From Alitabrizicola rongguiensis (lineage in GTDB: Bacteria > Pseudomonadota > Alphaproteobacteria > Rhodobacterales > Rhodobacteraceae), in the NCBI RefSeq assembly GCF_021491355.1, contig NZ_JAKENF010000003.1, positions 496,001 through 560,000 of the forward strand: DNA of 64,000 bases, in the 5' to 3' direction. This document shows positions 1 to 64,000 of this stretch, piece after piece; position 1 is the first letter of the stretch, and each line of letters begins with the position of its first letter. The notes under the pieces were generated by a model. It made no database searches. It was not told the DNA's origin and saw nothing but the letters and a program-made list of their open reading frames with translations. Both the position numbers and the translations under genes were made by a program.

Positions 1-1147
1 TCGACAGCTCGAACCCCTCGCGGCGCATGTTCTCGATCAGGACGCCCATCTGCAATTCGCCGCGGCCCGACACCTCGAAGGCCTCACCGCCGGGCGTGTC
101 GGCGACCTTGATCGCGACGTTGGTCTCGGCCTCTTTCATCAGCCGTTCGCGGATGACACGCGACTGGACCTTGTTGCCGTCGCGGCCCGCCAGAGGCGAG
201 TCATTGATGCCGAAGGTCACGGTGATCGTCGGCGGGTCGATCGGCTGGGCGGGCAGGGCGGTGTCGACCTCAAGCGCGCAGAGCGTGTCGGCCACGGTCG
301 CCTTGGTCATGCCGGCTAGCGTGACGATGTCACCGGCGATCGCCTCGTCGATGGCGGTCTGGTTCAGGCCGCGGAAGGCAAGGATCTTGGTGACGCGGAA
401 CTGCTCGATCCGCTCGCCGGTGCGCGACAGCGCCTTGAGTGTGGTGCCGACGGTCAGCTTTCCGCTTTCGACGCGGCCGGTCAGGATGCGGCCGATGAAG
501 GGGTCGGCGGACAGGGTGGTCGCCAGCATCCGGAAGGGTTCCGACTGATGGGCCAGCTGCTTCGGCGCAGGAACGTGGCGCACGATCAGGTCGAACAAGG
601 CGTCGAGATTCTTGCGGGGGCCGTCGAGGCTCTCATCCGCCCAACCCGAACGCCCGCTCGCATAGAGATGCGGGAAGTCGAGCTGTTCGTCGGTGGCGCC
701 AAGGTTGGCGAACAGGTCGAACACCTCGTTTAGCGCCCGGTCGGGTTCGGCGTCGGGCTTGTCGACCTTGTTCAGCACCACGATCGGCCGCAGGCCAAGC
801 GCCAGCGCCTTCGATGTCACGAACTTGGTCTGCGGCATCGGGCCTTCGGCGGCATCGACCAGCAGCACCACGCCATCGACCATGCTCAGGATGCGCTCCA
901 CCTCGCCGCCGAAATCGGCGTGGCCGGGCGTGTCGACGATGTTGATGCGGGTATCGCCATGCTCGACGCTGGTACACTTCGCCAGGATGGTGATCCCGCG
1001 TTCGCGTTCGATGTCGTTGCTGTCCATCGCACGCTCAGTCACCGACTGGTTCTCGCGGAAGGAACCGGACTGTTTCAGCAGCTCATCGACGAGGGTGGTC
1101 TTGCCATGGTCGACATGCGCGATGATGGCGATGTTGCGAAGCTCCAT
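1..1147 (-). CDS. typA: GTP-binding protein TypA/BipA, 3' end cut by window edge
   Basis: This is a ribosome-associated translational GTPase of the EF-G/LepA superfamily. The N-terminal 382 residues are present; the C-terminal part lies outside the window. The P-loop AHVDHGKTT is at about residues 10-18, followed by a switch [12 protein letters not shown] and an NKVD specificity motif, then the start of the beta-barrel domain II. The ATG at 1147 sits right before the conserved [11 protein letters not shown] start of the family. It lies 100 bp downstream of two YitT-like genes on the same strand and may be co-transcribed with them. BipA is known to act in ribosome assembly and stress adaptation; nothing here suggests a special role. 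Confidence 0.95.
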
Positions 1148-1247
1148 CGGGAGGGTCTCTTTCAGATCGGAAGGTTTGGGCGGGCGATACCTCAGCCAAG
1201 CCAGAAAGGCCAGCAGAAGATTTTGCAGGCGCAGAAGGGGTGGAAAA

Positions 1248-1862
1248 TCAGGTGGCGACGTAACGGTCGCGGCGGTGATTGATGGCGATGATGAGGTTCA
1301 GCACAACCACCCCCGGCAGCGACCAGAGCACCCGGTCGAGCGGCAGGATCATCGCGGCCACGAGGAACAGCGCCGCGTCGAAACCCATCTGCAGCCATCC
1401 GGCGCGAACGCCGAAGCGGTCCTGCACCATGACCGCAAGGATGCCGATTCCGCCAAGGCTCGACCCATGACGGAACAGGATCAGCAGACCCACACCGGAC
1501 AGGACGCCGAACAGGATGCCCGCCAGCAGCGGATCGACCGCGCCAAGCGACAGATAGCGCGGGAGAAGGGCGGAGAAGGCTGACAGGAGGCCGACCGACA
1601 GGAAGCTTTTCAGCGTGAAGCCCAGCCCGATCCGCCGGTAGCCCAGCCAGTAGAATGGCAGGTTGATGACGAAGAATACCCAGCCGAAGGCGATGCCGGT
1701 CGTGTAGGAGATCAGCAGCGCCAGCCCCGCCGTCTGTCCGGTGATGAAGCCGGCATTGCGCAGGAACTGAAGTGCAAGGGCGCAAAGCAACGTGCCGGTC
1801 AGCAGCCCTTGGGCATCATCAAGCGGGCCGTGGCGGACTGGATCGTGCTCAGGCAGCGACAT
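1248..1862 (-). CDS. YitT family membrane protein (downstream paralog)
   Basis: Predicted integral membrane protein of about 204 residues with five or six hydrophobic segments, resembling YitT/DUF161 proteins of unknown function. The chosen ATG at 1862 gives the N-terminus [12 protein letters not shown] and overlaps the end of the upstream paralog by 14 bp, which indicates translational coupling. A longer reading to 1946 would only add residues encoded over the neighbour. The C-terminus [11 protein letters not shown] is almost identical to that of the upstream gene, so the pair is a tandem duplication. Substrate and function are not known. Confidence 0.8.
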
Positions 1863-2451
1863 AGCGGTCGCGGCGGTGGTTGATGGCAAGGAACAGGTTG
1901 AAGACCGCGGCTCCGATGAAGCTGTAGACGAGCAGGGTCGGTTCAATCATCACGGCCGCCACGGCGAAGATCGCCACGTCGACCACCAGCTGGAAGTACC
2001 CGGCCGGAAAACCCGTCTTGTCCTGCAGCATCAGCCCCAGGATCGACAGCCCGCCGAAACTACCGCCATGGCGGACGACCGACAGGGCAGAGAAGCCAAA
2101 GAGCGTGCCGAACAGCATCGCCGCAAAGGCGGGCTCGATATGGCCGAACTCGATCCAGCGCGGCAGGATCGCGGTGGCAAGCGTCAGCAGCCCGACCGAG
2201 ATCGCCGTCTTCAGCGCGAAACGGGCACCCATGCGGACGTAGCCGAGCCAAAGGAACGGCAGGCTGATAGTGAAATAGACCAGCGGAAAGGGCAGGCCGG
2301 TCGCATAGCTGACCAGCGCCGCGACGCCGGTGGTCTGACCCGAGACAAAGCCCATATGGGTCATGATCTGCAGGCCCACCGCTCCGACGCAGACGCCGAA
2401 GGCGATGCCTTGAATGTCTTCCATCAGCGTGTGGTGGCGCGGGTCGGTCAT
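1849..2451 (-). CDS. YitT family membrane protein (upstream paralog)
   Basis: Predicted polytopic membrane protein of 200 residues, similar along its length to the following gene: shared phrases include [38 protein letters not shown] and the tail [12 protein letters not shown]. The ATG at 2451 is chosen because GGAG lies about 8 bp upstream. A longer reading from 2493 has no ribosome site. The gene heads a probable two- or three-gene unit running toward typA. YitT-type proteins have no established biochemical role. Confidence 0.8.
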   Translation of the reverse strand: MTDPRHHTLMEDIQGIAFGVCVGAVGLQIMTHMGFVSGQTTGVAALVSYATGLPFPLVYFTISLPFLWLGYVRMGARFALKTAISVGLLTLATAILPRWIEFGHIEPAFAAMLFGTLFGFSALSVVRHGGSFGGLSILGLMLQDKTGFPAGYFQLVVDVAIFAVAAVMIEPTLLVYSFIGAAVFNLFLAINHRRDRYVAA

Positions 2452-2535
2452 GGCGTGTCTCCGGGAATTGACACGCTTGTAGCGTGACTCCAATTTTAAG
2501 TCAACATTGCTGACCTAGATCGCGGTGCCAGATTG

Positions 2536-2559
2536 AAAAGGGGCGCCGAATGACGCCCC
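2536..2559 (-). terminator. Rho-independent terminator after icd
   Basis: On the minus strand GGGGCG, an 8-nt loop and CGCCCC are followed by TTTT (plus-strand coordinates 2554-2559 and 2540-2545 for the arms). It lies 55 bp past the icd stop codon and in front of the YitT pair, so it should end icd transcription. Confidence 0.75.
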
Positions 2560-2570
2560 AATCCCAACGA

Positions 2571-2608
2571 TTCTTCTACGAAAAATCAGAAATTTCGTAG
2601 AAATTTCG
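2571..2608. repeat. TTTCTACGAAA / TTTCGTAGAA palindromic element, copy 1
   Basis: TTCTTCTACGAAAAATC is followed by AAATTTCGTAGAAATTTCG, together forming an A/T-rich hairpin with a central CGTAG core. It lies directly after the icd stop codon. Related copies occur near 29788-29824 and 58178-58251. Part of the icd 3' untranslated region. Confidence 0.55.
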
Positions 2609-2614
2609 TCCGTT

Positions 2615-3829
2615 TCAGCCCTTGAGCGCCTTGTTCAGGTACTCATCGACCTTCTCGAGATAGCCCATGGTCGAGAGCCACTTCTGGTCCGGACCGACCA
2701 GCAGGGCGAGGTCCTTGGTCATCCAGCCATCCTCGACCGCATCGACTGTCACCTTTTCCAGCGTCGTGGCGAAGCGCATCAGCGCATCGTTGTTGTCGAG
2801 CTTGGCGCGATGCTTCAGGCCGCCGGTCCAAGCGTAGATCGAGGCGACGGAGTTGGTCGAGGTCTCCTTGCCCTTCTGGTGCTCGCGGTAGTGGCGGGTG
2901 ACAGTGCCATGCGCGGCTTCCGCCTCGACCGTCTTGCCATCGGGTGTCATCAGAACCGAGGTCATCAGGCCGAGCGAGCCGAAGCCCTGCGCGACAGTAT
3001 CCGACTGCACGTCGCCGTCGTAGTTCTTGCAGGCCCAGACATAGCCGCCCGACCATTTCAGCGCCGAAGCCACCATGTCGTCGATCAGGCGGTGCTCGTA
3101 GGTGATGCCGGCCTTCTTGAAGGCGTCGGCGAACTCTTCCTCATAGACCTTCTGGAAGATGTCCTTGAAGCGGCCGTCATAGGCCTTGAGGATGGTGTTC
3201 TTGGTCGACAGATACACCGGCCAGCCGAGGTTCAGGCCGTAGTTCAGCGAGGCGCGGGCGAAATCGGTGACCGAGTCGTCGAGGTTGTACATGCCCATGT
3301 AGACGCCGGACGAGGGCGCGTCATAGACGTCCTTCTCGATCACGGTGCCGTCGTTGCCGACGAATTTCATCGTCAGCTTGCCGGCGCCGGGGAAGCGGAA
3401 ATCGGTGGCGCGGTACTGGTCGCCGAAGGCGTGGCGGCCGACGACGATCGGCTTGGTCCAGCCGGGCACAAGGCGCGGTACGTTCCGGCAGATGATCGGC
3501 TGGCGGAAGATCACGCCGCCGAGGATGTTGCGGATCGTGCCGTTCGGGCTTTTCCACATCTGCTTCAGGCCGAATTCCTCGACCCGTGCCTCGTCCGGGG
3601 TGATGGTCGCGCATTTCACGCCGACGCCGTATTTCTTGATCGCGTTCGCCGCATCGACAGTGATCTGGTCGTTGGTCGCGTCACGCGCCTCGATGCCGAG
3701 GTCGTAGTATTTCAGGTCGATGTCGAGATAGGGCAGGATCAGTTTCTTCTTGATGAAGTCCCAGATGATCCGGGTCATCTCGTCGCCGTCGAGTTCGACG
3801 ACGGGGTTCGCTACCTTGATCTTCGACAT
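2615..3829 (-). CDS. icd: NADP-dependent isocitrate dehydrogenase
   Basis: Homodimeric-type isocitrate dehydrogenase (404 residues) that oxidatively decarboxylates isocitrate to 2-oxoglutarate in the TCA cycle. The sequence has the eukaryote-like subfamily start [19 protein letters not shown], the substrate loop around KSPNGTIRN, the YDGDVQSD metal-site region and the [16 protein letters not shown] cofactor region. The ATG at 3829 is chosen because AAGGGG lies just upstream and family proteins begin there; a 51-codon extension is open but unsupported. A strong terminator follows at 2536-2559. The gene appears monocistronic. Confidence 0.97.
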
Positions 3830-3936
3830 GGGTGCCCCTTGCGGTTTGAGATTCGACTGGGGGTCACATAGCGGAATTCGACGGGCTTGGGAAGTATGGT
3901 ATGCAATGGCATACCGAAATGTCGCGGACCGCTGGC

Positions 3937-4533
3937 TCAGTTCCCGAAGAAACTCCGGGTCCGAGCGCGGACCCAGACCCACAAGCGCGGTGCCCCGCGC
4001 GCGACCTTGGCCCCAACGCGCGTCTCGAGCTGTTCGGCGGTCACATTGTAGGTGATCCAGGTGCCGCCACCCGAGACGAGGTTCTGCATCACCGGCTGCA
4101 CGCGGTCGAGCGACTTGGCAAAGACCGCGTCGGGGCTTTCGGCCGCCTCGAATTCTTGCCAGAGAGCGCGGAACTCGCTCGCCTGGTCGGCGGGGAGAAG
4201 GCCGAAGATCCGCTCGGCCGCGGCAGCCTCGGCCGCAACCACGGCTGCCGAGCCGTGGGCTTCGCCATTGGCGGAGTGGATTGGCACGTCGCCCACGTCG
4301 ATCTCGACAAGGTCATGAAGAAGCAGCATCCGGATGACCCGGTCGATCTGCACGCCCGGACCGGCCTGATCGGCCAGCACCATGGCGTAAAGCGCCAGGT
4401 GCCAGGAATGCTCGCCCGAGTTTTCGGGGCGTGATCCGTCGCCGAGCGTCGTTGCGCGCAGGACCGCTTTCAGCCGGTCGGCTTCGTTGAGAAAGGCGAA
4501 CTGCGCCGCGAGACGGTCGTCGCCCGCGGTCAA
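3937..4533 (-). CDS. HD domain hydrolase (YfbR/HDDC2-like nucleotidase candidate)
   Basis: Protein of 198 residues with an HD phosphohydrolase domain: His42 in [12 protein letters not shown], the HD pair at about 73-74 in [13 protein letters not shown], and Asp143 in the AKSLDRVQP helix. These match the metal ligands of HD-domain deoxynucleoside-monophosphate phosphatases such as YfbR/HDDC2, so a 5'-nucleotidase role is plausible but unproven. The last 30 residues are basic and aromatic. The start overlaps the stop of the upstream small gene (ATGA), and both appear to be in one operon with the alpha/beta hydrolase. Confidence 0.8.
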
Positions 4534-4793
4534 TGCCCGATGCTCAGGTCTTTGGGCGCCTCGGGCGCCGTTGCTCCGGTTTCGGCGGCGGTGATCGCGG
4601 CTTCGAGGAACTTGCGCCCGCGCCGTTCGGCTAGGCGCAGGCGGATCGAGGTCAGGAAGGCTTCCTGCAGCGTCGTGGAGGAGGCGCCCAGCACGCGGCT
4701 TACATCGACATAGAGCCGGTCGTTGCCGAACTTCTCCATCGCCTCGATCGTGTCGCGGGCCAGATTGTCTGCCAGATCGTCGATCAGTGCCAT
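4530..4793 (-). CDS. Conserved small protein of unknown function (87 aa)
   Basis: An 87-residue soluble, mostly helical protein. The region ALIDDLADNLARDTIEAMEKFGNDRLYVDVSRVLGASS is followed by a basic helix and an Ala/Pro-rich tail. No recognised domain. It lies 10 bp after the alpha/beta hydrolase gene and overlaps the HD hydrolase by 4 bp, so it is likely translated in the same operon. Codon use matches the neighbours, supporting a real gene. Confidence 0.7.
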   Translation of the reverse strand: MALIDDLADNLARDTIEAMEKFGNDRLYVDVSRVLGASSTTLQEAFLTSIRLRLAERRGRKFLEAAITAAETGATAPEAPKDLSIGH

Positions 4794-4803
4794 GGGCAGG
4801 TCC

Positions 4804-5463
4804 TCAGCGGGTGCCTTCGGTCAGGCGCCGCTTCACGTAGTCGCTGACCGTCTGGATCATCGGCTTCATATGCGCTTCCTCGTCCTTGAAGAAGTGATCC
4901 GCCCCCTCGATCTGCGAGTGGGTGATCTTGATCCCTTTCTGCTCATGCAGCTTGTTGACCAGCGCCGTCGTATCCTTGGGCGGCGCCACGCGGTCGGCGG
5001 TGCCGTTGATGATAAGGCCCGAGGACGGGCAGGGTGCGAGGAACGAGAAATCGTACATGTTGGCCGGCGGGCTGACCGAGACGAATCCGGTGATCTCGGG
5101 GCGGCGCATCAAGAGTTGCATCCCGATCCAGGCACCAAAGGAGAAACCGGCGACCCAGCAATGCTTGGCGTTCTGGTTCAGCGCCTGCAGGTAGTCGAGC
5201 GCCGAGGCGGCGTCCGACAGTTCACCGATCCCCTGATCATACTCGCCCTGACTGCGACCGACCCCGCGGAAGTTGAAGCGCAGCACGGTGAAGCCAAGGT
5301 TGTAGAAGGCGTAATGCAGGTTGTAGACAACCTTGTTGTTCATCGTGCCCCCGAACTGCGGATGGGGGTGCAGCACGATGGCGATCGGTGCGTCGCGGTC
5401 CTTCTGCGGATGGTAACGGCCTTCGAGGCGCCCCTCGGGGCCTGCAAAGATCACTTCGGGCAT
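4804..5463 (-). CDS. Alpha/beta hydrolase (dienelactone-hydrolase/YheT-like fold)
   Basis: A 219-residue alpha/beta hydrolase. The nucleophile elbow is GFSFGAW with Ser108; Asp157 (NGTADRVAPP) and His190 (EGADHFF) complete a plausible catalytic triad. The early HPHPQFGGTM segment forms the usual oxyanion region of this bacterial subfamily. The ATG at 5463 begins MPEVIFAGPEGRLEG, the family-like start. The substrate is unknown. First gene of a three-gene minus-strand unit, divergent from the iscR-suf operon, so both share the intergenic region 5464-5617. Confidence 0.8.
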   Translation of the reverse strand: MPEVIFAGPEGRLEGRYHPQKDRDAPIAIVLHPHPQFGGTMNNKVVYNLHYAFYNLGFTVLRFNFRGVGRSQGEYDQGIGELSDAASALDYLQALNQNAKHCWVAGFSFGAWIGMQLLMRRPEITGFVSVSPPANMYDFSFLAPCPSSGLIINGTADRVAPPKDTTALVNKLHEQKGIKITHSQIEGADHFFKDEEAHMKPMIQTVSDYVKRRLTEGTR

Positions 5464-5497
5464 TTCGTCGCCTGTCTCTTTCTGATCCGATGAATTG

Positions 5498-5526
5498 TTG
5501 ACAAATTCGCTCGGATTATTTAGAAC
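5498..5526 (+). promoter_or_regulatory. Candidate sigma-70 promoter of the iscR-suf operon
   Basis: TTGACA (5498-5503) is followed after exactly 17 bp by TAGAAC (5521-5526). The -35 is a perfect match and the -10 fits 4 of 6. The inferred start is near 5533, about 85 bp before iscR. The -10 overlaps an Irr-box-like motif, consistent with repression. Confidence 0.55.
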
Positions 5527-5535
5527 CATTCCAGA
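5519..5535. promoter_or_regulatory. Irr-box (ICE)-like operator upstream of iscR
   Basis: TTTAGAA-CCA-TTCCAGA matches the known alphaproteobacterial iron control element (TTTAGAA-N3-TTCTAAA) at 12 of 14 arm positions. It overlaps the -10 hexamer of the candidate iscR promoter, so binding would be expected to block transcription. The protein that binds it is inferred. Confidence 0.5.
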
Positions 5536-5617
5536 TTCCGGCGGGGCCGGAGCGGGTCGCAGGTGAGTTAAGCAGCCTTGGCCCGTCCGTCAATTGATCA
5601 CGTTGCGGGGCGCGACA

Positions 5618-6076
5618 ATGAAACTCTCGACCAAGGGACGTTATGCAATGATGGCGCTGGCCGATCTGGCGCTGGCCCGGCCCGATGACCTCGTGTCGCT
5701 GGCTGCAATTTCCAAGCGTCAGGACATCTCGCTGCCCTATCTCGAACAGCTCTTCGTCAAGCTGCGCCGCGCCGGTCTGGTCGAGGCGGCGCGCGGGCCG
5801 GGCGGCGGATACAAGCTCGCCCGCGCCCCCGAAGACATTCGCGTGTCCGAGGTCCTGGAGGCCGTGGATGAGACGGTCAGCGCGCTCCATACCGGGGCGG
5901 GGGCCACCGGTGGGGTGTCGGGCACACGGGCACAGTCGATGACAAACCGGCTGTGGGAGGGCCTCTCGGCGCATGTCTATGTGTTCCTGCACCAGACGAC
6001 GCTGGCGGACGTGATCGGCAACGGCATGAAACCCTGCCCGGCGGTGCCGGCGCTGTTCGCGGTGGTGGACGAGTAA
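5618..6076 (+). CDS. iscR: Rrf2 family Fe-S/iron regulator, IscR-like
   Basis: A 152-residue Rrf2-family winged-helix regulator expected to control the downstream Fe-S assembly genes. The N-terminus MKLSTKGRYAMMALADLAL and the wing GPGGGYKLAR are typical. Classical IscR has three clustered cysteines for a [2Fe-2S] cluster; this protein has a single cysteine, Cys140 near the C-terminus (MKPCPAVPALF). That matches the known Rhodobacter sphaeroides type of IscR. The ATG at 5618 is preferred over an upstream TTG because it begins the conserved MKLSTKGRYA. It is the first gene of the suf operon. Confidence 0.9.
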   Translation: MKLSTKGRYAMMALADLALARPDDLVSLAAISKRQDISLPYLEQLFVKLRRAGLVEAARGPGGGYKLARAPEDIRVSEVLEAVDETVSALHTGAGATGGVSGTRAQSMTNRLWEGLSAHVYVFLHQTTLADVIGNGMKPCPAVPALFAVVDE

Positions 6077-6080
6077 GAAA

Positions 6081-6163
6081 GGGGGCTGTCTGCCCCCTCT
6101 TGGCCTGACGGCCAATTCACCCCCGAGGATATTTGGGAACAGAAGAAGGAACAGGGCAGGGCA
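6081..6163 (+). repeat. Intergenic repeat family A, copy 1
   Basis: Contains hairpin GGGGGC-TGTCT-GCCCCC (6081-6097), hairpin TGGCC-TGAC-GGCCA (6101-6114), then CCCCCGAGGATATTT (6121-6135) and a purine-rich tract ending at the start codon of the next gene, where it supplies the ribosome site. Copies 2 and 3 lie at 39954-40020 and 50383-50468. Confidence 0.75.
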
Positions 6164-7213
6164 ATGGCACCCCGCGTCTATCTTGACTGGAACGCGACGA
6201 CGCCGCTGCGCCCCGAGGCGCGGGCGGCAATGGTTGCGACGATGGATGTGGTGGGCAATCCTTCTTCCGTGCATGCCGAAGGCCGCGAGGCCAAGGGGCT
6301 GATGGAGCGGGCGCGGATGCAGGTGGCAGCGGCGCTTGGCGCCGAGGGGGCGGACATCGTCTTCGTCTCGGGCGCGACCGAGGCGGCGGCGCTCGCCTGT
6401 GCGGGGCGGGGGCTGGTCTGCGCCGACATCGAACATGAGGCGGTCAGTGCCTGGTGTGATGCGCGCCTCGCCGTAGATCGGGACGGTCGCGTTGCCGTTG
6501 TGGCCCCCGCCGGAACCGCGCTGCAACTGGCCAATTCCGAAACCGGGGTCATCCAGGACCTGCCCGAGGGGATCGCCGTCAGCGACCTGACGCAGGCCTT
6601 CGGCAAGATCCCCTTTGCCTTCAACTGGCTGGGCTGCGCGATGGGATTCGTGTCCGCGCACAAGCTGGGCGGCCCAAAGGGCGTTGGGGCGCTGGTGATC
6701 CGCCGCGGCCTTGATGTTGCCTCGCAGCTGAAGGGCGGGGGGCAGGAGATGGGGCGGCGTGCGGGGACGGAAAACCTGATCGGCATCGCGGGCTTCGGGG
6801 CTGCAGCCGAGGCGGCGGCGCGGGATCTGGCCGACGGGGCCTGGGAACCGGTCGAGCAATTTAGAAATATTCTAGATGACGCATTGTCGGCTCCGGAATT
6901 TAGGACTATTTCAGTCGGAAAAGGCGCGCGACGCCTGCCCAACACGCTTTGCCTCGTCTCGCCGGGCTGGAAGGGCGAGACGCAGGTGATGCAGATGGAC
7001 CTGGCCGGCTTCGCGGTTTCCGCCGGATCGGCCTGTTCCTCGGGCAAGGTGCGCGCCAGCCGGGTGCTGCGGGCGATGGGATACGACGAAACCGAGGCCT
7101 CCTCGGCATTGCGTATCTCTCTTGGGCCCGGGGTGACGGAGGCCGAGGTGATGCGCTTTGCCGAAACCTGGCAGGCGGCCTACCGGCGGTTCGAGGCGCG
7201 GCGAGCGTCGTGA
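6164..7213 (+). CDS. Cysteine desulfurase, IscS/NifS-like (first of two)
   Basis: A 349-residue class V aminotransferase-fold cysteine desulfurase providing persulfide sulfur for Fe-S clusters. It shows [10 protein letters not shown] at the start, the PLP lysine K167 in [10 protein letters not shown] and the catalytic Cys291 in [10 protein letters not shown], which is the short-loop group I (IscS/NifS) form. It is shorter than the usual 390-400 residues, with trimming around residues 90-150. It follows iscR by 87 bp that hold repeat family A. Two Irr-box-like motifs with rare codons lie inside the coding sequence at 6860-6915. A second desulfurase of the SufS type closes the operon. Confidence 0.9.
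6860..6876. promoter_or_regulatory. Irr-box (ICE)-like palindrome inside the desulfurase gene
   Basis: TTTAGAA-ATA-TTCTAGA matches the ICE palindrome at 13 of 14 arm positions. It is encoded with codons TTT AGA AAT ATT CTA, which are rare in this GC-rich window, so the DNA sequence itself may be under selection. It could control an internal promoter for sufB onward. Confidence 0.5.
6899..6915. promoter_or_regulatory. Degenerate second ICE-like motif
   Basis: TTTAGGA-CTA-TTTCAGT resembles the left arm of the ICE (6 of 7) with a weak right arm. It lies 39 bp after the stronger motif and is also encoded by unusual codons (TTT AGG ACT ATT TCA). Weak on its own. Confidence 0.25.
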
Positions 7214-7263
7214 TTGAGGGTTCAGGCTCTTCCGGGGGCCGGAGAGACGGAAAGGAACGCGGC

Positions 7264-8781
7264 ATGGGCGCGCTCGAAACCGAAGAACAGACCGACCTGA
7301 GGGAAGGCGTCGATCGCGAGACGATCCAGACCGTCAAGGCGATGTCCGGGACCTACAAGTATGGCTGGGACACCGAGATCGAGACCGAATACGCGCCCAA
7401 GGGCGTGAACGAGGACATCGTTCGCCTCATCAGCGAGAAGAACGGCGAGCCGGAGTGGATGCTCGACTGGCGTCTGGCCGCCTATCGCCGTTGGGTGCAG
7501 ATGGAAGAGCCGCGGTGGGCGATGCTCCACTATCCCGTGATCGACTATCAGGACCAGTATTACTTCGCCAAGCCGAAGAGCATGGCGGTGAAGCCGAAGA
7601 GCCTTGACGAGGTCGATCCGAAGCTGCTGGCCACCTACGAAAAGCTCGGCATCCCGCTGAAGGAACAGATGATTCTGGCCGGTGTCGAGGGGACCGAGAC
7701 GCGCAAGGTCGCGGTCGATGCGGTGTTCGACTCCGTCTCGGTCGGGACGACCTTCAAGGAAGAGCTGAAGAAGGCCGGCGTCATCTTCTGCGCGATTTCC
7801 GAGGCGATCCGCGAATATCCTGAGCTGGTGAAGAAGTATCTCGGTTCGGTCGTGCCGCAATCGGACAACTTCTTTGCGACGCTCAATTCGGCGGTCTTCT
7901 CGGACGGGTCCTTTGTCTACATCCCCGAGGGCGTGCGCTGCCCGATGGAGCTTTCGACCTATTTCCGCATTAATGCCGAGAATACCGGCCAGTTCGAGCG
8001 CACGCTGATCATCGCCGAAAAAGGCTCTTACGTGAGCTACCTCGAAGGCTGCACCGCGCCCAAGCGTGATACCCACCAATTGCATGCGGCGGTGGTCGAG
8101 ATCGTGGTGCTTGACGATGCCGAGGTGAAGTATTCCACCGTCCAGAACTGGTACCCGGGCGATGCCGAGGGCAGGGGCGGGATCTACAACTTCGTCACCA
8201 AGCGCGCCGATTGCCGGGGCGCGCGGTCGAAAGTGATGTGGACACAGGTCGAGACCGGATCGGCGATCACCTGGAAATATCCCTCCTGCATCTTGCGGGG
8301 CGAGGAGGCCCAAGGCGAATTCTACTCGATCGCCATCGCCAACAACGCCCAGCAGGCCGATACCGGCACCAAGATGGTCCATCTGGGCCGCAACACCAAG
8401 TCTCGGATCGTCTCCAAGGGGATCAGCGCGGGCAGGGCGCAGAACACCTATCGGGGCCTCGTCTCGATGCATCCGCGCGCGACGGGCAGCCGCAACTACA
8501 CCCAGTGCGACAGCCTGCTGATCGGCGACAAATGCGGGGCGCACACGGTTCCCTATATCGAGGTCAAGAACAACTCCTCGCGCTGCGAGCATGAGGCGAC
8601 GACCTCGAAGGTGGACGAGGACCAGCTGTTCTACTGCCGCTCGCGCGGCATGGACGAGGAACAGGCGGTGGCGCTGGTGGTGAACGGCTTCGTCAAGGAC
8701 GTGCTCCAGACGCTGCCGATGGAGTTCGCCATGGAAGCGCAGGCGCTGGTGGCGATCAGCCTGGAAGGCTCGGTCGGCTGA
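7264..8781 (+). CDS. sufB: Fe-S cluster assembly scaffold SufB
   Basis: A 505-residue SufB subunit of the SufBC2D scaffold on which Fe-S clusters are built in the cytosol. The C-terminal core contains the diagnostic [20 protein letters not shown] and [15 protein letters not shown] beta-helix segments and [14 protein letters not shown]. Conserved cysteines include that in SRCEHE. The ATG at 7264 is preceded by AGGAACG; upstream in-frame sequence overlaps the desulfurase. The 50-bp spacing from the previous gene fits the operon, though an internal promoter is possible given the ICE motif at 6860. Confidence 0.97.
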
Positions 8782-8836
8782 GGAATTGCAGCGCAGGCGG
8801 CCAAGGGCCCCGCGCCGGTATCGGATGGGAAGAAAG

Positions 8837-9591
<755 letters not shown>

Positions 9592-9592
<1 letters not shown>

Positions 9593-10872
9593 TGGCGGTG
9601 CCGCAGGCAAAGGTTGACGCGCTGGCCGCCCGGATCGCCGGACTGTCCTTTGAGCGCGAGGGCTGGCTGGGTGCGGCACGGGTGGAGGCCCTTTCGCGGC
9701 TTTCGTCGATGGGCCTGCCGGGCAAGCGCGACGAATACTGGCGCTACACTGACCCGACCGATCTGATCCAGCCGCGGACTGCGACGGCCGCGCTGTTCGA
9801 CGCGGGCGATGAACCTCCGGTGTTCGATGCGATCGACCGGATCACGCTGGTCTTCGTCGATGGCGTGTTCGATGCCGCTGCTTCGGATGATCCGGCGCTG
9901 GCCGGGGTCGAGATAACGCGGCTTTCCCAGGCGCCCGACCTGCACTGGGCGCGCGATCTGTACGGCGTGCTCGAGGCACGCGGCCAGTCCCCCGTGCAGC
10001 GGCCGCTTGCGGCGCTCGCCACGGCCTTTGCCACCGACGGTCTGTTGATCCGGGTGACGGGGAAGGCGGCGAAGCCGGTTTCGCTGGTCTATCGCCATGA
10101 CTCCGAGACCTCGGATGCGATCCTGCATCACTGCGTCCGGCTCGACCCGGGGGCGGAACTGACGCTTCTGGAAAGCGGTCCGGGCGCCGCGCGCTTTACC
10201 ACCGCGATGGAGGTCGAGGTTGCCGATGGCGCCCGCTTCCACCATGTCCGGGTGCAGGGGCGCGACCATCAGCGTCGTGCTGCGACCCATGTCTTTGCCC
10301 GCCTCGGGGCCGAAAGCCTGTTCAAATCCTTCACCCTGACGGCAAACGGCGTTCTGACCCGTAACGAGGTCGTGCTGGAGCTTGCGGGAGACGATGGCGT
10401 GGCCCATGTGGCCGGGGCCGCGATGGGCGATGGTGCGTTCCACCACGACGACACCGTGTTCATCACCCATGACGCCGAGCGCTGTGAAAGCCGCCAGGTG
10501 TTCAAGAAGGTGCTCAAGCACGGCGCAGTCGGCGTGTTCCAGGGCAAGATCCTGGTCAAGCAGGGTGCCCAGAAGACCGACGGCTATCAGATCAGCCAAT
10601 CGCTGCTTCTGGACGAGGACTGTCAGTTCCTCGCCAAGCCCGAACTCGAGATCTATGCCGACGACGTGAAATGCTCGCATGGCTCGACGTCAGGGGCGAT
10701 CGACGAGACGGCGCTGTTCTACCTGCGGTCGCGGGGCGTGCCGCTCCGGTCGGCGCAGGCACTTCTGGTGCTGGCGTTCTTGGCCGAGGCGATTGGCGAG
10801 ATCGAGGATGAACTGATCGTCGAGGATATCCGCCAGCGGCTGGAAAACTGGCTCGCGCGCCACGAATACTGA
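9592..10872 (+). CDS. sufD: Fe-S assembly protein SufD
   Basis: A 426-residue SufD, paralog of SufB and partner in the SufBC2D scaffold. The N-terminal helical part has GKRDEYWRYTDP and the core has the right-handed beta-helix with KCSHGSTSGAIDE near the C-terminus; the histidine in CSHGST is the family's conserved site near the SufB-SufD interface. Start and sufC stop share bases. It is followed after 11 bp by a small membrane protein gene. Confidence 0.95.
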
Positions 10873-10883
10873 GACCGGACCTC

Positions 10884-11363
10884 ATGCCCGTCACCACCGA
10901 CATCGTCGAAAGCTGGCGCAATCCGCGCGCGGTACTGCGGCGACGCCTAGATAGCGCGCGGGAAGCCGATGCTCTGGCGGTGCTGATGGCGGCCTGCGGG
11001 CTGATCTTCGTGTCGCAATGGCCGGGTCTGGCGCGGGCGGCGCATCTGGATCCGTCGATTCCGCTGGATGCACGACTGGGCGGAGCGCTGCTGGGCGCGG
11101 TGTTCCTGCTCCCGCCCATCGCATATGGCATCGCGGCGCTGAGCCATCTTGTGGCACGCGCCTTCGGCGGCAAGGGCGACTGGCTGGGCGCGCGGCTGGC
11201 CCTGTTCTGGGCGTTGCTGGCCGTCAGTCCGCTGATGCTGCTGCAGGGGCTGGTGGCGGGATTTATGGGCAAGGGGCCGGCGCTGACCCTCGTCGGGGCA
11301 GGGGTGGGACTGGTCTTTGTCCTGCAATGGATACTCGGGTTGATCGAGGCGGAGCGCGGCTGA
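10884..11363 (+). CDS. Yip1-like small membrane protein (suf operon insert 1)
   Basis: A 159-residue protein with about four hydrophobic segments (around residues 30-50, 68-90, 105-130 and 135-152). The arrangement resembles bacterial Yip1-domain proteins. It lies between sufD and the next membrane gene and shares its stop codon region (TGATG) with that gene's start, so translation is coupled. Yip1-type proteins have no established link to Fe-S assembly; its place in the operon suggests co-expression only. Confidence 0.7.
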   Translation: MPVTTDIVESWRNPRAVLRRRLDSAREADALAVLMAACGLIFVSQWPGLARAAHLDPSIPLDARLGGALLGAVFLLPPIAYGIAALSHLVARAFGGKGDWLGARLALFWALLAVSPLMLLQGLVAGFMGKGPALTLVGAGVGLVFVLQWILGLIEAERG

Positions 11364-11956
11364 TGGCTTGGTCCCTGGACGATATCTGGAGCGAAGCGCG
11401 GTTGACGTTGTCAGACCCGCGGTTGGGTGCACGCCGGATTCTGGCGCTGAACCTGCCGATGGCTGCGCGCTGGACAGCGGTTGGAGCGATTTCCGCGATC
11501 TCCGCTGTGCTGTTCCATGTGGCATTGCGGCTTTTGCCGACGGATGGGGCCGACCCTGTTTCCACCTTTGCCGGCAGCCCGCTGTTTACGGCGCTGTTGC
11601 AGGGGTTCATCATCGTGGCGGGTGCCGCCGGTATCTTCCTTATGGGCCGCATTCGGGGCGGGCGGGGCAGCTTCCCGGATGCGCTAATCCTGTTCTGCTG
11701 GCTGCAAGCGCTGATGCTGGTCTTGCAGGTCCTGCAGATCCTGGCCTTCATCCTCGTCCCGCTGCTGGGCGACATCGCCAGTCTTGCCATCGTCGTGGTG
11801 TTCTTCTGGCTTCTGACCAGTTTCACGATGGAGTTGCACGGCTTCACCTCGCGGCTGGCCGTTCTGGCCGGCATCGTGCTGGTCTTCTTCGGCGTCGCCT
11901 TCGTGCTGTCGGTGATCCTGCTGATGTTCGGGCTTGGCCCGGAGATGGGACCTTGA
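11363..11956 (+). CDS. Yip1 family membrane protein (suf operon insert 2)
   Basis: A 197-residue protein with five predicted membrane helices after a short soluble N-terminus (MAWSLDDIWSEARLTLSDP). A central soluble loop with GRIRGGRGSFPDAL precedes the last three helices, as in Yip1-domain proteins. The ATG overlaps the upstream stop, and sufS follows after 2 bp, so it is firmly embedded in the suf operon. Function unknown; a membrane tether for Suf proteins is speculation. Confidence 0.75.
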   Translation: MAWSLDDIWSEARLTLSDPRLGARRILALNLPMAARWTAVGAISAISAVLFHVALRLLPTDGADPVSTFAGSPLFTALLQGFIIVAGAAGIFLMGRIRGGRGSFPDALILFCWLQALMLVLQVLQILAFILVPLLGDIASLAIVVVFFWLLTSFTMELHGFTSRLAVLAGIVLVFFGVAFVLSVILLMFGLGPEMGP

Positions 11957-11958
11957 CC

Positions 11959-13179
11959 ATGTACGACGTCCATGCGATCCGGCGCGACTTTCCGATCCTG
12001 TCGCGGCAGGTGAACGGAAAGCCGCTGGTCTATCTCGACAACGGCGCCTCGGCGCAGAAACCGCAGGTGGTGATCGACGCGATCACCCAGGCCTATTCCA
12101 TGGAATATGCCAATGTTCACCGTGGCTTGCATTTCCTTTCGAATCTCGCGACCGAGAAGTATGAAGCGGTGCGCGGCAAGGTTGCCCGCTTCCTGAACGC
12201 CGGATCCGAGGATGAGATCGTCTTCACCACCGGCACGACCGAGGGGATTAACCTGATTTCCTACGCCTGGGCCGCCCCGCGGCTTCAGGCCGGGGACGAG
12301 ATCGTGCTCTCGATCATGGAGCACCACGCCAACATCGTGCCCTGGCACTTCCTGCGCGACCGGCAGGGCGTGGTGCTGAAATGGGTCGAGGTGGACGCGA
12401 AGGGCGATCTTGACCCGCAGGCGGTGATCGATGCAATCGGGCCGCGGACGAAACTCGTCGCCGTCACCCATATGTCGAATGTGCTCGGCACCAAGGTCGA
12501 TGTCGAGGCGATCTGCCGAGGCGCCCGCGAGAAGGGCGTTCCGGTGCTGGTCGATGGCAGCCAGGCGGCGGTGCACATGCCGGTCGATGTCCAGGCGATC
12601 GGCTGCGATTTCTACGCAATCACCGGCCACAAGCTCTACGGGCCGAGCGGGTCCGGCGCCATCTACATCCGGGCGGACCGTCAGGCCGAGATGCGCCCGT
12701 TCCTCGGCGGCGGCGACATGATCCGCGAGGTCACCCGCGACATGGTCACTTGGGCCGATCCGCCGATGAAGTTCGAGGCCGGCACACCCGGCATCGTCCA
12801 GCAGATCGGGCTTGGCGTGGCGCTCGACTATCTGACCGCGCTCGGCATGGAGAATGTCGCCGCCCATGAGCGGACCCTTCGTGACTATGCCCGCGCGCGG
12901 CTCGCCGGGCTGAACTGGCTCAACGTGCAGGGCCAGTCGGAGGGGAAGGGCGCGATCTTCTCCTTCACGTTGCAGGGCGCGGCCCATGCCCATGACATCT
13001 CGACCGTCCTCGATCAGCGCGGGATCGCCGTGCGCGCCGGCACCCATTGCGCGATGCCGCTGATGCAGAGCCTGGGCGTCGGCGCCACCTGCCGCGCGTC
13101 CTTCGGGCTCTACAACACGGTCGAGGAAGTGGATGCGCTGGTCTCGGCACTGGAGCTTTGCCACGACCTCTTTGGCTGA
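11959..13179 (+). CDS. sufS: Cysteine desulfurase SufS
   Basis: A 406-residue group II cysteine desulfurase, length typical for SufS. It contains YLDNGASAQKPQ, EHHANIVPW, the PLP lysine K225 in ITGHKLYGPSG and the catalytic Cys364 in RAGTHCAMPLM, where the preceding RAGTHC context is the SufS hallmark. It usually passes persulfide to SufE or SufU; neither is encoded in this operon. It ends the suf operon here: no SufA or SufT-like gene follows. Confidence 0.96.
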   Translation: MYDVHAIRRDFPILSRQVNGKPLVYLDNGASAQKPQVVIDAITQAYSMEYANVHRGLHFLSNLATEKYEAVRGKVARFLNAGSEDEIVFTTGTTEGINLISYAWAAPRLQAGDEIVLSIMEHHANIVPWHFLRDRQGVVLKWVEVDAKGDLDPQAVIDAIGPRTKLVAVTHMSNVLGTKVDVEAICRGAREKGVPVLVDGSQAAVHMPVDVQAIGCDFYAITGHKLYGPSGSGAIYIRADRQAEMRPFLGGGDMIREVTRDMVTWADPPMKFEAGTPGIVQQIGLGVALDYLTALGMENVAAHERTLRDYARARLAGLNWLNVQGQSEGKGAIFSFTLQGAAHAHDISTVLDQRGIAVRAGTHCAMPLMQSLGVGATCRASFGLYNTVEEVDALVSALELCHDLFG

Positions 13180-13248
13180 GAGGAACAAGCGGCATTGCCA
13201 CGGTGCAGGTCACGGGCCTAGGCTTCGCAGAAAGCCAGGGAGGTGACG

Positions 13249-14121
13249 ATGCGACTGACGACGATCTGCGTGCTGTTGACCTGCTCGATTCCGATCCAGG
13301 CACTTGCCGATCCGGCGGTGGTGGATCCAAATGCCTTGTTCCCCGAAGGGCCGGTGGTGGTGGCGGACAAGCTCCTCTACGCCGAATACGCCGGAAACGA
13401 CGTGAAGGTCTGGGACGGCTCCCAGATCACAACTCTGTGGAAGCAGGATGGCTGCGGCCCCTCGGCGGTGGTGCCTCTTGCCGAGGGCTATGGCATCACC
13501 TGCTACGACTCGGGACAGTTGGTGGTGATCTCTGCGGATGGCGCAACGGTCCGGACCTATGCCGATGCCGGCGGCGCGGCGCTTCAGGGGCCCAACGACG
13601 GCGCTCCGGATGGCAAGGGCGGTGCCTGGTTCACGATGTCGGGCCCCTGGGAAGCCGGGCCGATTGTCGGTCGGGTCGTGCATCTTGCCGCCGACGGGAC
13701 GCTGAGCGAGGTCGCCAACGACCTGCATTATGCCAATGGCATCGTCCTTGGTCCGGATGGCCGGTTGTATGTGAATGAATCCGAGGCGGGCCGTACCATC
13801 TCCTTCGCGGTAGGCGCCGATGGCTCGCTGTCGGACCGTCGGCTTTTCGACCGCTACTATCAGCTCGGCGAGGCGTCGGACGTCTATCCTGACGGCATCA
13901 AGCTCGGCCCGAACGGCAATTTCTTCGTCGGCCTCTACAGCACGGGCGCGATCCTTGAAGTCGCTCCTGACGGCAAGCTCGTGACGCGGCACGAGGTCCC
14001 GTCCAAGGCGGCGCCGAACCTTGCCTTCAGCGCCGACGGCAAGACGATGTACGTGACGGCCGTCGACAACAAGGACGGTGCCCCTTACGAGGGCAAGGTC
14101 TACGCCGTGTCACTGCCCTGA
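13249..14121 (+). CDS. Secreted SMP-30/gluconolactonase-like beta-propeller protein
   Basis: A 290-residue protein with an N-terminal signal peptide (MRLTTICVLLTCSIPIQALA, cleavage near 20) and a six-bladed-propeller SMP-30/LRE region: FPEGPVV, GPNDGAPDGKGGAWFT, YANGIVLGPDGRLYVNES and APNLAFSADGKTMYVT. The N-D-G motifs fit the calcium and lactone site of this family. A periplasmic lactonase-like role is inferred; the substrate is unknown. The start at 13249 is supported by GGGAGGTG about 6 bp upstream. It is separated from sufS by 69 bp and followed by a 9-bp GC hairpin. Confidence 0.8.
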   Translation: MRLTTICVLLTCSIPIQALADPAVVDPNALFPEGPVVVADKLLYAEYAGNDVKVWDGSQITTLWKQDGCGPSAVVPLAEGYGITCYDSGQLVVISADGATVRTYADAGGAALQGPNDGAPDGKGGAWFTMSGPWEAGPIVGRVVHLAADGTLSEVANDLHYANGIVLGPDGRLYVNESEAGRTISFAVGADGSLSDRRLFDRYYQLGEASDVYPDGIKLGPNGNFFVGLYSTGAILEVAPDGKLVTRHEVPSKAAPNLAFSADGKTMYVTAVDNKDGAPYEGKVYAVSLP

Positions 14122-14127
14122 CAGGTC

Positions 14128-14160
14128 GCGCGCGAGAAAGCCGGTTGCAGCCTCGCGCGC
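14128..14160 (+). terminator. GC-rich stem-loop after the SMP-30-like gene
   Basis: GCGCGCGAG (14128-14136) pairs perfectly with CTCGCGCGC (14152-14160). There is no clear T tract, so it may be a Rho-independent terminator variant or an RNA-stabilising stem. It lies between the coding region and the tRNA gene. Confidence 0.45.
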
Positions 14161-14182
14161 CCCAAGTTATAGACCGCCGCAC

Positions 14183-14259
14183 GCACCCGTAGCTCAGCTG
14201 GATAGAGCGTTGCCCTCCGAAGGCAAAGGCCACACGTTCGAATCGTGTCGGGTGCGCCA
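14183..14259 (+). tRNA. tRNA-Arg (anticodon CCG)
   Basis: A 77-nt tRNA. Acceptor arms GCACCCG / CGGGTGC pair fully, the D arm contains AGCTCAGCTGGATAGAGC, the anticodon stem TTGCC/GGCAA encloses CTCCGAA with anticodon CCG (reads CGG), and the T loop is GTTCGAATC. The CCA end is encoded. Its 3' end is duplicated at 15125-15150. Confidence 0.97.
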
Positions 14260-14271
14260 ATCTTCCTGCCG
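14246..14271 (+). repeat. attL-like direct repeat overlapping tRNA-Arg 3' end
   Basis: These 26 bp, covering the last 14 bases of the tRNA and 12 bases beyond, recur at 15125-15150 with one mismatch (T14253 versus C15132). A tRNA 3' end repeated downstream is the usual footprint of a site-specific integrated element. Confidence 0.65.
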
Positions 14272-14473
14272 CACTCCTCCCTCTCCCGAGAGAACAACAG
14301 GAGTTCGACCTCTGGTGATCTTCTCTGTGTGCCGAAGTCCCGCGATCAGGTTGCAGGAGATGAGAGCGGCCCTTTGCAGCTTTGCCTTCACTTCTATCTG
14401 ATAGAAGGAGACCTGATAGTCCGGCCAAGGGGTCAACAGTGGTGCCCGGCGACATACTCGCCGCCGGGACCCT

Positions 14474-14626
14474 TCACTGAAGCCAGAGTGCGAACAGACC
14501 CACGAAGATGAAGACGAAAAGAACGAGGACGATGGCGATGATGCCGAACCGTCCATTGCCTTCTGCCTCAAGGCCGTGGTCTTTCGCTGTCAGGCGCAAT
14601 TTGATGGAGGGGGGAGGGTCCTTCAC
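14474..14626 (-). CDS. Small single-span membrane protein (50 aa), tentative
   Basis: A 50-residue reading frame from a GTG at 14626: a charged N-terminal half (KDPPPSIKLRLTAKDHGLEA) followed by a strong membrane helix (FGIIAIVLVLFVFIFVGLFAL) at the C-terminus. AGAAG lies just upstream of the GTG. The same frame is open further upstream to 14947, but that part has no recognisable protein character. It lies inside the small island between the tRNA-Arg repeats. Function unknown; a tail-anchored or toxin-like peptide are both possible. Confidence 0.4.
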   Translation of the reverse strand: MKDPPPSIKLRLTAKDHGLEAEGNGRFGIIAIVLVLFVFIFVGLFALWLQ

Positions 14627-15213
14627 CTTCTGCGTCCTTCTGCGTCGGTCCCCCTCGCTAGGTCCGATTTTGCGTTGCCCGATGGTCGAGGCTGTGTCAG
14701 AAATCAAGTTGCGGACCTTGAGACGACACCCATCAGAGCAGCCGGGGACCAACACTAGATGTGGTGTGGTTAACGGCTGCTCGACCAATCTGTGGGTCGT
14801 CCAGAAATTCGTCAATGCCTGATAACTCTGTGCGAAAACTGGTGGAAATCCCGGTGGAGTGTCCCAACGAGTGGGTATTTCTAGTTGTGCGAGCGTCGTG
14901 CGGCACAAGATATAGAAGCTCAGCCCAGCCGATCTGCTCCTGAACACCCATTCGGGAATCAGTTATCCACATAGCTTCGCGAAGTTTTTTCCGCAGTCGC
15001 CGACGGGTCGATTGACTTCAGGTCCACATTCGGGTCCCCTCAAGGTCCACCCCGGGGAAGGCCACTTCGTGCAACCCGTTGAAATATATGGCTGCCGGAG
15101 CATTCGATTTTCGCTGTGGCTGCCTGTCGGGCGCGCCAATCTTCCTGCCGTTCGGGAACGAGGCCGGGCGCCTGTGTCCGGTGCTCGACCAACGCAGATC
15201 AAGACAGGGCGCG
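14627..15213. other. Island interior without a clear gene
   Basis: 587 bp with lower GC than the surroundings and no convincing coding region: the open frames lack Rhodobacter-like codon use and ribosome sites. It holds a perfect DnaA-box-like TTATCCACA at 14963-14971 and the distal tRNA repeat at 15125-15150. No integrase gene is present, so this looks like the remains of an element. Confidence 0.5.
15125..15150 (+). repeat. attR-like direct repeat of tRNA-Arg 3' end
   Basis: Copy of 14246-14271, 25 of 26 identical; the unit length is 879 bp. Similarity stops sharply on both sides. Confidence 0.65.
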
Positions 15214-15789
15214 TCAGATCGGCCGTGCCGGATTGCCCACCACTCGCGAACCCGCAGCCACATTGCGAGTGACGACAGCGCCCGCGCCGACGATGGCTCC
15301 GTCACCCACAGTTACGCCTGGCAGAAGAATCGCACCGCCACCGATCCATACATCTTCGCCGATGCTGACTGGCAACGCCCGCTCCAAACCACGGCGCCGC
15401 TCATCGAGCCCATGGGCATGGTCGGCGCAGTAGATATGCACTGCCGGTCCGAGCATCGTCCGCCGCCCGATCCCGACAGGTGCCGAGTCGAGGATGACGC
15501 AGCCTGCATTGATATAGACTTGCTCGCCAAGCGAGAGGTTCCGGCCATAGGCGGTGTGGAAGGGGGCCTCGATGAAGACGCCCTCACCGATAGCGGCGAA
15601 TAGTGCTGCGAGTTCCGGCGCACAGGGGCCACGTTTGGCTGGCTCCATGGTGGTGTGCCGCCAGCATGCGTGCCGTGCGACATCGCGAAGCGCCGCCAAC
15701 TCGGGCGTCATGCAGGAATACCAGCGTCCGTCGGCCACTTCGGCCAACGCTGCGGGAGGCGAATGGAGGACTGTCATCTGTGTGGTCAC
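15214..15789 (-). CDS. Sugar O-acetyltransferase, MaaA/LacA/NodL-like (left-handed beta helix)
   Basis: A 191-residue acetyl-CoA-dependent O-acetyltransferase. The N-terminal mac domain (MTPELAALRDVARHACWRH) is followed by hexapeptide repeats: PFHTAYGRNLSLGEQVYINAGCVILDS, the catalytic-type His in IYCADHAHG, and IGEDVWIGGGAILLPGVTVGDGAIVGAGAVVT. Likely substrates are maltose, galactosides or similar sugars. The start is either the GTG at 15789 or the ATG at 15777 (MTVLHSPP); neither has a strong ribosome site. It lies just beyond the distal tRNA repeat, so it may be accessory DNA too. Confidence 0.85.
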   Translation of the reverse strand: MTTQMTVLHSPPAALAEVADGRWYSCMTPELAALRDVARHACWRHTTMEPAKRGPCAPELAALFAAIGEGVFIEAPFHTAYGRNLSLGEQVYINAGCVILDSAPVGIGRRTMLGPAVHIYCADHAHGLDERRRGLERALPVSIGEDVWIGGGAILLPGVTVGDGAIVGAGAVVTRNVAAGSRVVGNPARPI

Positions 15790-16063
15790 TTAGCAGCGGC
15801 GCGGGGCACTCGCAGTCAAGGTTCTGAAGAGAGACTATAGCCGAAAAAGACCGACGCCGGCAGAAAGTTCTTCTCACTGTTTGCCGCGTTTTCCGACGGC
15901 GCTTCACAAAGAAGAGCCGCACCAAATGTAAGGTCTCGAAATTCTAATTATGCCGCAATAACATAGCGGTTTCCGGTTTTATCTCTTGGCGTGCGGCAGT
16001 ATCCCTCTACTTAAGAAGGATTTCCGTGCGACAGCCCTGAAGGCTGATGTCCTCCCGCTGTCG

Positions 16064-16882
16064 TCAAGCCTCGCAAACGTAGCTGGCTGTGCGGATGCGG
16101 CGCTCCCGAAGATTGATCACCTGATTTCGCGCCATGGCGGGGAAGTCATTTCCGAGGAAAGCCTGGAACGTGACTGCCGGGGCCGCGATCGCCATGCGCT
16201 TGGCCACCTCCTCGAACCAGAGCTGCCCTTCTTCCGTCGAGTCCTCTACCTGGAGAATGGTGAAACCGGCATTCGAAAGAAGCGCGGTCACGGCGTCAGG
16301 CGTAGCGAGATGGCTGATGGAGGGCTCTCGCGCCCAGGGGACCGGATACAGGACGTCCCCACCTTCGCCCTGAAGCACGTCATAGACAACGAAGCGACCA
16401 CCCGGTTTCAGGATGCGTTTGGCTTCCGCATACATCCGATCCTTGGCCGCAATGTTCATGGCCACATGTATGGTCATGGCGGCGTCAAACTCGGCATCGC
16501 CAAATGGCAGCCGGGTCGCATCGCCTTGCCGGAAGTTGACGCGGTCAGACAGGCCGACCCAGCCGCTGAGTGCGGTCGCGGCATCACAGAACGCCTGAGT
16601 GATATCGATGCCCGTCACATGGCAGCCAAAGGACTCGGCCAACGTTCGTGCGGGTCCTCCCAGACCGCTGCCGATATCCAGCACGCGCGAGGTCGGCCCA
16701 AGCTGCAGGAATTCCGCCAACTCGAGTGTCGCCTTGCGGCCGCGGATGTGAAACTCGTCGACCGTCGCGAGATCGGCCGTCGTGAGCCTGTCCATGTCCT
16801 TGCCGGCTCTGCGCAGGCTGTCCGCAATCACGCCGGTAAGATCGCTGTCGCTGCTGTAGTGACTTGCCACATCTTCAGACAC
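16064..16882 (-). CDS. Class I SAM-dependent methyltransferase
   Basis: A 272-residue methyltransferase with motif I VLDIGSGLGGPARTLAE at about 67-83, GIDITQAF for the acidic loop, and GDATRLPFGDAEFDAA and LKPGGRFVVYDVL further on. It belongs to the UbiE/COQ5 and sarcosine-dimethylglycine methyltransferase-like group; the substrate cannot be read from sequence. It stands alone: 274 bp of AT-richer sequence without a gene separate it from the acetyltransferase, and it is divergent from the DUF2264 gene. Confidence 0.85.
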   Translation of the reverse strand: MSEDVASHYSSDSDLTGVIADSLRRAGKDMDRLTTADLATVDEFHIRGRKATLELAEFLQLGPTSRVLDIGSGLGGPARTLAESFGCHVTGIDITQAFCDAATALSGWVGLSDRVNFRQGDATRLPFGDAEFDAAMTIHVAMNIAAKDRMYAEAKRILKPGGRFVVYDVLQGEGGDVLYPVPWAREPSISHLATPDAVTALLSNAGFTILQVEDSTEEGQLWFEEVAKRMAIAAPAVTFQAFLGNDFPAMARNQVINLRERRIRTASYVCEA

Positions 16883-17268
16883 AGCCGTCCCTCCTCCAAG
16901 TCGCCCGCCAGGCGTTCCAGCCTGCAGATCCCTTGTTCCGGGAGCATGATCGCATCTTCAGGGCGATCTGGGAACTGCTTCGTCGCGGGCGACGACGTTG
17001 ATCCCTGCTCGTTGCATCCGGTGGCTTCCCTGGCTGGACGTCGCCGGGCGGTAGAAACCTGCCGGCATCCGTGTTTTTTCCGCGCCGCGAACCGGACCGG
17101 GTGCCGCGTTCCTGTGCGCCACTGCCCGGATTTCCGCCGATCGACGGGAGAAGCCGATGTCGCGCCGAGTTGGCTCTGGCGCTCGGGGTCGCATCGGCTA
17201 AACCTGCGGCAAGACTGCGGTCCTGCCACAGTGCCGCGCGGGCCGACATTGAAAGAACAGGGAAGCCG
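16883..17268. other. Gene-free stretch between methyltransferase and DUF2264 gene
   Basis: 386 bp serving as the divergent promoter region. No full gene is visible. A short plus-strand frame near 16900-17000 reads DPLFREHDRIFRAI, which resembles the end of a GntR/FCD domain and may be a regulator remnant, but it is too short to call. Confidence 0.4.
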
Positions 17269-19215
17269 ATGCAGACTCCAAGTTCGGCCTGGGAGGCCAG
17301 TCCGACCGTCCGCCAGCTTGTGGCCGCCAACCCGCTCCACGGCAACCCGCTTCGCTGCCGGGCCGATCTGGCCCGCGCGGTCGGCGATCTTTGGGCCCCT
17401 CTGAGCCGCATCTTTTCCGAAGATGGGACACGGCTTGTCCTTGGCGTCGCCGGCGCCAAGTTCGACTATGAGGCCGCGGCCTGCGAGGCGATGTTGCGCC
17501 CGCTCTGGGGACTGGCGCCGCTGGTGGCGGGCGGCGGCGAGTTTGCCGATCTTGACCGCATGCGTCAGGCCATCCTGCTGGGAACGACGCCGGGGCAACC
17601 CGGCTATTGGGGGCAGGTCTTTCCCAATGGCCAGATCTTCGTCGAGATGGCCGCGCTGGCCTCGGCGATCCTTCTGTCGCCTACGACCTTCTGGCATCCC
17701 CTGCCGCCCGAGGGCCAGACGCAGCTCGCCGAGTGGCTGGCGCAGATCAACCGCCACAGCGTCGTCGACAACAATTGGCTGTGGTTCCGGGTGCTGGTGA
17801 ATTTGGCGCTGCGCTCGATCGGGCGCGACTGGGACCCCGAGGCCACGCGCGCCGCGCTGGACCGGATCGACCATTGGTATGCGGGCGAGGGCTGTTTCCG
17901 CGACGGGAAATCGCGGCAGATCGACTACTACACGCCGATGGCCTTCCATTTTTACGGTCTCATCATGGCGCAATGCGCGGGCGACGCCTTTCCCGAGCAC
18001 GCCGCCCGCGCCCGGCAAAGGGCGCGCGACTTTGCCGGGACCTTCGACTACTGGTTCGCGCCAAATGGCGCCGCCATTCCCTTCGGCCGATCGATGACCT
18101 ATCGCATGGCGCAGGGCGCGTTCTGGTCGGCTGCTGCCTTTGCCGGGGAGGAGGTTCTGCCCTGGCCGCGGATCAAGGGGCTACTCCTGCGCCATCTGCG
18201 CTGGTGGGCGACCCAGCCCATCGCCGACCGCAACGGGGTGCTGACCGTCGGCTACAGCTATCCCGGCGGGATGGCGAGTGAGGTCTACAACGCGCCCGGC
18301 TCGCCCTATTGGGCGATGAAGCCGTTCCTGGTGCTGGCCCTTCCCGAGACCCACCCGTTCTGGCAGGCCGAAGAAGAACCGGCCGAGGCGTTGCCCGATG
18401 GTACGGTCACGGCCCCGGTCGCGGGGATGCGGCTGAGGCGCGGGGCAGGGGACGCGGTGATGCTCACCGGCGGCCAGAACGGCACCCATTTCCGCCAGAA
18501 GGGCGCGAAATATGGCCGCTTCGCCTATTCCGCGGCCTTCGGCTTTTCGGTTCCGGGCGAGGTGACCGTGCCGGACCTTCCCGATCGCAGTGCGGTCGAT
18601 TCAGGGTTGATGATCTCGCTGGACGGGCGGCGCTGGCAGGAACGCGCCGGCATTGTTCATGCGGGGATCGACCGCGGGCTGGTCTGGGGGCGCTGGCAAC
18701 CGATGGGGCGGCTGACGATTGACAGCTGGCTCGATTTCGGACCCGAGGGCTGGCATTTCCGCCTGCACCGCATCGAAAGCCTGTGGAACCTGCATGTCGC
18801 CGAAGGTGGCTTTTCGCTTGACCGGACCGGCGACGGGCCAAAGCTGCCCGAAAGCTGGCGGAAGGTGGGGCCGGGCGAGGCCGATCTGCGCACCCTATCG
18901 GGCCGGTCGATCCTGCGCGACCTGGGCGGGGTAAGGGCGGGATCGGTCGTCTCTTGCGTTCCGAACGTCAACATCCGCACGCCGCGCAGCGCCTTTCCGC
19001 GTCTTGCCGGGATGCTGCGCCCCGGCACGCATTGGCTGCTGACAGCTGCCTATGGCGCGATCGATCCGGCGGCGGCCGTGCCCGAGCCGGACCTGTCCGA
19101 GGCGATGCTCAGGATCCTGGCCGAAACCGGCGCACGGGCCGGGCGCCCGGCGGGCTGGATTCCACGGGTCCGCGCGGCGCTGTTGCGCGCCGCGCGCGAG
19201 GTCCGCGAGGTCTAA
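17269..19215 (+). CDS. DUF2264 domain-containing protein
   Basis: A 648-residue cytosolic-looking protein with no signal peptide. It matches DUF2264 by its run of motifs: NPLHGNPL at the start, NHxxDNNWLWFRVLVNLAL-type helix region (RHSVVDNNWLWFR), GCFRDGKSRQIDYYTPMAFHFYGL, APNGAAIPFGRSMTYRMAQGAFWSA and a beta-sandwich second half. The alpha/alpha-barrel look suggests a glycoside hydrolase or polysaccharide-lyase-like enzyme, but the family has no firm activity that I can cite. The ATG at 17269 has CAGGGAAG upstream; the frame is open further up without support. It is convergent with the sugar acid operon downstream. Confidence 0.85.
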   Translation: MQTPSSAWEASPTVRQLVAANPLHGNPLRCRADLARAVGDLWAPLSRIFSEDGTRLVLGVAGAKFDYEAAACEAMLRPLWGLAPLVAGGGEFADLDRMRQAILLGTTPGQPGYWGQVFPNGQIFVEMAALASAILLSPTTFWHPLPPEGQTQLAEWLAQINRHSVVDNNWLWFRVLVNLALRSIGRDWDPEATRAALDRIDHWYAGEGCFRDGKSRQIDYYTPMAFHFYGLIMAQCAGDAFPEHAARARQRARDFAGTFDYWFAPNGAAIPFGRSMTYRMAQGAFWSAAAFAGEEVLPWPRIKGLLLRHLRWWATQPIADRNGVLTVGYSYPGGMASEVYNAPGSPYWAMKPFLVLALPETHPFWQAEEEPAEALPDGTVTAPVAGMRLRRGAGDAVMLTGGQNGTHFRQKGAKYGRFAYSAAFGFSVPGEVTVPDLPDRSAVDSGLMISLDGRRWQERAGIVHAGIDRGLVWGRWQPMGRLTIDSWLDFGPEGWHFRLHRIESLWNLHVAEGGFSLDRTGDGPKLPESWRKVGPGEADLRTLSGRSILRDLGGVRAGSVVSCVPNVNIRTPRSAFPRLAGMLRPGTHWLLTAAYGAIDPAAAVPEPDLSEAMLRILAETGARAGRPAGWIPRVRAALLRAAREVREV

Positions 19216-19246
19216 CTGACGGTCAGTCGGCTGGTCAGTCTGCGGA

Positions 19247-20095
19247 TCACTGCGCCGCGCGCGTGACCTGTCGCTGTTCACCCAGCCCTTCGATGCCAAG
19301 GGTCATCACCTGGCCGGGCTTCAGATAGACCGGCTCGGGCTTGCGGCCCATGCCGACGCCGGGCGGGGTCCCGGTCGAGATGATGTCGCCGGGCTGCAGC
19401 GACATGAACTGGCTGATGTAATGGACAAGGTGGCGCACGCCGTAGACCATCGTCTTGGTCGAGCCATCCTGGCATTTCTGCCCGTCGACCTCGAGCCACA
19501 TCTTCAGGTTCTGCGGATCGGGCACCTCGTCGGCGGTCACCAGCCACGGGCCGGTCGGTCCGAAGGTATCGGCCGACTTGCCCTTGACCCATTGCCCCGC
19601 ACGTTCGATCTGGAAGGCGCGCTCGGAGACGTCGTTGATGACGCAATACCCCGCGACATGATCCAGCGCATGGGCTTCGTCGATATAGACTCCGCCTTTG
19701 CCGATCACCACGCCCAGCTCGACCTCCCAGTCGGTCTTGACGGAATTCCGCGGGATGATGACGTCATCGTTCGGGCCGCAGATCGCCGAGGTCGCCTTCA
19801 TGAACAGGACGGGTTCAGGGGGAACGGCAAGGTTCGACTCCGCCGCGTGATCGGCATAGTTCAGACCGACGCAGATGAACTTCCCCACGCGGCCCACGCA
19901 GGGGCCGATCCGGGGCGAACCGGTTACCACAGGCAGGCTTTCAGGGTTCAGGGCCCGGATCTGCGCAAGCCCTTCGGGCGTCAGGACCTCGCCGGCGATG
20001 TCCGGTACATGAGCGGACAGATCGCGGAGATGGCCGCGCGCATCCAGAATACCAGGTTTCTCGGCCCCGACAGGACCATAGCGAAAGAGTCTCAT
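19247..20095 (-). CDS. Fumarylacetoacetate hydrolase family protein, likely 2,4-diketo-3-deoxy-L-fuconate hydrolase
   Basis: A 282-residue FAH-fold enzyme: a short N-terminal domain, then GKFICVGLNYADHAAE, the metal-binding DWEVELGVVIGKG and IDEAHALDHVAGYCVINDVSERAFQ, and GDIISTGTPPGVGMGRKP. These are features of the FAHD/ureidoglycolate-lyase-like group that includes 2,4-diketo-3-deoxy-L-fuconate hydrolase. The neighbouring SDR, dehydratase, lactonase and aldo/keto reductase supply the earlier steps, which favours that assignment; it would yield pyruvate and L-lactate. Last gene of a three-gene minus-strand operon; 8 bp after the SDR gene. Confidence 0.85.
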   Translation of the reverse strand: MRLFRYGPVGAEKPGILDARGHLRDLSAHVPDIAGEVLTPEGLAQIRALNPESLPVVTGSPRIGPCVGRVGKFICVGLNYADHAAESNLAVPPEPVLFMKATSAICGPNDDVIIPRNSVKTDWEVELGVVIGKGGVYIDEAHALDHVAGYCVINDVSERAFQIERAGQWVKGKSADTFGPTGPWLVTADEVPDPQNLKMWLEVDGQKCQDGSTKTMVYGVRHLVHYISQFMSLQPGDIISTGTPPGVGMGRKPEPVYLKPGQVMTLGIEGLGEQRQVTRAAQ

Positions 20096-20103
20096 GTGTT
20101 ACC

Positions 20104-20838
20104 TCAGGTATTGGTCCAGCCGCCGTCGATTGCGATGGCCTGGCCGGTGACAAACGCACTTTCGTCGCTTGCCAGATAGACCGCAAGGGCCGCAATCTCC
20201 TCTGCCGTACCCAGGCGACCCATTGGTTGCCGGGCGACAAAGGCCTTGTGCGCCGCCTCGTAGTCTCCGGTCGCGGCAAGGCGTCCGCGCAGCGACGGGC
20301 TGTCGACCGTGCCGGGGCAGATCGCGTTGCAGCGGATGCCGCGGGTGACGAAATCGGCGGCGACCGACTTGGTCAGCCCGATCGTTGCCGCCTTGGTGAC
20401 ACCGTAGACAAAGCGGTTGGGTGCCGCGATCAGCGAGGACACCGCCGAGGCGATGTTGATGATCGACCCGCCACCGTTGTCGAGCATGGCCGGCAGGAAG
20501 GCCTTGGTCACCCGATACAGCGCGCGCGTGTTCAGGTTCACCGAGAAATCGAAGGCGGCATCGTCGCAATCAAGGATCGTGCCGCTGTGGACGAAGCCCG
20601 CGCAGTTGAACAGGACATCGATCGCGCCGATGCGGGCGGCCATGGCGCTGACTGCAGCACCGTCGGTCACGTCGAAGACATGAGCCTCGATCCCTTTTTC
20701 CTTCAGCGGTTCCAGCGCGGTCGCCGAGATGTCGGTGGCGATCACCCGCGCGCCTTCGGCCTTGAAGGCGAGTGCGGTCGCAAGCCCGATGCCCGCGCCC
20801 GAGGCGGTGCAGAAGGCGGTCTTTCCCTTGAGTCTCAC
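20104..20838 (-). CDS. SDR oxidoreductase, likely 2-keto-3-deoxy-L-fuconate dehydrogenase
   Basis: A 244-residue classical short-chain dehydrogenase: NAD-binding TASGAGIGLA at about 11-20, acidic D36 in ATDIS favouring NAD over NADP, NCAG, catalytic Tyr145 and Lys149 in YGVTK, and a C-terminal DGGWTNT. The start SRLKGK-type N-terminus (MRLKGKTAFCTASGAG) and the tail resemble the BDH2/2-keto-3-deoxy-L-fuconate 4-dehydrogenase group. It starts with GTG at 20838, with AGGGAG upstream. Second in the operon with the UxaA-like dehydratase and the FAH enzyme, matching consecutive steps. Confidence 0.85.
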   Translation of the reverse strand: MRLKGKTAFCTASGAGIGLATALAFKAEGARVIATDISATALEPLKEKGIEAHVFDVTDGAAVSAMAARIGAIDVLFNCAGFVHSGTILDCDDAAFDFSVNLNTRALYRVTKAFLPAMLDNGGGSIINIASAVSSLIAAPNRFVYGVTKAATIGLTKSVAADFVTRGIRCNAICPGTVDSPSLRGRLAATGDYEAAHKAFVARQPMGRLGTAEEIAALAVYLASDESAFVTGQAIAIDGGWTNT

Positions 20839-20848
20839 GGCGTTCTCC

Positions 20849-22387
20849 CTACATCACCGCGCCCATGGCCCAGGGCACGAATTCCGCGCCGCCGAAGCCG
20901 AGTTCTTCCGATTTCGTCTTTTCCCCGGAGGCGACCCGCAGGAAAAGCTCAAATATTTCTTGGCCTTTCTCTTCGATGCTCACTCCGTCCGTGATGATGT
21001 CGCCGCAGTTGATATCCATGTCCTCGGACATGCGGGCATACATCTCGGAATTGGTGGCAAGCTTGATGCAGGGGGTGGGCTTGTAGCCCGACACGGACCC
21101 GCGCCCGGTGGTGAAGGCGATCAGGTTGGCGCCAGAGGCGATCTGCCCGGTGACCGATGTCGGGTCGTAGCCGGGGCTGTCCATGAAGACAAAGCCGCGC
21201 TCTGTGATCGGTTCGGCAAACTTGTAGACCTGTGTCAGCGGCGCAGCCCCACCTTTGGCGACGGCGCCGAGCGACTTTTCTAGGATCGTCGTCAATCCGC
21301 CTTTCTTGTTTCCTGGCGAAGGGTTGTTGTCCATTTCTCCACCATTGCGTGAAGTATAGTCCTCCCACCACCGGATGCGCTCTACGATTTTCTGGCCTAC
21401 CTCTGGCGTGACGGCCCGACGCGTCAGAAGATGTTCCGCGCCATAGATCTCGGATGTTTCCGACAGGATCGTGGTCCCGCCATGGGCGACCAGAAGGTCC
21501 GAGGCATAGCCAAGCGCCGGATTGGCGGTAATCCCGGAATATCCATCCGAACCACCGCATTGCAGGCCGATCATCAAGTGTTCCAGCCCCGCCGGGCGGC
21601 GGACGGCCTTGTTCGCCTCTTCGGCCATCTCGCGCAAGATCGCGAGGCCGCGTTCGATGGTCTTTCGCGTCCCTCCCGTCTGCTGGATGGTCATGTAACG
21701 GAAGGTTCCGGTTTCCTTCATGCGGGCGCGGCCGACCAGATCGGGGATCTGCATGACCTCGCAACCGAGACCGACCAGGAGGATCGCGGCGAAGTTCGGG
21801 TTGCGGGCATAGCCGGCCAGCGTGCGGAAGAGCGTGTCATAGCCCTCGTCCTTTCCCGACATGCCGCAGCCTGTGCCATGGACGATCGGCACGACGCCAT
21901 CGACGTTCGGGTAGTCGGCAAGCCAGCCCTCGCGCTCGACCGCCTCGGCGATGAAGCGCGCGACCGAACCCGAGCAGTTCACCGAGGTGAGGATGCCGAT
22001 GTAGTTGCGGGTGCCCACGCTACCATCGGGGCGGTGGTAGCCCAGGAAGGTCCGTGTCCCGGTCGGGGCGGGCAGGGGGCGGACCTCGGTTGAAAAGGCG
22101 AAGTCCTGCTCATGCGCCCCCATGCCAAGGTTGTGGGTATGGACATGTTCGCCAGCCGCGATCGGCCGGGTCGCGACGCCGATGATCTGTCCATAGCGCA
22201 GGACATTCTCCCCTTCGGCAATCGCCCGGATGGCAATCTTGTGGCCGCGTGAGATCGGGCCTGCCAGCGGCGCAGCAACCTCGGCCACGGTGACTCCGGA
22301 CCCCAGATCGCGTAGGGCGATCACGACGTTGTCCTCGGGCGAAAGCCGGATTATGTCGGCCGTGGCTTGGGAGTGGGGATTGTTCAT
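20849..22387 (-). CDS. UxaA/altronate dehydratase family sugar acid dehydratase
   Basis: A 512-residue full-length UxaA-family protein: an N-terminal SAF domain (about 15-90, with PIAAGEHVHTHNL) and the long C-terminal domain with GYHRPDGSVGTRNYIGI, HGTGCGM, GLQCGGSDGYSGITANPALG and NNPSPGNKKGG. The conserved cysteines and histidines are consistent with an iron-dependent dehydratase. Characterised members act on altronate or galactarate; here the context suggests it dehydrates an L-fuconate-like sugar acid in place of the enolase-type fuconate dehydratase. First gene of the minus-strand operon, divergent from gntR with one regulator site between them. Confidence 0.85.
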   Translation of the reverse strand: MNNPHSQATADIIRLSPEDNVVIALRDLGSGVTVAEVAAPLAGPISRGHKIAIRAIAEGENVLRYGQIIGVATRPIAAGEHVHTHNLGMGAHEQDFAFSTEVRPLPAPTGTRTFLGYHRPDGSVGTRNYIGILTSVNCSGSVARFIAEAVEREGWLADYPNVDGVVPIVHGTGCGMSGKDEGYDTLFRTLAGYARNPNFAAILLVGLGCEVMQIPDLVGRARMKETGTFRYMTIQQTGGTRKTIERGLAILREMAEEANKAVRRPAGLEHLMIGLQCGGSDGYSGITANPALGYASDLLVAHGGTTILSETSEIYGAEHLLTRRAVTPEVGQKIVERIRWWEDYTSRNGGEMDNNPSPGNKKGGLTTILEKSLGAVAKGGAAPLTQVYKFAEPITERGFVFMDSPGYDPTSVTGQIASGANLIAFTTGRGSVSGYKPTPCIKLATNSEMYARMSEDMDINCGDIITDGVSIEEKGQEIFELFLRVASGEKTKSEELGFGGAEFVPWAMGAVM

Positions 22388-22459
22388 CTTGAAGCTGTCC
22401 AGGGACTGAGGGCCGTTCCTGACGTGGCGGCAGGACTTGACAGGAAGGGCTGAGGGGCT

Positions 22460-22474
22460 AACATGTTAGCATGC
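22460..22474. promoter_or_regulatory. GntR-type operator, site 1
   Basis: AACATGTTAGCATGC, built on the inverted repeat CATG-N4-CATG; the overlapping GCTAACATGTTAGC is itself a perfect palindrome. It lies between the dehydratase gene and gntR and overlaps the putative gntR start codon, which suggests autoregulation. Sites 2 and 3 share the same core. Confidence 0.7.
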
Positions 22475-23217
22475 TACCCGTGAATGATCCCGAGACGCAA
22501 GAGCCAATCCAGCCGGAATCCTTGCTGACTCCCCTGACGGCCTTCGAGGGCTCTCTGGGACAGAAGGTCTATTTGTCGCTCAAGCAGGCCATTATCGCGC
22601 TGGTATTCAAGCCTGGCGAGGCGCTGCGCAAGCAGGAGATCTGCGACCGTCTGGGGGTCTCGCGTTCCCCCGTCTCCGAGGCCGTGGCGCGGCTGGCAGG
22701 CGAGGGGCTTGTAGAGGTCGTCCCGCAGGCGGGAACCTTCGTCGCGCGCTTCTCCATGCAGGAGATCCGCGAGGGCGCGTTCCTGCGCGAGGCTCTCGAA
22801 CTTGCGGCTGTCGAGATGGTTGCCAAGACCATCACCGACGAGCAGATCGCGCTTCTGAAGCGGAACCTCCGGGTGCAGGAGGTGCTGGTCGCCGACGGGG
22901 ATCAGGCCGGATTTTACGAGATGGACAGCCAGATGCATGAGCTGATCCTGTCCTTCACCGGGTTTCGCCGTCTGGCTCCGATCGCCGAAACCCTGTGGGT
23001 GCAGGTGAACCGCGCAAGGCAACTGGTCCTGCCAAGGCCGGGCCGCCTTCAGGCGACGATCAAGGAGCACAAGGCGATCATCGCCGCGCTCGAGGCGCGC
23101 GAACCCTACGGTGCCCGCGCCGCAACGCGCACGCACCTGCGCCAGCTCGTGAGCCTGCTGGAAGAGACGGCCAAGCAGAAGCCCGAGCTTTTCGCCGAGC
23201 CCGTTCAGAGGCCATAG
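22471..23217 (+). CDS. GntR family transcriptional regulator (FadR/FCD subfamily)
   Basis: A 248-residue regulator. The winged helix at about 30-95 contains LGQKVYLSLKQAIIALVFKPGEALRKQ and LGVSRSPVSEAVARLAGEGLVEV; the C-terminal FCD ligand domain has LREALELAAVEMV, MDSQMHELI and KEHKAIIAALEAREP, with acidic and histidine residues that bind metal in this family. It probably senses a sugar acid from the surrounding pathway and binds the three RACATKYTAGYATG sites. The ATG at 22471 falls inside site 1; a GTG at 22480 is another possible start. Its end overlaps the convergent lactonase gene by 13 bp. Confidence 0.9.
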   Translation: MLPVNDPETQEPIQPESLLTPLTAFEGSLGQKVYLSLKQAIIALVFKPGEALRKQEICDRLGVSRSPVSEAVARLAGEGLVEVVPQAGTFVARFSMQEIREGAFLREALELAAVEMVAKTITDEQIALLKRNLRVQEVLVADGDQAGFYEMDSQMHELILSFTGFRRLAPIAETLWVQVNRARQLVLPRPGRLQATIKEHKAIIAALEAREPYGARAATRTHLRQLVSLLEETAKQKPELFAEPVQRP

Positions 23218-24038
23218 AACTCCGCCGCCGTGCCTCCGAAGATCCGGTCGCGCGCGGCTTGCGGCAAATGCGCGGTCAGATCGAGTGCGGCCTGACGCCA
23301 GCTGGCATAGCTGGCCGCCAGCAGACAGACCGGCCAGTCCGATCCCCACATCACCCGTTCCGGACCGAAGACCGCGAGGATGTGGTCGACGTAGGGTCTG
23401 AGGTCCTGCAATGTCCAGTCGGGCCGCGCCTCGGTGACGAGAGCCGAGAACTTGCAATAGGCCCCGGTCTCTCCGGCGAGGCGGGCCATCCCGTCGGCCC
23501 AGTGCGCGAAGGCTGCCAGGGAATGATCGCGGATTTGCGGCTTCATGCAGTGGTCGATCACCACCCGCAGGTCGGGGTAGCGCCGCAGCAGCGTCAGGAA
23601 ATGCCCGAGATGGCGGGGAAAGCCGAGCGCATCGAAGGTCAGGCCGTTCTCGATGAGGGCGCGATAGGCCCATTGCACGTCATCCCGGTGCATCCAGCCA
23701 TCGTCGGGCAGGTCCTGGATCATGGGACGGACGCCCTTGAACTTCGGATGCCCCGCAAGGCGTCGCAGGACGGCCGCAGCGGCGGGGCGCTCGAAATCCA
23801 CCCAGCCGACAACGCCCGCCACCATCTCGCCGGCATCGGCGAGGCCCAGCATGTATTCGCTTTCTTCTATGGACGGGGCAGCCTGGACCAGAACCGTCCG
23901 CTCGACACCCGCCTGTGACAGAAGCGGGGCGAGATCGGCCGGACCCCAGACCCTGTTCAGCGTCGCGTTGTCCTTCGGCATCCAGCCGTAATCGCCGCGG
24001 CCGGGGTTCCAGAAATGTTGATGGGCGTCGATCTGCAT
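23205..24038 (-). CDS. Amidohydrolase 2 family lactonase (L-fuconolactonase-like)
   Basis: A 277-residue TIM-barrel amidohydrolase of the COG3618 lactonase group. It begins MQIDAHQHFWNPGRGDYGWM, with the metal-site HxH motif at residues 6-8; later VVIDHCMKP and the catalytic aspartate region VMWGSDWPVCLL. Characterised relatives hydrolyse L-fucono-1,4-lactone or L-rhamnonolactone. It follows the aldo/keto reductase by 15 bp, which would produce its lactone substrate, so the pair forms steps one and two of an oxidative deoxysugar route. Confidence 0.88.
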   Translation of the reverse strand: MQIDAHQHFWNPGRGDYGWMPKDNATLNRVWGPADLAPLLSQAGVERTVLVQAAPSIEESEYMLGLADAGEMVAGVVGWVDFERPAAAAVLRRLAGHPKFKGVRPMIQDLPDDGWMHRDDVQWAYRALIENGLTFDALGFPRHLGHFLTLLRRYPDLRVVIDHCMKPQIRDHSLAAFAHWADGMARLAGETGAYCKFSALVTEARPDWTLQDLRPYVDHILAVFGPERVMWGSDWPVCLLAASYASWRQAALDLTAHLPQAARDRIFGGTAAEFYGL

Positions 24039-24053
24039 GTCCGCTTCCCGCGA

Positions 24054-25082
24054 TCAGACGGGCGCATCGGGATGGAGCAGTCCCGCCGCCCGGAAATCCG
24101 CCCAGAGCGCGTCAGGGATCTTGGCCCCGGCCGCGGCGGCATTGCTGTCAACCTCGGTGACGGCCTGCCCGCCGGGGATCACGGACACGACCGCTGGATG
24201 GCGCAGCGGAAACTGGAAGGCTGCGTCGACCATCCGCACGTTATGGCGGGCGCAGATCTCCTGGATCCGTGTTGCGCGCTCCAGCACCCAATCCGGGGCT
24301 GGGGCGTATTTGTAGAAGGCTCCGGGCCGCGGACCGGTGGCGAGGATGCCTGAATTGTAGGGTGCGCCGATCACCACGCCGATGCCGCGCGACTGGGCAA
24401 GGGGAAGGAAGCTGTCGAGCGCCGTCTGGTCGAGCAGCGTATAGGGACCGGCCAGCAGGAAGATGTCGAAATCGCCGCGCTCGGCCAGCATCTGGCACGG
24501 CTCCCATTCGTTGACCCCGGCGCCGAAGGCCTTGATGACCCCTTCGTCGCGCAGGCGAAGAAGCGCGCGGTAGCCGCCGGCCATGAACTCCTCGATCCGG
24601 GCATCCATCTTGTCCTTGCCGCCCTGCGAATAGATGTCGAGGTCATGGGCATAGAGGATATCGACCCGGTCGAGCCCCAGCCGCTCCAGGCTGATCTCGA
24701 AGCTCTTGAGCACGCCGTCATAGCTGTAGTCGAAGACCTCCTTGCGGGCGGGCGTGTCGAAGAACTTGCCGATCGCATCGGGCTGTTCGCCGGGGGCGCA
24801 GGTGCGCAGGAGGCGTCCGACCTTGGTCGAGATCACGTAGTCCTCGCGCGGCTTGCTGCGCAGGAAGCGGTTCAGGCGCGTCTCGGACAGGCCCATGCCG
24901 TAGAGCGGCGCGGTATCGAAGTAGCGGATGCCTGCCTGCCAGGCGCGCGCCAGGATCTCGTCCGCCGCTTCGTCCGAGATCGCCCGGTACAGGTTGCCGA
25001 TCGGCGCCGCGCCGAAGCCGAGCGTGGTGAAGGTGAGTCCTCCGTTGCCGATCCGGTCCCAGTGTCTTGTCGTCAGAGCCAT
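24054..25082 (-). CDS. Aldo/keto reductase, probable L-fucose/D-threo-aldose 1-dehydrogenase
   Basis: A 342-residue aldo/keto reductase. The catalytic tetrad is visible as Asp56 and Tyr61 (YFDTAPLYG), Lys87 (ISTKVGR) and the histidine in ILYAHDLD. The C-terminal part with PLRHPAVVSVIPGG matches the cofactor loop. The group includes bacterial L-fucose (D-threo-aldose) 1-dehydrogenases and pyridoxal dehydrogenases. ATG at 25082 has GGGAGGA upstream and is better than the in-frame TTG before it. Divergent from the BtpA/M42/kinase operon, with regulator site 2 between. Confidence 0.85.
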   Translation of the reverse strand: MALTTRHWDRIGNGGLTFTTLGFGAAPIGNLYRAISDEAADEILARAWQAGIRYFDTAPLYGMGLSETRLNRFLRSKPREDYVISTKVGRLLRTCAPGEQPDAIGKFFDTPARKEVFDYSYDGVLKSFEISLERLGLDRVDILYAHDLDIYSQGGKDKMDARIEEFMAGGYRALLRLRDEGVIKAFGAGVNEWEPCQMLAERGDFDIFLLAGPYTLLDQTALDSFLPLAQSRGIGVVIGAPYNSGILATGPRPGAFYKYAPAPDWVLERATRIQEICARHNVRMVDAAFQFPLRHPAVVSVIPGGQAVTEVDSNAAAAGAKIPDALWADFRAAGLLHPDAPV

Positions 25083-25102
25083 CAAATCCTCCCTCTTCCA
25101 CT

Positions 25103-25117
25103 GACATGCTAGTATGA
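25103..25117. promoter_or_regulatory. GntR-type operator, site 2
   Basis: GACATGCTAGTATGA matches sites 1 and 3 over the RACATKYTAGYATG core. It lies 21 bp before the aldo/keto reductase start and 72 bp before the BtpA-like gene, in the middle of this divergent promoter region. Confidence 0.65.
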
Positions 25118-25188
25118 TTTCTCTTGGTGTGCACCCGCTTCGCGTCTAGTGTCGGTGCACGGGGGCCTGTGGCTCCGGGGGAGGAAAA

Positions 25189-25992
25189 GTGAGCAATTTC
25201 AGACGTGTCTTCGGGCCCGGCAAGCCGGTGATCGCCATGGTGCATCTTGGCGCGCTGCCGGGGGCGCCGCTGTTCGATTCGGCGGCCGGGCTTGAAGGGC
25301 TGGTCGAGGGCGCGCGCGCAGACCTGCACGCGCTTCAGGCCGCGGGCTTCGATGCGGTGATGTTCGGTAACGAGAATGACCGGCCCTACGAGTTCAAGGT
25401 CGATACCGCCTCGACCGCGACCATGGCCTATGTGATCGGAAGGCTCCGGCCCGAGATCGCCGTGCCCTTTGGCGTGAACGTGCTGTGGGACCCGATGAGT
25501 TCGGTGGCTTTGGCCGCCGCGACGGGGGCGAGTTTCGTGCGCGAGATCTTTACCGGCACCTATGCAAGCGACATGGGGCCATGGACCCCCGATGCGGGCG
25601 CGGCACTCCGCTACCGCACACGGGTCGGGCGGGGCGATCTGGCGATGCTTTACAATGTCTCGGCCGAATTCGCCGACAGCCTCGACCAGCGGCCCTTGCC
25701 TGACCGGGCACGCAGCGCGGTCTTCTCCTCGATCCCCGATGCGGTGCTCGTCTCTGGCCAGATCACTGGCGAAGCTGCGGAATTGTCGGATCTGGAGGGA
25801 GTGAAACGCGTTCTGCCCGACACGCCGGTGCTGGCCAATACCGGGGTAAAGCATGCCACGGTGGCCGACGTGCTGCGAGTGGCCGATGGCTGCATCGTCG
25901 GTTCGGCGCTCAAAGTCGACGGCCATACCTGGAACGCGGTCGATCCCGAGCGGGCGAAGGACTTCATGGCGCGGGTGAGGGCGGTCAGGTGA
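25189..25992 (+). CDS. BtpA/SgcQ family TIM-barrel protein
   Basis: A 267-residue BtpA-family protein, with VIAMVHLGALPGAPLF at the start, FDAVMFGNENDRPYEF, PFGVNVLWDPMSSVALAAATGASFVREI and NTGVKHATVADVLRVADGCIVGSALKVDG. The (beta/alpha)8 pattern and phosphate-type C-terminal loop suggest an enzyme on a phosphorylated sugar. BtpA itself was linked to photosystem I stability, but SgcQ-type members sit in sugar operons, as here. GTG start at 25189 with GGGGAGGAAAA upstream. First gene of a four-gene operon and overlaps the M42 gene by 4 bp. Confidence 0.85.
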   Translation: MSNFRRVFGPGKPVIAMVHLGALPGAPLFDSAAGLEGLVEGARADLHALQAAGFDAVMFGNENDRPYEFKVDTASTATMAYVIGRLRPEIAVPFGVNVLWDPMSSVALAAATGASFVREIFTGTYASDMGPWTPDAGAALRYRTRVGRGDLAMLYNVSAEFADSLDQRPLPDRARSAVFSSIPDAVLVSGQITGEAAELSDLEGVKRVLPDTPVLANTGVKHATVADVLRVADGCIVGSALKVDGHTWNAVDPERAKDFMARVRAVR

Positions 25993-27083
25993 AAGAACGG
26001 CTGCGACGGGACCTGACGGAGCTGATGCTCATCCCCGGCCTCTCTGGGCACGAGGAGCGCGTCGCGGCCCGCATTCGCGAAGGGCTGGCCGAGGCAGGGA
26101 TCGGTTCGCGTGTGGACCGGCTGGGCAACGTGATCGCGACACTGCCGGGCGATCCCGCGGCGCCCTCGGTGATGATCTTTACCCATATGGATCAATTGGG
26201 TTTTTTCGTCCGCAAGGTCGAATCGGATGGACTTATCCGCGTCGAGCGGATGGGCGGCGTTTCCGAACGCGCGATGGCGGCGCAGCCGGTCCTTCTCTGT
26301 GTCGGGCCTGGGCGCGACGTGCCGGGCATCATCATGAACAAGGCCCACCACGCGACGACGCCCGAGGAGAAATACAAGGTTCTGACCGCCCCCGAGATCC
26401 GCATCGACACCGGCCATGGCAGCAAGGCGGCGGTGGAAGCGGCAGGCATCACCATCGGAACCCCGGTCGTCTATCGCCCTCAGGTCCTGCCTCTGGCGGG
26501 CGACCGCATTGCCGGGACTTCGGTCGATGACCGGGCAGGCTGCGCGGTGTTGCTCGAAGTGGCGCGCGTGCTGGCAGGGCGCAAGGGCGGACCGACAGTG
26601 CATCTGGTTTTTTCGGTGCAGGAAGAATTCAACCTGCGCGGCGCTGTGGTGGCGGCGCAGGTGTTGAAGCCCGACATCGCCCTGCAGATCGACCTGATGC
26701 TCGCGACCGACACGCCCGACATGGCCGACCGGGGCGAGATGGTAATGGGCGGCGGGCCTGGGATCAGCCTTTACTCCTTCCACGGACGCGGCACGCTTAA
26801 CGGGGTCGTTCCGCATCCGGGACTGGTGCGACTGTTCGAGGCTGCGGCTGCGGGCGAGGGTCTGCCGCTTCAGCGCTCGGCGCAGGTGGGGGTCCTGACG
26901 GATCTGTCCTATGTCCAGCTCGTTGGCGAGGGTGTCGCAAGCCTCGATCTGGGCTTCCCGATGCGGCATTCCCATTCGGCGGTGGAATGCTGCGACCTTG
27001 GCGATCTTGTCGGACTGACGCAACTGATCCTGGCCGGCGTTGCGCGCATTGACCCGGATTTTCGTCTGGAGAGAGATGGTTAG
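25989..27083 (+). CDS. M42 family metallopeptidase-like protein (FrvX/SgcX type)
   Basis: A 364-residue M42 protein with all five di-metal ligands visible: His66 (FTHMDQLGF), Asp180 (TSVDDRAGC), Glu212/Glu213 (VQEEFNLRGA), Asp241 (LATDTPDM) and His329 (MRHSHSAVE). It should therefore be catalytically competent. M42 enzymes are tetrahedral aminopeptidases, yet FrvX and SgcX are encoded in sugar operons, as here next to BtpA/SgcQ. The real substrate in such operons is unknown; deacylation or deamination of a sugar derivative is possible. GTG start overlapping the previous stop. Confidence 0.88.
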   Translation: MKERLRRDLTELMLIPGLSGHEERVAARIREGLAEAGIGSRVDRLGNVIATLPGDPAAPSVMIFTHMDQLGFFVRKVESDGLIRVERMGGVSERAMAAQPVLLCVGPGRDVPGIIMNKAHHATTPEEKYKVLTAPEIRIDTGHGSKAAVEAAGITIGTPVVYRPQVLPLAGDRIAGTSVDDRAGCAVLLEVARVLAGRKGGPTVHLVFSVQEEFNLRGAVVAAQVLKPDIALQIDLMLATDTPDMADRGEMVMGGGPGISLYSFHGRGTLNGVVPHPGLVRLFEAAAAGEGLPLQRSAQVGVLTDLSYVQLVGEGVASLDLGFPMRHSHSAVECCDLGDLVGLTQLILAGVARIDPDFRLERDG

Positions 27084-27086
27084 GCG

Positions 27087-28595
27087 ATGACATTCACGCT
27101 CGGTGTCGACATTGGAACCTTCGAATCGAAGGGTGTGATCGTCGATGACGCCGGTCGAATCATCGCCGCCGCCAGCCGGCCGCACGAGATGCTCGTTCCT
27201 CGTCCAGGCTGGGCCGAGCATCGGGCGGAGGAAGATTGGTGGGGAGATTTCGTTCATATTGTTAGGGAGTTGCTGAATAATTCTCAGGTTAAGCCCGAAG
27301 AGATCGCAGCAATCGCAACTTCGGCGATCGGTCCCTGCATGCTGCCCGTCGATCACCAGGGCAGACCCCTGACGAACGGAGTCCTTTACGGCGTCGATAC
27401 CCGCGCAAGCGTCGAAATCGCGGACATCACCGAACGCCTTGGCGCTGATGCGATCCTGGCGCGCGGCGGCAATGCGCTGACCTCGCAATCGGTGGGGCCA
27501 AAGATCCTGTGGTTGCGAAAGAACAGACCGGATGTCTGGAAAAAGACATCAAAAATAATGACTTCAACTACATATCTAACCTATCGTCTGACCGGCGAGA
27601 TGGTGATCGATCACTATACGGCCGCGAATTACTCGCCACTCTATGACATCGCGCAGCAGGACTGGCGCGATGATCTCGGCTGGATCTGTCCGCGCCGGAT
27701 GCTGCCACGCCTTCTTTGGTCGACGGAGATTGCGGGCCTGGTCACGGCAGAGGCCGCTGCGGAAACCGGACTGGCCGAGGGTATCCCCGTAACCTGCGGC
27801 ACGATCGATGCGGCGGCCGAGGCGGTGAGCGTCGGGGTCCGCCAACCGGGCGATCTGATGCTGATGTATGGATCGACGGTCTTCGTCATCCTGATTGCCG
27901 ATCATCGCTTGACCGATCCTCGCCTTTGGCATGCGCCGTGGCTGTTTCCGGGTCAGTTCTCGGCCATGGCGGGGCTCGCGACCAGCGGTACGCTGACGCA
28001 TTGGTTCCGGGACGAGTTGGCGCGCGACCTTGATCAGCAGACCGCCTTCGCTGTGCTCGCAGGTGAGGCCGCCACGTCGCCTCCGGGTGCAAAGGGATTG
28101 ATCGTGCTTCCACATTTCTCGGGAGAGCGGACGCCGATCCACGATCCCCTGGCCAAGGGCGCAATCTTCGGACTGAATCTGACCCATGGTCGCGGCGACC
28201 TCTATCGCGCGACGCTCGAAGGCATCGCCTGTGCGACACGGGCCATCACCGATACCTATGCCGAGGCCGGTCAGCCCGTCTTGCGGGTGCGGGCGGTCGG
28301 GGGCGGAACGAAGAACGCCATCTGGCTCAAGGCGACCTCAGACCTGACAGGCCTCGACCAGACCCTGTGCGAGGTGACGAGCGGCGCGGCCTATGGCGAT
28401 GCGTTCCTTGCGCGGCTGGCGATCGGCGGGGCGCCTGCTGCGGATATTGACGTCTGGAATCCCGCGGCGCGGATCGTCGATGCGGCGCACGAACCGGCCT
28501 ATGATCGCCTTTATCCGCTTTACCGGCGCCTCTATGCCCAGACGAAAGACATTGCCGCTGCGCTGGAGGACGAGGGCCGATGCGCTTCGAGCTGA
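27087..28595 (+). CDS. FGGY family carbohydrate kinase
   Basis: A 502-residue FGGY kinase: LGVDIGTFESKGVIVDDAG for the first phosphate loop, LYGVDTRASVEIADI, GTIDAAAEAVSVGV, GSTVFVILIA, GERTPIHDPLAKGAIFGL and VRAVGGGTKNAIWLKATSDLTG. The family includes xylulose, fuculose, rhamnulose and erythritol-type kinases; the specific sugar is not clear. GTR of typical members is replaced by GTFES at the N-terminus. Two AT-rich patches with rare codons (27250-27300 and 27538-27590) stand out. Third gene of the operon; its end overlaps the creatininase-like gene by 16 bp. Confidence 0.88.
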   Translation: MTFTLGVDIGTFESKGVIVDDAGRIIAAASRPHEMLVPRPGWAEHRAEEDWWGDFVHIVRELLNNSQVKPEEIAAIATSAIGPCMLPVDHQGRPLTNGVLYGVDTRASVEIADITERLGADAILARGGNALTSQSVGPKILWLRKNRPDVWKKTSKIMTSTTYLTYRLTGEMVIDHYTAANYSPLYDIAQQDWRDDLGWICPRRMLPRLLWSTEIAGLVTAEAAAETGLAEGIPVTCGTIDAAAEAVSVGVRQPGDLMLMYGSTVFVILIADHRLTDPRLWHAPWLFPGQFSAMAGLATSGTLTHWFRDELARDLDQQTAFAVLAGEAATSPPGAKGLIVLPHFSGERTPIHDPLAKGAIFGLNLTHGRGDLYRATLEGIACATRAITDTYAEAGQPVLRVRAVGGGTKNAIWLKATSDLTGLDQTLCEVTSGAAYGDAFLARLAIGGAPAADIDVWNPAARIVDAAHEPAYDRLYPLYRRLYAQTKDIAAALEDEGRCASS

Positions 28596-29323
28596 TGCGG
28601 CCACACCAGATCCGCGAGGCGATTGCAGGCAACTGGCCGGTCGTCCTGCCGCTTGGGGTGATGGAGTATCACGGTGAGCATCTGCCGGTCGGAATGGACA
28701 TGCTGGCAGTGAGCCGCGCGCTGGAACGGCTTGAAACGGAAGCGGATCTCGTGATCCTGCCGTCCTTCGCCTACGGCGCTGCAAGCCATGCTGTGGCTGG
28801 GCCGGACGGCACGGGAACGCTGCATCTCGATGCCGAGGCGTTGGTGCCAATGGCGCGGGCGCTGTTCTCTGCTTTGCTTGCCACGGGTTTTCGCAACATC
28901 CATGCGGTGATCCACCACCAGTCCGAGGATTTCGGGCAGGGCATGCCGACGGATCTCGCTTTTCGCCTTGCCGCACGGCAGGCGATCTTTTCCCGCGTCG
29001 AGGCAGAGCGGGGGCCCGGTTGGTGGGGCAAGGACGAGATGCGCGACTACTACGCGAGCGGTGCGCCCGATCCCTTCCAGTGGATCCGGGTGCATCCGCT
29101 CCTGCCACTCGACAGCCGCGACCGGTTTCCCTTCGACCATGCGGGCGAAGGCGAAACCTCGCTGATGCTGGCGCTGGCGCCCGAAACCGTCGCACCCTGG
29201 CGGATGGCGGAGAACACCAGCTGGTACACCGAGACGGCCCCGGAAGGGTCGGCGGAACGGGGGGAAGATGGGGTGACGGTCATCCTGCAACATCTGCGAA
29301 GATGCTTCAGGATCGACGCATAA
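28580..29323 (+). CDS. Creatininase family amidohydrolase-like protein
   Basis: A 247-residue creatininase-fold protein. The metal motif MEYHGEHLPVGMD gives Glu29, His31 and Asp40, with the same E-x-H and nine-residue spacing as creatininase; HHQSED near 115 and EGETSLML near 190 provide further ligands. The family also contains enzymes acting on cyclic sugar or inositol derivatives, which fits a sugar operon better than creatinine. Fourth gene of the operon, overlapping the kinase gene, and convergent with fucU 7 bp away. Confidence 0.82.
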   Translation: MRFELMRPHQIREAIAGNWPVVLPLGVMEYHGEHLPVGMDMLAVSRALERLETEADLVILPSFAYGAASHAVAGPDGTGTLHLDAEALVPMARALFSALLATGFRNIHAVIHHQSEDFGQGMPTDLAFRLAARQAIFSRVEAERGPGWWGKDEMRDYYASGAPDPFQWIRVHPLLPLDSRDRFPFDHAGEGETSLMLALAPETVAPWRMAENTSWYTETAPEGSAERGEDGVTVILQHLRRCFRIDA

Positions 29324-29330
29324 CCCTTTG

Positions 29331-29771
29331 TCAGACCACGCCCTTGCGCAGGATGAAACAGCCGTAGGGGCCGGGGTCGGAGGTGCGGATGATGCAGAAG
29401 GCCCGCTTGGCGGCCGCATAGAAGTCGAACCGCTCGAGCGCCGCCATAGCCACCGGCTTGCCCTCGGCCTTGTCGAGGACAGACTGCATCCTGCCAAAGA
29501 CCGGCATCTGGGCATCCGGGTTACCGACCACCTGCATCCGCCAGACCGGCTCGGGGACGAAGCTGTCCAGCGGGAACAGCGTCAGGATCGCCTCGGCCGC
29601 CTGCGGGATGTCGCAGCCCGCCATGTCGAGGAGGCGGCCGTAGGTGGTTTCGCTCGCGATAGTGACCGCCGGGTGATTGATGTCGCAGATCACCAGATCA
29701 TCGCCATGCCCCATCTGCATCAGCGCATGCAGCAGGTCGGCGGTCAGGCGGCGATCGATGGTCTTCAGCAC
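29331..29771 (-). CDS. fucU: RbsD/FucU family sugar mutarotase (copy 1)
   Basis: A 146-residue FucU/RbsD-fold protein: LLHALMQMGHGDDLVICDINHP with the catalytic His, PLDSFV, and C-terminal FYAAAKRAFCIIRTSDPGPYGCFILRKGV. The tyrosine-glycine-cysteine end (YGCFILRKG) is the L-fucose mutarotase form. It interconverts sugar anomers for the dehydrogenase or kinase. GTG start at 29771 with GGAG upstream. Last gene after the two ABC permeases, in the transporter operon. A second copy is at 35542. Confidence 0.88.
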   Translation of the reverse strand: MLKTIDRRLTADLLHALMQMGHGDDLVICDINHPAVTIASETTYGRLLDMAGCDIPQAAEAILTLFPLDSFVPEPVWRMQVVGNPDAQMPVFGRMQSVLDKAEGKPVAMAALERFDFYAAAKRAFCIIRTSDPGPYGCFILRKGVV

Positions 29772-29787
29772 GGAATGTCTCCGATTT

Positions 29788-29824
29788 TTCCTCGAAAAAT
29801 CATGCAGATCCCTGAATTTCGTAG
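29788..29824. repeat. GATTTTTC/GAAAAATC palindrome plus GAATTTCGTAGAAA, copy 2
   Basis: GATTTTTC-CTC-GAAAAATC is a perfect hairpin, followed by GAATTTCGTAGAAA, which also occurs after icd. It lies between the second permease gene and fucU, inside the transporter operon. Confidence 0.55.
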
Positions 29825-29837
29825 AAACCGCGACCAG

Positions 29838-30755
29838 TCATTTCACCGCGCCTGCCGCCATGCCCTTGATGATGTAACGCTCGAGCAGCACGCCGATGAT
29901 GATGAGCGGGATGATCGCGGCAAAGCTCAGCGCTGCCATCGACCACCAGCTGATCCCCTGGCTGCCGGTCTGGCTTGCCACCATCACCGGCAAGGTATTG
30001 GCATGGGTCGAGGTCAGGAGCGCGGCGAAGAAATACTCGTTCCAGGTCAGCACCAGGCTCAGGATGAAGGCGGCGACCATACCGGGTAGGGCGATCGGCA
30101 GCACGATGGTCAGGAAGGCGCCCCAGATCGACAGGCCATCGACAAGCGCGGCCTCTTCCAGCTCATGCGGAATGCCGGCGAACTGGTCGCGCATGATCCA
30201 GATGACGATCGGCAGGACCGACAGTGTGTAGAGAAGGATCAGCCCGATCCGCGTGTCGAGCAGTGCCAGCTCCTTGTAGAGCACAAGGAAGGGCAGGGCG
30301 AGCACAACCGGCGGCAGGATCAGCTGGCTGAGGAAGAAGAAGCTGATGTCGGGGTTCCGCATCCACAGGAACTTGTACGAGAATCGCGACAGACCGTAGG
30401 CGGCCAGGCTGCCCAGGATCACCGCCGCGGCCGAGGAGGTCAGCGAAATGACCGTCGAGTTCATGAAGCGCACCATGAACTCCTGCCGGACGGTCGACTC
30501 GCTGCCGATGGTGTCAGGCGATAGGCCAAGCGACTTCCAGCCCAGCCATTTCGGGGTGAAGTCGACCCAGGGGATCAGTGTGCCCTTCATCACGTCCGGT
30601 GCCGCCTTGAAGCTCGTGGTGATGGTCCAGTAGATCGGGAACAGGCAGATCGCCGCCCAGAGGAGGAGCATGCCGTAGATCGCCACACGCGAGGCATACC
30701 AGCCCAGTCGGGCAGGGCGGTCATTGGGGTGGTCGTGAAAGATCTGGTCGGTCAT
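29838..30755 (-). CDS. Carbohydrate ABC transporter permease (MalG type)
   Basis: A 305-residue inner-membrane permease with six predicted helices and the EAA loop EEAALVDGLSIWGAFLTIVLPIALPG, which contacts the ATPase. The N-terminus is MTDQIFHDHPNDRP and the C-terminus ERYIIKGMAAGAVK is the usual MalG/UgpE end. It starts 1 bp after the stop of the other permease. It belongs with the binding protein (31929), the second permease and the ATPase at 33829. Confidence 0.92.
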   Translation of the reverse strand: MTDQIFHDHPNDRPARLGWYASRVAIYGMLLLWAAICLFPIYWTITTSFKAAPDVMKGTLIPWVDFTPKWLGWKSLGLSPDTIGSESTVRQEFMVRFMNSTVISLTSSAAAVILGSLAAYGLSRFSYKFLWMRNPDISFFFLSQLILPPVVLALPFLVLYKELALLDTRIGLILLYTLSVLPIVIWIMRDQFAGIPHELEEAALVDGLSIWGAFLTIVLPIALPGMVAAFILSLVLTWNEYFFAALLTSTHANTLPVMVASQTGSQGISWWSMAALSFAAIIPLIIIGVLLERYIIKGMAAGAVK

Positions 30756-30756
30756 G

Positions 30757-31863
30757 TCAGTACTTCGGCCTCATCCAGCGGTCGGCGAGCTTCATCAGGA
30801 TGGTCATGAAGATGATGATGAGCACGAGGTAGACCATAGCCAGAAGCGTGCCATAGCCTACGTTCGAGCGGTCGCGGTATTCGCGATAGATGAAGCTCGT
30901 CACGCTGTCCGTTGCTCCGCCGGGGCCGCCCGAGGTCAGGTTGATGATGATGTCGGCCAGCTTCAGCTTGAAGATGATGCGGATCAGGATCGCGGTGATC
31001 GACACCGGCAGCATCAACGGGAAGGTCACCTCCCAGAATCCACGCCAGGCGCTGGCGCCGTCCACACGCGCCGCTTCCTGCACGTCCTTCGGGATCGCCT
31101 GCAGACCCGCGAGGATCATGATCATCATGAAGGGGATATAGGTCCAGGCATCCAGCACCATGATCGTGGCGCGGGCGAGTTCGGGCGAAGAGAAGAATGA
31201 GGGGTCTTCCCAGCCGAGGAAGCGGGCGAGATTGGCGATGGGTCCGAAGCGCACCTCGAGCATGGATTTGCCGACCATCCAACTGACCGCGACCGGCGAC
31301 AGCATTAGTGGCAGCAGGAAAGCCACGCGGAAGAACTTGCGCGCCCGGATCTGGGCGTTCAGCAGGAGCGCAAGCCCGAAGGCGATCGCATATTCGACAA
31401 TGATGGCCAAAAGATACCAGACCATGTTGCCAAGCGCGTTCCAGTAGAACGGGTCGCTCCACATCTGGCGCACGTTGTCGAGGCCGTTGAACTGCCGCCC
31501 GTCCGGTGAGGATAGGTTCCAGTTCGAAAAGGCAATCATCATCCCGAAGATGAGCGGAAACACCACAAGGGAAATGACGAACAACGCCGCCGGGAGGACG
31601 AAGAGCACGCGCTTGCCCTGTTCGCCCCGGATGAGCACCTGCGACCAGCAGAGGCAGATCGAGAAGAGGACATAGGCGTAAAGCGTCGGCCGCCAGTTCG
31701 ACAAGCCGATCGGCAAGGCTCCCGTCCGGTCGAGGGTCTGGACAAGCGCCGTCGCGGCTAGCAGGGCGAGCGACGCCCAGACGATCGCTTTTCCAAACGC
31801 CTGGCGGCCAGGGGAAATGTCGTCATTGGTGACGACATGCAGCAGGTCGCCGGTATCAGACAA
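30757..31863 (-). CDS. Sugar ABC transporter permease (MalF type)
   Basis: A 368-residue permease with eight predicted helices, an extended N-terminus with two extra helices, and the EAA loop QEAARVDGASAWRGFWEVTFPLMLPVS. The start chosen is the TTG at 31863, because GGAGGT lies 8 bp upstream of it; a longer reading would put the start on top of that ribosome site. It is 65 bp after the binding-protein gene. Partner of the MalG-type permease. Confidence 0.9.
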   Translation of the reverse strand: MSDTGDLLHVVTNDDISPGRQAFGKAIVWASLALLAATALVQTLDRTGALPIGLSNWRPTLYAYVLFSICLCWSQVLIRGEQGKRVLFVLPAALFVISLVVFPLIFGMMIAFSNWNLSSPDGRQFNGLDNVRQMWSDPFYWNALGNMVWYLLAIIVEYAIAFGLALLLNAQIRARKFFRVAFLLPLMLSPVAVSWMVGKSMLEVRFGPIANLARFLGWEDPSFFSSPELARATIMVLDAWTYIPFMMIMILAGLQAIPKDVQEAARVDGASAWRGFWEVTFPLMLPVSITAILIRIIFKLKLADIIINLTSGGPGGATDSVTSFIYREYRDRSNVGYGTLLAMVYLVLIIIFMTILMKLADRWMRPKY

Positions 31864-31928
31864 GGCAGGGACCTCCAAAAGACAGAAATGGGCCGGCGAT
31901 CGGGTCGCCGGCCCAGACGTGGATCAGT

Positions 31929-33584
31929 TCACATGCCGAGCGAGGCCTTGTAGAGCTTGATCTGGTTCTCGCGGCCGATCTGGTCGGTGATCTTCTCCCA
32001 GGCGGCGGCTATGGCATCGGCGGTTTCCTGGGCCGACTTGTATTGACCGGCATATCCCTTGGCCAGTTCGTCCTCGGCGACCGAGTAGTACTGGAAGATG
32101 CCGGGGATGCGCGGCTCGATCGCGGCGTTCGGGTGGTTGTAGCTGTCGAGGTTCGAGCCGAGATAGTCCTCGATATAGGCCCGGTCGTAGCCTGCCGCTT
32201 CCCATTCGTCGTAGTTGAACTGCGAGTTGCGGTAGGGCTGGAAGCCCGAGGGATAGGCCGCCATCCAGAGCGAGATGTCCTTGCCGCCGAGATGCGCCGC
32301 GGCAGACCATGCCGCCTTGCGCTTCTTCTCGTCGCCCGAGACGTTCTTGGTCACGTAGATGCCCCAGCCAAGATAGGCCATGTTGGGCGCGAAGTTCGGG
32401 CTTTCCGGGGTTTCCCAGGCCTGGGTCTGCCAGTTGTAGACCTTTTCCGAGCCGGGGTTGATCGAGAAGCCGGTCACTTCGCCGACAACCGAGGTGTCCG
32501 AGGTCTTGGCCATCGAGCCCACGTCGCCCCACCAGCAGAGCGCCGATCCGGTTCCGGCGAGGAATTGCTGGAACGCAGTGGTGCCGGGGTCGGCGTTGAT
32601 CTGGTCAGACGGACCAAAGGGTATCGCGTCCATCACGTCCTGGATCGCCTGCACCCAACCCGCGTTGTTGACGAGCGGCTTCATCGTTTCCGGCTCGAAC
32701 AGGAAGGCCGGGCTCGAGGGGTGCTTCACATAGGCGGTGGCGCGATCTTCCAGGAAGTAGAAGCCGAAGCCGCCCCAGCCCTTGAGCGGGTCGAGATAGC
32801 CATAGGCGTCGAGTCCGGTCAGCGGGTCCTTTTGGCCCTTCACTTTCTTGGTGAAGTCGTTGACCTGCTGCCAGGTTGTCGGCGGCGCAGTCAGGCCGGT
32901 GGCTGCGGTGATGGCCGCATCGGTGAAGTAGTCGTTGCGATAGCTGAACGTATGGCAGTCGCCGTCGATAGTGATGCGGTAGACCTTGCCGTCCCAGGTC
33001 CCGACCGGCGGCTTGAGGTAGTTCACGTAGTCGTCCATGTCGATCTGAGCCTTGACCCAGTCCGGCATCTCGTCGAGCAGGCCTTGGCCAGCCGTATCGC
33101 CTTCGAAGGGGGCGCCCATCTCGACGATGTCGAAGTCCACCGTTCCGGTGGCGATCGACTGCTGGAGACGCGGGTTGTAGTCGGCCTGGGCGAGGTCGAT
33201 CCAGTTGATCTTGGCGCCGGTATAGGCCTCCCAAGGCTTCAGGAAGCCACGGAACAGGAAGTTGTGCAGGTTCTGGTTGTTGAGCCCCATGAAGGTCAGC
33301 TCGACCCCGGCGAATTCACCTTCGGCGACATTGGCCTTGGTCGGGCCAAGGCACATCTCGCCGACCTTCTGCCAGTCGGCATCGGTGGGCGATCCGGCGC
33401 CGACGCCCGGTATCTTCAGGATTTCGGCCCGCAGGTTGTCCTGGGCCAGGGCAGGGCGCGCCCCGGCGCCAAGGCCAAGCCCTCCAAGCGCAGCAAGGCC
33501 GCCAATACCGGCCGCCCCCTTCAGAAGCCCCCGGCGGGTCATCGCGGACCTCGCCACGAGGGCGTTGTAAATCTCGACTTTCAT
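31929..33584 (-). CDS. ABC transporter sugar-binding protein with Tat signal
   Basis: A 551-residue periplasmic binding protein, about 100 residues longer than typical sugar-binding proteins. A twin-arginine signal (MTRRGLLKGAAGIGGLAALG) ends near ARPALA at about residue 47. The mature part has the type I sugar-binding pattern (ELTFMGLNNQNLHNFLFRGFLKPWEAYTG split over lobe 1, then aromatic residues W and Y along the cleft). Tat export suggests folding in the cytoplasm. ATG at 33584 with GGGAGGT 8 bp upstream. First gene of the transporter operon, divergent from the ATPase gene, with regulator site 3 between. Confidence 0.9.
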   Translation of the reverse strand: MKVEIYNALVARSAMTRRGLLKGAAGIGGLAALGGLGLGAGARPALAQDNLRAEILKIPGVGAGSPTDADWQKVGEMCLGPTKANVAEGEFAGVELTFMGLNNQNLHNFLFRGFLKPWEAYTGAKINWIDLAQADYNPRLQQSIATGTVDFDIVEMGAPFEGDTAGQGLLDEMPDWVKAQIDMDDYVNYLKPPVGTWDGKVYRITIDGDCHTFSYRNDYFTDAAITAATGLTAPPTTWQQVNDFTKKVKGQKDPLTGLDAYGYLDPLKGWGGFGFYFLEDRATAYVKHPSSPAFLFEPETMKPLVNNAGWVQAIQDVMDAIPFGPSDQINADPGTTAFQQFLAGTGSALCWWGDVGSMAKTSDTSVVGEVTGFSINPGSEKVYNWQTQAWETPESPNFAPNMAYLGWGIYVTKNVSGDEKKRKAAWSAAAHLGGKDISLWMAAYPSGFQPYRNSQFNYDEWEAAGYDRAYIEDYLGSNLDSYNHPNAAIEPRIPGIFQYYSVAEDELAKGYAGQYKSAQETADAIAAAWEKITDQIGRENQIKLYKASLGM

Positions 33585-33749
33585 TGGTTGTGACCTCCCT
33601 ATTGTCACGCGCAGGAATTTTGCCGGACAGGCACGCAGGCCCCTGGAACCGGGGGTAATTTTCCTCTGCGTTCTTGACCCTTTGCCGAGTCCGGCCTCCT
33701 CCGGACACGGCGAAACCTTCTCAGGCGGGCAAGCTCAAGTCAAGCATCT

Positions 33750-33764
33750 AACATTTTAGCATGT
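33750..33764. promoter_or_regulatory. GntR-type operator, site 3
   Basis: AACATTTTAGCATGT shares the RACATKYTAGYATG core with the sites at 22460 and 25103. It lies between the sugar-binding-protein gene (start 33584) and the ATPase gene (start 33829). Confidence 0.65.
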
Positions 33765-33828
33765 CAATTAGGTGGACAGGCCGGATGCCCTGCGCTAGGC
33801 AAGTCGTGGGAACAACAAAGGGGGGACC

Positions 33829-34887
33829 ATGGCCGGAGTCACGATCCGCGACCTGCGCAAGGCCTATGGCGGGCTGGAAGTGCTGCATGGCGTCAATATC
33901 GACATCGCCGACGGGCAATTCGTCGTGCTGGTCGGTCCTTCGGGTTGTGGCAAGTCCACGCTGCTGCGGATGCTGGCCGGTCTGGAAAGCATCACCGCGG
34001 GCACGATCCAGATCGGAGACCGGGTGGTGAACAACCTTGCGCCATCCGAGCGCGACATCGCCATGGTGTTCCAGAACTATGCGCTTTACCCCCACAAGAC
34101 AGTTGCCGCGAACATGGGCTTTCCCCTGAAGATGCGCGGCATGGCGAAAAACGAGATCAATTCTCGGGTCGAGAGGGCTGCCGACATCCTTGGCCTAAAG
34201 CCCTATCTCGACCGCTATCCCCGCGCCCTGTCGGGCGGCCAGCGGCAGCGCGTGGCGATGGGGCGGGCGATCGTGCGCGATCCGCAGGTCTTTCTGTTCG
34301 ACGAGCCGCTGTCTAACCTGGACGCCAAACTGCGGGTCCAGATGCGCACGGAAATCCGCGAGCTTCATCAGCGGCTTAAGACAACGACGGTCTATGTCAC
34401 CCACGATCAGATCGAGGCGATGACCATGGCCGATCGCATCGTCGTGATGCGCGACGGCCATATCGCCCAACAGGGTGCACCGCTGGAGCTGTACGACCGA
34501 CCGGCCAATACCTTCGTCGCAGCCTTCATCGGCTCGCCCTCCATGAACCTTCTGCCGGGGGTGGTCGGGGCCGGCGGCGGCTCTGTCGAGGTCGATGGCA
34601 CCGCGATTGCCGTGCCGCCGCGCCAGGGTATGGACCCGGGCCGCAAGGTGATCGTCGGCATCCGCCCCGAGCATCTGTCGATCGCCTCGTCGGGCATCAC
34701 GGCGACGGTCGTGGTAATCGAGCCTACGGGATCCGAAACCCATGTCGTCCTCCGCCTGGGCTCGCGCGAGCTGACAGCAGTCTTCCGCGAGCGTCATGCC
34801 TTCCGCCCGGGCGATACGGTCACGCTTGCGCCCGATCCCACCGTAATCCACCTCTTCGACGAGGCGACCGGAGACAGGATTGGATGA
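33829..34887 (+). CDS. Sugar ABC transporter ATPase (UgpC/MsmK/MalK type)
   Basis: A 352-residue importer ATPase: Walker A GPSGCGKST at about 37-45, signature LSGGQRQRVAMGRAI, Walker B FLFDEPLSNLDAKLR, the switch THDQIEAM, and a C-terminal OB/TOBE domain from about 240 with VGIRPEHLSI. It powers uptake through the two permeases coded on the other strand. ATG at 33829 with GGGGGGACC upstream. First gene of a plus-strand operon; it overlaps the next gene by 4 bp. Confidence 0.94.
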   Translation: MAGVTIRDLRKAYGGLEVLHGVNIDIADGQFVVLVGPSGCGKSTLLRMLAGLESITAGTIQIGDRVVNNLAPSERDIAMVFQNYALYPHKTVAANMGFPLKMRGMAKNEINSRVERAADILGLKPYLDRYPRALSGGQRQRVAMGRAIVRDPQVFLFDEPLSNLDAKLRVQMRTEIRELHQRLKTTTVYVTHDQIEAMTMADRIVVMRDGHIAQQGAPLELYDRPANTFVAAFIGSPSMNLLPGVVGAGGGSVEVDGTAIAVPPRQGMDPGRKVIVGIRPEHLSIASSGITATVVVIEPTGSETHVVLRLGSRELTAVFRERHAFRPGDTVTLAPDPTVIHLFDEATGDRIG

Positions 34888-35525
34888 CCCGCACGCTGCT
34901 TTGCTATGGCGACAGCAACACCCACGGCACCATGCCAATGGCCGAGATCGAGGATATGGGCCGCTTCGGCCCCGGCATCCGCTGGCCCCACCTGCTGGCA
35001 GGGAAGCTGAACGGCTGGACCGTCATCGAAGAAGGTCTGCCAGGGCGAACGACCGTTCATGATGACCCGATCGAGGGGCCGCATCGCAACGGCCTTTCGG
35101 TGCTGCCAGCGATCCTGGAAAGTCACCGCCCGATCGATGTCGTCCTGATCATGCTCGGCACCAACGACTTGAAAGGCCGCTTCTCCGTAAATGCGTCCGA
35201 CGTGGCGCATTCGCTGGAGCGGTTGGTGCGCGCTGTCGAAGTTTCGCGATGCGGTCCGGGGGCAGGGGCGCCGCAGGTTCTGCTGGTCGCGCCGCCGCCG
35301 ATTCTCGAGGCCGGTTGCCTCGCCGGGATGTTCGAGGGGGGCGCGGAGAAATCGCGAGGCTTTGCGGCCCGAATCGCCGAGACCGCGCGGCGCATGGGTG
35401 TGCCGTTCCTTGACACTGCCGACGTGGTCGCCGTGTCCGAGATCGACGGGATTCATTACGATGAGCCTGCGCAAGAGGCGCTGGCGACAGCTTTCGCCGG
35501 GGCTATCGTACGGCATTTCGGCTGA
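34884..35525 (+). CDS. SGNH/GDSL hydrolase
   Basis: A 213-residue SGNH-fold esterase: block I CYGDSNTHG with Ser11, block II glycine in EEGLPGRTT, block III MLGTNDLK, and block V DGIHYDEPAQ supplying Asp and His. It resembles arylesterases of sugar operons that remove acyl groups from carbohydrates. No signal peptide, so it acts in the cytosol, possibly deacylating an imported sugar. It overlaps the ABC ATPase by 4 bp and precedes fucU copy 2 by 16 bp. Confidence 0.85.
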   Translation: MTRTLLCYGDSNTHGTMPMAEIEDMGRFGPGIRWPHLLAGKLNGWTVIEEGLPGRTTVHDDPIEGPHRNGLSVLPAILESHRPIDVVLIMLGTNDLKGRFSVNASDVAHSLERLVRAVEVSRCGPGAGAPQVLLVAPPPILEAGCLAGMFEGGAEKSRGFAARIAETARRMGVPFLDTADVVAVSEIDGIHYDEPAQEALATAFAGAIVRHFG

Positions 35526-35541
35526 CGACAGGGAGAGGACC

Positions 35542-35994
35542 ATGCTGAAAGGAATCGACAACCGCCTGAATGCCGAGGTGCTGCACTGCCTGCGCGCGAT
35601 GGGGCATGGCGATACTCTGGTGCTGTCGGACACCAACTTCCCTTCGGATTCCGTCGCGGCCCAGACCGTTGTCGGCTCGCTTCTGCGGATGGAAAACCTG
35701 ACCTCGGCCCAGGCGGCTCAGGCGATCCTGTCGGTTCTTCCGCTGGATACCTTTGTCGATGATTTCGCGATGCGAATGGAGATTGTCGGAAATCCCAATG
35801 AAATCCCGCCCGTGCAGGCCGAAGTTCAAGAGGAGATCGATCGCGCCGAGGGCCGGCCGCGCCCCATGCAGAGTGTCGAGCGCTTTGCCTTTTACGACCT
35901 GGCGAAGAGCGCCTATGCGGTGATCCAGACCGGTGAGCGCCGCTTCTACGGCTGCTTCATCTTCCGCAAGGGCGTGATCCCGCCGGAGGCCTGA
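35542..35994 (+). CDS. RbsD/FucU family sugar mutarotase (copy 2)
   Basis: A 150-residue FucU/RbsD protein: LNAEVLHCLRAMGHGDTLVLSDTNFP with the active-site His, PLDTFVDDFAMRMEIVGNP, and the FucU-type end FYGCFIFRKGVI. It is clearly related to copy 1 at 29331 but diverged (roughly half the residues by eye), suggesting a different sugar or anomer preference. ATG at 35542 with AGGGAGAGGACC upstream. Positioned between the SGNH hydrolase and a ribokinase-like gene. Confidence 0.88.
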   Translation: MLKGIDNRLNAEVLHCLRAMGHGDTLVLSDTNFPSDSVAAQTVVGSLLRMENLTSAQAAQAILSVLPLDTFVDDFAMRMEIVGNPNEIPPVQAEVQEEIDRAEGRPRPMQSVERFAFYDLAKSAYAVIQTGERRFYGCFIFRKGVIPPEA

Positions 35995-35997
35995 GCC

Positions 35998-36918
35998 ATG
36001 GGGCGAGTCGTCATCCTTGGTGTATTCGTGGCCGATACGGCCTACCGCGCGGAGCGGCAGCCGAAGATGGGAGAAACGATCCTTGGCCAGAGCTTCAAGC
36101 TTGGGCCTGGCGGCAAGGGGTCGAACCAGGCGGTGGCCGCCGCCAAAGCCGGGGCCGAAACCCACATGATTACCCGTCTGGGCCGCGACACCTTCGCGCA
36201 AATGGCTCTGGATACATGGAAATCGGCCGGTGTCGTTCCGGCCGTGTCCCAGCATGACGACGGCTATACCGGTGCCGCCTACATCTTTGTCGAGGCCGCG
36301 ACAGGCAACAATGCGATCATCGTCGCGCCCGGCGTCGCAGGCGACATCTCGCCCGCCGATGTTGAGGCAAGGGCCGAACTGATTGGTGGCGCCTCGGTTT
36401 TCGTGACACAGCTGGAGCAGCCGATTGCTGCGGCGCAGCGCGCGCTGGAGATTGCGAGGGCAGGGGGCGCCATCACGGTTCTGAACCCTGCCCCGGCGGC
36501 ATCGTTGCCTGATGGCCTGCTGGCCCTGTGCGATTACGTCACGCCGAACGAATCCGAGGCCGAGGCGCTGACTGGCCTGCCGGTCACCAATCCGGCCGAA
36601 GCCCTGGCAGCGGCCAAGTCCTTGCGGCAGCGCGGTGCCGGGGCGGCGATCATAACGCTTGGCGGTCAGGGAGCGCTGTTCCATGACGGGGCGCGGACTG
36701 AGCACGTGCCGGCATTCAGTGCTGGGCCGGTGGTCGAGACAACAGGCGCCGGCGACGCCTTCAACGGTGGATTTGCGGCGGCACTCGCGCGCGGAGCCGA
36801 TCCGGTCGAAGCCGTCAGGTTCGGCTGCGCAACGGCGGGGATATCGGTCACGCGGCCGGGGACAGCACCGTCGATGCCAAGTCTCGACGAGATCGAGGCC
36901 TTGCTCGCAAGAGCTTGA
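35998..36918 (+). CDS. PfkB family sugar kinase, ribokinase-like
   Basis: A 306-residue PfkB kinase: GPGGKGSNQAVAAAKAGAETH for the first signature at about 37-57, NPAPA, TPNESEAEALTG, and the ATP/catalytic signature TTGAGDAFNGGFAAALARG near 244 with the base Asp in GAGD. Ribokinase is the closest general match, though the sugar is unknown. It starts 3 bp after fucU copy 2, so mutarotase and kinase are likely consecutive. Confidence 0.88.
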   Translation: MGRVVILGVFVADTAYRAERQPKMGETILGQSFKLGPGGKGSNQAVAAAKAGAETHMITRLGRDTFAQMALDTWKSAGVVPAVSQHDDGYTGAAYIFVEAATGNNAIIVAPGVAGDISPADVEARAELIGGASVFVTQLEQPIAAAQRALEIARAGGAITVLNPAPAASLPDGLLALCDYVTPNESEAEALTGLPVTNPAEALAAAKSLRQRGAGAAIITLGGQGALFHDGARTEHVPAFSAGPVVETTGAGDAFNGGFAAALARGADPVEAVRFGCATAGISVTRPGTAPSMPSLDEIEALLARA

Positions 36919-36972
36919 ATTCACTGGCGTGCAGGGTTGGAAGGGCATGCTTTCAAGACATAAGAAAGACCT

Positions 36973-36986
36973 ATAATCGGTATTAT
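36973..36986. promoter_or_regulatory. ATAAT-CGGT-ATTAT inverted repeat before rpe
   Basis: Perfect 5-bp arms in an AT-rich stretch (36955-36998) of the 157-bp gap between the PfkB kinase and rpe. It could be an operator or part of a promoter. Only one copy is seen. Confidence 0.3.
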
Positions 36987-37075
36987 GTAAATAACTGATG
37001 CGTATGGCACTGGCCATGGATCGCAACGCGCATTAAGCAGAAGCATCCCATTCCTAAGCGCCCTGCAGGTTTCCG

Positions 37076-37762
37076 ATGACTTTCGATCCCAAGATCAAGA
37101 TCGCCCCGTCCATCCTTGCGGCGGACTTTTCCAACTTCGGTGCCGAGTGTCGCGCGATCGAGGCGCAAGGCGCCGATTGGGTTCATGTCGATGTGATGGA
37201 TGGTCATTTCGTGCCGAACATCACCTTTGGCCCGGCGATGTGCGCGGCGCTGCGACCGCATATCAAGGGTATCATGGACGTGCATCTGATGATCCAGCCG
37301 ATCGACCCGTTCCTCGAGGCGTTCGCCAAGGCCGGCGCTGATCACCTGACGGTTCATCCAGAAGCTGGCCCGCACATTCACCGCAGCCTGCAAACCATTC
37401 GGGCGCTTGGGAAAAAGGCCGGTCTTGCGATAAATCCCGGAACCGATATCGGGATGGTGCCGTACCTTCTCGACCAACTCGACCTGATCTGCGTGATGAC
37501 GGTGAACCCCGGCTTCGGCGGCCAGAGCTTCCTCGACTCGCAACTGCCAAAGATCCGTGCGCTGCGGCAGTTGATCGGTGACCGCCCGATCGATCTTCAG
37601 GTGGACGGCGGGGTTTCAGTCGACACAGCCGCAAGGGTCGTCGCCGCCGGTGCCAACGTGCTTGTGGCCGGCGCCGCGGTCTTCAAGGGCGGGTCTGCGG
37701 ATAAGCCGGAAGAATATGGACATAATATCAGAAGGATACGCGTTGCGGCTCTGCCCTCCTGA
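37076..37762 (+). CDS. rpe: Ribulose-phosphate 3-epimerase
   Basis: A 228-residue TIM-barrel epimerase interconverting ribulose 5-phosphate and xylulose 5-phosphate in the pentose phosphate and Calvin pathways. It has IAPSILAADFSNFG, the metal-site WVHVDVMDGHFVPN and MDVHLMI, VMTVNPGFGGQSF and DGGVS-DTA with GANVLVAGAAVF for phosphate binding. The ATG at 37076 opens a typical family N-terminus. 157 bp after the kinase gene, with its own AT-rich upstream region, so it may be a separate unit. Confidence 0.95.
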   Translation: MTFDPKIKIAPSILAADFSNFGAECRAIEAQGADWVHVDVMDGHFVPNITFGPAMCAALRPHIKGIMDVHLMIQPIDPFLEAFAKAGADHLTVHPEAGPHIHRSLQTIRALGKKAGLAINPGTDIGMVPYLLDQLDLICVMTVNPGFGGQSFLDSQLPKIRALRQLIGDRPIDLQVDGGVSVDTAARVVAAGANVLVAGAAVFKGGSADKPEEYGHNIRRIRVAALPS

Positions 37763-37872
37763 CGCGGTCGTGCCCTGCCCCTCGATCCGGTTCTGCCTGA
37801 ACACATTCCAATTGCAACATATCGACTTTGGAGTCAGAAGTTCTCTAGACTGATGACAAAGGAGTGACCGCC

Positions 37873-38751
37873 ATGTTCGACAGCCATCAGATCGCCGATG
37901 TGGCCGCCTTCTTCGACGAGGCCACCAATACCGTCTCTTACGTAGTCAAGGATCCGGCCAGCCGCATCTGTGCCGTCATCGATTCCGTCCTGGACTTCGA
38001 CTACGCCTCGGGTCGAACCGATACGCGCTCGGCCGATGCCATCATCCAGCACATCCGTGACGAAGAGCTGACGCTCGACTGGATACTCGAAACGCATGTG
38101 CATGCCGACCACCTGAGCGCCGCGCCCTACCTCCAGCAGCGCCTCGGCGGTCGGATCGGCATCGGCGAGAAAATCGTTGTTGTACAAGATACTTTCGGCA
38201 AGATATTCAACGAGGGAACCGAGTTCCAGCGCGATGGATCGCAGTTCGACAGGCTGTTCAAGGAAGCCGACACTTTCACCATCGGTGGCCTCGAGGGTGT
38301 GGTCCTCCATACACCCGGACACACGCCCGCCTGCCTGACCTACGTGATCGGTGATGCGGCCTTCGTCGGTGACACGCTGTTCATGCCGGATTATGGCACC
38401 GCCCGGTGCGACTTTCCGGGGGGATCGGCGGTCGAACTTTTCGAGTCGATCCAGAGGATCCTGGCGCTGCCGGACGAGACCCGGATCTTCGTCTGCCATG
38501 ACTACAAGGCGCCTGGGCGTGACAACTACGCGTGGGAAACCACTGTCGCGGAAGAAAAATCCCGCAATGTCCATATCGGCGGCGGCAAGGACAAGGACAG
38601 TTTCGTCTCGATGCGAGAGGCGCGGGACAAGACCTTGTCGATGCCGAGGCTCATCATCCCGTCTCTGCAGGTAAACATGCGGGCGGGCCAGATGCCGGCC
38701 AAGGACGACCAGGGAAAGACCTTCCTCAAGGTGCCGATCAACGAGCTTTAG
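37873..38751 (+). CDS. MBL-fold metallo-hydrolase, persulfide dioxygenase (ETHE1/Blh)-like
   Basis: A 292-residue metallo-beta-lactamase-fold protein: THVHADHL (His75, His77, Asp79, His80), HTPGHTPACLTYVIGDAAFVGDTLF and FVCHDYKAPGRDNYAWETTVAEEK. The GDTLF and CHDYKAPGRDNY motifs are those of ETHE1/Blh-type proteins, which oxidise glutathione persulfide in sulfide detoxification. No BigR repressor is adjacent. ATG at 37873 with AAAGGAG upstream. Monocistronic as far as visible, convergent with the FAD oxidoreductase. Confidence 0.85.
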   Translation: MFDSHQIADVAAFFDEATNTVSYVVKDPASRICAVIDSVLDFDYASGRTDTRSADAIIQHIRDEELTLDWILETHVHADHLSAAPYLQQRLGGRIGIGEKIVVVQDTFGKIFNEGTEFQRDGSQFDRLFKEADTFTIGGLEGVVLHTPGHTPACLTYVIGDAAFVGDTLFMPDYGTARCDFPGGSAVELFESIQRILALPDETRIFVCHDYKAPGRDNYAWETTVAEEKSRNVHIGGGKDKDSFVSMREARDKTLSMPRLIIPSLQVNMRAGQMPAKDDQGKTFLKVPINEL

Positions 38752-38774
38752 GGTCGCCGGGCAAGCCCCAGAAA

Positions 38775-39953
38775 TCACACGATTTCCAGCTCGCGGAAGG
38801 GCTTCCCGGCGATCACCCGCGCGACCGACAAGTCGCTGAGGTCGATCGACTGCCAGGCGCCCGTCAGCACATGTTCAGCAAGACCCCGCCCGACCGCTGG
38901 CGCCTGCTGAAGCCCATGTCCCGAGAAACCGTTCATCAGGAAGAGGTTTGGCAGGTCCGGATGTGGCCCGAGGATCGCGTTCTGGTCGAGCGTGTTGTAG
39001 GCGTAGTGACCAACCCAGTGGCGCACCACCTTCACGGCATCAAAGCCGGGGGCGCGGTTCCACAGAAGCGGCCAGATCGCCTCTTCGAACAGATGAAGAT
39101 CGGGTTCGAAATCGTCGGGGTCGCAGGGGCCGTCCTGCTCGGGAACAGTGGCGGTGATCCAGTGCTTGTCCTCGGGGCGGATGTAGAATCCGGCGTCGAT
39201 CAGTAGCGGCGCGTCGGGATGCCGCGCGTTCGGCGCGTCGATCACGAATACGGTGCGCTTGCGCGGCTCCACCGGCAGATCGAGGCCAGCCCATCGCAGC
39301 ACCTCGGCCGCGCGGGTGCCGGCGGCGTTGATGGCTGCTGCGCACTCCACCCGGCCGCCCTTCTCCAGATGGACGGCGACCACCCTGCCCCCGACCATGT
39401 CGAGGCCAGTCGCCCGGTCAGTCACAAAGGTCGCGCCCTGCGCCTTGGCTGCGGCACGGAAACCGTTCATCAGGCCCATATTGTCGAACCAGCCCTCATC
39501 GCGCTGTCCGAAGGTGGCGGCAAGCAGATCGTCGGTCTTGAGCCAGGGAAAGCGCGCTGCGACCTGCTCGGGTGACCAGAGCTCGGTCGCCGCCCCCTCC
39601 TCGCGCTGCATGGCCGCGATCTCGGCCAGCTTCCCGGCGCCTTCCGCGGTCGAACTCAGGAAAAGATAGCCGTTTTCCTTCAGTCCAAGCGATCCCACCC
39701 CGACATCGACGCCAAGGCTCTTCTGGAAATCGCGAATGAACCCGATGCCGAAGCGAGAGATCCGCACGTTCACGCGGGTCGAGAACTGCATCCGGATCGA
39801 GGCAACGGAAAGCGCGGTCGAAGCTTGTGAGAAACTCGGGTCGCGTTCGGCCACCAGCACCTTGAGGCCGGGCTGCATGCGGGTCAGCCAATAGGCGACG
39901 GACGACCCCATCACCGCGCCGCCGATCACCACAACGTCATAGGACTGCGTCAT
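38775..39953 (-). CDS. FAD-dependent oxidoreductase (DAO/glycine-sarcosine oxidase-like)
   Basis: A 392-residue FAD enzyme of the D-amino acid oxidase family: the dinucleotide motif VVVIGGAVMGSSVAYWL at about 7-23, substrate-domain IRPEDKHWITATVPEQ, and C-terminal FLMNGFSGHGLQQAPAVGRGLAEHV. It likely oxidises an amine or N-methyl amino acid with release of hydrogen peroxide or via a quinone; substrate unknown. The ATG at 39953 lies at the end of repeat family A copy 2, which supplies the ribosome site. Confidence 0.82.
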   Translation of the reverse strand: MTQSYDVVVIGGAVMGSSVAYWLTRMQPGLKVLVAERDPSFSQASTALSVASIRMQFSTRVNVRISRFGIGFIRDFQKSLGVDVGVGSLGLKENGYLFLSSTAEGAGKLAEIAAMQREEGAATELWSPEQVAARFPWLKTDDLLAATFGQRDEGWFDNMGLMNGFRAAAKAQGATFVTDRATGLDMVGGRVVAVHLEKGGRVECAAAINAAGTRAAEVLRWAGLDLPVEPRKRTVFVIDAPNARHPDAPLLIDAGFYIRPEDKHWITATVPEQDGPCDPDDFEPDLHLFEEAIWPLLWNRAPGFDAVKVVRHWVGHYAYNTLDQNAILGPHPDLPNLFLMNGFSGHGLQQAPAVGRGLAEHVLTGAWQSIDLSDLSVARVIAGKPFRELEIV

Positions 39954-40020
39954 GCCCCGCCCCTGCCCTTCTCTTGTTCCGAAATATCCTACGGGGGGTC
40001 CGGGGGGTGTAAAACCCCCC
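39954..40020 (-). repeat. Intergenic repeat family A, copy 2
   Basis: Minus strand: hairpin GGGGGG-TTTTACA-CCCCCC, then CCCCCCGTAGGATATTTCGG and a purine-rich tail up to the start codon of the FAD oxidoreductase. Similar to 6081-6163 and 50383-50468; the second hairpin seen in the other copies is missing. Confidence 0.7.
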
Positions 40021-40073
40021 GGGCGTTGTCAAATGCGCATCATCCGATGCAGGACATACCGTTTCCCAAATGA

Positions 40074-40104
40074 AAACGGTGCGAGCCATAGACCCGCACC
40101 GTTT
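40074..40104 (-). terminator. Rho-independent terminator after tsf
   Basis: AAACGGTGCG (40074-40083) pairs perfectly with CGCACCGTTT (40095-40104) around an 11-nt loop; on the minus strand the stem is followed by TTCATTT. It lies 22 bp after the tsf stop. Confidence 0.85.
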
Positions 40105-40126
40105 CCAGTTTTGCAATTGAAAGCGA

Positions 40127-41035
40127 TCAGCCCTGAAGCGCCTTGGCGACTTCGGCGGCGAAATCCTCTTCCTTCTTCTCGATGCCTTCGCCGACCATGA
40201 CCCGGGCATAGCCGGTGATCTCGACACCGGCCTCTTTCGCGGCCTGCTCGACGGTCAGGTCGGGGTTGATGACGAAGGCCTGGCCCAGAAGGGTGTTCTC
40301 GGCGAGGAACTTCTTCATCCGGCCCGGGATGATGTTGTTGTGGATCACCTGCTCGGGCTTCGGCTTGGCCGAGGATGCGTTCTCTTCCAGGGCCTTGGCG
40401 GTTTGCACAGCCAGTTCGCGCTCGAGGATCGACGGCTCCAGCGTGGCTTCCGACAGCGACAGCGGCGCGGTGGCGGCGATGTGCATGGCGAACTGCCGGC
40501 CGATGGCCTGAGCCTTGTCCGCCGGGCCCTTCAGCGCGACGAGCACGCCGATCTTGCCCAGGCCGTCGCCGACCGAGTTGTGCACATAGGAGACGATGGT
40601 GTCGCCTTCCAGGATGTGCATCCGGCGCAGCGTCATGTTCTCGCCGATGCGCGCGATCGCTTCGTTGATGACTTCGTAGACCGGCTTGCCGTTCAGATGC
40701 GCGGCTTTCAGCACTTCGATGTCATTGCCGGTGGTGAGCGCCACGTTGGTGACTTCGTTCACCAGCGCCTGGAAATCGGCGTTCTTGGCAACGAAGTCGG
40801 TTTCCGAGTTGATTTCGACGGCGACGCCCTTGCCGTTCGACACGGCCACGCCGATCAGGCCTTCGGCGGCCACGCGGTCGGCTTTCTTGGCGGCTTTTGC
40901 CAGGCCCTTGGTGCGCAGCCAGTCAACGGCCGCTTCCATGTCGCCATTCGTTTCGGTCAGGGCGCGCTTGGCGTCCATCATGCCTGCGCCGGTGGATTCG
41001 CGCAGTTCTTTCACCATCTGAGCGGTGACGGTCAT
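40127..41035 (-). CDS. tsf: Translation elongation factor Ts
   Basis: A 302-residue EF-Ts, the nucleotide exchange factor for EF-Tu. It has the N-terminal UBA-like [20 protein letters not shown], the core [10 protein letters not shown] and the second-half repeat with two EF-Tu-contact subdomains ending [15 protein letters not shown]. Length is typical for alphaproteobacteria. It follows rpsB by 76 bp in the usual rpsB-tsf operon and is followed by a strong terminator. Confidence 0.97.
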
Positions 41036-41111
41036 ATCCCGGCTCTCCTCAATTCATTGGGTCGTCCGGCGGAGGTCTATCCCCGCCGGATCAAGACTTT
41101 GCGACAGCCGA

Positions 41112-41870
41112 TCAGGCGTCGGCGATGGCCTCTTCCTCGGGCGCGGTTTCCAGCGCGCCAAGGTCGACGCCGGCGGCGCCGAGCTGGGCCGACATGCCGT
41201 CAAGCGCGGCACGGGCGACGAGGTCGCAATACAGCTGGATCGCGCGGGCGGCGTCGTCGTTGCCCGGGATCACGTAGTTCACGCCCTTGGGCGAGTTGTT
41301 GGTGTCGACCACGCCGATGACAGGGATGCCGAGCTTCTGCGCCTCGAGGATGGCGAGATCTTCCTTGCCAACATCGATCACGAACAGCAGGTCCGGGGTG
41401 CCGCCCATTTCACGGATGCCGCCGAGCGAGGCCTGCAGTTTGGCCTGTTCGCGTTCCATGTTCAGCCGCTCTTTCTTGGTCAGGCCCTCGGCGCCGTGCT
41501 CCATCAGCTCGTCGATCTGCTTCAGGCGCTGGATCGACTGCGAGACGGTTTTCCAGTTGGTGAGCGTGCCGCCCAGCCAGCGGTGGTTCATGTAGAACTG
41601 CGCCGATTTCTCGGCAGCTTCGGCGATCGGCTTCTGCGCCTGGCGCTTGGTGCCTACGAAGAGGATCCGGCCGCCCTTGGCGACGGTGTCGCGCACGACC
41701 TGCAGGGCCGCGTCCAGCATCGGGACGGTCTGGGTCAGGTCGATGATGTGGATACCGTTGCGGTCGCCGTAGATGTACTCCGCCATCTTCGGGTTCCAGC
41801 GGGCGGTCTGGTGACCGTAGTGAACGCCAGCTTCCAAGAGCTGACGCATCGAGAAATCAGGGAGCGCCAT
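41112..41870 (-). CDS. rpsB: 30S ribosomal protein S2
   Basis: A 252-residue S2 protein. Hallmarks include [59 protein letters not shown] and the C-terminal [16 protein letters not shown], with an acidic tail. The ATG at 41870 (MALPDF) is chosen because AAGGA lies 7 bp upstream of it; an ATG 6 bp earlier is too close. A structured leader lies in front. Confidence 0.96.
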
Positions 41871-41971
41871 GTCCATTCCTTTCCGGTTTCGCGCCTCGGC
41901 GGAAGGATTTCAGGGTTTCCCCCAACCGGTGGACCGACAGGGATTTCTCCCCTGCAAGCCCGCCTTCCGCC
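41871..41971 (-). promoter_or_regulatory. Structured rpsB leader (candidate S2 autoregulatory RNA)
   Basis: GGCGGAAGG (41963-41971 on the minus strand) pairs with CCTTCCGCC (41898-41906), closing a 56-nt region that contains hairpins CAGGG-GAGAAAT-CCCTG and CCACCGGTTGG. It ends about 28 bp before the start codon. S2 is known to repress its own operon in other bacteria through its leader; here that is inference. Confidence 0.5.
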
Positions 41972-42075
41972 TGTGAAGTGCCGCGCGTCTAGACGGTTTC
42001 TCGCGGAATGGCAAGGGGCGGGCGTGCAATCGCCCGCCATTGGCGACCCGGCCCCTCTGACGCTGTACCGGAGGA

Positions 42076-43011
42076 TCACTCCAGACAGGCGGCCCCGATC
42101 GCGGCGATATGGCGATGATCGGTTCCGCAGCACCCGCCGAGGACGCGAACCGCAGGCAGCATGTGCAGAAGCTGCGCATAGTCCTGCGCCAGGTCCTGGG
42201 GATCGCCTGCATCCAGTTCGGTCGCCTCGTCAAGCTCGGCATGGCTGCGCCGGGATGCATTGGCGCGGATCGAGCCGATGCGACCGATCCAGTCGCCCTT
42301 GAGATGGTCGCGGAAGTGGTCGGGATGTGCGCAGTTGATGCCATACCACATCGGGTAGCTGCCGGTCGCCGCATCGGTCTCGGTGATCGCCTCGGCCAGC
42401 GTCGTTCCCGATATCAGGCGCCCGTCGGTCTCCACCGTGAAGGACAGCAGGACTGGCATCTTCACCTCGCGCGCAGCTTCGGCGATGCCGATCGCCTCGC
42501 CAGTCGAACTGAGCGTGTAGGCGCCGATGAAGTCTGCCCCGGCTTGCGCCAGGATCTCGACCTGCGGGCGGTGGTAATCGCGGGCCTCTTGCGCGGTCAG
42601 CACCCGGTCCGGCGCATAGGCGTCGCCATGCGGACCAAGGACGCCTTCGATCAGACTCGGCACATCGGGAAATTCGTCGCGCAGGCTTTCGGCAAAGGCG
42701 ACCGAGCGGCGATTGGCTTCGTCGATCTCGTCATCGGTCAAGCCGAGGACTGGCCCCCAGCCCCGGCTTGCCCGCCAGGTTGCAGTGCCAAGGACCAGGC
42801 CCGTCTCATGCGCGCGCGCGGTCTCCAGCATCTCTCGGAAATAGCGCTGGAGGGCGGCCCTCCCCTCGGCAGTCTGCAATAGCGGAAAGGATGCGAAACC
42901 AGGCAGTTCGAAGCCTTCCAGAAAGATCAGCGTGGTTTCGAGCCCGCCATCGGACAGCCAGGGTCGGCCATTGCTGCGCGCCAGAAGATGCTCCGACATA
43001 GCGAGGGACAT
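42076..43011 (-). CDS. Homocysteine S-methyltransferase family protein
   Basis: A 311-residue zinc methyltransferase barrel: LSDGGLETTLIFLEG at the start, INCAHPDHF for the first zinc cysteine and RVLGGCCGTDHRHIAAI for the paired cysteines. It transfers a methyl group to homocysteine or a related thiol, using S-methylmethionine, betaine or a similar donor. The ATG at 43011 (MSLAMSEH) is favoured by GGGG 8 bp upstream. Its location near an MttB-family protein suggests quaternary amine metabolism, but 102 bp and a cytochrome c gene lie between. Confidence 0.88.
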   Translation of the reverse strand: MSLAMSEHLLARSNGRPWLSDGGLETTLIFLEGFELPGFASFPLLQTAEGRAALQRYFREMLETARAHETGLVLGTATWRASRGWGPVLGLTDDEIDEANRRSVAFAESLRDEFPDVPSLIEGVLGPHGDAYAPDRVLTAQEARDYHRPQVEILAQAGADFIGAYTLSSTGEAIGIAEAAREVKMPVLLSFTVETDGRLISGTTLAEAITETDAATGSYPMWYGINCAHPDHFRDHLKGDWIGRIGSIRANASRRSHAELDEATELDAGDPQDLAQDYAQLLHMLPAVRVLGGCCGTDHRHIAAIGAACLE

Positions 43012-43113
43012 TACACACACCCCGAGTGCTGGATTTCCCAGGCAACTTCCCCAAGGTATGCATCCTAGCACAAATTCCATATCCGGGATACGTTTATCAT
43101 CTTGGCAGCACCG

Positions 43114-43503
43114 CTACTCGCCCTGCGAGATCGAGTGGAGATAGGCCAGGATCAGGTCCTGCACGGTCGGGTCGGTGATCCCGGCATGGCGCATCTTCGT
43201 GCCGGGCAGGAAGCTTGTGTTGTCTGCCATCCAGGCGCGCAGCAATTCGTCGGTCCAGACAAAGCCAGCCTCGGCCAGCGCATCGGAATAGGGGTATCCG
43301 GCAAAGCTCCCTGCCTGGCGTCCGGCGACGTCGTCGAGCGGCGGACCGAAGGTGGCGCCCGCGGCGTCGGGGTTGTGGCACTGGCCGCAGGCCTGGTCGA
43401 AGGCCTGCTGGCCTGCCGTCACCTTGATCGGGTCAAAGTCGAGCTGCCCGGTCTCGGCAAGGGCTGGCCCAGCAAGGAACAGAAGTGCCACGATACGAAG
43501 CAT
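43114..43503 (-). CDS. Class I c-type cytochrome
   Basis: A 129-residue periplasmic cytochrome c. A short signal peptide (MLRIVALLFLAGPALA) is followed by the haem site CGQCH (Cys39, Cys42, His43) and the probable axial Met104 in PGTKMRH. The size fits a small electron-shuttle cytochrome. GGAGG lies 8 bp before the ATG. A perfect FNR-type box is centred 60 bp upstream, suggesting induction under low oxygen. Confidence 0.88.
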   Translation of the reverse strand: MLRIVALLFLAGPALAETGQLDFDPIKVTAGQQAFDQACGQCHNPDAAGATFGPPLDDVAGRQAGSFAGYPYSDALAEAGFVWTDELLRAWMADNTSFLPGTKMRHAGITDPTVQDLILAYLHSISQGE

Positions 43504-43556
43504 GGGAAAGACCTCCGGTTGTGCTGCCAGCCTCTGCCGGCCGCGCTGCCCGCGCC

Positions 43557-43570
43557 TTGATGCGCATCAA
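43557..43570. promoter_or_regulatory. Perfect FNR/FnrL-type box upstream of cytochrome c gene
   Basis: TTGAT-GCGC-ATCAA is a perfect match to the FNR consensus TTGAT-N4-ATCAA. It lies in the 70-bp gap between the MttB-like gene and the cytochrome c gene, its centre 60 bp before the cytochrome start codon. Confidence 0.7.
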
Positions 43571-43573
43571 GTG

Positions 43574-45106
43574 CTAGTACCACATGTCGTCCATCGCCGC
43601 CTTCCGGCGGTTCACGAAGTCGAGAAGTCCGTCGCGGATCCCCTCGTCCAGCGGCGGGGCCTCGTATTCGGCAAGGGTCTTCTTCCAGGCGCGGTTGGCA
43701 CGGGTGGCGGCATCGGTCGCGCCATTGGCTTCCCATTTCTCGAAGGGCTCGTTGTCGGCGAGGTCCGAGGTCCAGTAGGCGGTCTCGTAATGGGCGATGG
43801 TGTGGGCGCTGCCGAAGAAATGGTTGCCGGGGCCGGTCTCGGCGAAGGCATCGAAGGCGAGGTCCTCGTCCGAGACCCCTACCCCGTCCAGATAGGAATG
43901 CAGCGCGCCGCAGAGATCGGCGTCGAGCATGAACTTCTCGTAGGACATGCTGAGCAGGCCGTCGAGGAACCCGGCGGAATGCAGGATGAAGTTGGCGCCG
44001 CACTGGACGGCCGCCAGCATCGACATCGCGCCTTCGGTCATCGCCTGCGCGTCGGGCAGTTTCGAGGTGGTGAAGTTCCCCGAACAGCGCAGCGGCAGGT
44101 TCAAGCGCCGCGCCAGCTGCCCCACCACCATGCTGCCGATCGCCGGTTCCGGCGTGCCGAAGGTGGGCGAGCCCGAGCGCAGGTTGGTCGAGGACAGGAA
44201 GTTGCCGAAGATCACCGGCGCGCCGGGGCGTTCGAGCTGGGTCAGCGCGCAGCCGGCCATGGTCTCGGCGAGGCTCTGGGCAATGGCGCCGGCATTGGTC
44301 ACCGGTCCCATTGCGCCGCCAAGGATGAAAGGCACCACCACCGCCGCCTGATTGGCGCGGGCATAGGCGCGCAAGCTGCGGGTCATGGTGCCGTCCCAGA
44401 CAAGCGGCGAGTTGACGTTGACGTTGCCGAGGATGACGCAGTTCTGATCGACGAAACCGGCCCCGAAGGCGATGCGGGCCATCTCGATGGACTCTTCCGA
44501 ACGCTCCTCGGCGGTGACCGAGCCCATGAACGGCCGGTCGGAGAGCGTCAGATGCGCCAGAACCATGTCGAGATGACGCTTGTTCACCGGTATATCGGTC
44601 GGTTCGCAGATCGTGCCGCCCGAATGGTGCAGCCAGGGCGAGGACTGGGCCAGACGGATGAAATTCTGGAAATCGTCCAGTGTGCCGAAGCGGCGGCCCC
44701 GGTCGAGGTCCATCACGAAGGGCGAGCCATAGGCGGGCGCGAAGACGACGTTCTTCCCGCCGATCCGCACGCTGTTTGCCGGGTTGCGGGCATGTTGGGT
44801 GAACTCGGCAGGCGCGGTTTTCAGGATCTCGCGCAGTAGACCCGGTTCGAAGCGGACATTGACGCCGTTGATTTGCGCCCCCGCCTGCTTCCAGTGGTCG
44901 AGCGCCACCGGATCGTCGCGGAAGTCGATGCCGATCTCGGCCAGGATTCGGTCGGCCGTCGCCTCGATCCGGGCCAGCGCCTCGTCCGAGAGGATATCGT
45001 AGGTCGGGATGTTCCGGCTGATATAGGGGCGGCCAAGGGCGTGTTTCCCCTGCCGCTCTGCCTGCCGGGCCTGCCGTCCGCTGCGTGCCGGTCGTGTCTC
45101 GCCCAT
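43574..45106 (-). CDS. MttB family (trimethylamine methyltransferase-like) protein, non-pyrrolysine
   Basis: A 510-residue TIM-barrel protein of the MttB superfamily. It has RNIPTYDILSDEALARIEATADRILAEIGIDF near the start, HHSGGTICEPTDIP, GGAMGPVTNAGAIAQSLAE and FGTPEPAIGSM. The frame is read without an in-frame TAG, so it is the non-pyrrolysine type; characterised members demethylate glycine betaine, proline betaine or carnitine with a corrinoid partner protein. No corrinoid protein is encoded nearby. The N-terminus is basic. Confidence 0.88.
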   Translation of the reverse strand: MGETRPARSGRQARQAERQGKHALGRPYISRNIPTYDILSDEALARIEATADRILAEIGIDFRDDPVALDHWKQAGAQINGVNVRFEPGLLREILKTAPAEFTQHARNPANSVRIGGKNVVFAPAYGSPFVMDLDRGRRFGTLDDFQNFIRLAQSSPWLHHSGGTICEPTDIPVNKRHLDMVLAHLTLSDRPFMGSVTAEERSEESIEMARIAFGAGFVDQNCVILGNVNVNSPLVWDGTMTRSLRAYARANQAAVVVPFILGGAMGPVTNAGAIAQSLAETMAGCALTQLERPGAPVIFGNFLSSTNLRSGSPTFGTPEPAIGSMVVGQLARRLNLPLRCSGNFTTSKLPDAQAMTEGAMSMLAAVQCGANFILHSAGFLDGLLSMSYEKFMLDADLCGALHSYLDGVGVSDEDLAFDAFAETGPGNHFFGSAHTIAHYETAYWTSDLADNEPFEKWEANGATDAATRANRAWKKTLAEYEAPPLDEGIRDGLLDFVNRRKAAMDDMWY

Positions 45107-45206
45107 CTTGGTCTCCCTGGCCCTTTTCTCGCAGCAAATGCGGGAAAGCCCGGGCGGGCATCGCGAAAAGCGACGGTTTCGCGACGCCCCTTGTCGCTTA
45201 CTGCCC

Positions 45207-48951
<3,745 letters not shown>

Positions 48952-48955
<4 letters not shown>

Positions 48956-50382
48956 CCGATCAGGCTTTCGTAGAGTCGGGCATAGGCCGCGGCCGAGGTT
49001 TCCCAACCCACCGGATGGCGCATCGCGTTCCGCTGCACCTGTGCCCAGGCGGTGGAATTGGCGTGAAGATCGATCAGCTTCTTCAGCGCCTGCGACAGGC
49101 CAAGCGCATCGGTGGGATAGAAGACGATGCCCGTTGCGGTTCCCGCCGCCTCGGTCGCGGGGGACAGCCCGATGACCGTATCGGCCAGCCCGCCGGTCAG
49201 GGCTACCACTGGCAGGGTGCCATAGCGCAGGCCATACATCTGCGTCAGGCCGCAGGGCTCGAAGCGCGATGGTACCAACACGGCATCCGCTCCGGCGAAC
49301 ATGCGGTGGCTCAGCCCCTCGTCATAGCCGATGCGCACGCCGACCCGGCCGGGATAGCGCGCGGCAAGGTTGTGCATCGCCGCCTCGAGTGCCGGATCGC
49401 CCGATCCGAGCACAGCCAGCCCGCCCCCCGCCTCGATGAAGCCGGGGATGGCATCGGGCAGCAGGTCGATGCCCTTCTGATCGGTCAAGCGACTGACGAC
49501 GATGGCCAGGGGCCCGGGAACGTCCAGCGCGAATTCCTGCGACAGGGTCATGCGGTTCGCGGCCTTCTTCTTCGGCGTCTTCACCGAATAGGCACTGATG
49601 CCGGGATCCGCCTCGGGCGACCAGACGGCGGTGTCGACCCCGTTCAGGATGCCAAAGACCCGATCGGCGCGGGCCGAGATCACCCCCTGCAGCCCCATGC
49701 CGAATTCCGGGCGCATCAGTTCCTCGGCATAGGTGGGCGAGACGGTGGTGATCGCATCCGCCGTGACCATACCCGCCTTCAGCGACGAAAGGCCGCCGAA
49801 GTACTCCAGCGCCCCCGGATGGAACTCGTTCCCCGGCAGCCGCAGCGGACCGAGCAGAGCAGAGGGCGCCCAGCCCTGGAAGGCGACGTTGTGGATGGTG
49901 ATGACAGACACGACATCGCCCTGCCCGTGATAGCGCAGATAGGCCGGGGCAAAGCCCGCCTGCCAGTCATGGGCATGAAGCACGTCGGGCTTCCAGCCGC
50001 CCGCGCCGTTGCGGGCGATCTCTGCCCCGGCCCAGCTCAGCGCGGCAAAGCGGAAGGCGTTGTCGGGCCAGTCTCCGCCCGGACCGACATAGGGCCCGCC
50101 CTCGCGGTCAAAGAGATGCGGGGCGTCAAGCAGCATCAGCGACAGGCCCTGCGCCTCGCCGGCGAATACCCGCGCGGGGCCACCGAACAGGTCGGCCTCG
50201 AACCAGACCTCGTCCATATCCCCAAGCCGCGACCGCAGCGACCGGTAGGCGGGCAGCAGCACCCGCATGTCCCAGCCGACCGGCTTCAGCGCGGCGGGCA
50301 GAGCGCCCACGACATCCGCCAGCCCGCCTGTCTTGAGGAACGGCACGCATTCCGAGGCCACCGAAAGAACCTGACCGCTCAT
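48952..50382 (-). CDS. glgA: Glycogen synthase GlgA
   Basis: A 476-residue GT5 ADP-glucose glycosyltransferase. N-terminal VASECVPFLKTGGLADVVGALPAAL contains the KTGGLAD ADP-glucose motif; HAHDWQAGFAPAYL, VSRLTDQKGIDLLPDAI and PSRFEPCGLTQMYGLRYGTLPVV follow. It elongates glycogen using ADP-glucose from GlgC. The start codon lies at the end of repeat family A copy 3, which separates it from glgC. Confidence 0.97.
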
Positions 50383-50468
50383 GCCTGCCCTCTTGCTAAC
50401 TTCTATTCAAAAATATCCTCGGGGGGTGACCTGGCCGCAAGACCAGGAGGGGGGCAGACAGCCCCCCT
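50383..50468 (-). repeat. Intergenic repeat family A, copy 3
   Basis: Minus strand: hairpin GGGGGGC-TGTCT-GCCCCCC, a TGGTC...GGCCAG hairpin, CCCCCCGAGGATATTTTTG, then a purine-rich tract leading to the glgA start codon. Nearly the same architecture as 6081-6163. Confidence 0.75.
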
Positions 50469-50480
50469 GCCCGGTCCGGC

Positions 50481-51755
50481 CTATTTCCCGAGCTTCGCCG
50501 CCCGCGCATTCAGCATGTCCTGGGTGATGAGGACAATCCCCTGCTCGGAGCGGCGGAACCATTTCTCGTCCTCATCGGGGTCCTCGCCGACCACGAGCCC
50601 CTCAGGGATGACGACCCCCGAGTCGATGACGCAGCGGTTGAGCTGCGCCTTCCGGCCGACCTCGACGTAAGGCAGCGCCACGACATATTCGAGCGCCGAG
50701 TAGGAATGCGTTCGGACGCCGGTAAAGAGCAGGGAATTGCGCACCTCGGACCCCGAGACGATACAGGCGCCCGACACCAGCGAGGAAATGGCCATACCGC
50801 GGCGGCCATCCTCGTCATGAATGAACTTGGCGGGGGGCACGAGTTCGGCATAGGTCCAGATCGGCCAGCCATTGTCGTAGATGTCGAGCTTCGGAACGAA
50901 ATCCGTCAGGTCGATATTGGCCTGCCAATAGGCGTCGATGGTCCCCACGTCGCGCCAGTAGGGTTCCTCCTCGAGCCCGCTCGTCACACAGCTTTCCGAG
51001 AAGCGGTGCGCCATGGCCTTGCCGTTCTTGACGATGTCGGGGATCAGGTCGTTGCCGAAATCATGGCTCGAATTCGGGTCGGCCATGTCCTTCAAGAGCA
51101 GGTCGCGCAGGAAGGCCCAGTCGAAGACATAGATGCCCATCGATGCCAGGGCATGGTCCGGGTCGCCCGGAATTCCCGGCGGGTCCTTCGGCTTCTCGAC
51201 AAAGGCGGTGATGCGGTCGGTCTTGTCGACATGCATCACCCCGAAGGCGGTCGCCTCCATCCGCGGCACGGTCAGGCAGCCGATGGTCACGTCCGCGCCG
51301 GTCTCGACATGCTGGCGCAGCATGATCTCGTAATCCATCTTGTAGACGTGGTCGCCGGCAAGGACGATGACATACTGGATGCCGTAGCTGTCGACGATGT
51401 CGATGTTCTGGGCCACCGCATCGGCGGTGCCGAGATACCACTTGTTCTCGTCCACCCGCTGCGACGCGGGCAGGATGTCGAGATATTCGTTCCGTTCCGC
51501 CCGGAAGAAGTTCCAGCCGCGCTGACAGTGGCGGATCAGGCTGTGCGCCTTGTACTGGGTGGCGATCGCCATCTTCCGGATGCCGGAGTTCAGCGCGTTC
51601 GACAGGGCGAAGTCGATGATCCGGGCCTTGCCGCCGAAATAGACGGCCGGTTTCGCGCGGCGGTCGGTCAGCTCCTTGAGCCGGGACCCCCTCCCTCCGG
51701 CAAGCACGAAGGCCATGGCCTGCGACGACAGCCGCGTATTCGGTCTTGGTTTCAT
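50481..51755 (-). CDS. glgC: Glucose-1-phosphate adenylyltransferase
   Basis: A 424-residue ADP-glucose pyrophosphorylase: [29 protein letters not shown] for catalysis and activator binding, [32 protein letters not shown] and the C-terminal left-handed beta helix with [18 protein letters not shown]. It makes ADP-glucose, the committed step, and is usually allosterically controlled. The ATG at 51755 (MKPRPNTRL) has GGGAGGAAGGG upstream; an ATG 18 bp earlier is possible. 77 bp after glgB. Confidence 0.97.
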
Positions 51756-51832
51756 CCCTTCCTCCCGTGACATTCTGGGGCGCCGGCCCCGGTCTTTTGT
51801 TTGCAACTCGAATTCCGTTTGGTCCGCAGGTG

Positions 51833-54013
51833 CTAGGCCTGGCGGAACATCAAAGTCGTAAGGGGCGGCAGGGCGATCAATGCAGATTGCGCCTGATTGT
51901 GCCAGGCGACCGCCTCGGTCGCGATGCCACCCAGATTGCCGCGATTGCCGCCGCCATAGAGTGCCGCATCGGTATTGATGATCTCCTCCCATCGACCGGG
52001 GCGCGGGAAGCCGAGGCGGTACTGGCGCTCGACCGGGGTCATGTTCGACACGACGACCACTGCCTTGTCCTGCGGCCCGCCATAGCGCGCCCAAGCATAG
52101 ACCGAGGCCTCGGCATCGTTCGACTCGATCCAGGCAAAGCCTTCTGGCCGCGCATCGTTGAAATGCAGCGCCGGTGTGGCGCGGTAGGTGGTGTTCAGGT
52201 CGCGGACTAGCGCCTGCACGCCCCGGTGTTCGGCATGGTCTAGCAGGTGCCAGTCGAGGCTCTGGTTGTGGTTCCACTCGCGGCCCTGGGCAAAGTCCTG
52301 GCCCATGAACAGCAGCTTCTTGCCCGGATGGCCCCACATGAAGCCGTAATAGGCCCTCAGGTTGGCAAATTTCTCGGCCCCCGACCCGGGCATCTTGTCG
52401 AGCATCGAGCCTTTGCCATGCACCACCTCGTCATGGCTGATCGGCAGGATGTAGTTCTCTGACCAGGCGTAATGCAGCCCGAAGGTCATCTGGTGGTGGT
52501 GCCATTTTCTGTGGATGGGATCCTTGTGCATGTAGCTCAGGGTGTCGTTCATCCAGCCCATGTTCCATTTGAACCCGAAGCCGAGCCCGCCGTGATTTGC
52601 CGGGCGGGACACCCCCGGGAAGGCTGTCGATTCCTCGGCGACGGTCATGATCCCGGGACATTCGCCATAGGCGGTGATGTTCATCCGGCGCAGCAGTTCG
52701 ATCGCCTCGTAATTCTCGCGCCCGCCGTCGCGGTTTGGGATCCACTGGCCCTCGCCGCGCGAATAGTCGCGGTAGAGCATCGAGGCGACCGCATCCACGC
52801 GCAGCCCGTCGAGGTGGTATTCCTCGAGCCAGTAGAGCGCGTTCGAAACGAGGTAATTCGCCACCTCGCGCCGGCCGTAGTTGTAGATCAGCGTGTTCCA
52901 GTCCTGGTGGAACCCCTCGCGCGGGTCGGCATGCTCATAAAGAGCGGTACCGTCGAACTGGCCAAGCCCGTGCGGATCGGTTGGGAAATGCCCTGGCACC
53001 CAGTCGAGGAGGATGCCCAGTCCGCGCTTGTGGGCGGCGTCCACGAACGCCCGGAATTCGGGGGGCGTGCCATGGCGGATGGTGGGGGCGAACAGGCCGA
53101 CAGGCTGGTATCCCCAGCTGCCATCGAATGGGTGTTCGGAAATCGGCAACAGTTCCAGGTGTGTGAAGCTCATCGTTGCCGCATAGTCGACAAGCTGATC
53201 GGCCAGTTCCTGATAAGAGAGCATCCGGTCGCCCGGTGCGCGACGCCACGACCCCAGATGAACCTCGTAGATCGAGATTGGCGCGTCGATCGTCTGGCGC
53301 GGGCCGCGCTCCGCCATCCAGCCATCATCGCCCCATTTCGCCCCGGAGATACGGCGGACGACCGAGGCGGTCTTGGGCGGATGTTCCGAGCCGAAGCCGA
53401 CGGGATCTGCCTTCAGCGGCAGGATTGCGCCACCGGGGCCGCGGATTTCGTATTTGTAGGCCGTGCCTTCGCCAATCTCGGGGACGAAGGTTTCCCAGAC
53501 GCCCGTCGCACCGCGGCGGCGCATCGGGTGGCGGCGACCGTCCCAGACGTTGAAATCGCCGACGACGGACACGCGCTGCGCATTCGGCGCCCAGACGGCG
53601 AAATGTACCCCCTCGACACCCTCATGGGTGATCGCATGGGCACCAAGGGCCTGCCACAGGCGGCGGTGCGTGCCCTCGCCCAGCAGGTATTCGTCCATCT
53701 CGCCCAGCACTGGGCCGAAACGGAAGGCATCCTCGAATTCCCAGAAGTTACTCCCCTGCTCCGCGCGCAGGCGATAGGGCTGGTTCTTGCCGATCTCGGC
53801 CACGAAAAGGCCAGGCGTGCCGGGGACAGGCGAAGCCGCGATCTGGGTTCCGGCAAGAACCGTCAACCGGTCAGCGCCGGGAACGAAGGCGGTCACCGTC
53901 CAGCGTTTGCCCTTCTGGTGAGGACCCAGCACGGCAAAGGGGTCGCCATGCGACCCGTCGGCGATCGCACGCGCTGCGCCCGCTTCGACAAGCGGTTCTG
54001 CTGCCTTGGCCAT
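51833..54013 (-). CDS. glgB: 1,4-alpha-glucan branching enzyme GlgB
   Basis: A 726-residue GH13 branching enzyme. It has two N-terminal beta-sandwich modules (about 20-110 and CBM48 with [19 protein letters not shown]), [26 protein letters not shown], the nucleophile motif [27 protein letters not shown] and [11 protein letters not shown]. Adds alpha-1,6 branches to the GlgA product. ATG at 54013 is backed by GGGGAGGA. 46 bp after glgP in the same operon. Confidence 0.97.
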
Positions 54014-54059
54014 CGAGTCCTCCCCTCCTCTCAAGCCAGCCGGTGGTTGGAGCGCCGTT

Positions 54060-56453
54060 TCAGAGCGCCGCTTCCACCGACCAGACATCCTTCATGTAGC
54101 CCCGGATCGTGCGGTCCGACGAAAAGAAGCCGGAGCGTGCCGTGTTCATCGCGGCCATCCTGAGCCAGCGGTCGCGGTCGGCGAAGGCCCGGTCGACCTC
54201 GGCCTGCGCGGCGCGGTAGGCGTCGAAATCGTCGGCCACGAGGAAATAGTCGTGGTGCCAGACCCGGTGGACAAGGCCGTGATAGCGGTCCTTCTGCGTC
54301 GGGCAGAAGCGGCCCTCTGCGATCATCTGCAGCACATCCTGCAAGGGCTTCGACGCCTCGATTGCCTTCTTCGAATGGTCGCCATCCTCGCGCCGCTTCA
54401 GCACCTCCTCCGCGGTCAGGCCGAACAGGAAAAAATTCTCGCGACCGACTTCCTGGAGGATCTCGACATTGGCGCCATCGAGTGTGCCGATGGTCGGTGC
54501 GCCGTTCATCATGAACTTCATGTTGCCCGTGCCCGAGGCCTCCTTCCCGGCGGTCGAGATCTGTTCGGACAGGTCGGCGGCAGGGATCAGGCGTTCAGCC
54601 ATCGAGACGTTGTAGTTCGGCGGATAGACAATCGTCAGGAGGTCGCGCGTCTCGATATCCGAGTTAACGACGCTCGCCACATCATTGATAAGGTGGATGA
54701 TTTCCTTGGCGACGGCATAACCCGGCGCCGACTTGCCGCCGAAGATCTTGACGCGCGGCACCCACCGGCCCTTGGGGTTCTGCTTGATCGCGTGCCAGTG
54801 GGCGATGGTTTCAAGGATGTTGAGGAGCTGGCGCTTGTATTCGTGGATGCGCTTGACCTGAACATCGAACATCGCGTCCGGGTTGACCGAGACCCCGCAT
54901 TCCGTCCTCAGCCAGTCCGAAAGCCGCGCCTTGTTGACCCGCTTGGCGGCGCCGAAGGCGTCTCGGAACCCCTTTTGCTCGACATGAGGCTCCAGGTCGC
55001 GCAGCCGGTCGAGATCGTCTTCCCAGCCGTCGCCGATCGTGTCGGTAATGAGGTTAGACAGCGGCCGGTTGCACATCCTGAGCCACCGGCGCGGCGTCAC
55101 CCCGTTGGTTTCGTTGATGATCCGACCAGGATGCAGCTTGTCGAGCTCGGGGAAGAGGTTTTTCTTGATGAGCTCGGAATGCAGGGCCGAGACGCCGTTC
55201 ACCTTGTGAGCCATGATGAAGGCCAGCTCGCCCATCCGCACCTCGTGATGCTTCACGATGCCGACGTAATGCGGGCGCGAGTGGTACTCGTCCTTGTGCC
55301 AGGCATCGATGCGCTCGACGATCTGCATGTGGCGGGGCAGCACATTGCCGAAGGTGAAGGTCGCCCACCGTTCCAGAGCCTCGGGCAGAAGCGTATGGTT
55401 GGTGTAGCCAAGGCAGGCCTGGGCGATTTCCAGCGCTTCGACGAACTCGACGCCATGCCCGTCGGTCAGGAGCCGGATCAGCTCCGGCCCGGCGATGGCC
55501 GGGTGCGTGTCGTTCATCTGGATGGCGACATGCTTCGGCAAGGCCCGAATATCATTATGGTTCTTGAGGTAGCGGCGAAGGATATCCTGCAGCGCGGCCG
55601 AGGTCAGGAAGAATTCCTGCTTGAGGCGCAGTTCCTTGCCCTGATAGGTCGTGTCGTCTGGGTAAAGCACCCGGCTCAGTGTACGGGCCAGCGTCTCGGG
55701 TTCGGCGGCCGCCGTATAGTCCCCGCGGTTGAAGCGTTCCAGATCGAACAAGGTCGTCGGCCGCGCTCCCCAGAGCCGCAGCGTGTTCGCCCATTTGCCC
55801 TGCCAGCCGACCACGGGCGTGTCATAGGCCTCGGCCTGCACCGTTTCGCCCGGAACCCAGACCTCGCGGCCGTCGCGGTTCTCGACCGTGCCCTTGAAGC
55901 CGATGGTGTAGGCACTCTCCGGGCGCTCGAACTCCCAGGGGTGGCGGCTCAGCAGCCAGTCTTCGGGCGTTTCGACCTGGTGGCCAGCCTCGAAGCGCTG
56001 GCGGAACAGGCCGTGCTCGTAGCGGATGCCGTAGCCGTAGGCGGGACACCCGATCGTCGCCATCGATTCCATGAAGCAGGCTGCCAGGCGCCCAAGGCCG
56101 CCATTGCCAAGCGCCGCATCGGGTTCGTTCTCGACGATGGACGAGAAATCCTGGCCGAAATCCTCCATCGCCTGCACGGCCAAGTCCCGCAAACCGAGAT
56201 TGACGCAGGCATCCTCGAGCAGGCGCCCAATCAGGAACTCCATCGACAGGTAATAGACGCGCTTGCGATCCTCGGCCCAGGTGCGGCGTGTTGACGCGAA
56301 CCATGGGCCGACGATCCGGTCGCGGATGGCGAAGCTCAGCGCCATTCGCCAGTCATACACGCTGGCATTCTGAGCATCCTTCCCAAGCGTGTAGGTCAGG
56401 TGCTGCAGGATCGCGGTCTTGAGGTCGGGCAAGGTCAGTTGGGTATCGAACAA
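54060..56453 (-). CDS. glgP: Glycogen phosphorylase GlgP
   Basis: A 797-residue GT35 phosphorylase releasing glucose 1-phosphate. It has YYLSMEFLIGRLLEDACVNLG, ALGNGGLGRLAACFMES, MNDTHPAIAGPELIRLL, VKRIHEYKRQLLNIL and the PLP site STAGKEASGTGNMKFMMNGAPTIGTLDGANVE split around the lysine in GTGNMKF. It appears to start with TTG at 56453; no ATG or GTG is available before residue 37, where conserved sequence has already begun. First gene of the glg operon, unlike the common order with glgP last or separate. Confidence 0.96.
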   Translation of the reverse strand: MFDTQLTLPDLKTAILQHLTYTLGKDAQNASVYDWRMALSFAIRDRIVGPWFASTRRTWAEDRKRVYYLSMEFLIGRLLEDACVNLGLRDLAVQAMEDFGQDFSSIVENEPDAALGNGGLGRLAACFMESMATIGCPAYGYGIRYEHGLFRQRFEAGHQVETPEDWLLSRHPWEFERPESAYTIGFKGTVENRDGREVWVPGETVQAEAYDTPVVGWQGKWANTLRLWGARPTTLFDLERFNRGDYTAAAEPETLARTLSRVLYPDDTTYQGKELRLKQEFFLTSAALQDILRRYLKNHNDIRALPKHVAIQMNDTHPAIAGPELIRLLTDGHGVEFVEALEIAQACLGYTNHTLLPEALERWATFTFGNVLPRHMQIVERIDAWHKDEYHSRPHYVGIVKHHEVRMGELAFIMAHKVNGVSALHSELIKKNLFPELDKLHPGRIINETNGVTPRRWLRMCNRPLSNLITDTIGDGWEDDLDRLRDLEPHVEQKGFRDAFGAAKRVNKARLSDWLRTECGVSVNPDAMFDVQVKRIHEYKRQLLNILETIAHWHAIKQNPKGRWVPRVKIFGGKSAPGYAVAKEIIHLINDVASVVNSDIETRDLLTIVYPPNYNVSMAERLIPAADLSEQISTAGKEASGTGNMKFMMNGAPTIGTLDGANVEILQEVGRENFFLFGLTAEEVLKRREDGDHSKKAIEASKPLQDVLQMIAEGRFCPTQKDRYHGLVHRVWHHDYFLVADDFDAYRAAQAEVDRAFADRDRWLRMAAMNTARSGFFSSDRTIRGYMKDVWSVEAAL

Positions 56454-56856
56454 GGCGTCGGTTCCTGAGTCTGGGTCAAGCGGATCAGAGCAGATCAGCG
56501 GCCGAGGGGGCTACCGGAACCAATGCTTTGACAGTCTTGCGATTTTTGCAAGCCTGAAGGGTATGTGGCAACCCGATTCATCGGTCTTCCTTTCGGTCCT
56601 CGACTCGGTCTGGGGCCACAAACCGAAGTGATCTTGGCGGGCATTTGCTCACAGCGGTGCCAAGTGATCAACAGGCTCGAGTGGCTTTCCCACGCACGTG
56701 CCGCTTTTTGCGGCAAGTGTCGCAATCGCTGGCGCATTGCGCCGCCGTCGAGACCAAAGACCATGCAGAGTCATATCGCATGATCTGCATCAAATCGGGG
56801 CATTCGACATATTGCTATACATTTCATGCGGATTTTCCTGGCGAGGGACATGAGCC
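56454..56856. other. Divergent promoter region between glgP and nsrR-like gene
   Basis: 403 bp without a gene. It must hold the glg operon promoter on the minus strand and the regulator promoter on the plus strand. An FNR-type box is at 56780-56793 and a candidate -10 TATACA at 56816-56821. No convincing small gene or RNA is seen. Confidence 0.5.
56780..56793. promoter_or_regulatory. FNR/FnrL-type box upstream of Rrf2 regulator
   Basis: ATGAT-CTGC-ATCAA matches TTGAT-N4-ATCAA at 9 of 10 positions. If TATACA (56816-56821) is the -10, the start would be near 56828 and the box would be centred at about -41.5, the standard position for FNR activation. Confidence 0.6.
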
Positions 56857-57291
56857 ATGAGACTGACCATGCGGACCAGCCTGGCCTTGCGGACGTTGAT
56901 GTTCTGCGCGGTCAACGACGGTCGGATCGTGCAGCGGCATGAGATATCGACGACCTGCGACGCTTCCGAGAACCATCTGGCCCAGGTGATTCACCTGCTG
57001 GCGCGGAACGGCTACATCAAGACCCGGCGCGGTCGCCATGGCGGGTTGTCCCTTGCACGACCTGCCGGCGAAATCACGGTCGGCCAGGTCTTCCGCAGTT
57101 TCGAGGCCCCTCTTCCCTTCGCGGATTGCTGGCAGGGCTCGGAACGCGAATGCCCGCTGAAGGGGGCCTGTCGCCTCGCCTGCGTCCTGAAAGAGGCGAT
57201 CGACGCCTTCTACGCCCGCCTCGACCGCACGACCCTGGCCGAACTGGTCGACGACAATGGTGATCTGCAGACCCTGCTGAAGGCGGCCTGA
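56857..57291 (+). CDS. Rrf2 family regulator with three cysteines, NsrR-like
   Basis: A 144-residue Rrf2 regulator beginning MRLTMRTSLALRTLMFCAV, with the helix SENHLAQVIHLLARNGYIKTRRGRHGGLSLAR for DNA binding and a cluster of Cys91, Cys99 and Cys105 in ADCWQGSERECPLKGAC. This arrangement ligates an Fe-S cluster that reacts with nitric oxide (NsrR) or iron (RirA); NsrR fits better because the upstream FNR-type box links it to low oxygen. Its targets are not visible nearby. The start follows the conserved family N-terminus. Confidence 0.82.
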   Translation: MRLTMRTSLALRTLMFCAVNDGRIVQRHEISTTCDASENHLAQVIHLLARNGYIKTRRGRHGGLSLARPAGEITVGQVFRSFEAPLPFADCWQGSERECPLKGACRLACVLKEAIDAFYARLDRTTLAELVDDNGDLQTLLKAA

Positions 57292-57654
57292 TCGCCCCCC
57301 CACGCATGTAGAGGAAGGCCCCGGCAGTAATTCCCCGTTCGCGATTCTGCGTCGCGGCGATGCGCGTGCGGCGAATCAGGCCAGGATGACATCTTCTGCG
57401 CGCTGTTTCTTTGGCGTTGGCGATGGTGACATCTGTGTGACCTTTGTCGCAAACCCCGCTTCAAATGTCGGGTTCCGCACGATTCTTCAGTTGAATTCGT
57501 CCGCCTGAGCGCATACTTGCCCGGCGTCCAGAACCGGGGCGGGGGCTCTCCAGCAAAGGTCTGGGTTTCCCGGCGGATCTGGGCGCACGAGCAGGACGTC
57601 TTTTGGTTGCGGCGGATGGTTCCGCCAAGAAAAAGAGAAAACGGATAGACTGAC
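57292..57654. other. Gene-free stretch before the 44-residue protein
   Basis: 363 bp with no convincing coding frame. The two near-copies TGACATCT (around 57386 and 57427) and a hairpin GGCGGA-TGGT-TCCGCC (57611-57626) are the only structures noted; the hairpin lies in the probable 5' leader of the small gene. A small RNA cannot be excluded. Confidence 0.35.
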
Positions 57655-57789
57655 ATGGCTAAGAAACCGACCCCGGCACCGCATCAGCAAGGCTCGAACC
57701 CGCAGGGTTCCGGCCAGATGGGCGCCAGCACCCAACCTTCGACCCAGCAAGGGCAGAAGCCGATCTTCAAGGACTGGGCCTCGATCTGA
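57655..57789 (+). CDS. Small Gln/Pro-rich protein (44 aa)
   Basis: A 44-residue reading frame: basic start MAKKPTPAPHQQ, a disordered Q/G/P/S-rich middle, and an ordered-looking end PIFKDWASI. AAAAGAGAAAACGG lies before the ATG, and codon use matches real genes of this organism. Low-complexity but with a defined C-terminus, it resembles short conserved proteins of Rhodobacteraceae that I cannot name. It is 56 bp before the TfoX-like gene on the same strand. Function unknown. Confidence 0.6.
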   Translation: MAKKPTPAPHQQGSNPQGSGQMGASTQPSTQQGQKPIFKDWASI

Positions 57790-57845
57790 GCCTTGTTCCC
57801 GCGTCCGGTCCGGCCGATAGTCTCGGTCCAGACCGGAGCGCGACC

Positions 57846-58175
57846 ATGCCTTCCCCTGTATCCTCGATCCCCAATCTCGGGCCTGCGAGCGAGGCCGCCT
57901 TTGCGCGCGCCGGCATCCATTCGGCCGAGGAAATCCGCGCGCTCGGGCCGGACGAGGCCTATCGCCGCCTCCTCCGCGCGGGCACACAACCGCATTTCAT
58001 CGGCTATTACGTGCTGGTGATGGGGTTGCAGGGGCGTCCCTGGAACGATTGCCAGGGCGAGGAGAAGAAGGCGCTGCGGGTTCGCTTCGACGCGATCAAG
58101 GCTGAGACGGGCAGCAGTCGCTCGGGGATCGAGGCGGCGCTGAATGCAATCGGCGTAGTGACCCGCGCAAAGTGA
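57846..58175 (+). CDS. TfoX/Sxy C-terminal domain protein
   Basis: A 109-residue protein matching the TfoX C-terminal domain: IPNLGPASEAAFARAGIHSAEEIRALGPDEAYRRL (helix-hairpin-helix-like start) and a hydrophobic HFIGYYVLVMGLQGRPW region. It lacks the N-terminal TfoX domain of the E. coli competence regulator; stand-alone versions are common. A DNA-binding role is possible but unproven. A shared terminator separates it from ndk. Confidence 0.75.
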   Translation: MPSPVSSIPNLGPASEAAFARAGIHSAEEIRALGPDEAYRRLLRAGTQPHFIGYYVLVMGLQGRPWNDCQGEEKKALRVRFDAIKAETGSSRSGIEAALNAIGVVTRAK

Positions 58176-58177
58176 AC

Positions 58178-58251
58178 GGTTTTTCTACGAAAAATCAAAG
58201 GGCCGCTGCATGAGCGGCCCTTTTCATCATTGAATTCTCGCGAGAAAATTC
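58178..58251. repeat. TTTCTACGAAAAATC element, copy 3
   Basis: TTTTTCTACGAAAAATC before, and GAATTCTCGCGAGAAAATTC after, the terminator at 58197-58224. The left part is the same motif as beside icd (2571-2608). Confidence 0.5.
58197..58224. terminator. Bidirectional terminator between TfoX-like gene and ndk
   Basis: GGGCCGCT (58200-58207) pairs with AGCGGCCC (58213-58220) with a GCATG loop, flanked by AAA on the left and TTTT on the right, so it can end both convergent transcripts. Confidence 0.85.
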
Positions 58252-58253
58252 GT

Positions 58254-58676
58254 TCAGCCGACCAGTTCCAGGCCCGAGAAGAAATAGGCGATCTCGACCG
58301 CGGCGGTTTCCGGCGCGTCCGAGCCGTGGACCGAGTTCTCGCCGACAGAGAGGGCGAATTCCTTGCGGATGGTGCCGTCGGCGGCATTGGCCGGGTTGGT
58401 CGCGCCCATGACTTCGCGGTTCTTCGCGATGGCGCCTTCGCCTTCCAGCACCTGCACGACGACCGGCTCGGAGGCCATGAACTCGGTCAGTTCGCCGAAG
58501 AACGGACGGTCCTTGTGGACCTCGTAGAACTTCTGCGCCTGAGCCAGCGACAGGTGGATGCGCTTCTGCGCGACGATGCGCAGGCCGGCTTCCTCGAATT
58601 TCGCGTTGATCTTGCCGGTCAGGTTGCGGCGAGTGGCGTCGGGTTTGATGATCGAGAGCGTGCGTTCGATGGCCAT
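58254..58676 (-). CDS. ndk: Nucleoside diphosphate kinase
   Basis: A 140-residue NDP kinase balancing nucleoside triphosphates. It has [20 protein letters not shown], the active site [12 protein letters not shown] with the phosphohistidine near 117, and EIAYFF. ATG at 58676 with GAGGG-type upstream sequence on the transcript. Convergent with the TfoX-like gene. Confidence 0.97.
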
Positions 58677-58816
58677 GAGGGTCACTTTCCGGAATTGTCG
58701 GGACAGGCCCCTGCCCGCCCCTCGTGATTGCCGCGCCCTGCTATCACGGGCCTTCCGCCTTGAAAAGCCGGGAGCGCCGGTTGACGCCGCATCCCCCATG
58801 GGGCAGGACGCATCCC

Positions 58817-60664
58817 ATGCTGAAGATCGAGGACATCACCTATTCCGTCGAAGGCCGCCCCCTGTTCGAGGGCGCCTCGGCCACCATTCCGACCGGCCAC
58901 AAGGTCGGCCTAGTCGGGCGCAACGGTGCGGGCAAGACGACGCTCTTCCGACTGATCAAGGGAGACCTCGCGCTGGAGGGCGGCTCGATCACCCTGCCCT
59001 CGCGCGCCAAGATCGGCGGTGTCGCGCAGGAGGTGCCGTCGTCTTCGACCTCGCTCCTCGATACGGTGCTGGCCGCCGACACCGAGCGGGCCGAGCTGAT
59101 GGCCGAGGCGGAACATGCCACCGACCCGCACCGCATCGCCGAGATCCAGCACCGGCTGGCCGATATCGACGCCTGGTCGGCCGAGGGCCGGGCCAGCGCG
59201 ATCCTGAAGGGTCTGGGTTTCGAGCCGGAAGAACAACTTCGCCCCTGTTCGGACTTCTCGGGCGGCTGGCGGATGCGCGTGGCGCTGGCGGGTGTGCTTT
59301 TCGCCCAGCCGGACCTTTTGCTGCTTGACGAGCCGACCAACTACCTCGACCTCGAAGGCGCGCTGTGGCTGGAGAACTACCTCCAGAAGTATCCGCATAC
59401 CGTCATCATCATCAGCCATGACCGTGGCCTGCTGAACCGCGCCGTGCAGGGCATCCTGCATCTGGACGCGAAGAAGCTGACCTACTGGACCGGCCCCTAT
59501 GACCAGTTCGCACGCCAGCGGGCCGAGCGGATTGCGGTGATGACGGCGGAGGCGAAGAAGCAGGAAGCGCGGCGGGCGCATCTGCAAAGCTTCGTCGACC
59601 GGTTCAAAGCCAAGGCCAGCAAGGCCGTTCAGGCGCAAAGCCGGGTGAAGATGCTGGAGAAGCTCACGCCGATCACCCCGCCGGAAGAGGCGAAGAAGCA
59701 GGTCTTCACCTTCCCCGAGCCGGAAGAACTCTCGCCGCCGATCGTCAACCTCGACGGCGCTGCGGTCGGCTATGGCGGCAAGCCGGTGCTGAGGAAGCTG
59801 TCGCTGCGGATCGATCAAGACGACCGCATCGCCCTGCTCGGCCGCAACGGCGAGGGAAAATCGACCCTATCCAAGCTGCTCGCAGGCAAATTGCAGGCCA
59901 GCGAGGGTCGGATGACGACCTCGTCCAAGCTGCGCGTCGGCTATTTTGCGCAGCATCAGGTGGACGAACTGCATCTGGACGAAACGCCACTCCAGCACAT
60001 CATGCGGGTCCGCCCGGCCGAGGGGCAGCCGAAGCTGCGTGCGCGCCTCGCGGGCTTCGGCCTGATGGCGGATCAGGCGGATACCGTGGTGGCGCGGTTG
60101 TCGGGCGGGCAGAAGGCGCGGCTGTCGCTGCTTCTAGCCACCATCGACGCGCCGCATCTTCTGATCCTCGACGAGCCGACCAACCACCTCGACATCGAGA
60201 GCCGTGAGGCGCTGGTCGAGGCGCTCACGGAATATACCGGCGCCGTGGTGCTGGTGAGCCACGACATGCACCTCCTGGGCCTCGTTGCCGACCGGCTGTG
60301 GCTGGTGAAGGGCGGCGCGGTCGCGCCCTACGAGGGCGATCTTGAGGATTATCGCCGGATGCTTCTGGCCGGCGACGAGGTGGAAAAGCCTAAAGCCCCG
60401 GTCGAGAAGCCGAAGAAGGCGAGCCGCGACGAGATCCTCGCGCTCAAGGCCGAGGTGCGCAAGAGTGAGGACCGTCTGGCCAAGCTGAACGAGATGCGCG
60501 ACAAGCTGGCCAAGAAGCTCGCCGACCCAGAGCTTTACGAACAGGCGCGGATCGGCGAACTTGAGACCTGGCAGAAGAAATACGCCGAGGTGATGGAAGG
60601 GCTCGATCGCGCCGAGGCACTGTGGCTGACCGCGCAGGAAAAGCTGGAGGAGGCGGGCGGGTGA
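58817..60664 (+). CDS. ABC-F family ATPase (Uup/EttA-like)
   Basis: A 615-residue soluble ABC-F protein with two ATPase domains: first Walker [10 protein letters not shown] and signature [13 protein letters not shown], the linker with [21 protein letters not shown], second Walker [10 protein letters not shown] and signature [12 protein letters not shown], each with [22 protein letters not shown]-terminal coiled coil ([20 protein letters not shown] onward) suggests the Uup subgroup. Such proteins act on stalled ribosomes or DNA intermediates rather than transport. ATG at 58817 opens MLKIEDITY. Confidence 0.92.
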
Positions 60665-61284
60665 TCGACACGGGGTTCCTGATCACGAGTTTCGTGACCC
60701 TTTTCGTTGTCATCGACCCCCTCGGCCTGATCCCCCTCTTCATCGCGCTCACGCAGGGCGTGTCGCCGGAGCAGCGCAGGGCTGTCGGGCGGCGCGCCTG
60801 CACGATCGCCGCAGCCTTGCTGATTGTATTTGGCCTTCTAGGCGAGAAACTCCTGACCTTCGTGGGCATCTCGATGCCCGCTTTCCGCATCGCCGGCGGG
60901 ATCCTTCTGTTCCTGACCGCGCTCGACATGCTGTTCGAACGCCGGACGCAGCGGCGCGAGGGGCAACATGCGGATCCGGCACATGATCCGTCGGTCTTTC
61001 CGCTCGCCATGCCGCTGATCGCCGGGCCGGGGGCGCTTGCCTCGATGATCCTCCTCGTCGGCAAGTCGGGGCCGGGCTGGACCGGCGCAGGGTTGGTGTT
61101 CCTTGAGGCGATGGCGGTGATCGCCATCGTCTTTTTGCTGTTCCAGGTGGCAGGTCCGATCGAGCGCGCCCTTGGCCGGACCGGGACGATGGTCATCACC
61201 CGGCTTCTGGGCATGCTGCTCGCGGCCCTGTCGGTCCAGTTCGTCATCGACGGGATCGTTGGCACTGGCCTTCTGACCTCCTGA
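60661..61284 (+). CDS. MarC family membrane protein
   Basis: A 207-residue protein with six predicted helices of the MarC family: FLITSFVTLFVVIDPLGLIPLFIALTQG at the start, GIRILMFLTAL-like helix (GGILLFLTALDML), then SVFPLAMPLIAGPGALASMILLV and a C-terminal RLLGMLLAALSVQFVIDGI. Its function is unknown despite the original name. The GTG start overlaps the stop of the ABC-F gene by 4 bp. Confidence 0.9.
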   Translation: MIDTGFLITSFVTLFVVIDPLGLIPLFIALTQGVSPEQRRAVGRRACTIAAALLIVFGLLGEKLLTFVGISMPAFRIAGGILLFLTALDMLFERRTQRREGQHADPAHDPSVFPLAMPLIAGPGALASMILLVGKSGPGWTGAGLVFLEAMAVIAIVFLLFQVAGPIERALGRTGTMVITRLLGMLLAALSVQFVIDGIVGTGLLTS

Positions 61285-61342
61285 CAGCGATTGCGAAGCC
61301 CCGGCGGCATCCCTACATCCGCAAGGTCAAGGGGAGCAGCGG

Positions 61343-61915
61343 ATGGATACCAACGATCTGATGCGGCTGATGTACCTAGCCGTCCTGCTGGCTGCGGTCG
61401 GCGGCTGGGTCCTGGTCGAGTATCGCGGGCGGCTGGGTGCGGCCCTGCGCAACTTCATGGCCTGGGGATTGATCTTCGTTGGCGTCGCCGCGGGCTATGG
61501 CCTGTGGGCTGATATGCGCCGCGACCTGCCCTATCAGGCGGTCGTCCAGGACGGGCGGGTCGAGGTCACGCGGGCGCCCGACGGTCATTTCTACCTGCCG
61601 GTCGAGGTAAATGGTCAGTCGATCGAGTTTCTTGTCGATACCGGGGCGAGCAATATCGTCCTGTCACAGAAGGATGCGCGTCGCGTTGGGATCGACCCTT
61701 CGTCGCTTGCCTATGTCGGTCAGGCGCAGACGGCGAACGGCGCGGTCTCGACGGCTCGGGTCAGACTCGACAGCCTGACGCTCGGCCCCTGGACCGACCG
61801 CGACCAAGCTGCATGGGTCAACCGCGGCGAGATGGACGGCTCGCTTCTCGGCATGGATTACCTGCACGGCTTCAAGATGGAGATTGACGGGCAGAAGATG
61901 GTCCTGTCGCGCTAG
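61343..61915 (+). CDS. Membrane-anchored retropepsin-like aspartic protease (clan AA)
   Basis: A 190-residue protein: two N-terminal helices (about 10-25 and 38-56) and a periplasmic retropepsin-like domain with the catalytic motif EFLVDTGASNIVLS (Asp99), and SLLGMDYLHGFKMEIDGQKMVL at the end. It matches the TIGR02281-type family of single-domain aspartic proteases that should act as dimers. AAGGGGAGC lies before the ATG. Its last 4 bp overlap the convergent TAXI gene. Confidence 0.85.
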   Translation: MDTNDLMRLMYLAVLLAAVGGWVLVEYRGRLGAALRNFMAWGLIFVGVAAGYGLWADMRRDLPYQAVVQDGRVEVTRAPDGHFYLPVEVNGQSIEFLVDTGASNIVLSQKDARRVGIDPSSLAYVGQAQTANGAVSTARVRLDSLTLGPWTDRDQAAWVNRGEMDGSLLGMDYLHGFKMEIDGQKMVLSR

Positions 61916-62871
61916 GGCGAACTGAACGCCCGGGCAAAGGCCACGTCGGCGCCGGGATGGAGCGGTGCGGTCAGGCCGTTCGTCGCCAGACCGCGCGGCT
62001 CGAGACCAGCAAGGATCGGCGCGCGCCGACCAAGGGCAGGAAGCGCCTGAAGAACATCCGTGACGATCGCCTCGACCACCTCCTGAGGCGTGTCGGCCCG
62101 GGCAACCAGTGTCGCGGTCACCGAGAAACTCTGCTGTGCCGGCGAACCGGGCCGATAGCTCGCCATGGGGATGGAGGACGCCGTCAGGTCCTTGCCGGTT
62201 CCGATGACCTGCCGGATTTCGTCCAGCGACAAGGGGAGCACCGTCACGGGACAGGAGTTGAGCGCGGTCGCAATCGCGTCGTTCGGGTGGCCGACCATCA
62301 GAAATGTCGCATCGATTGCGCCGTCGCAGATCGCCTCGATCGCGGTGCTGGTCGGAAGTTCGGCAAGCTCCGAGAACTCGTCTTCACTCAGGTTGATCGC
62401 CGACAGCATCCGTTCCACCGTTGCGCGACGGCCGGACGAGGGGTGACCGATATCCACCCGCTTCCCAGCTAGGTCCATGATATCCGTTGCACCAGCATCC
62501 GTGCGCACGAGGATGGTCATCGTTTCAGGATAAAGTCCCATCACGCTGCGCAGGTCGGGCATCGGTCCCTTGGTTGCGAAGCGCCCCGTTCCGGTCAGCG
62601 CCTGCGCCTGCAGGTCCGACTGCACGAGCGCCAAGTCGAGTTCTCCCTGCCGAAGCGCATCGAGATTGTAGACCGATCCCGTCGTCGGATCTGGGCTGCA
62701 ACGCATTGCCCCCATTTCGACCCGGTTGACCAGATCGCAGATCGCCGATGCCGCCGCGTAGTAGCCGCCCGAAACATCGCCGGACCCGACCGTGAAGAAA
62801 GGCATTTCCTGCGCGCTGGCGACGGAGGTGCACAGTCCAAGAACCCCGAATACTGCTGCAGCCGCCTTCAT
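61912..62871 (-). CDS. TAXI family TRAP transporter solute-binding protein
   Basis: A 319-residue periplasmic binding protein with a signal peptide (MKAAAAVFGVLGLCTSVASA). The family traits are FTVGSGDVSGGYYAAASAICDLV, CSPDPTTGSVYNLDALRQGELDLALVQSD, LAGKRVDIGHPSSGRRATVERML and FLMVGHPNDAI. TAXI proteins bind glutamate, other acids or small solutes for TRAP transporters. No TRAP membrane subunits lie in the window. ATG at 62871 with GGGGGCAGGGG upstream. Confidence 0.88.
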   Translation of the reverse strand: MKAAAAVFGVLGLCTSVASAQEMPFFTVGSGDVSGGYYAAASAICDLVNRVEMGAMRCSPDPTTGSVYNLDALRQGELDLALVQSDLQAQALTGTGRFATKGPMPDLRSVMGLYPETMTILVRTDAGATDIMDLAGKRVDIGHPSSGRRATVERMLSAINLSEDEFSELAELPTSTAIEAICDGAIDATFLMVGHPNDAIATALNSCPVTVLPLSLDEIRQVIGTGKDLTASSIPMASYRPGSPAQQSFSVTATLVARADTPQEVVEAIVTDVLQALPALGRRAPILAGLEPRGLATNGLTAPLHPGADVAFARAFSSP

Positions 62872-63004
62872 CCCCTGCCCCCGATCGCTGGTTGCGGCGA
62901 AAATAGCCGAGCCGTGCCCATCTGGCCAGTTGCCTGCTTGATTGCCCCTCGTCATTGTGCCTCCGACCGGATGTGGGATCGGCGCAGAGTGGGGACAGAC
63001 GGCG

Positions 63005-63805
63005 ATGCCGGACTTCGTCTATGACATGGATCTGGCGCAACTGGCGCTGACGATCACCATCCTGATCGTCGGATCGGTGCTGATCGGGGTGGTCATCATC
63101 AAGCCGATCCTTCGGCTGCTGATGGGAACGGGGCCGGATTTCAATCAGAACGTCTCGTACGTCACGGCGGGGTTCAGCCTGTTCTACGGCCTGCTTCTCG
63201 GCCTTCTGACCGTGGCCGCCTATCAGAACAACGAACGCATCAGGTCCGGGATTCAGGATGAAGCGTCGATGCTGGGCGCGCTCTATACCTCGATGGATTC
63301 CTATCCGGAGCCCTTGCGCAGCGATGTCCGGGGCATGATGCGCGACTATGCCCTGTTCACCATCAATGCCGACTGGCCCGCCCATCGCCACGGCCGGATC
63401 CTGAACGGCGGCGTTGATCGAGTCGCTGCGATCCGTAACAAGCTCGGCCGGTTCGAGCCGCAGACCAAGGGGCAGGAACTCTTGCATGCGGAGGTTCTGT
63501 CGGGCTTCCAGCGTTTCGTCGAGGCGCGGCAGGTTCGTCTGAGCGGGACCATCACCGGAATTCCAGGGGTGCTGTGGTATGCGGTTCTGGTCGGTGCGGC
63601 GGTCAACATCCTGCTGATCGTGCTGCTCCGCATGCGCACGCTGCAGCAATTCGTTCTGGGGTCGATCACGGCGTTCTTCCTTGGGGTGATCCTGTTCGTC
63701 ATCATCGTGCTCGATCGGCCTCTGCGCGGCCCTGCGGCCCTGCAGCCCGATTCCTTCGTCCTGCTCTGGCAGAAGACGATGGTCTGGGACGAAGCGAACG
63801 GTTGA
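63005..63805 (+). CDS. DUF4239 (bestrophin-like) membrane protein
   Basis: A 266-residue protein with four predicted membrane helices (about 10-35, 50-75, 185-205, 215-240) and a soluble middle part with YTSMDSYPEPLRSDVRGMMRDY. The pattern matches DUF4239, which has been compared with bestrophin anion channels; the role is unproven. The ATG at 63005 (MPDFVYDMD) is chosen because upstream frame residues do not look like protein. Confidence 0.7.
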   Translation: MPDFVYDMDLAQLALTITILIVGSVLIGVVIIKPILRLLMGTGPDFNQNVSYVTAGFSLFYGLLLGLLTVAAYQNNERIRSGIQDEASMLGALYTSMDSYPEPLRSDVRGMMRDYALFTINADWPAHRHGRILNGGVDRVAAIRNKLGRFEPQTKGQELLHAEVLSGFQRFVEARQVRLSGTITGIPGVLWYAVLVGAAVNILLIVLLRMRTLQQFVLGSITAFFLGVILFVIIVLDRPLRGPAALQPDSFVLLWQKTMVWDEANG

Positions 63806-63821
63806 GGGTGGAGCGCGTCAG

Positions 63822-64000
63822 ATGGCCGATTTCTCGATCCGGGACGTTGAAGGGATGCGGCAGATCCGCATCGAAATCGCCAACGAAACGGTGCGCGCCC
63901 GCAAGGGGGCGATGTCCAACCTGCGCGGCAAGATCCGCCTGATCCCCCGCCTGCCCGGCCTTCGGGACATGTTCCGCAGCCTGTTCATTCCCGAAGGCAC
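63822..64000 (+). CDS. Probable AIM24/TIGR00266-like protein, 5' part only
   Basis: The first 59 codons, cut by the window end: MADFSIRDVEGMRQIRIEI-type start and NETVRARKGAMSNLRGKIRLIPRL. The GAMS segment after a basic strand fits the opening of AIM24-family beta-rich proteins; the evidence is limited to this fragment. It starts 16 bp after the DUF4239 gene, so it may be the next gene of the same unit. Confidence 0.5.
   Translation, partial: MADFSIRDVEGMRQIRIEIANETVRARKGAMSNLRGKIRLIPRLPGLRDMFRSLFIPEG

Follow-up and report, generated by a model that had tools for sequence, protein, structure and literature searches.

Gene content of the locus

The window, that is, the whole 64-kb stretch of DNA analysed here, contains a cluster of sugar catabolic and transport genes around a gene for a GntR-type regulator (Table 1). 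Operon limits and gene number were taken from strand and spacing, and by this reading the units under control would be dehydratase-SDR-hydrolase; gntR; AKR-lactonase; BtpA-M42-FGGY kinase-creatininase; SBP-two permeases-FucU; and ATPase-SGNH-FucU-PfkB. They comprise about 18 genes, in agreement with the 15 or more proposed in the initial annotation, while membership of the ribulose-phosphate 3-epimerase gene is uncertain because 157 bp separate it from the PfkB kinase gene.

The gntR product was assigned to the FadR/FCD subfamily of the GntR family by its N-terminal winged helix-turn-helix and C-terminal FCD ligand domain. The residues D152, H156, H200, and H222, which we take to be the metal ligands in FCD domains that sense carboxylates, are invariant in 62/62 rows compared (window counted twice). 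For the amidohydrolase NF052480 was the sole NCBIfam match, and the solute-binding protein (SBP) gave two weak sugar-binding matches among solved structures (E about 0.001). A sequence search of BtpA against solved structures gave no match; its structural model (mean pLDDT 86.4) matches many TIM barrels, mostly phosphosugar-type enzymes, and does not single out a reaction. The M42 protein is SgcX-like, SgcX being presumably a member of the same family.

Table 1. Features of the cluster, with positions in the 64-kb window, and off-cluster operator matches, with positions on contig C7.
Feature	Position	Strand	Evidence
FAH-family hydrolase, near 2,4-didehydro-3-deoxy-L-rhamnonate hydrolase	19247..20095	-	NF053535 433.9 bits, below cutoff 500
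SDR dehydrogenase, probable 2-keto-3-deoxy-fuconate dehydrogenase	20104..20838	-	matches generic SDR families only; position within operon
UxaA/altronate-galactarate dehydratase family	20849..22387	-	PF20629, PF04295
gntR promoter	22437..22464	+	TTGACA-N16-TAACAT; -10 box is first third of operator 1
Operator 1	22459..22476		TAACATGTTAGCATGCTA; between UxaA and gntR; 34.6 bits by other-genome matrix
gntR (GntR HTH and FCD)	22471..23217	+	PF00392 64.5 bits (cutoff 27), PF07729 99.5 bits (cutoff 24.3)
Amidohydrolase, probable L-fucono-1,5-lactonase type	23205..24038	-	NF052480 204.4 bits, below cutoff 400; PDB 4dlf, 4dnm
Aldo-keto reductase (AKR), probable L-fucose/L-galactose dehydrogenase	24054..25085	-	top five matches among solved structures all L-galactose dehydrogenases
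Operator 2	25102..25119		TGACATGCTAGTATGATT; between AKR and BtpA; 21.8 bits by other-genome matrix
BtpA/SgcQ family protein, predicted TIM barrel	25189..25992	+	TIGR00259 248.3 bits (cutoff 153.4); model and fold searches
M42-family metallohydrolase (SgcX-like)	25989..27083	+	PF05343
FGGY carbohydrate kinase	27087..28595	+	PF00370, PF02782; XylB below cutoff
Creatininase-family amidohydrolase	28580..29323	+	PF02633
RbsD/FucU mutarotase 1	29331..29771	-	PF05025
ABC permease 2	29838..30755	-	profile match
ABC permease 1	30757..31878	-	profile match
ABC solute-binding protein (SBP), 559 aa	31929..33608	-	PF01547
-35-like TTGACT	33738..33743	-	faces SBP operon
Operator 3	33749..33766		TAACATTTTAGCATGTCA; between SBP and ABC ATPase; 31.5 bits by other-genome matrix
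-35-like TGGACA	33773..33778	+	faces ATPase operon
ABC ATPase, UgpC/MalK type	33829..34887	+	NF008653 505.4 bits (cutoff 432)
SGNH-type hydrolase	34884..35525	+	read by eye; weak match NF007819 20.8 bits, cutoff 270
RbsD/FucU mutarotase 2 (approximate start)	35560..35994	+	NF011949 75.7 bits, below cutoff 141
PfkB kinase, ribokinase-like	35998..36918	+	TIGR02152 299.4 bits, cutoff 299.65
Ribulose-phosphate 3-epimerase (RPE)	37076..37762	+	TIGR01163 262.5 bits (cutoff 212.6)
Off-cluster match	C7:281262		in 1,260-aa ORF; 25.0 bits
Off-cluster match	C7:600375		in ORF with RecG domains; 18.7 bits
Off-cluster match	C7:839441		near 5' end of 368-aa ORF; 16.3 bits

The operator and its definition

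The initial annotation had described three copies of a 15-bp motif, each in a divergent intergenic region and one of them overlapping the gntR start. Scanning of both strands of the 64 kb found exact matches to the core RACATKYTAGYATG at 22460, 25103, and 33750 only, all three between divergent genes, and the gntR start codon (ATG 22471) lies within site 1. When up to 2 mismatches were allowed, 8 rows were obtained against 1.25 expected, 3 of them exact; the exact core is expected 0.001 times per window under a first-order Markov model, a post hoc figure, since the core was derived from these same three sites. The CATG-N4-CATG symmetry attributed to the motif is perfect in site 1 and imperfect in the others, the right half being TATG in site 2 and the left half CATT in site 3; self-complementary positions number 14, 10, and 12 of 18 in sites 1, 2, and 3, respectively.

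As the core had been read off the window sites, an independent test was provided by a weight matrix trained on gntR-upstream sites from other genomes only (46 sites, 41 distinct stretches, and 20 distinct 18-mers). Its consensus is the 18-bp palindrome TARCATGYTARYATGYTA, an operator longer than the 15-bp motif first described. The three reported sites rank top in the window, followed by an overlap of site 1 and then by a match of 5.7 bits, and 640 kb of random sequence scanned with the matrix contained no match of at least 11 bits. An alternative symmetry, CTAACATGTTAG, centred on CATG, was dropped; in the matrix the conserved 18-bp block is symmetric about a central TA. The operator core reads GY-TA-RC with 2-nt spacing and CAT/ATG flanks, GC or GT replacing AC in the right half of 43/46 training sites. 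The C immediately to the left is also conserved (51/53 at gntR, 26/27 at BtpA, and 13/14 at ATPase), and the same alignments show no matching G on the right.

The motif is rare outside the cluster: in the whole genome (4.195 Mb) only six places lie within 3 mismatches of the 18-mer, namely, the three sites and three places within ORFs. One of these coding-region matches outscores site 2, and therefore site 2 rests on its place and conservation and not on its score. A looser search (14-mer, up to 1 mismatch) returned 18 rows, three places being exact and the others having one mismatch; matrix scores of its 11 places outside the window range from -3.7 to 25.0 bits, and the three above 11 bits are in ORFs. 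Three places (L004, L007, and L014) are outside ORFs of at least 150 aa and have matrix scores of 2.9, -0.3, and 6.8.

Conservation and association with gntR

Comparison with orthologous clusters showed that the motif is conserved and tracks the presence of gntR. All 32 gntR-bearing BtpA loci carry the site at gntR, training loci included. Among sites not used for training, the one before BtpA was found in 24/32 loci with gntR versus 5/48 without it (Fisher p 6e-9), and the one before the ABC ATPase in 14/16 versus 1/15 (Fisher p 7e-6), p-values that overstate independence, as the loci are interrelated and include a few genomes twice. An above-threshold site was absent from 8/32 gntR-bearing loci before BtpA and from 2/16 before ATPase, and 4/555 shuffled regions exceeded the threshold. 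Equivalents of operator 2 between AKR and BtpA were present in 26/80 loci and those of operator 3 between SBP and ATPase in 15/80.

At the level of family genomes, the exact 15-mer was detected in 22/31 gntR-positive and 0/31 gntR-negative ones (p 1e-9), while the pattern read backwards as a control gave 0/62. In 7 of the 9 gntR-positive genomes (9/31) without an exact 15-mer, gntR identity is at most 56%. The 15-mer occurs at 39 places, and 29 of the 30 retrieved as loci lie next to a homologue either of FucD or of one of the cluster genes. In these comparisons the operator accompanies both gntR itself and the linked catabolic and transport genes, and this placement is conserved across related clusters.

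Position of the operators relative to promoters

The gntR promoter is the best promoter-like match in 19000-38000 (10/12), although the whole scan gave 4 matches versus 3.1 expected from shuffles. Its -35 box is matched at 5/6 or better in 37/58 operator-bearing gntR loci (window included), and 21/58 are without a good TTGACA. The operator ATG is in frame and open in 48/51 gntR copies of at least 57% identity (window included). At gntR the operator covers the -10 box and the start codon of a probably leaderless mRNA, together with its predicted start point, so that bound GntR would shut off its own message. In relatives with an enolase-type L-fuconate dehydratase (FucD) 3' of the operator, the FucD start or frame fits the operator ATG in L068, L079, and L125 and does not in L120.

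At the ABC divergon one dimer would sit between two outward-facing -35-like boxes, and such boxes flank operator 3 on both sides in 16/17 loci. A TATGAT-like -10 box lies 3' of the operator 2 equivalent in many BtpA loci; the alignment of these loci revealed no conserved -35 box there.

Proposed regulation and its alternatives

Very probably, the three operator copies place about 18 adjacent sugar genes under one repressor-like switch. According to the proposed mechanism, the GntR/FCD protein is a local autoregulator, most likely a repressor, whose dimer would bind the 18-bp palindrome in the three divergent promoter regions and would be released by a carboxylate intermediate, either L-fuconate or 2-keto-3-deoxy-L-fuconate or their D-arabinose/L-galactose counterparts. 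We put forward this explanation as a whole, a self-regulating factor controlling the cluster through three operators, with good confidence. An improbable, though still appreciable, variant keeps the same regulon and assumes that GntR activates the ABC promoters (perhaps also that of BtpA) and represses only itself and the dehydratase operon. Operator 3 indeed lies upstream of both -35-like boxes and not on a -10 box, a position usable by an activator, but a single site midway between two -35 boxes equally suits steric repression of both, and the overlap with the -10 box at gntR favours repression.

It is very unlikely that a different transcription factor of the cell recognizes these sites and serves this cluster, with gntR as merely one of its targets. 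Binding of GntR to the sites is a prediction, and in loci counted as lacking gntR the site is present before BtpA five times and before the ATPase once. This reading is at odds with the restriction of the exact 15-mer to gntR-positive genomes among those examined, and four of the five BtpA exceptions can be accounted for: in L066, L110, and L111 BtpA lies at most about 820 bp from a contig end, so that the sequence may stop short of gntR; L069 contains, at the expected place, a match to gntR that falls below the cut-off at 34% identity. The fifth, L076, is an exception without explanation. Among nine proteins examined from the gntR-less BtpA loci L086, L094, L107, and L117 no regulator was found. 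A LacI protein is encoded in L068, a locus that has gntR. Hardly any credence is left for chance or structural repeats without a regulatory role: matches of comparable score do exist within coding sequence elsewhere in this genome, yet tens of loci retain the site at comparable positions in spite of divergence at most of the flanking intergenic positions, and the dependence of its occurrence on gntR in both locus and genome comparisons already contradicts such an origin.

Pathway and substrate

The regulon most likely combines a non-phosphorylating L-fucose-type pathway with an ABC transporter and with a BtpA/M42/FGGY module. In L068, a locus without UxaA, the enolase-type FucD (1yey, E 3.5e-165) stands after the operator, and it is also found 3' of the operator in L079, L120, L125, L136, L141, and L149. 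Since FucD is placed under the same operator in some relatives lacking UxaA, the UxaA-family enzyme of the window likely acts on L-fuconate-type acids.

A possible, less favoured reading retains the regulon and replaces the sugar by D-arabinose, L-galactose, or D-altronate, which have the same C2-C4 arrangement, L-fucose being incidental. In one report, a UxaA-superfamily enzyme was most active on D-arabinonate, its activities on D-altronate, L-fuconate, and L-galactonate being 12%, 5.6%, and 2.4%, respectively (PMC6336799); in the window the best structures for the AKR are L-galactose dehydrogenases, and the matches to lactonase, hydrolase, and mutarotase models stay under the cutoffs. In contrast, FucD under the same operator in relatives, the FucU-type mutarotases, and the lactonase match point to L-fucose.

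Relation to known systems

A FucR regulon was predicted for L-fucose loci of microbial-mat bacteria in four genomes, one of them Rhodobacteraceae bin08 (PMC5507952); it resembles the window in combining L-fucose oxidation genes with an ABC transporter and with a regulator that has predicted sites, and FucR may be the same regulator as the window GntR. FadR-subfamily GntR regulators (PMC4494728) share with the window the HTH and FCD domains, a palindrome in divergent promoters, and a site at their own gene. Their consensus, TKGT/ACMA, separates GT from AC by 2-3 nt, with BioR and NanR as named exceptions, whereas the window operator has GY-TA-RC with CAT/ATG flanks and G[C/T] in the right half of most training sites. 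The literature titles and abstract openings searched describe neither the operator TARCATGYTARYATGYTA nor a GntR regulon that includes a BtpA gene.

All enzyme families of L-fucose route 3 (FucM, A, B, C, F, G; PMC11199699), that is, mutarotase, dehydrogenase, lactonase, dehydratase, SDR, and hydrolase, have putative members in the window, which differs in its UxaA-family dehydratase and in the added ABC transporter and BtpA module. The E. coli sgcABCEQX operon, the substrate of which is given as not known, likewise brings together the BtpA/SgcQ, M42 (presumably SgcX), and RPE (SgcE) families, with a PTS-type transporter instead of the ABC transporter and sugar kinases of the window (PMC13343008). 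Although BtpA, M42, and RPE are present, the cluster was not filed as an sgc operon because its linked transporter is of ABC type; the two may act on a similar compound.

Significance

A motif read by hand has thus become a well-supported regulon of about 18 genes, an ordinary kind of gene control, together with a tested operator model for a regulator of the GntR/FCD type in Rhodobacteraceae and related bacteria. If the gntR mRNA is indeed leaderless, the operator would contain the -10 box, the transcription start, and the initiation codon of this gene and, in some relatives, of fucD; one 18-bp word would then be read by repressor, RNA polymerase, and ribosome and would dictate how the regulator begins, usually with Met-Leu. 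That one operator both plays this double role and joins the L-fucose-type oxidation branch to the BtpA/FGGY/ABC module, linking BtpA/SgcQ to the pathway if there is one substrate, is proposed only tentatively. If one substrate is shared, BtpA/SgcQ proteins, E. coli SgcQ included, would act on a compound yielding an L-fuco-, L-galacto-, or D-arabino-configured sugar. The BtpA/SgcQ and M42 proteins are in any case placed under the same predicted switch as L-fucose-type oxidation, which is a clue to their function and gives a short list of candidate inducers. The two modules occur separately in other bacteria: the oxidation branch travels with gntR, and the BtpA/M42/FGGY/FucU/PfkB/ABC module also occurs without it.

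Operator sites and their tie to gntR

The initial annotation described three GntR operator copies with a common core in three divergent gene pairs and placed at least 15 genes under one regulator. The three 15-mers are indeed present at these places and are the sole exact core matches within the window (C7:496001-560000 of a 4.195 Mb genome). Since the core had been read off these sites, an independent test was built from 46 sites upstream of gntR orthologues in other genomes (20 distinct 18-mers, a few genomes represented twice, the window and its near-copy L050 left out). The resulting 18-column matrix describes a palindrome around a central TA, TARCATGYTARYATGYTA, and ranks the three sites highest in the window, followed by a 12.2-bit match overlapping site 1 and one of 5.7 bits; no match of at least 11 bits occurred in 640 kb of first-order random sequence. 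Elsewhere in the genome, a 1,260-aa ORF contains a place that outscores site 2, and two further ORF places reach 18.7 bits (RecG ORF) and 16.3 bits; thus site 2 is credible by position and conservation, not by score, and its equivalent is kept in 26 loci. The place in the 1,260-aa ORF is an almost perfect operator palindrome, probably by chance. The C just to the left of the operator is kept almost without exception in the three site classes, unlike the mirrored base on the right.

Positions of the features in the window or in the locus named
Feature	Position	Strand	Details
Operator 1 (UxaA/gntR)	22459-22476		34.6 bits, first
Operator 2 (AKR/BtpA)	25102-25119		21.8 bits, third
Operator 3 (SBP/ABC ATPase)	33749-33766		31.5 bits, second
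Conserved C	22458
gntR promoter	22437-22464		TTGACA-N16-TAACAT
gntR	22471-23217	+	GntR HTH and FCD domains
UxaA gene	20849-22387	-
BtpA and M42 genes	25189-27083
DUF2264 gene	17071-19215	+
Terminator-like hairpin	31889-31915	-
FucD, L068	2457-3806		1yey, E 3.5e-165
TIM barrel and PfkB genes, L126	6188-8046
Palindrome in ORF, L015 (own genome)	9263-9280		25.0 bits

Among 80 BtpA loci kept from 471 BtpA relatives found (the nearest among the matches listed being from Rhodobacter and other Rhodobacterales), a site above 11 bits is conserved before BtpA in 24/32 loci whose examined stretch includes gntR versus 5/48 without, and before the ABC ATPase (at least 60% identity) in 14/16 versus 1/15 (Fisher p 6e-9 and 7e-6, kinship of the loci making both overstate the strength). 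All 32 gntR genes carry the site, most of these sites being training-set members. In three of the five gntR-less loci with a site, BtpA lies near the end of its contig, and L069 contains a gntR match of 34% identity, which leaves L076 as an exception. In eight gntR-bearing loci no site before BtpA exceeds the threshold, four of them (L052, L053, L054, L061) having a weakened one at about the equal place.

Of the 149 family genomes, 32 have a gntR match at 1e-40 or better. The exact 15-mer TARCATKYTAGYATG is present in 22 of the 31 other gntR-positive genomes versus 0/31 gntR-negative ones, and its backwards-read pattern in none of these 62. It has 39 places, and of 30 fetched as loci 29 adjoin the L-fuconate dehydratase gene (FucD) or a homologue of a cluster gene; L132 adjoins neither.

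Relation to known systems

Judged by its sequence, the cluster is a local GntR/FCD regulon, whose predicted operator is a modified form of the palindrome known from the FadR subfamily (PMC4494728). The finding of the initial annotation was right, the regulon being of an ordinary kind. An earlier study of a genome set including a Rhodobacteraceae bin predicted that L-fucose loci form a FucR regulon (PMC5507952); section 12 of that paper gives no motif, and priority may lie with its prediction.

Gene content and proposed pathway

The divergent pairs are UxaA-SDR-FAH against gntR; AKR-lactonase against BtpA-M42-FGGY-creatininase; and SBP-permeases-FucU against ATPase-SGNH-FucU-PfkB, with RPE 157 bp further. 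The lactonase, hydrolase, and mutarotases match pathway-specific models which, though all below curated cutoffs, suggest oxidation of L-fucose by the non-phosphorylating route. The strongest clue to function is the exchange of dehydratases under the operator: in the L068 locus UxaA was not found, and an enolase-type FucD directly follows an operator, its ORF's ATG lying inside it. FucD is also 3' of an operator in L079, L120, L125, L136, L141, and L149. One UxaA-superfamily enzyme is described in PMC6336799 as most active on D-arabinonate and as also acting to some extent on L-fuconate and related compounds.

The dehydratase, SDR, and FAH genes occur in 25/32 gntR-bearing BtpA loci versus 2/48 gntR-less ones (as examined, some ending at contig ends), and the M42 gene in 78/80. 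As these genes track gntR while BtpA is often without it, gntR would travel with the oxidation branch, to which a BtpA module appears from the locus counts to have been joined. The regulon gives a useful lead on BtpA/SgcQ; for BtpA a TIM-barrel fold is predicted.

The DUF2264 gene is convergent with the FAH gene, and before it no operator match above 0 bits was among the window's top 15. In relatives (L126) a xylose-isomerase-like TIM barrel and a second PfkB kinase lie directly 3' of gntR, whereas in the window the lactonase gene is next.

Promoters and putative inducer

In a 19-kb scan the gntR promoter gave the best promoter-like match, although matches overall were not in excess (4 versus 3.1 expected). 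Operator 1 begins with its -10 box, which would place the transcription start at the gntR ATG (operator positions 13-15); this ATG is in frame and open in 48/51 gntR copies of at least 57% identity (window included) and in 1/7 more distant operator-bearing copies. The gntR mRNA would be leaderless and the gene probably under tight self-repression.

At the ABC divergon a -35-like box stands on both sides of the operator at an all but fixed distance in 16/17 loci (window included), versus 4-6% per side in shuffles, so that one GntR dimer could govern both promoters. The FCD residues D152, H156, H200, and H222 are invariant in 62/62 rows and presumably fit a metal-containing pocket for a carboxylate, which would suit L-fuconate or 2-keto-3-deoxy-L-fuconate as inducer. 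The hairpin that separates the genes of the solute-binding protein and permease 1 perhaps lowers permease expression.
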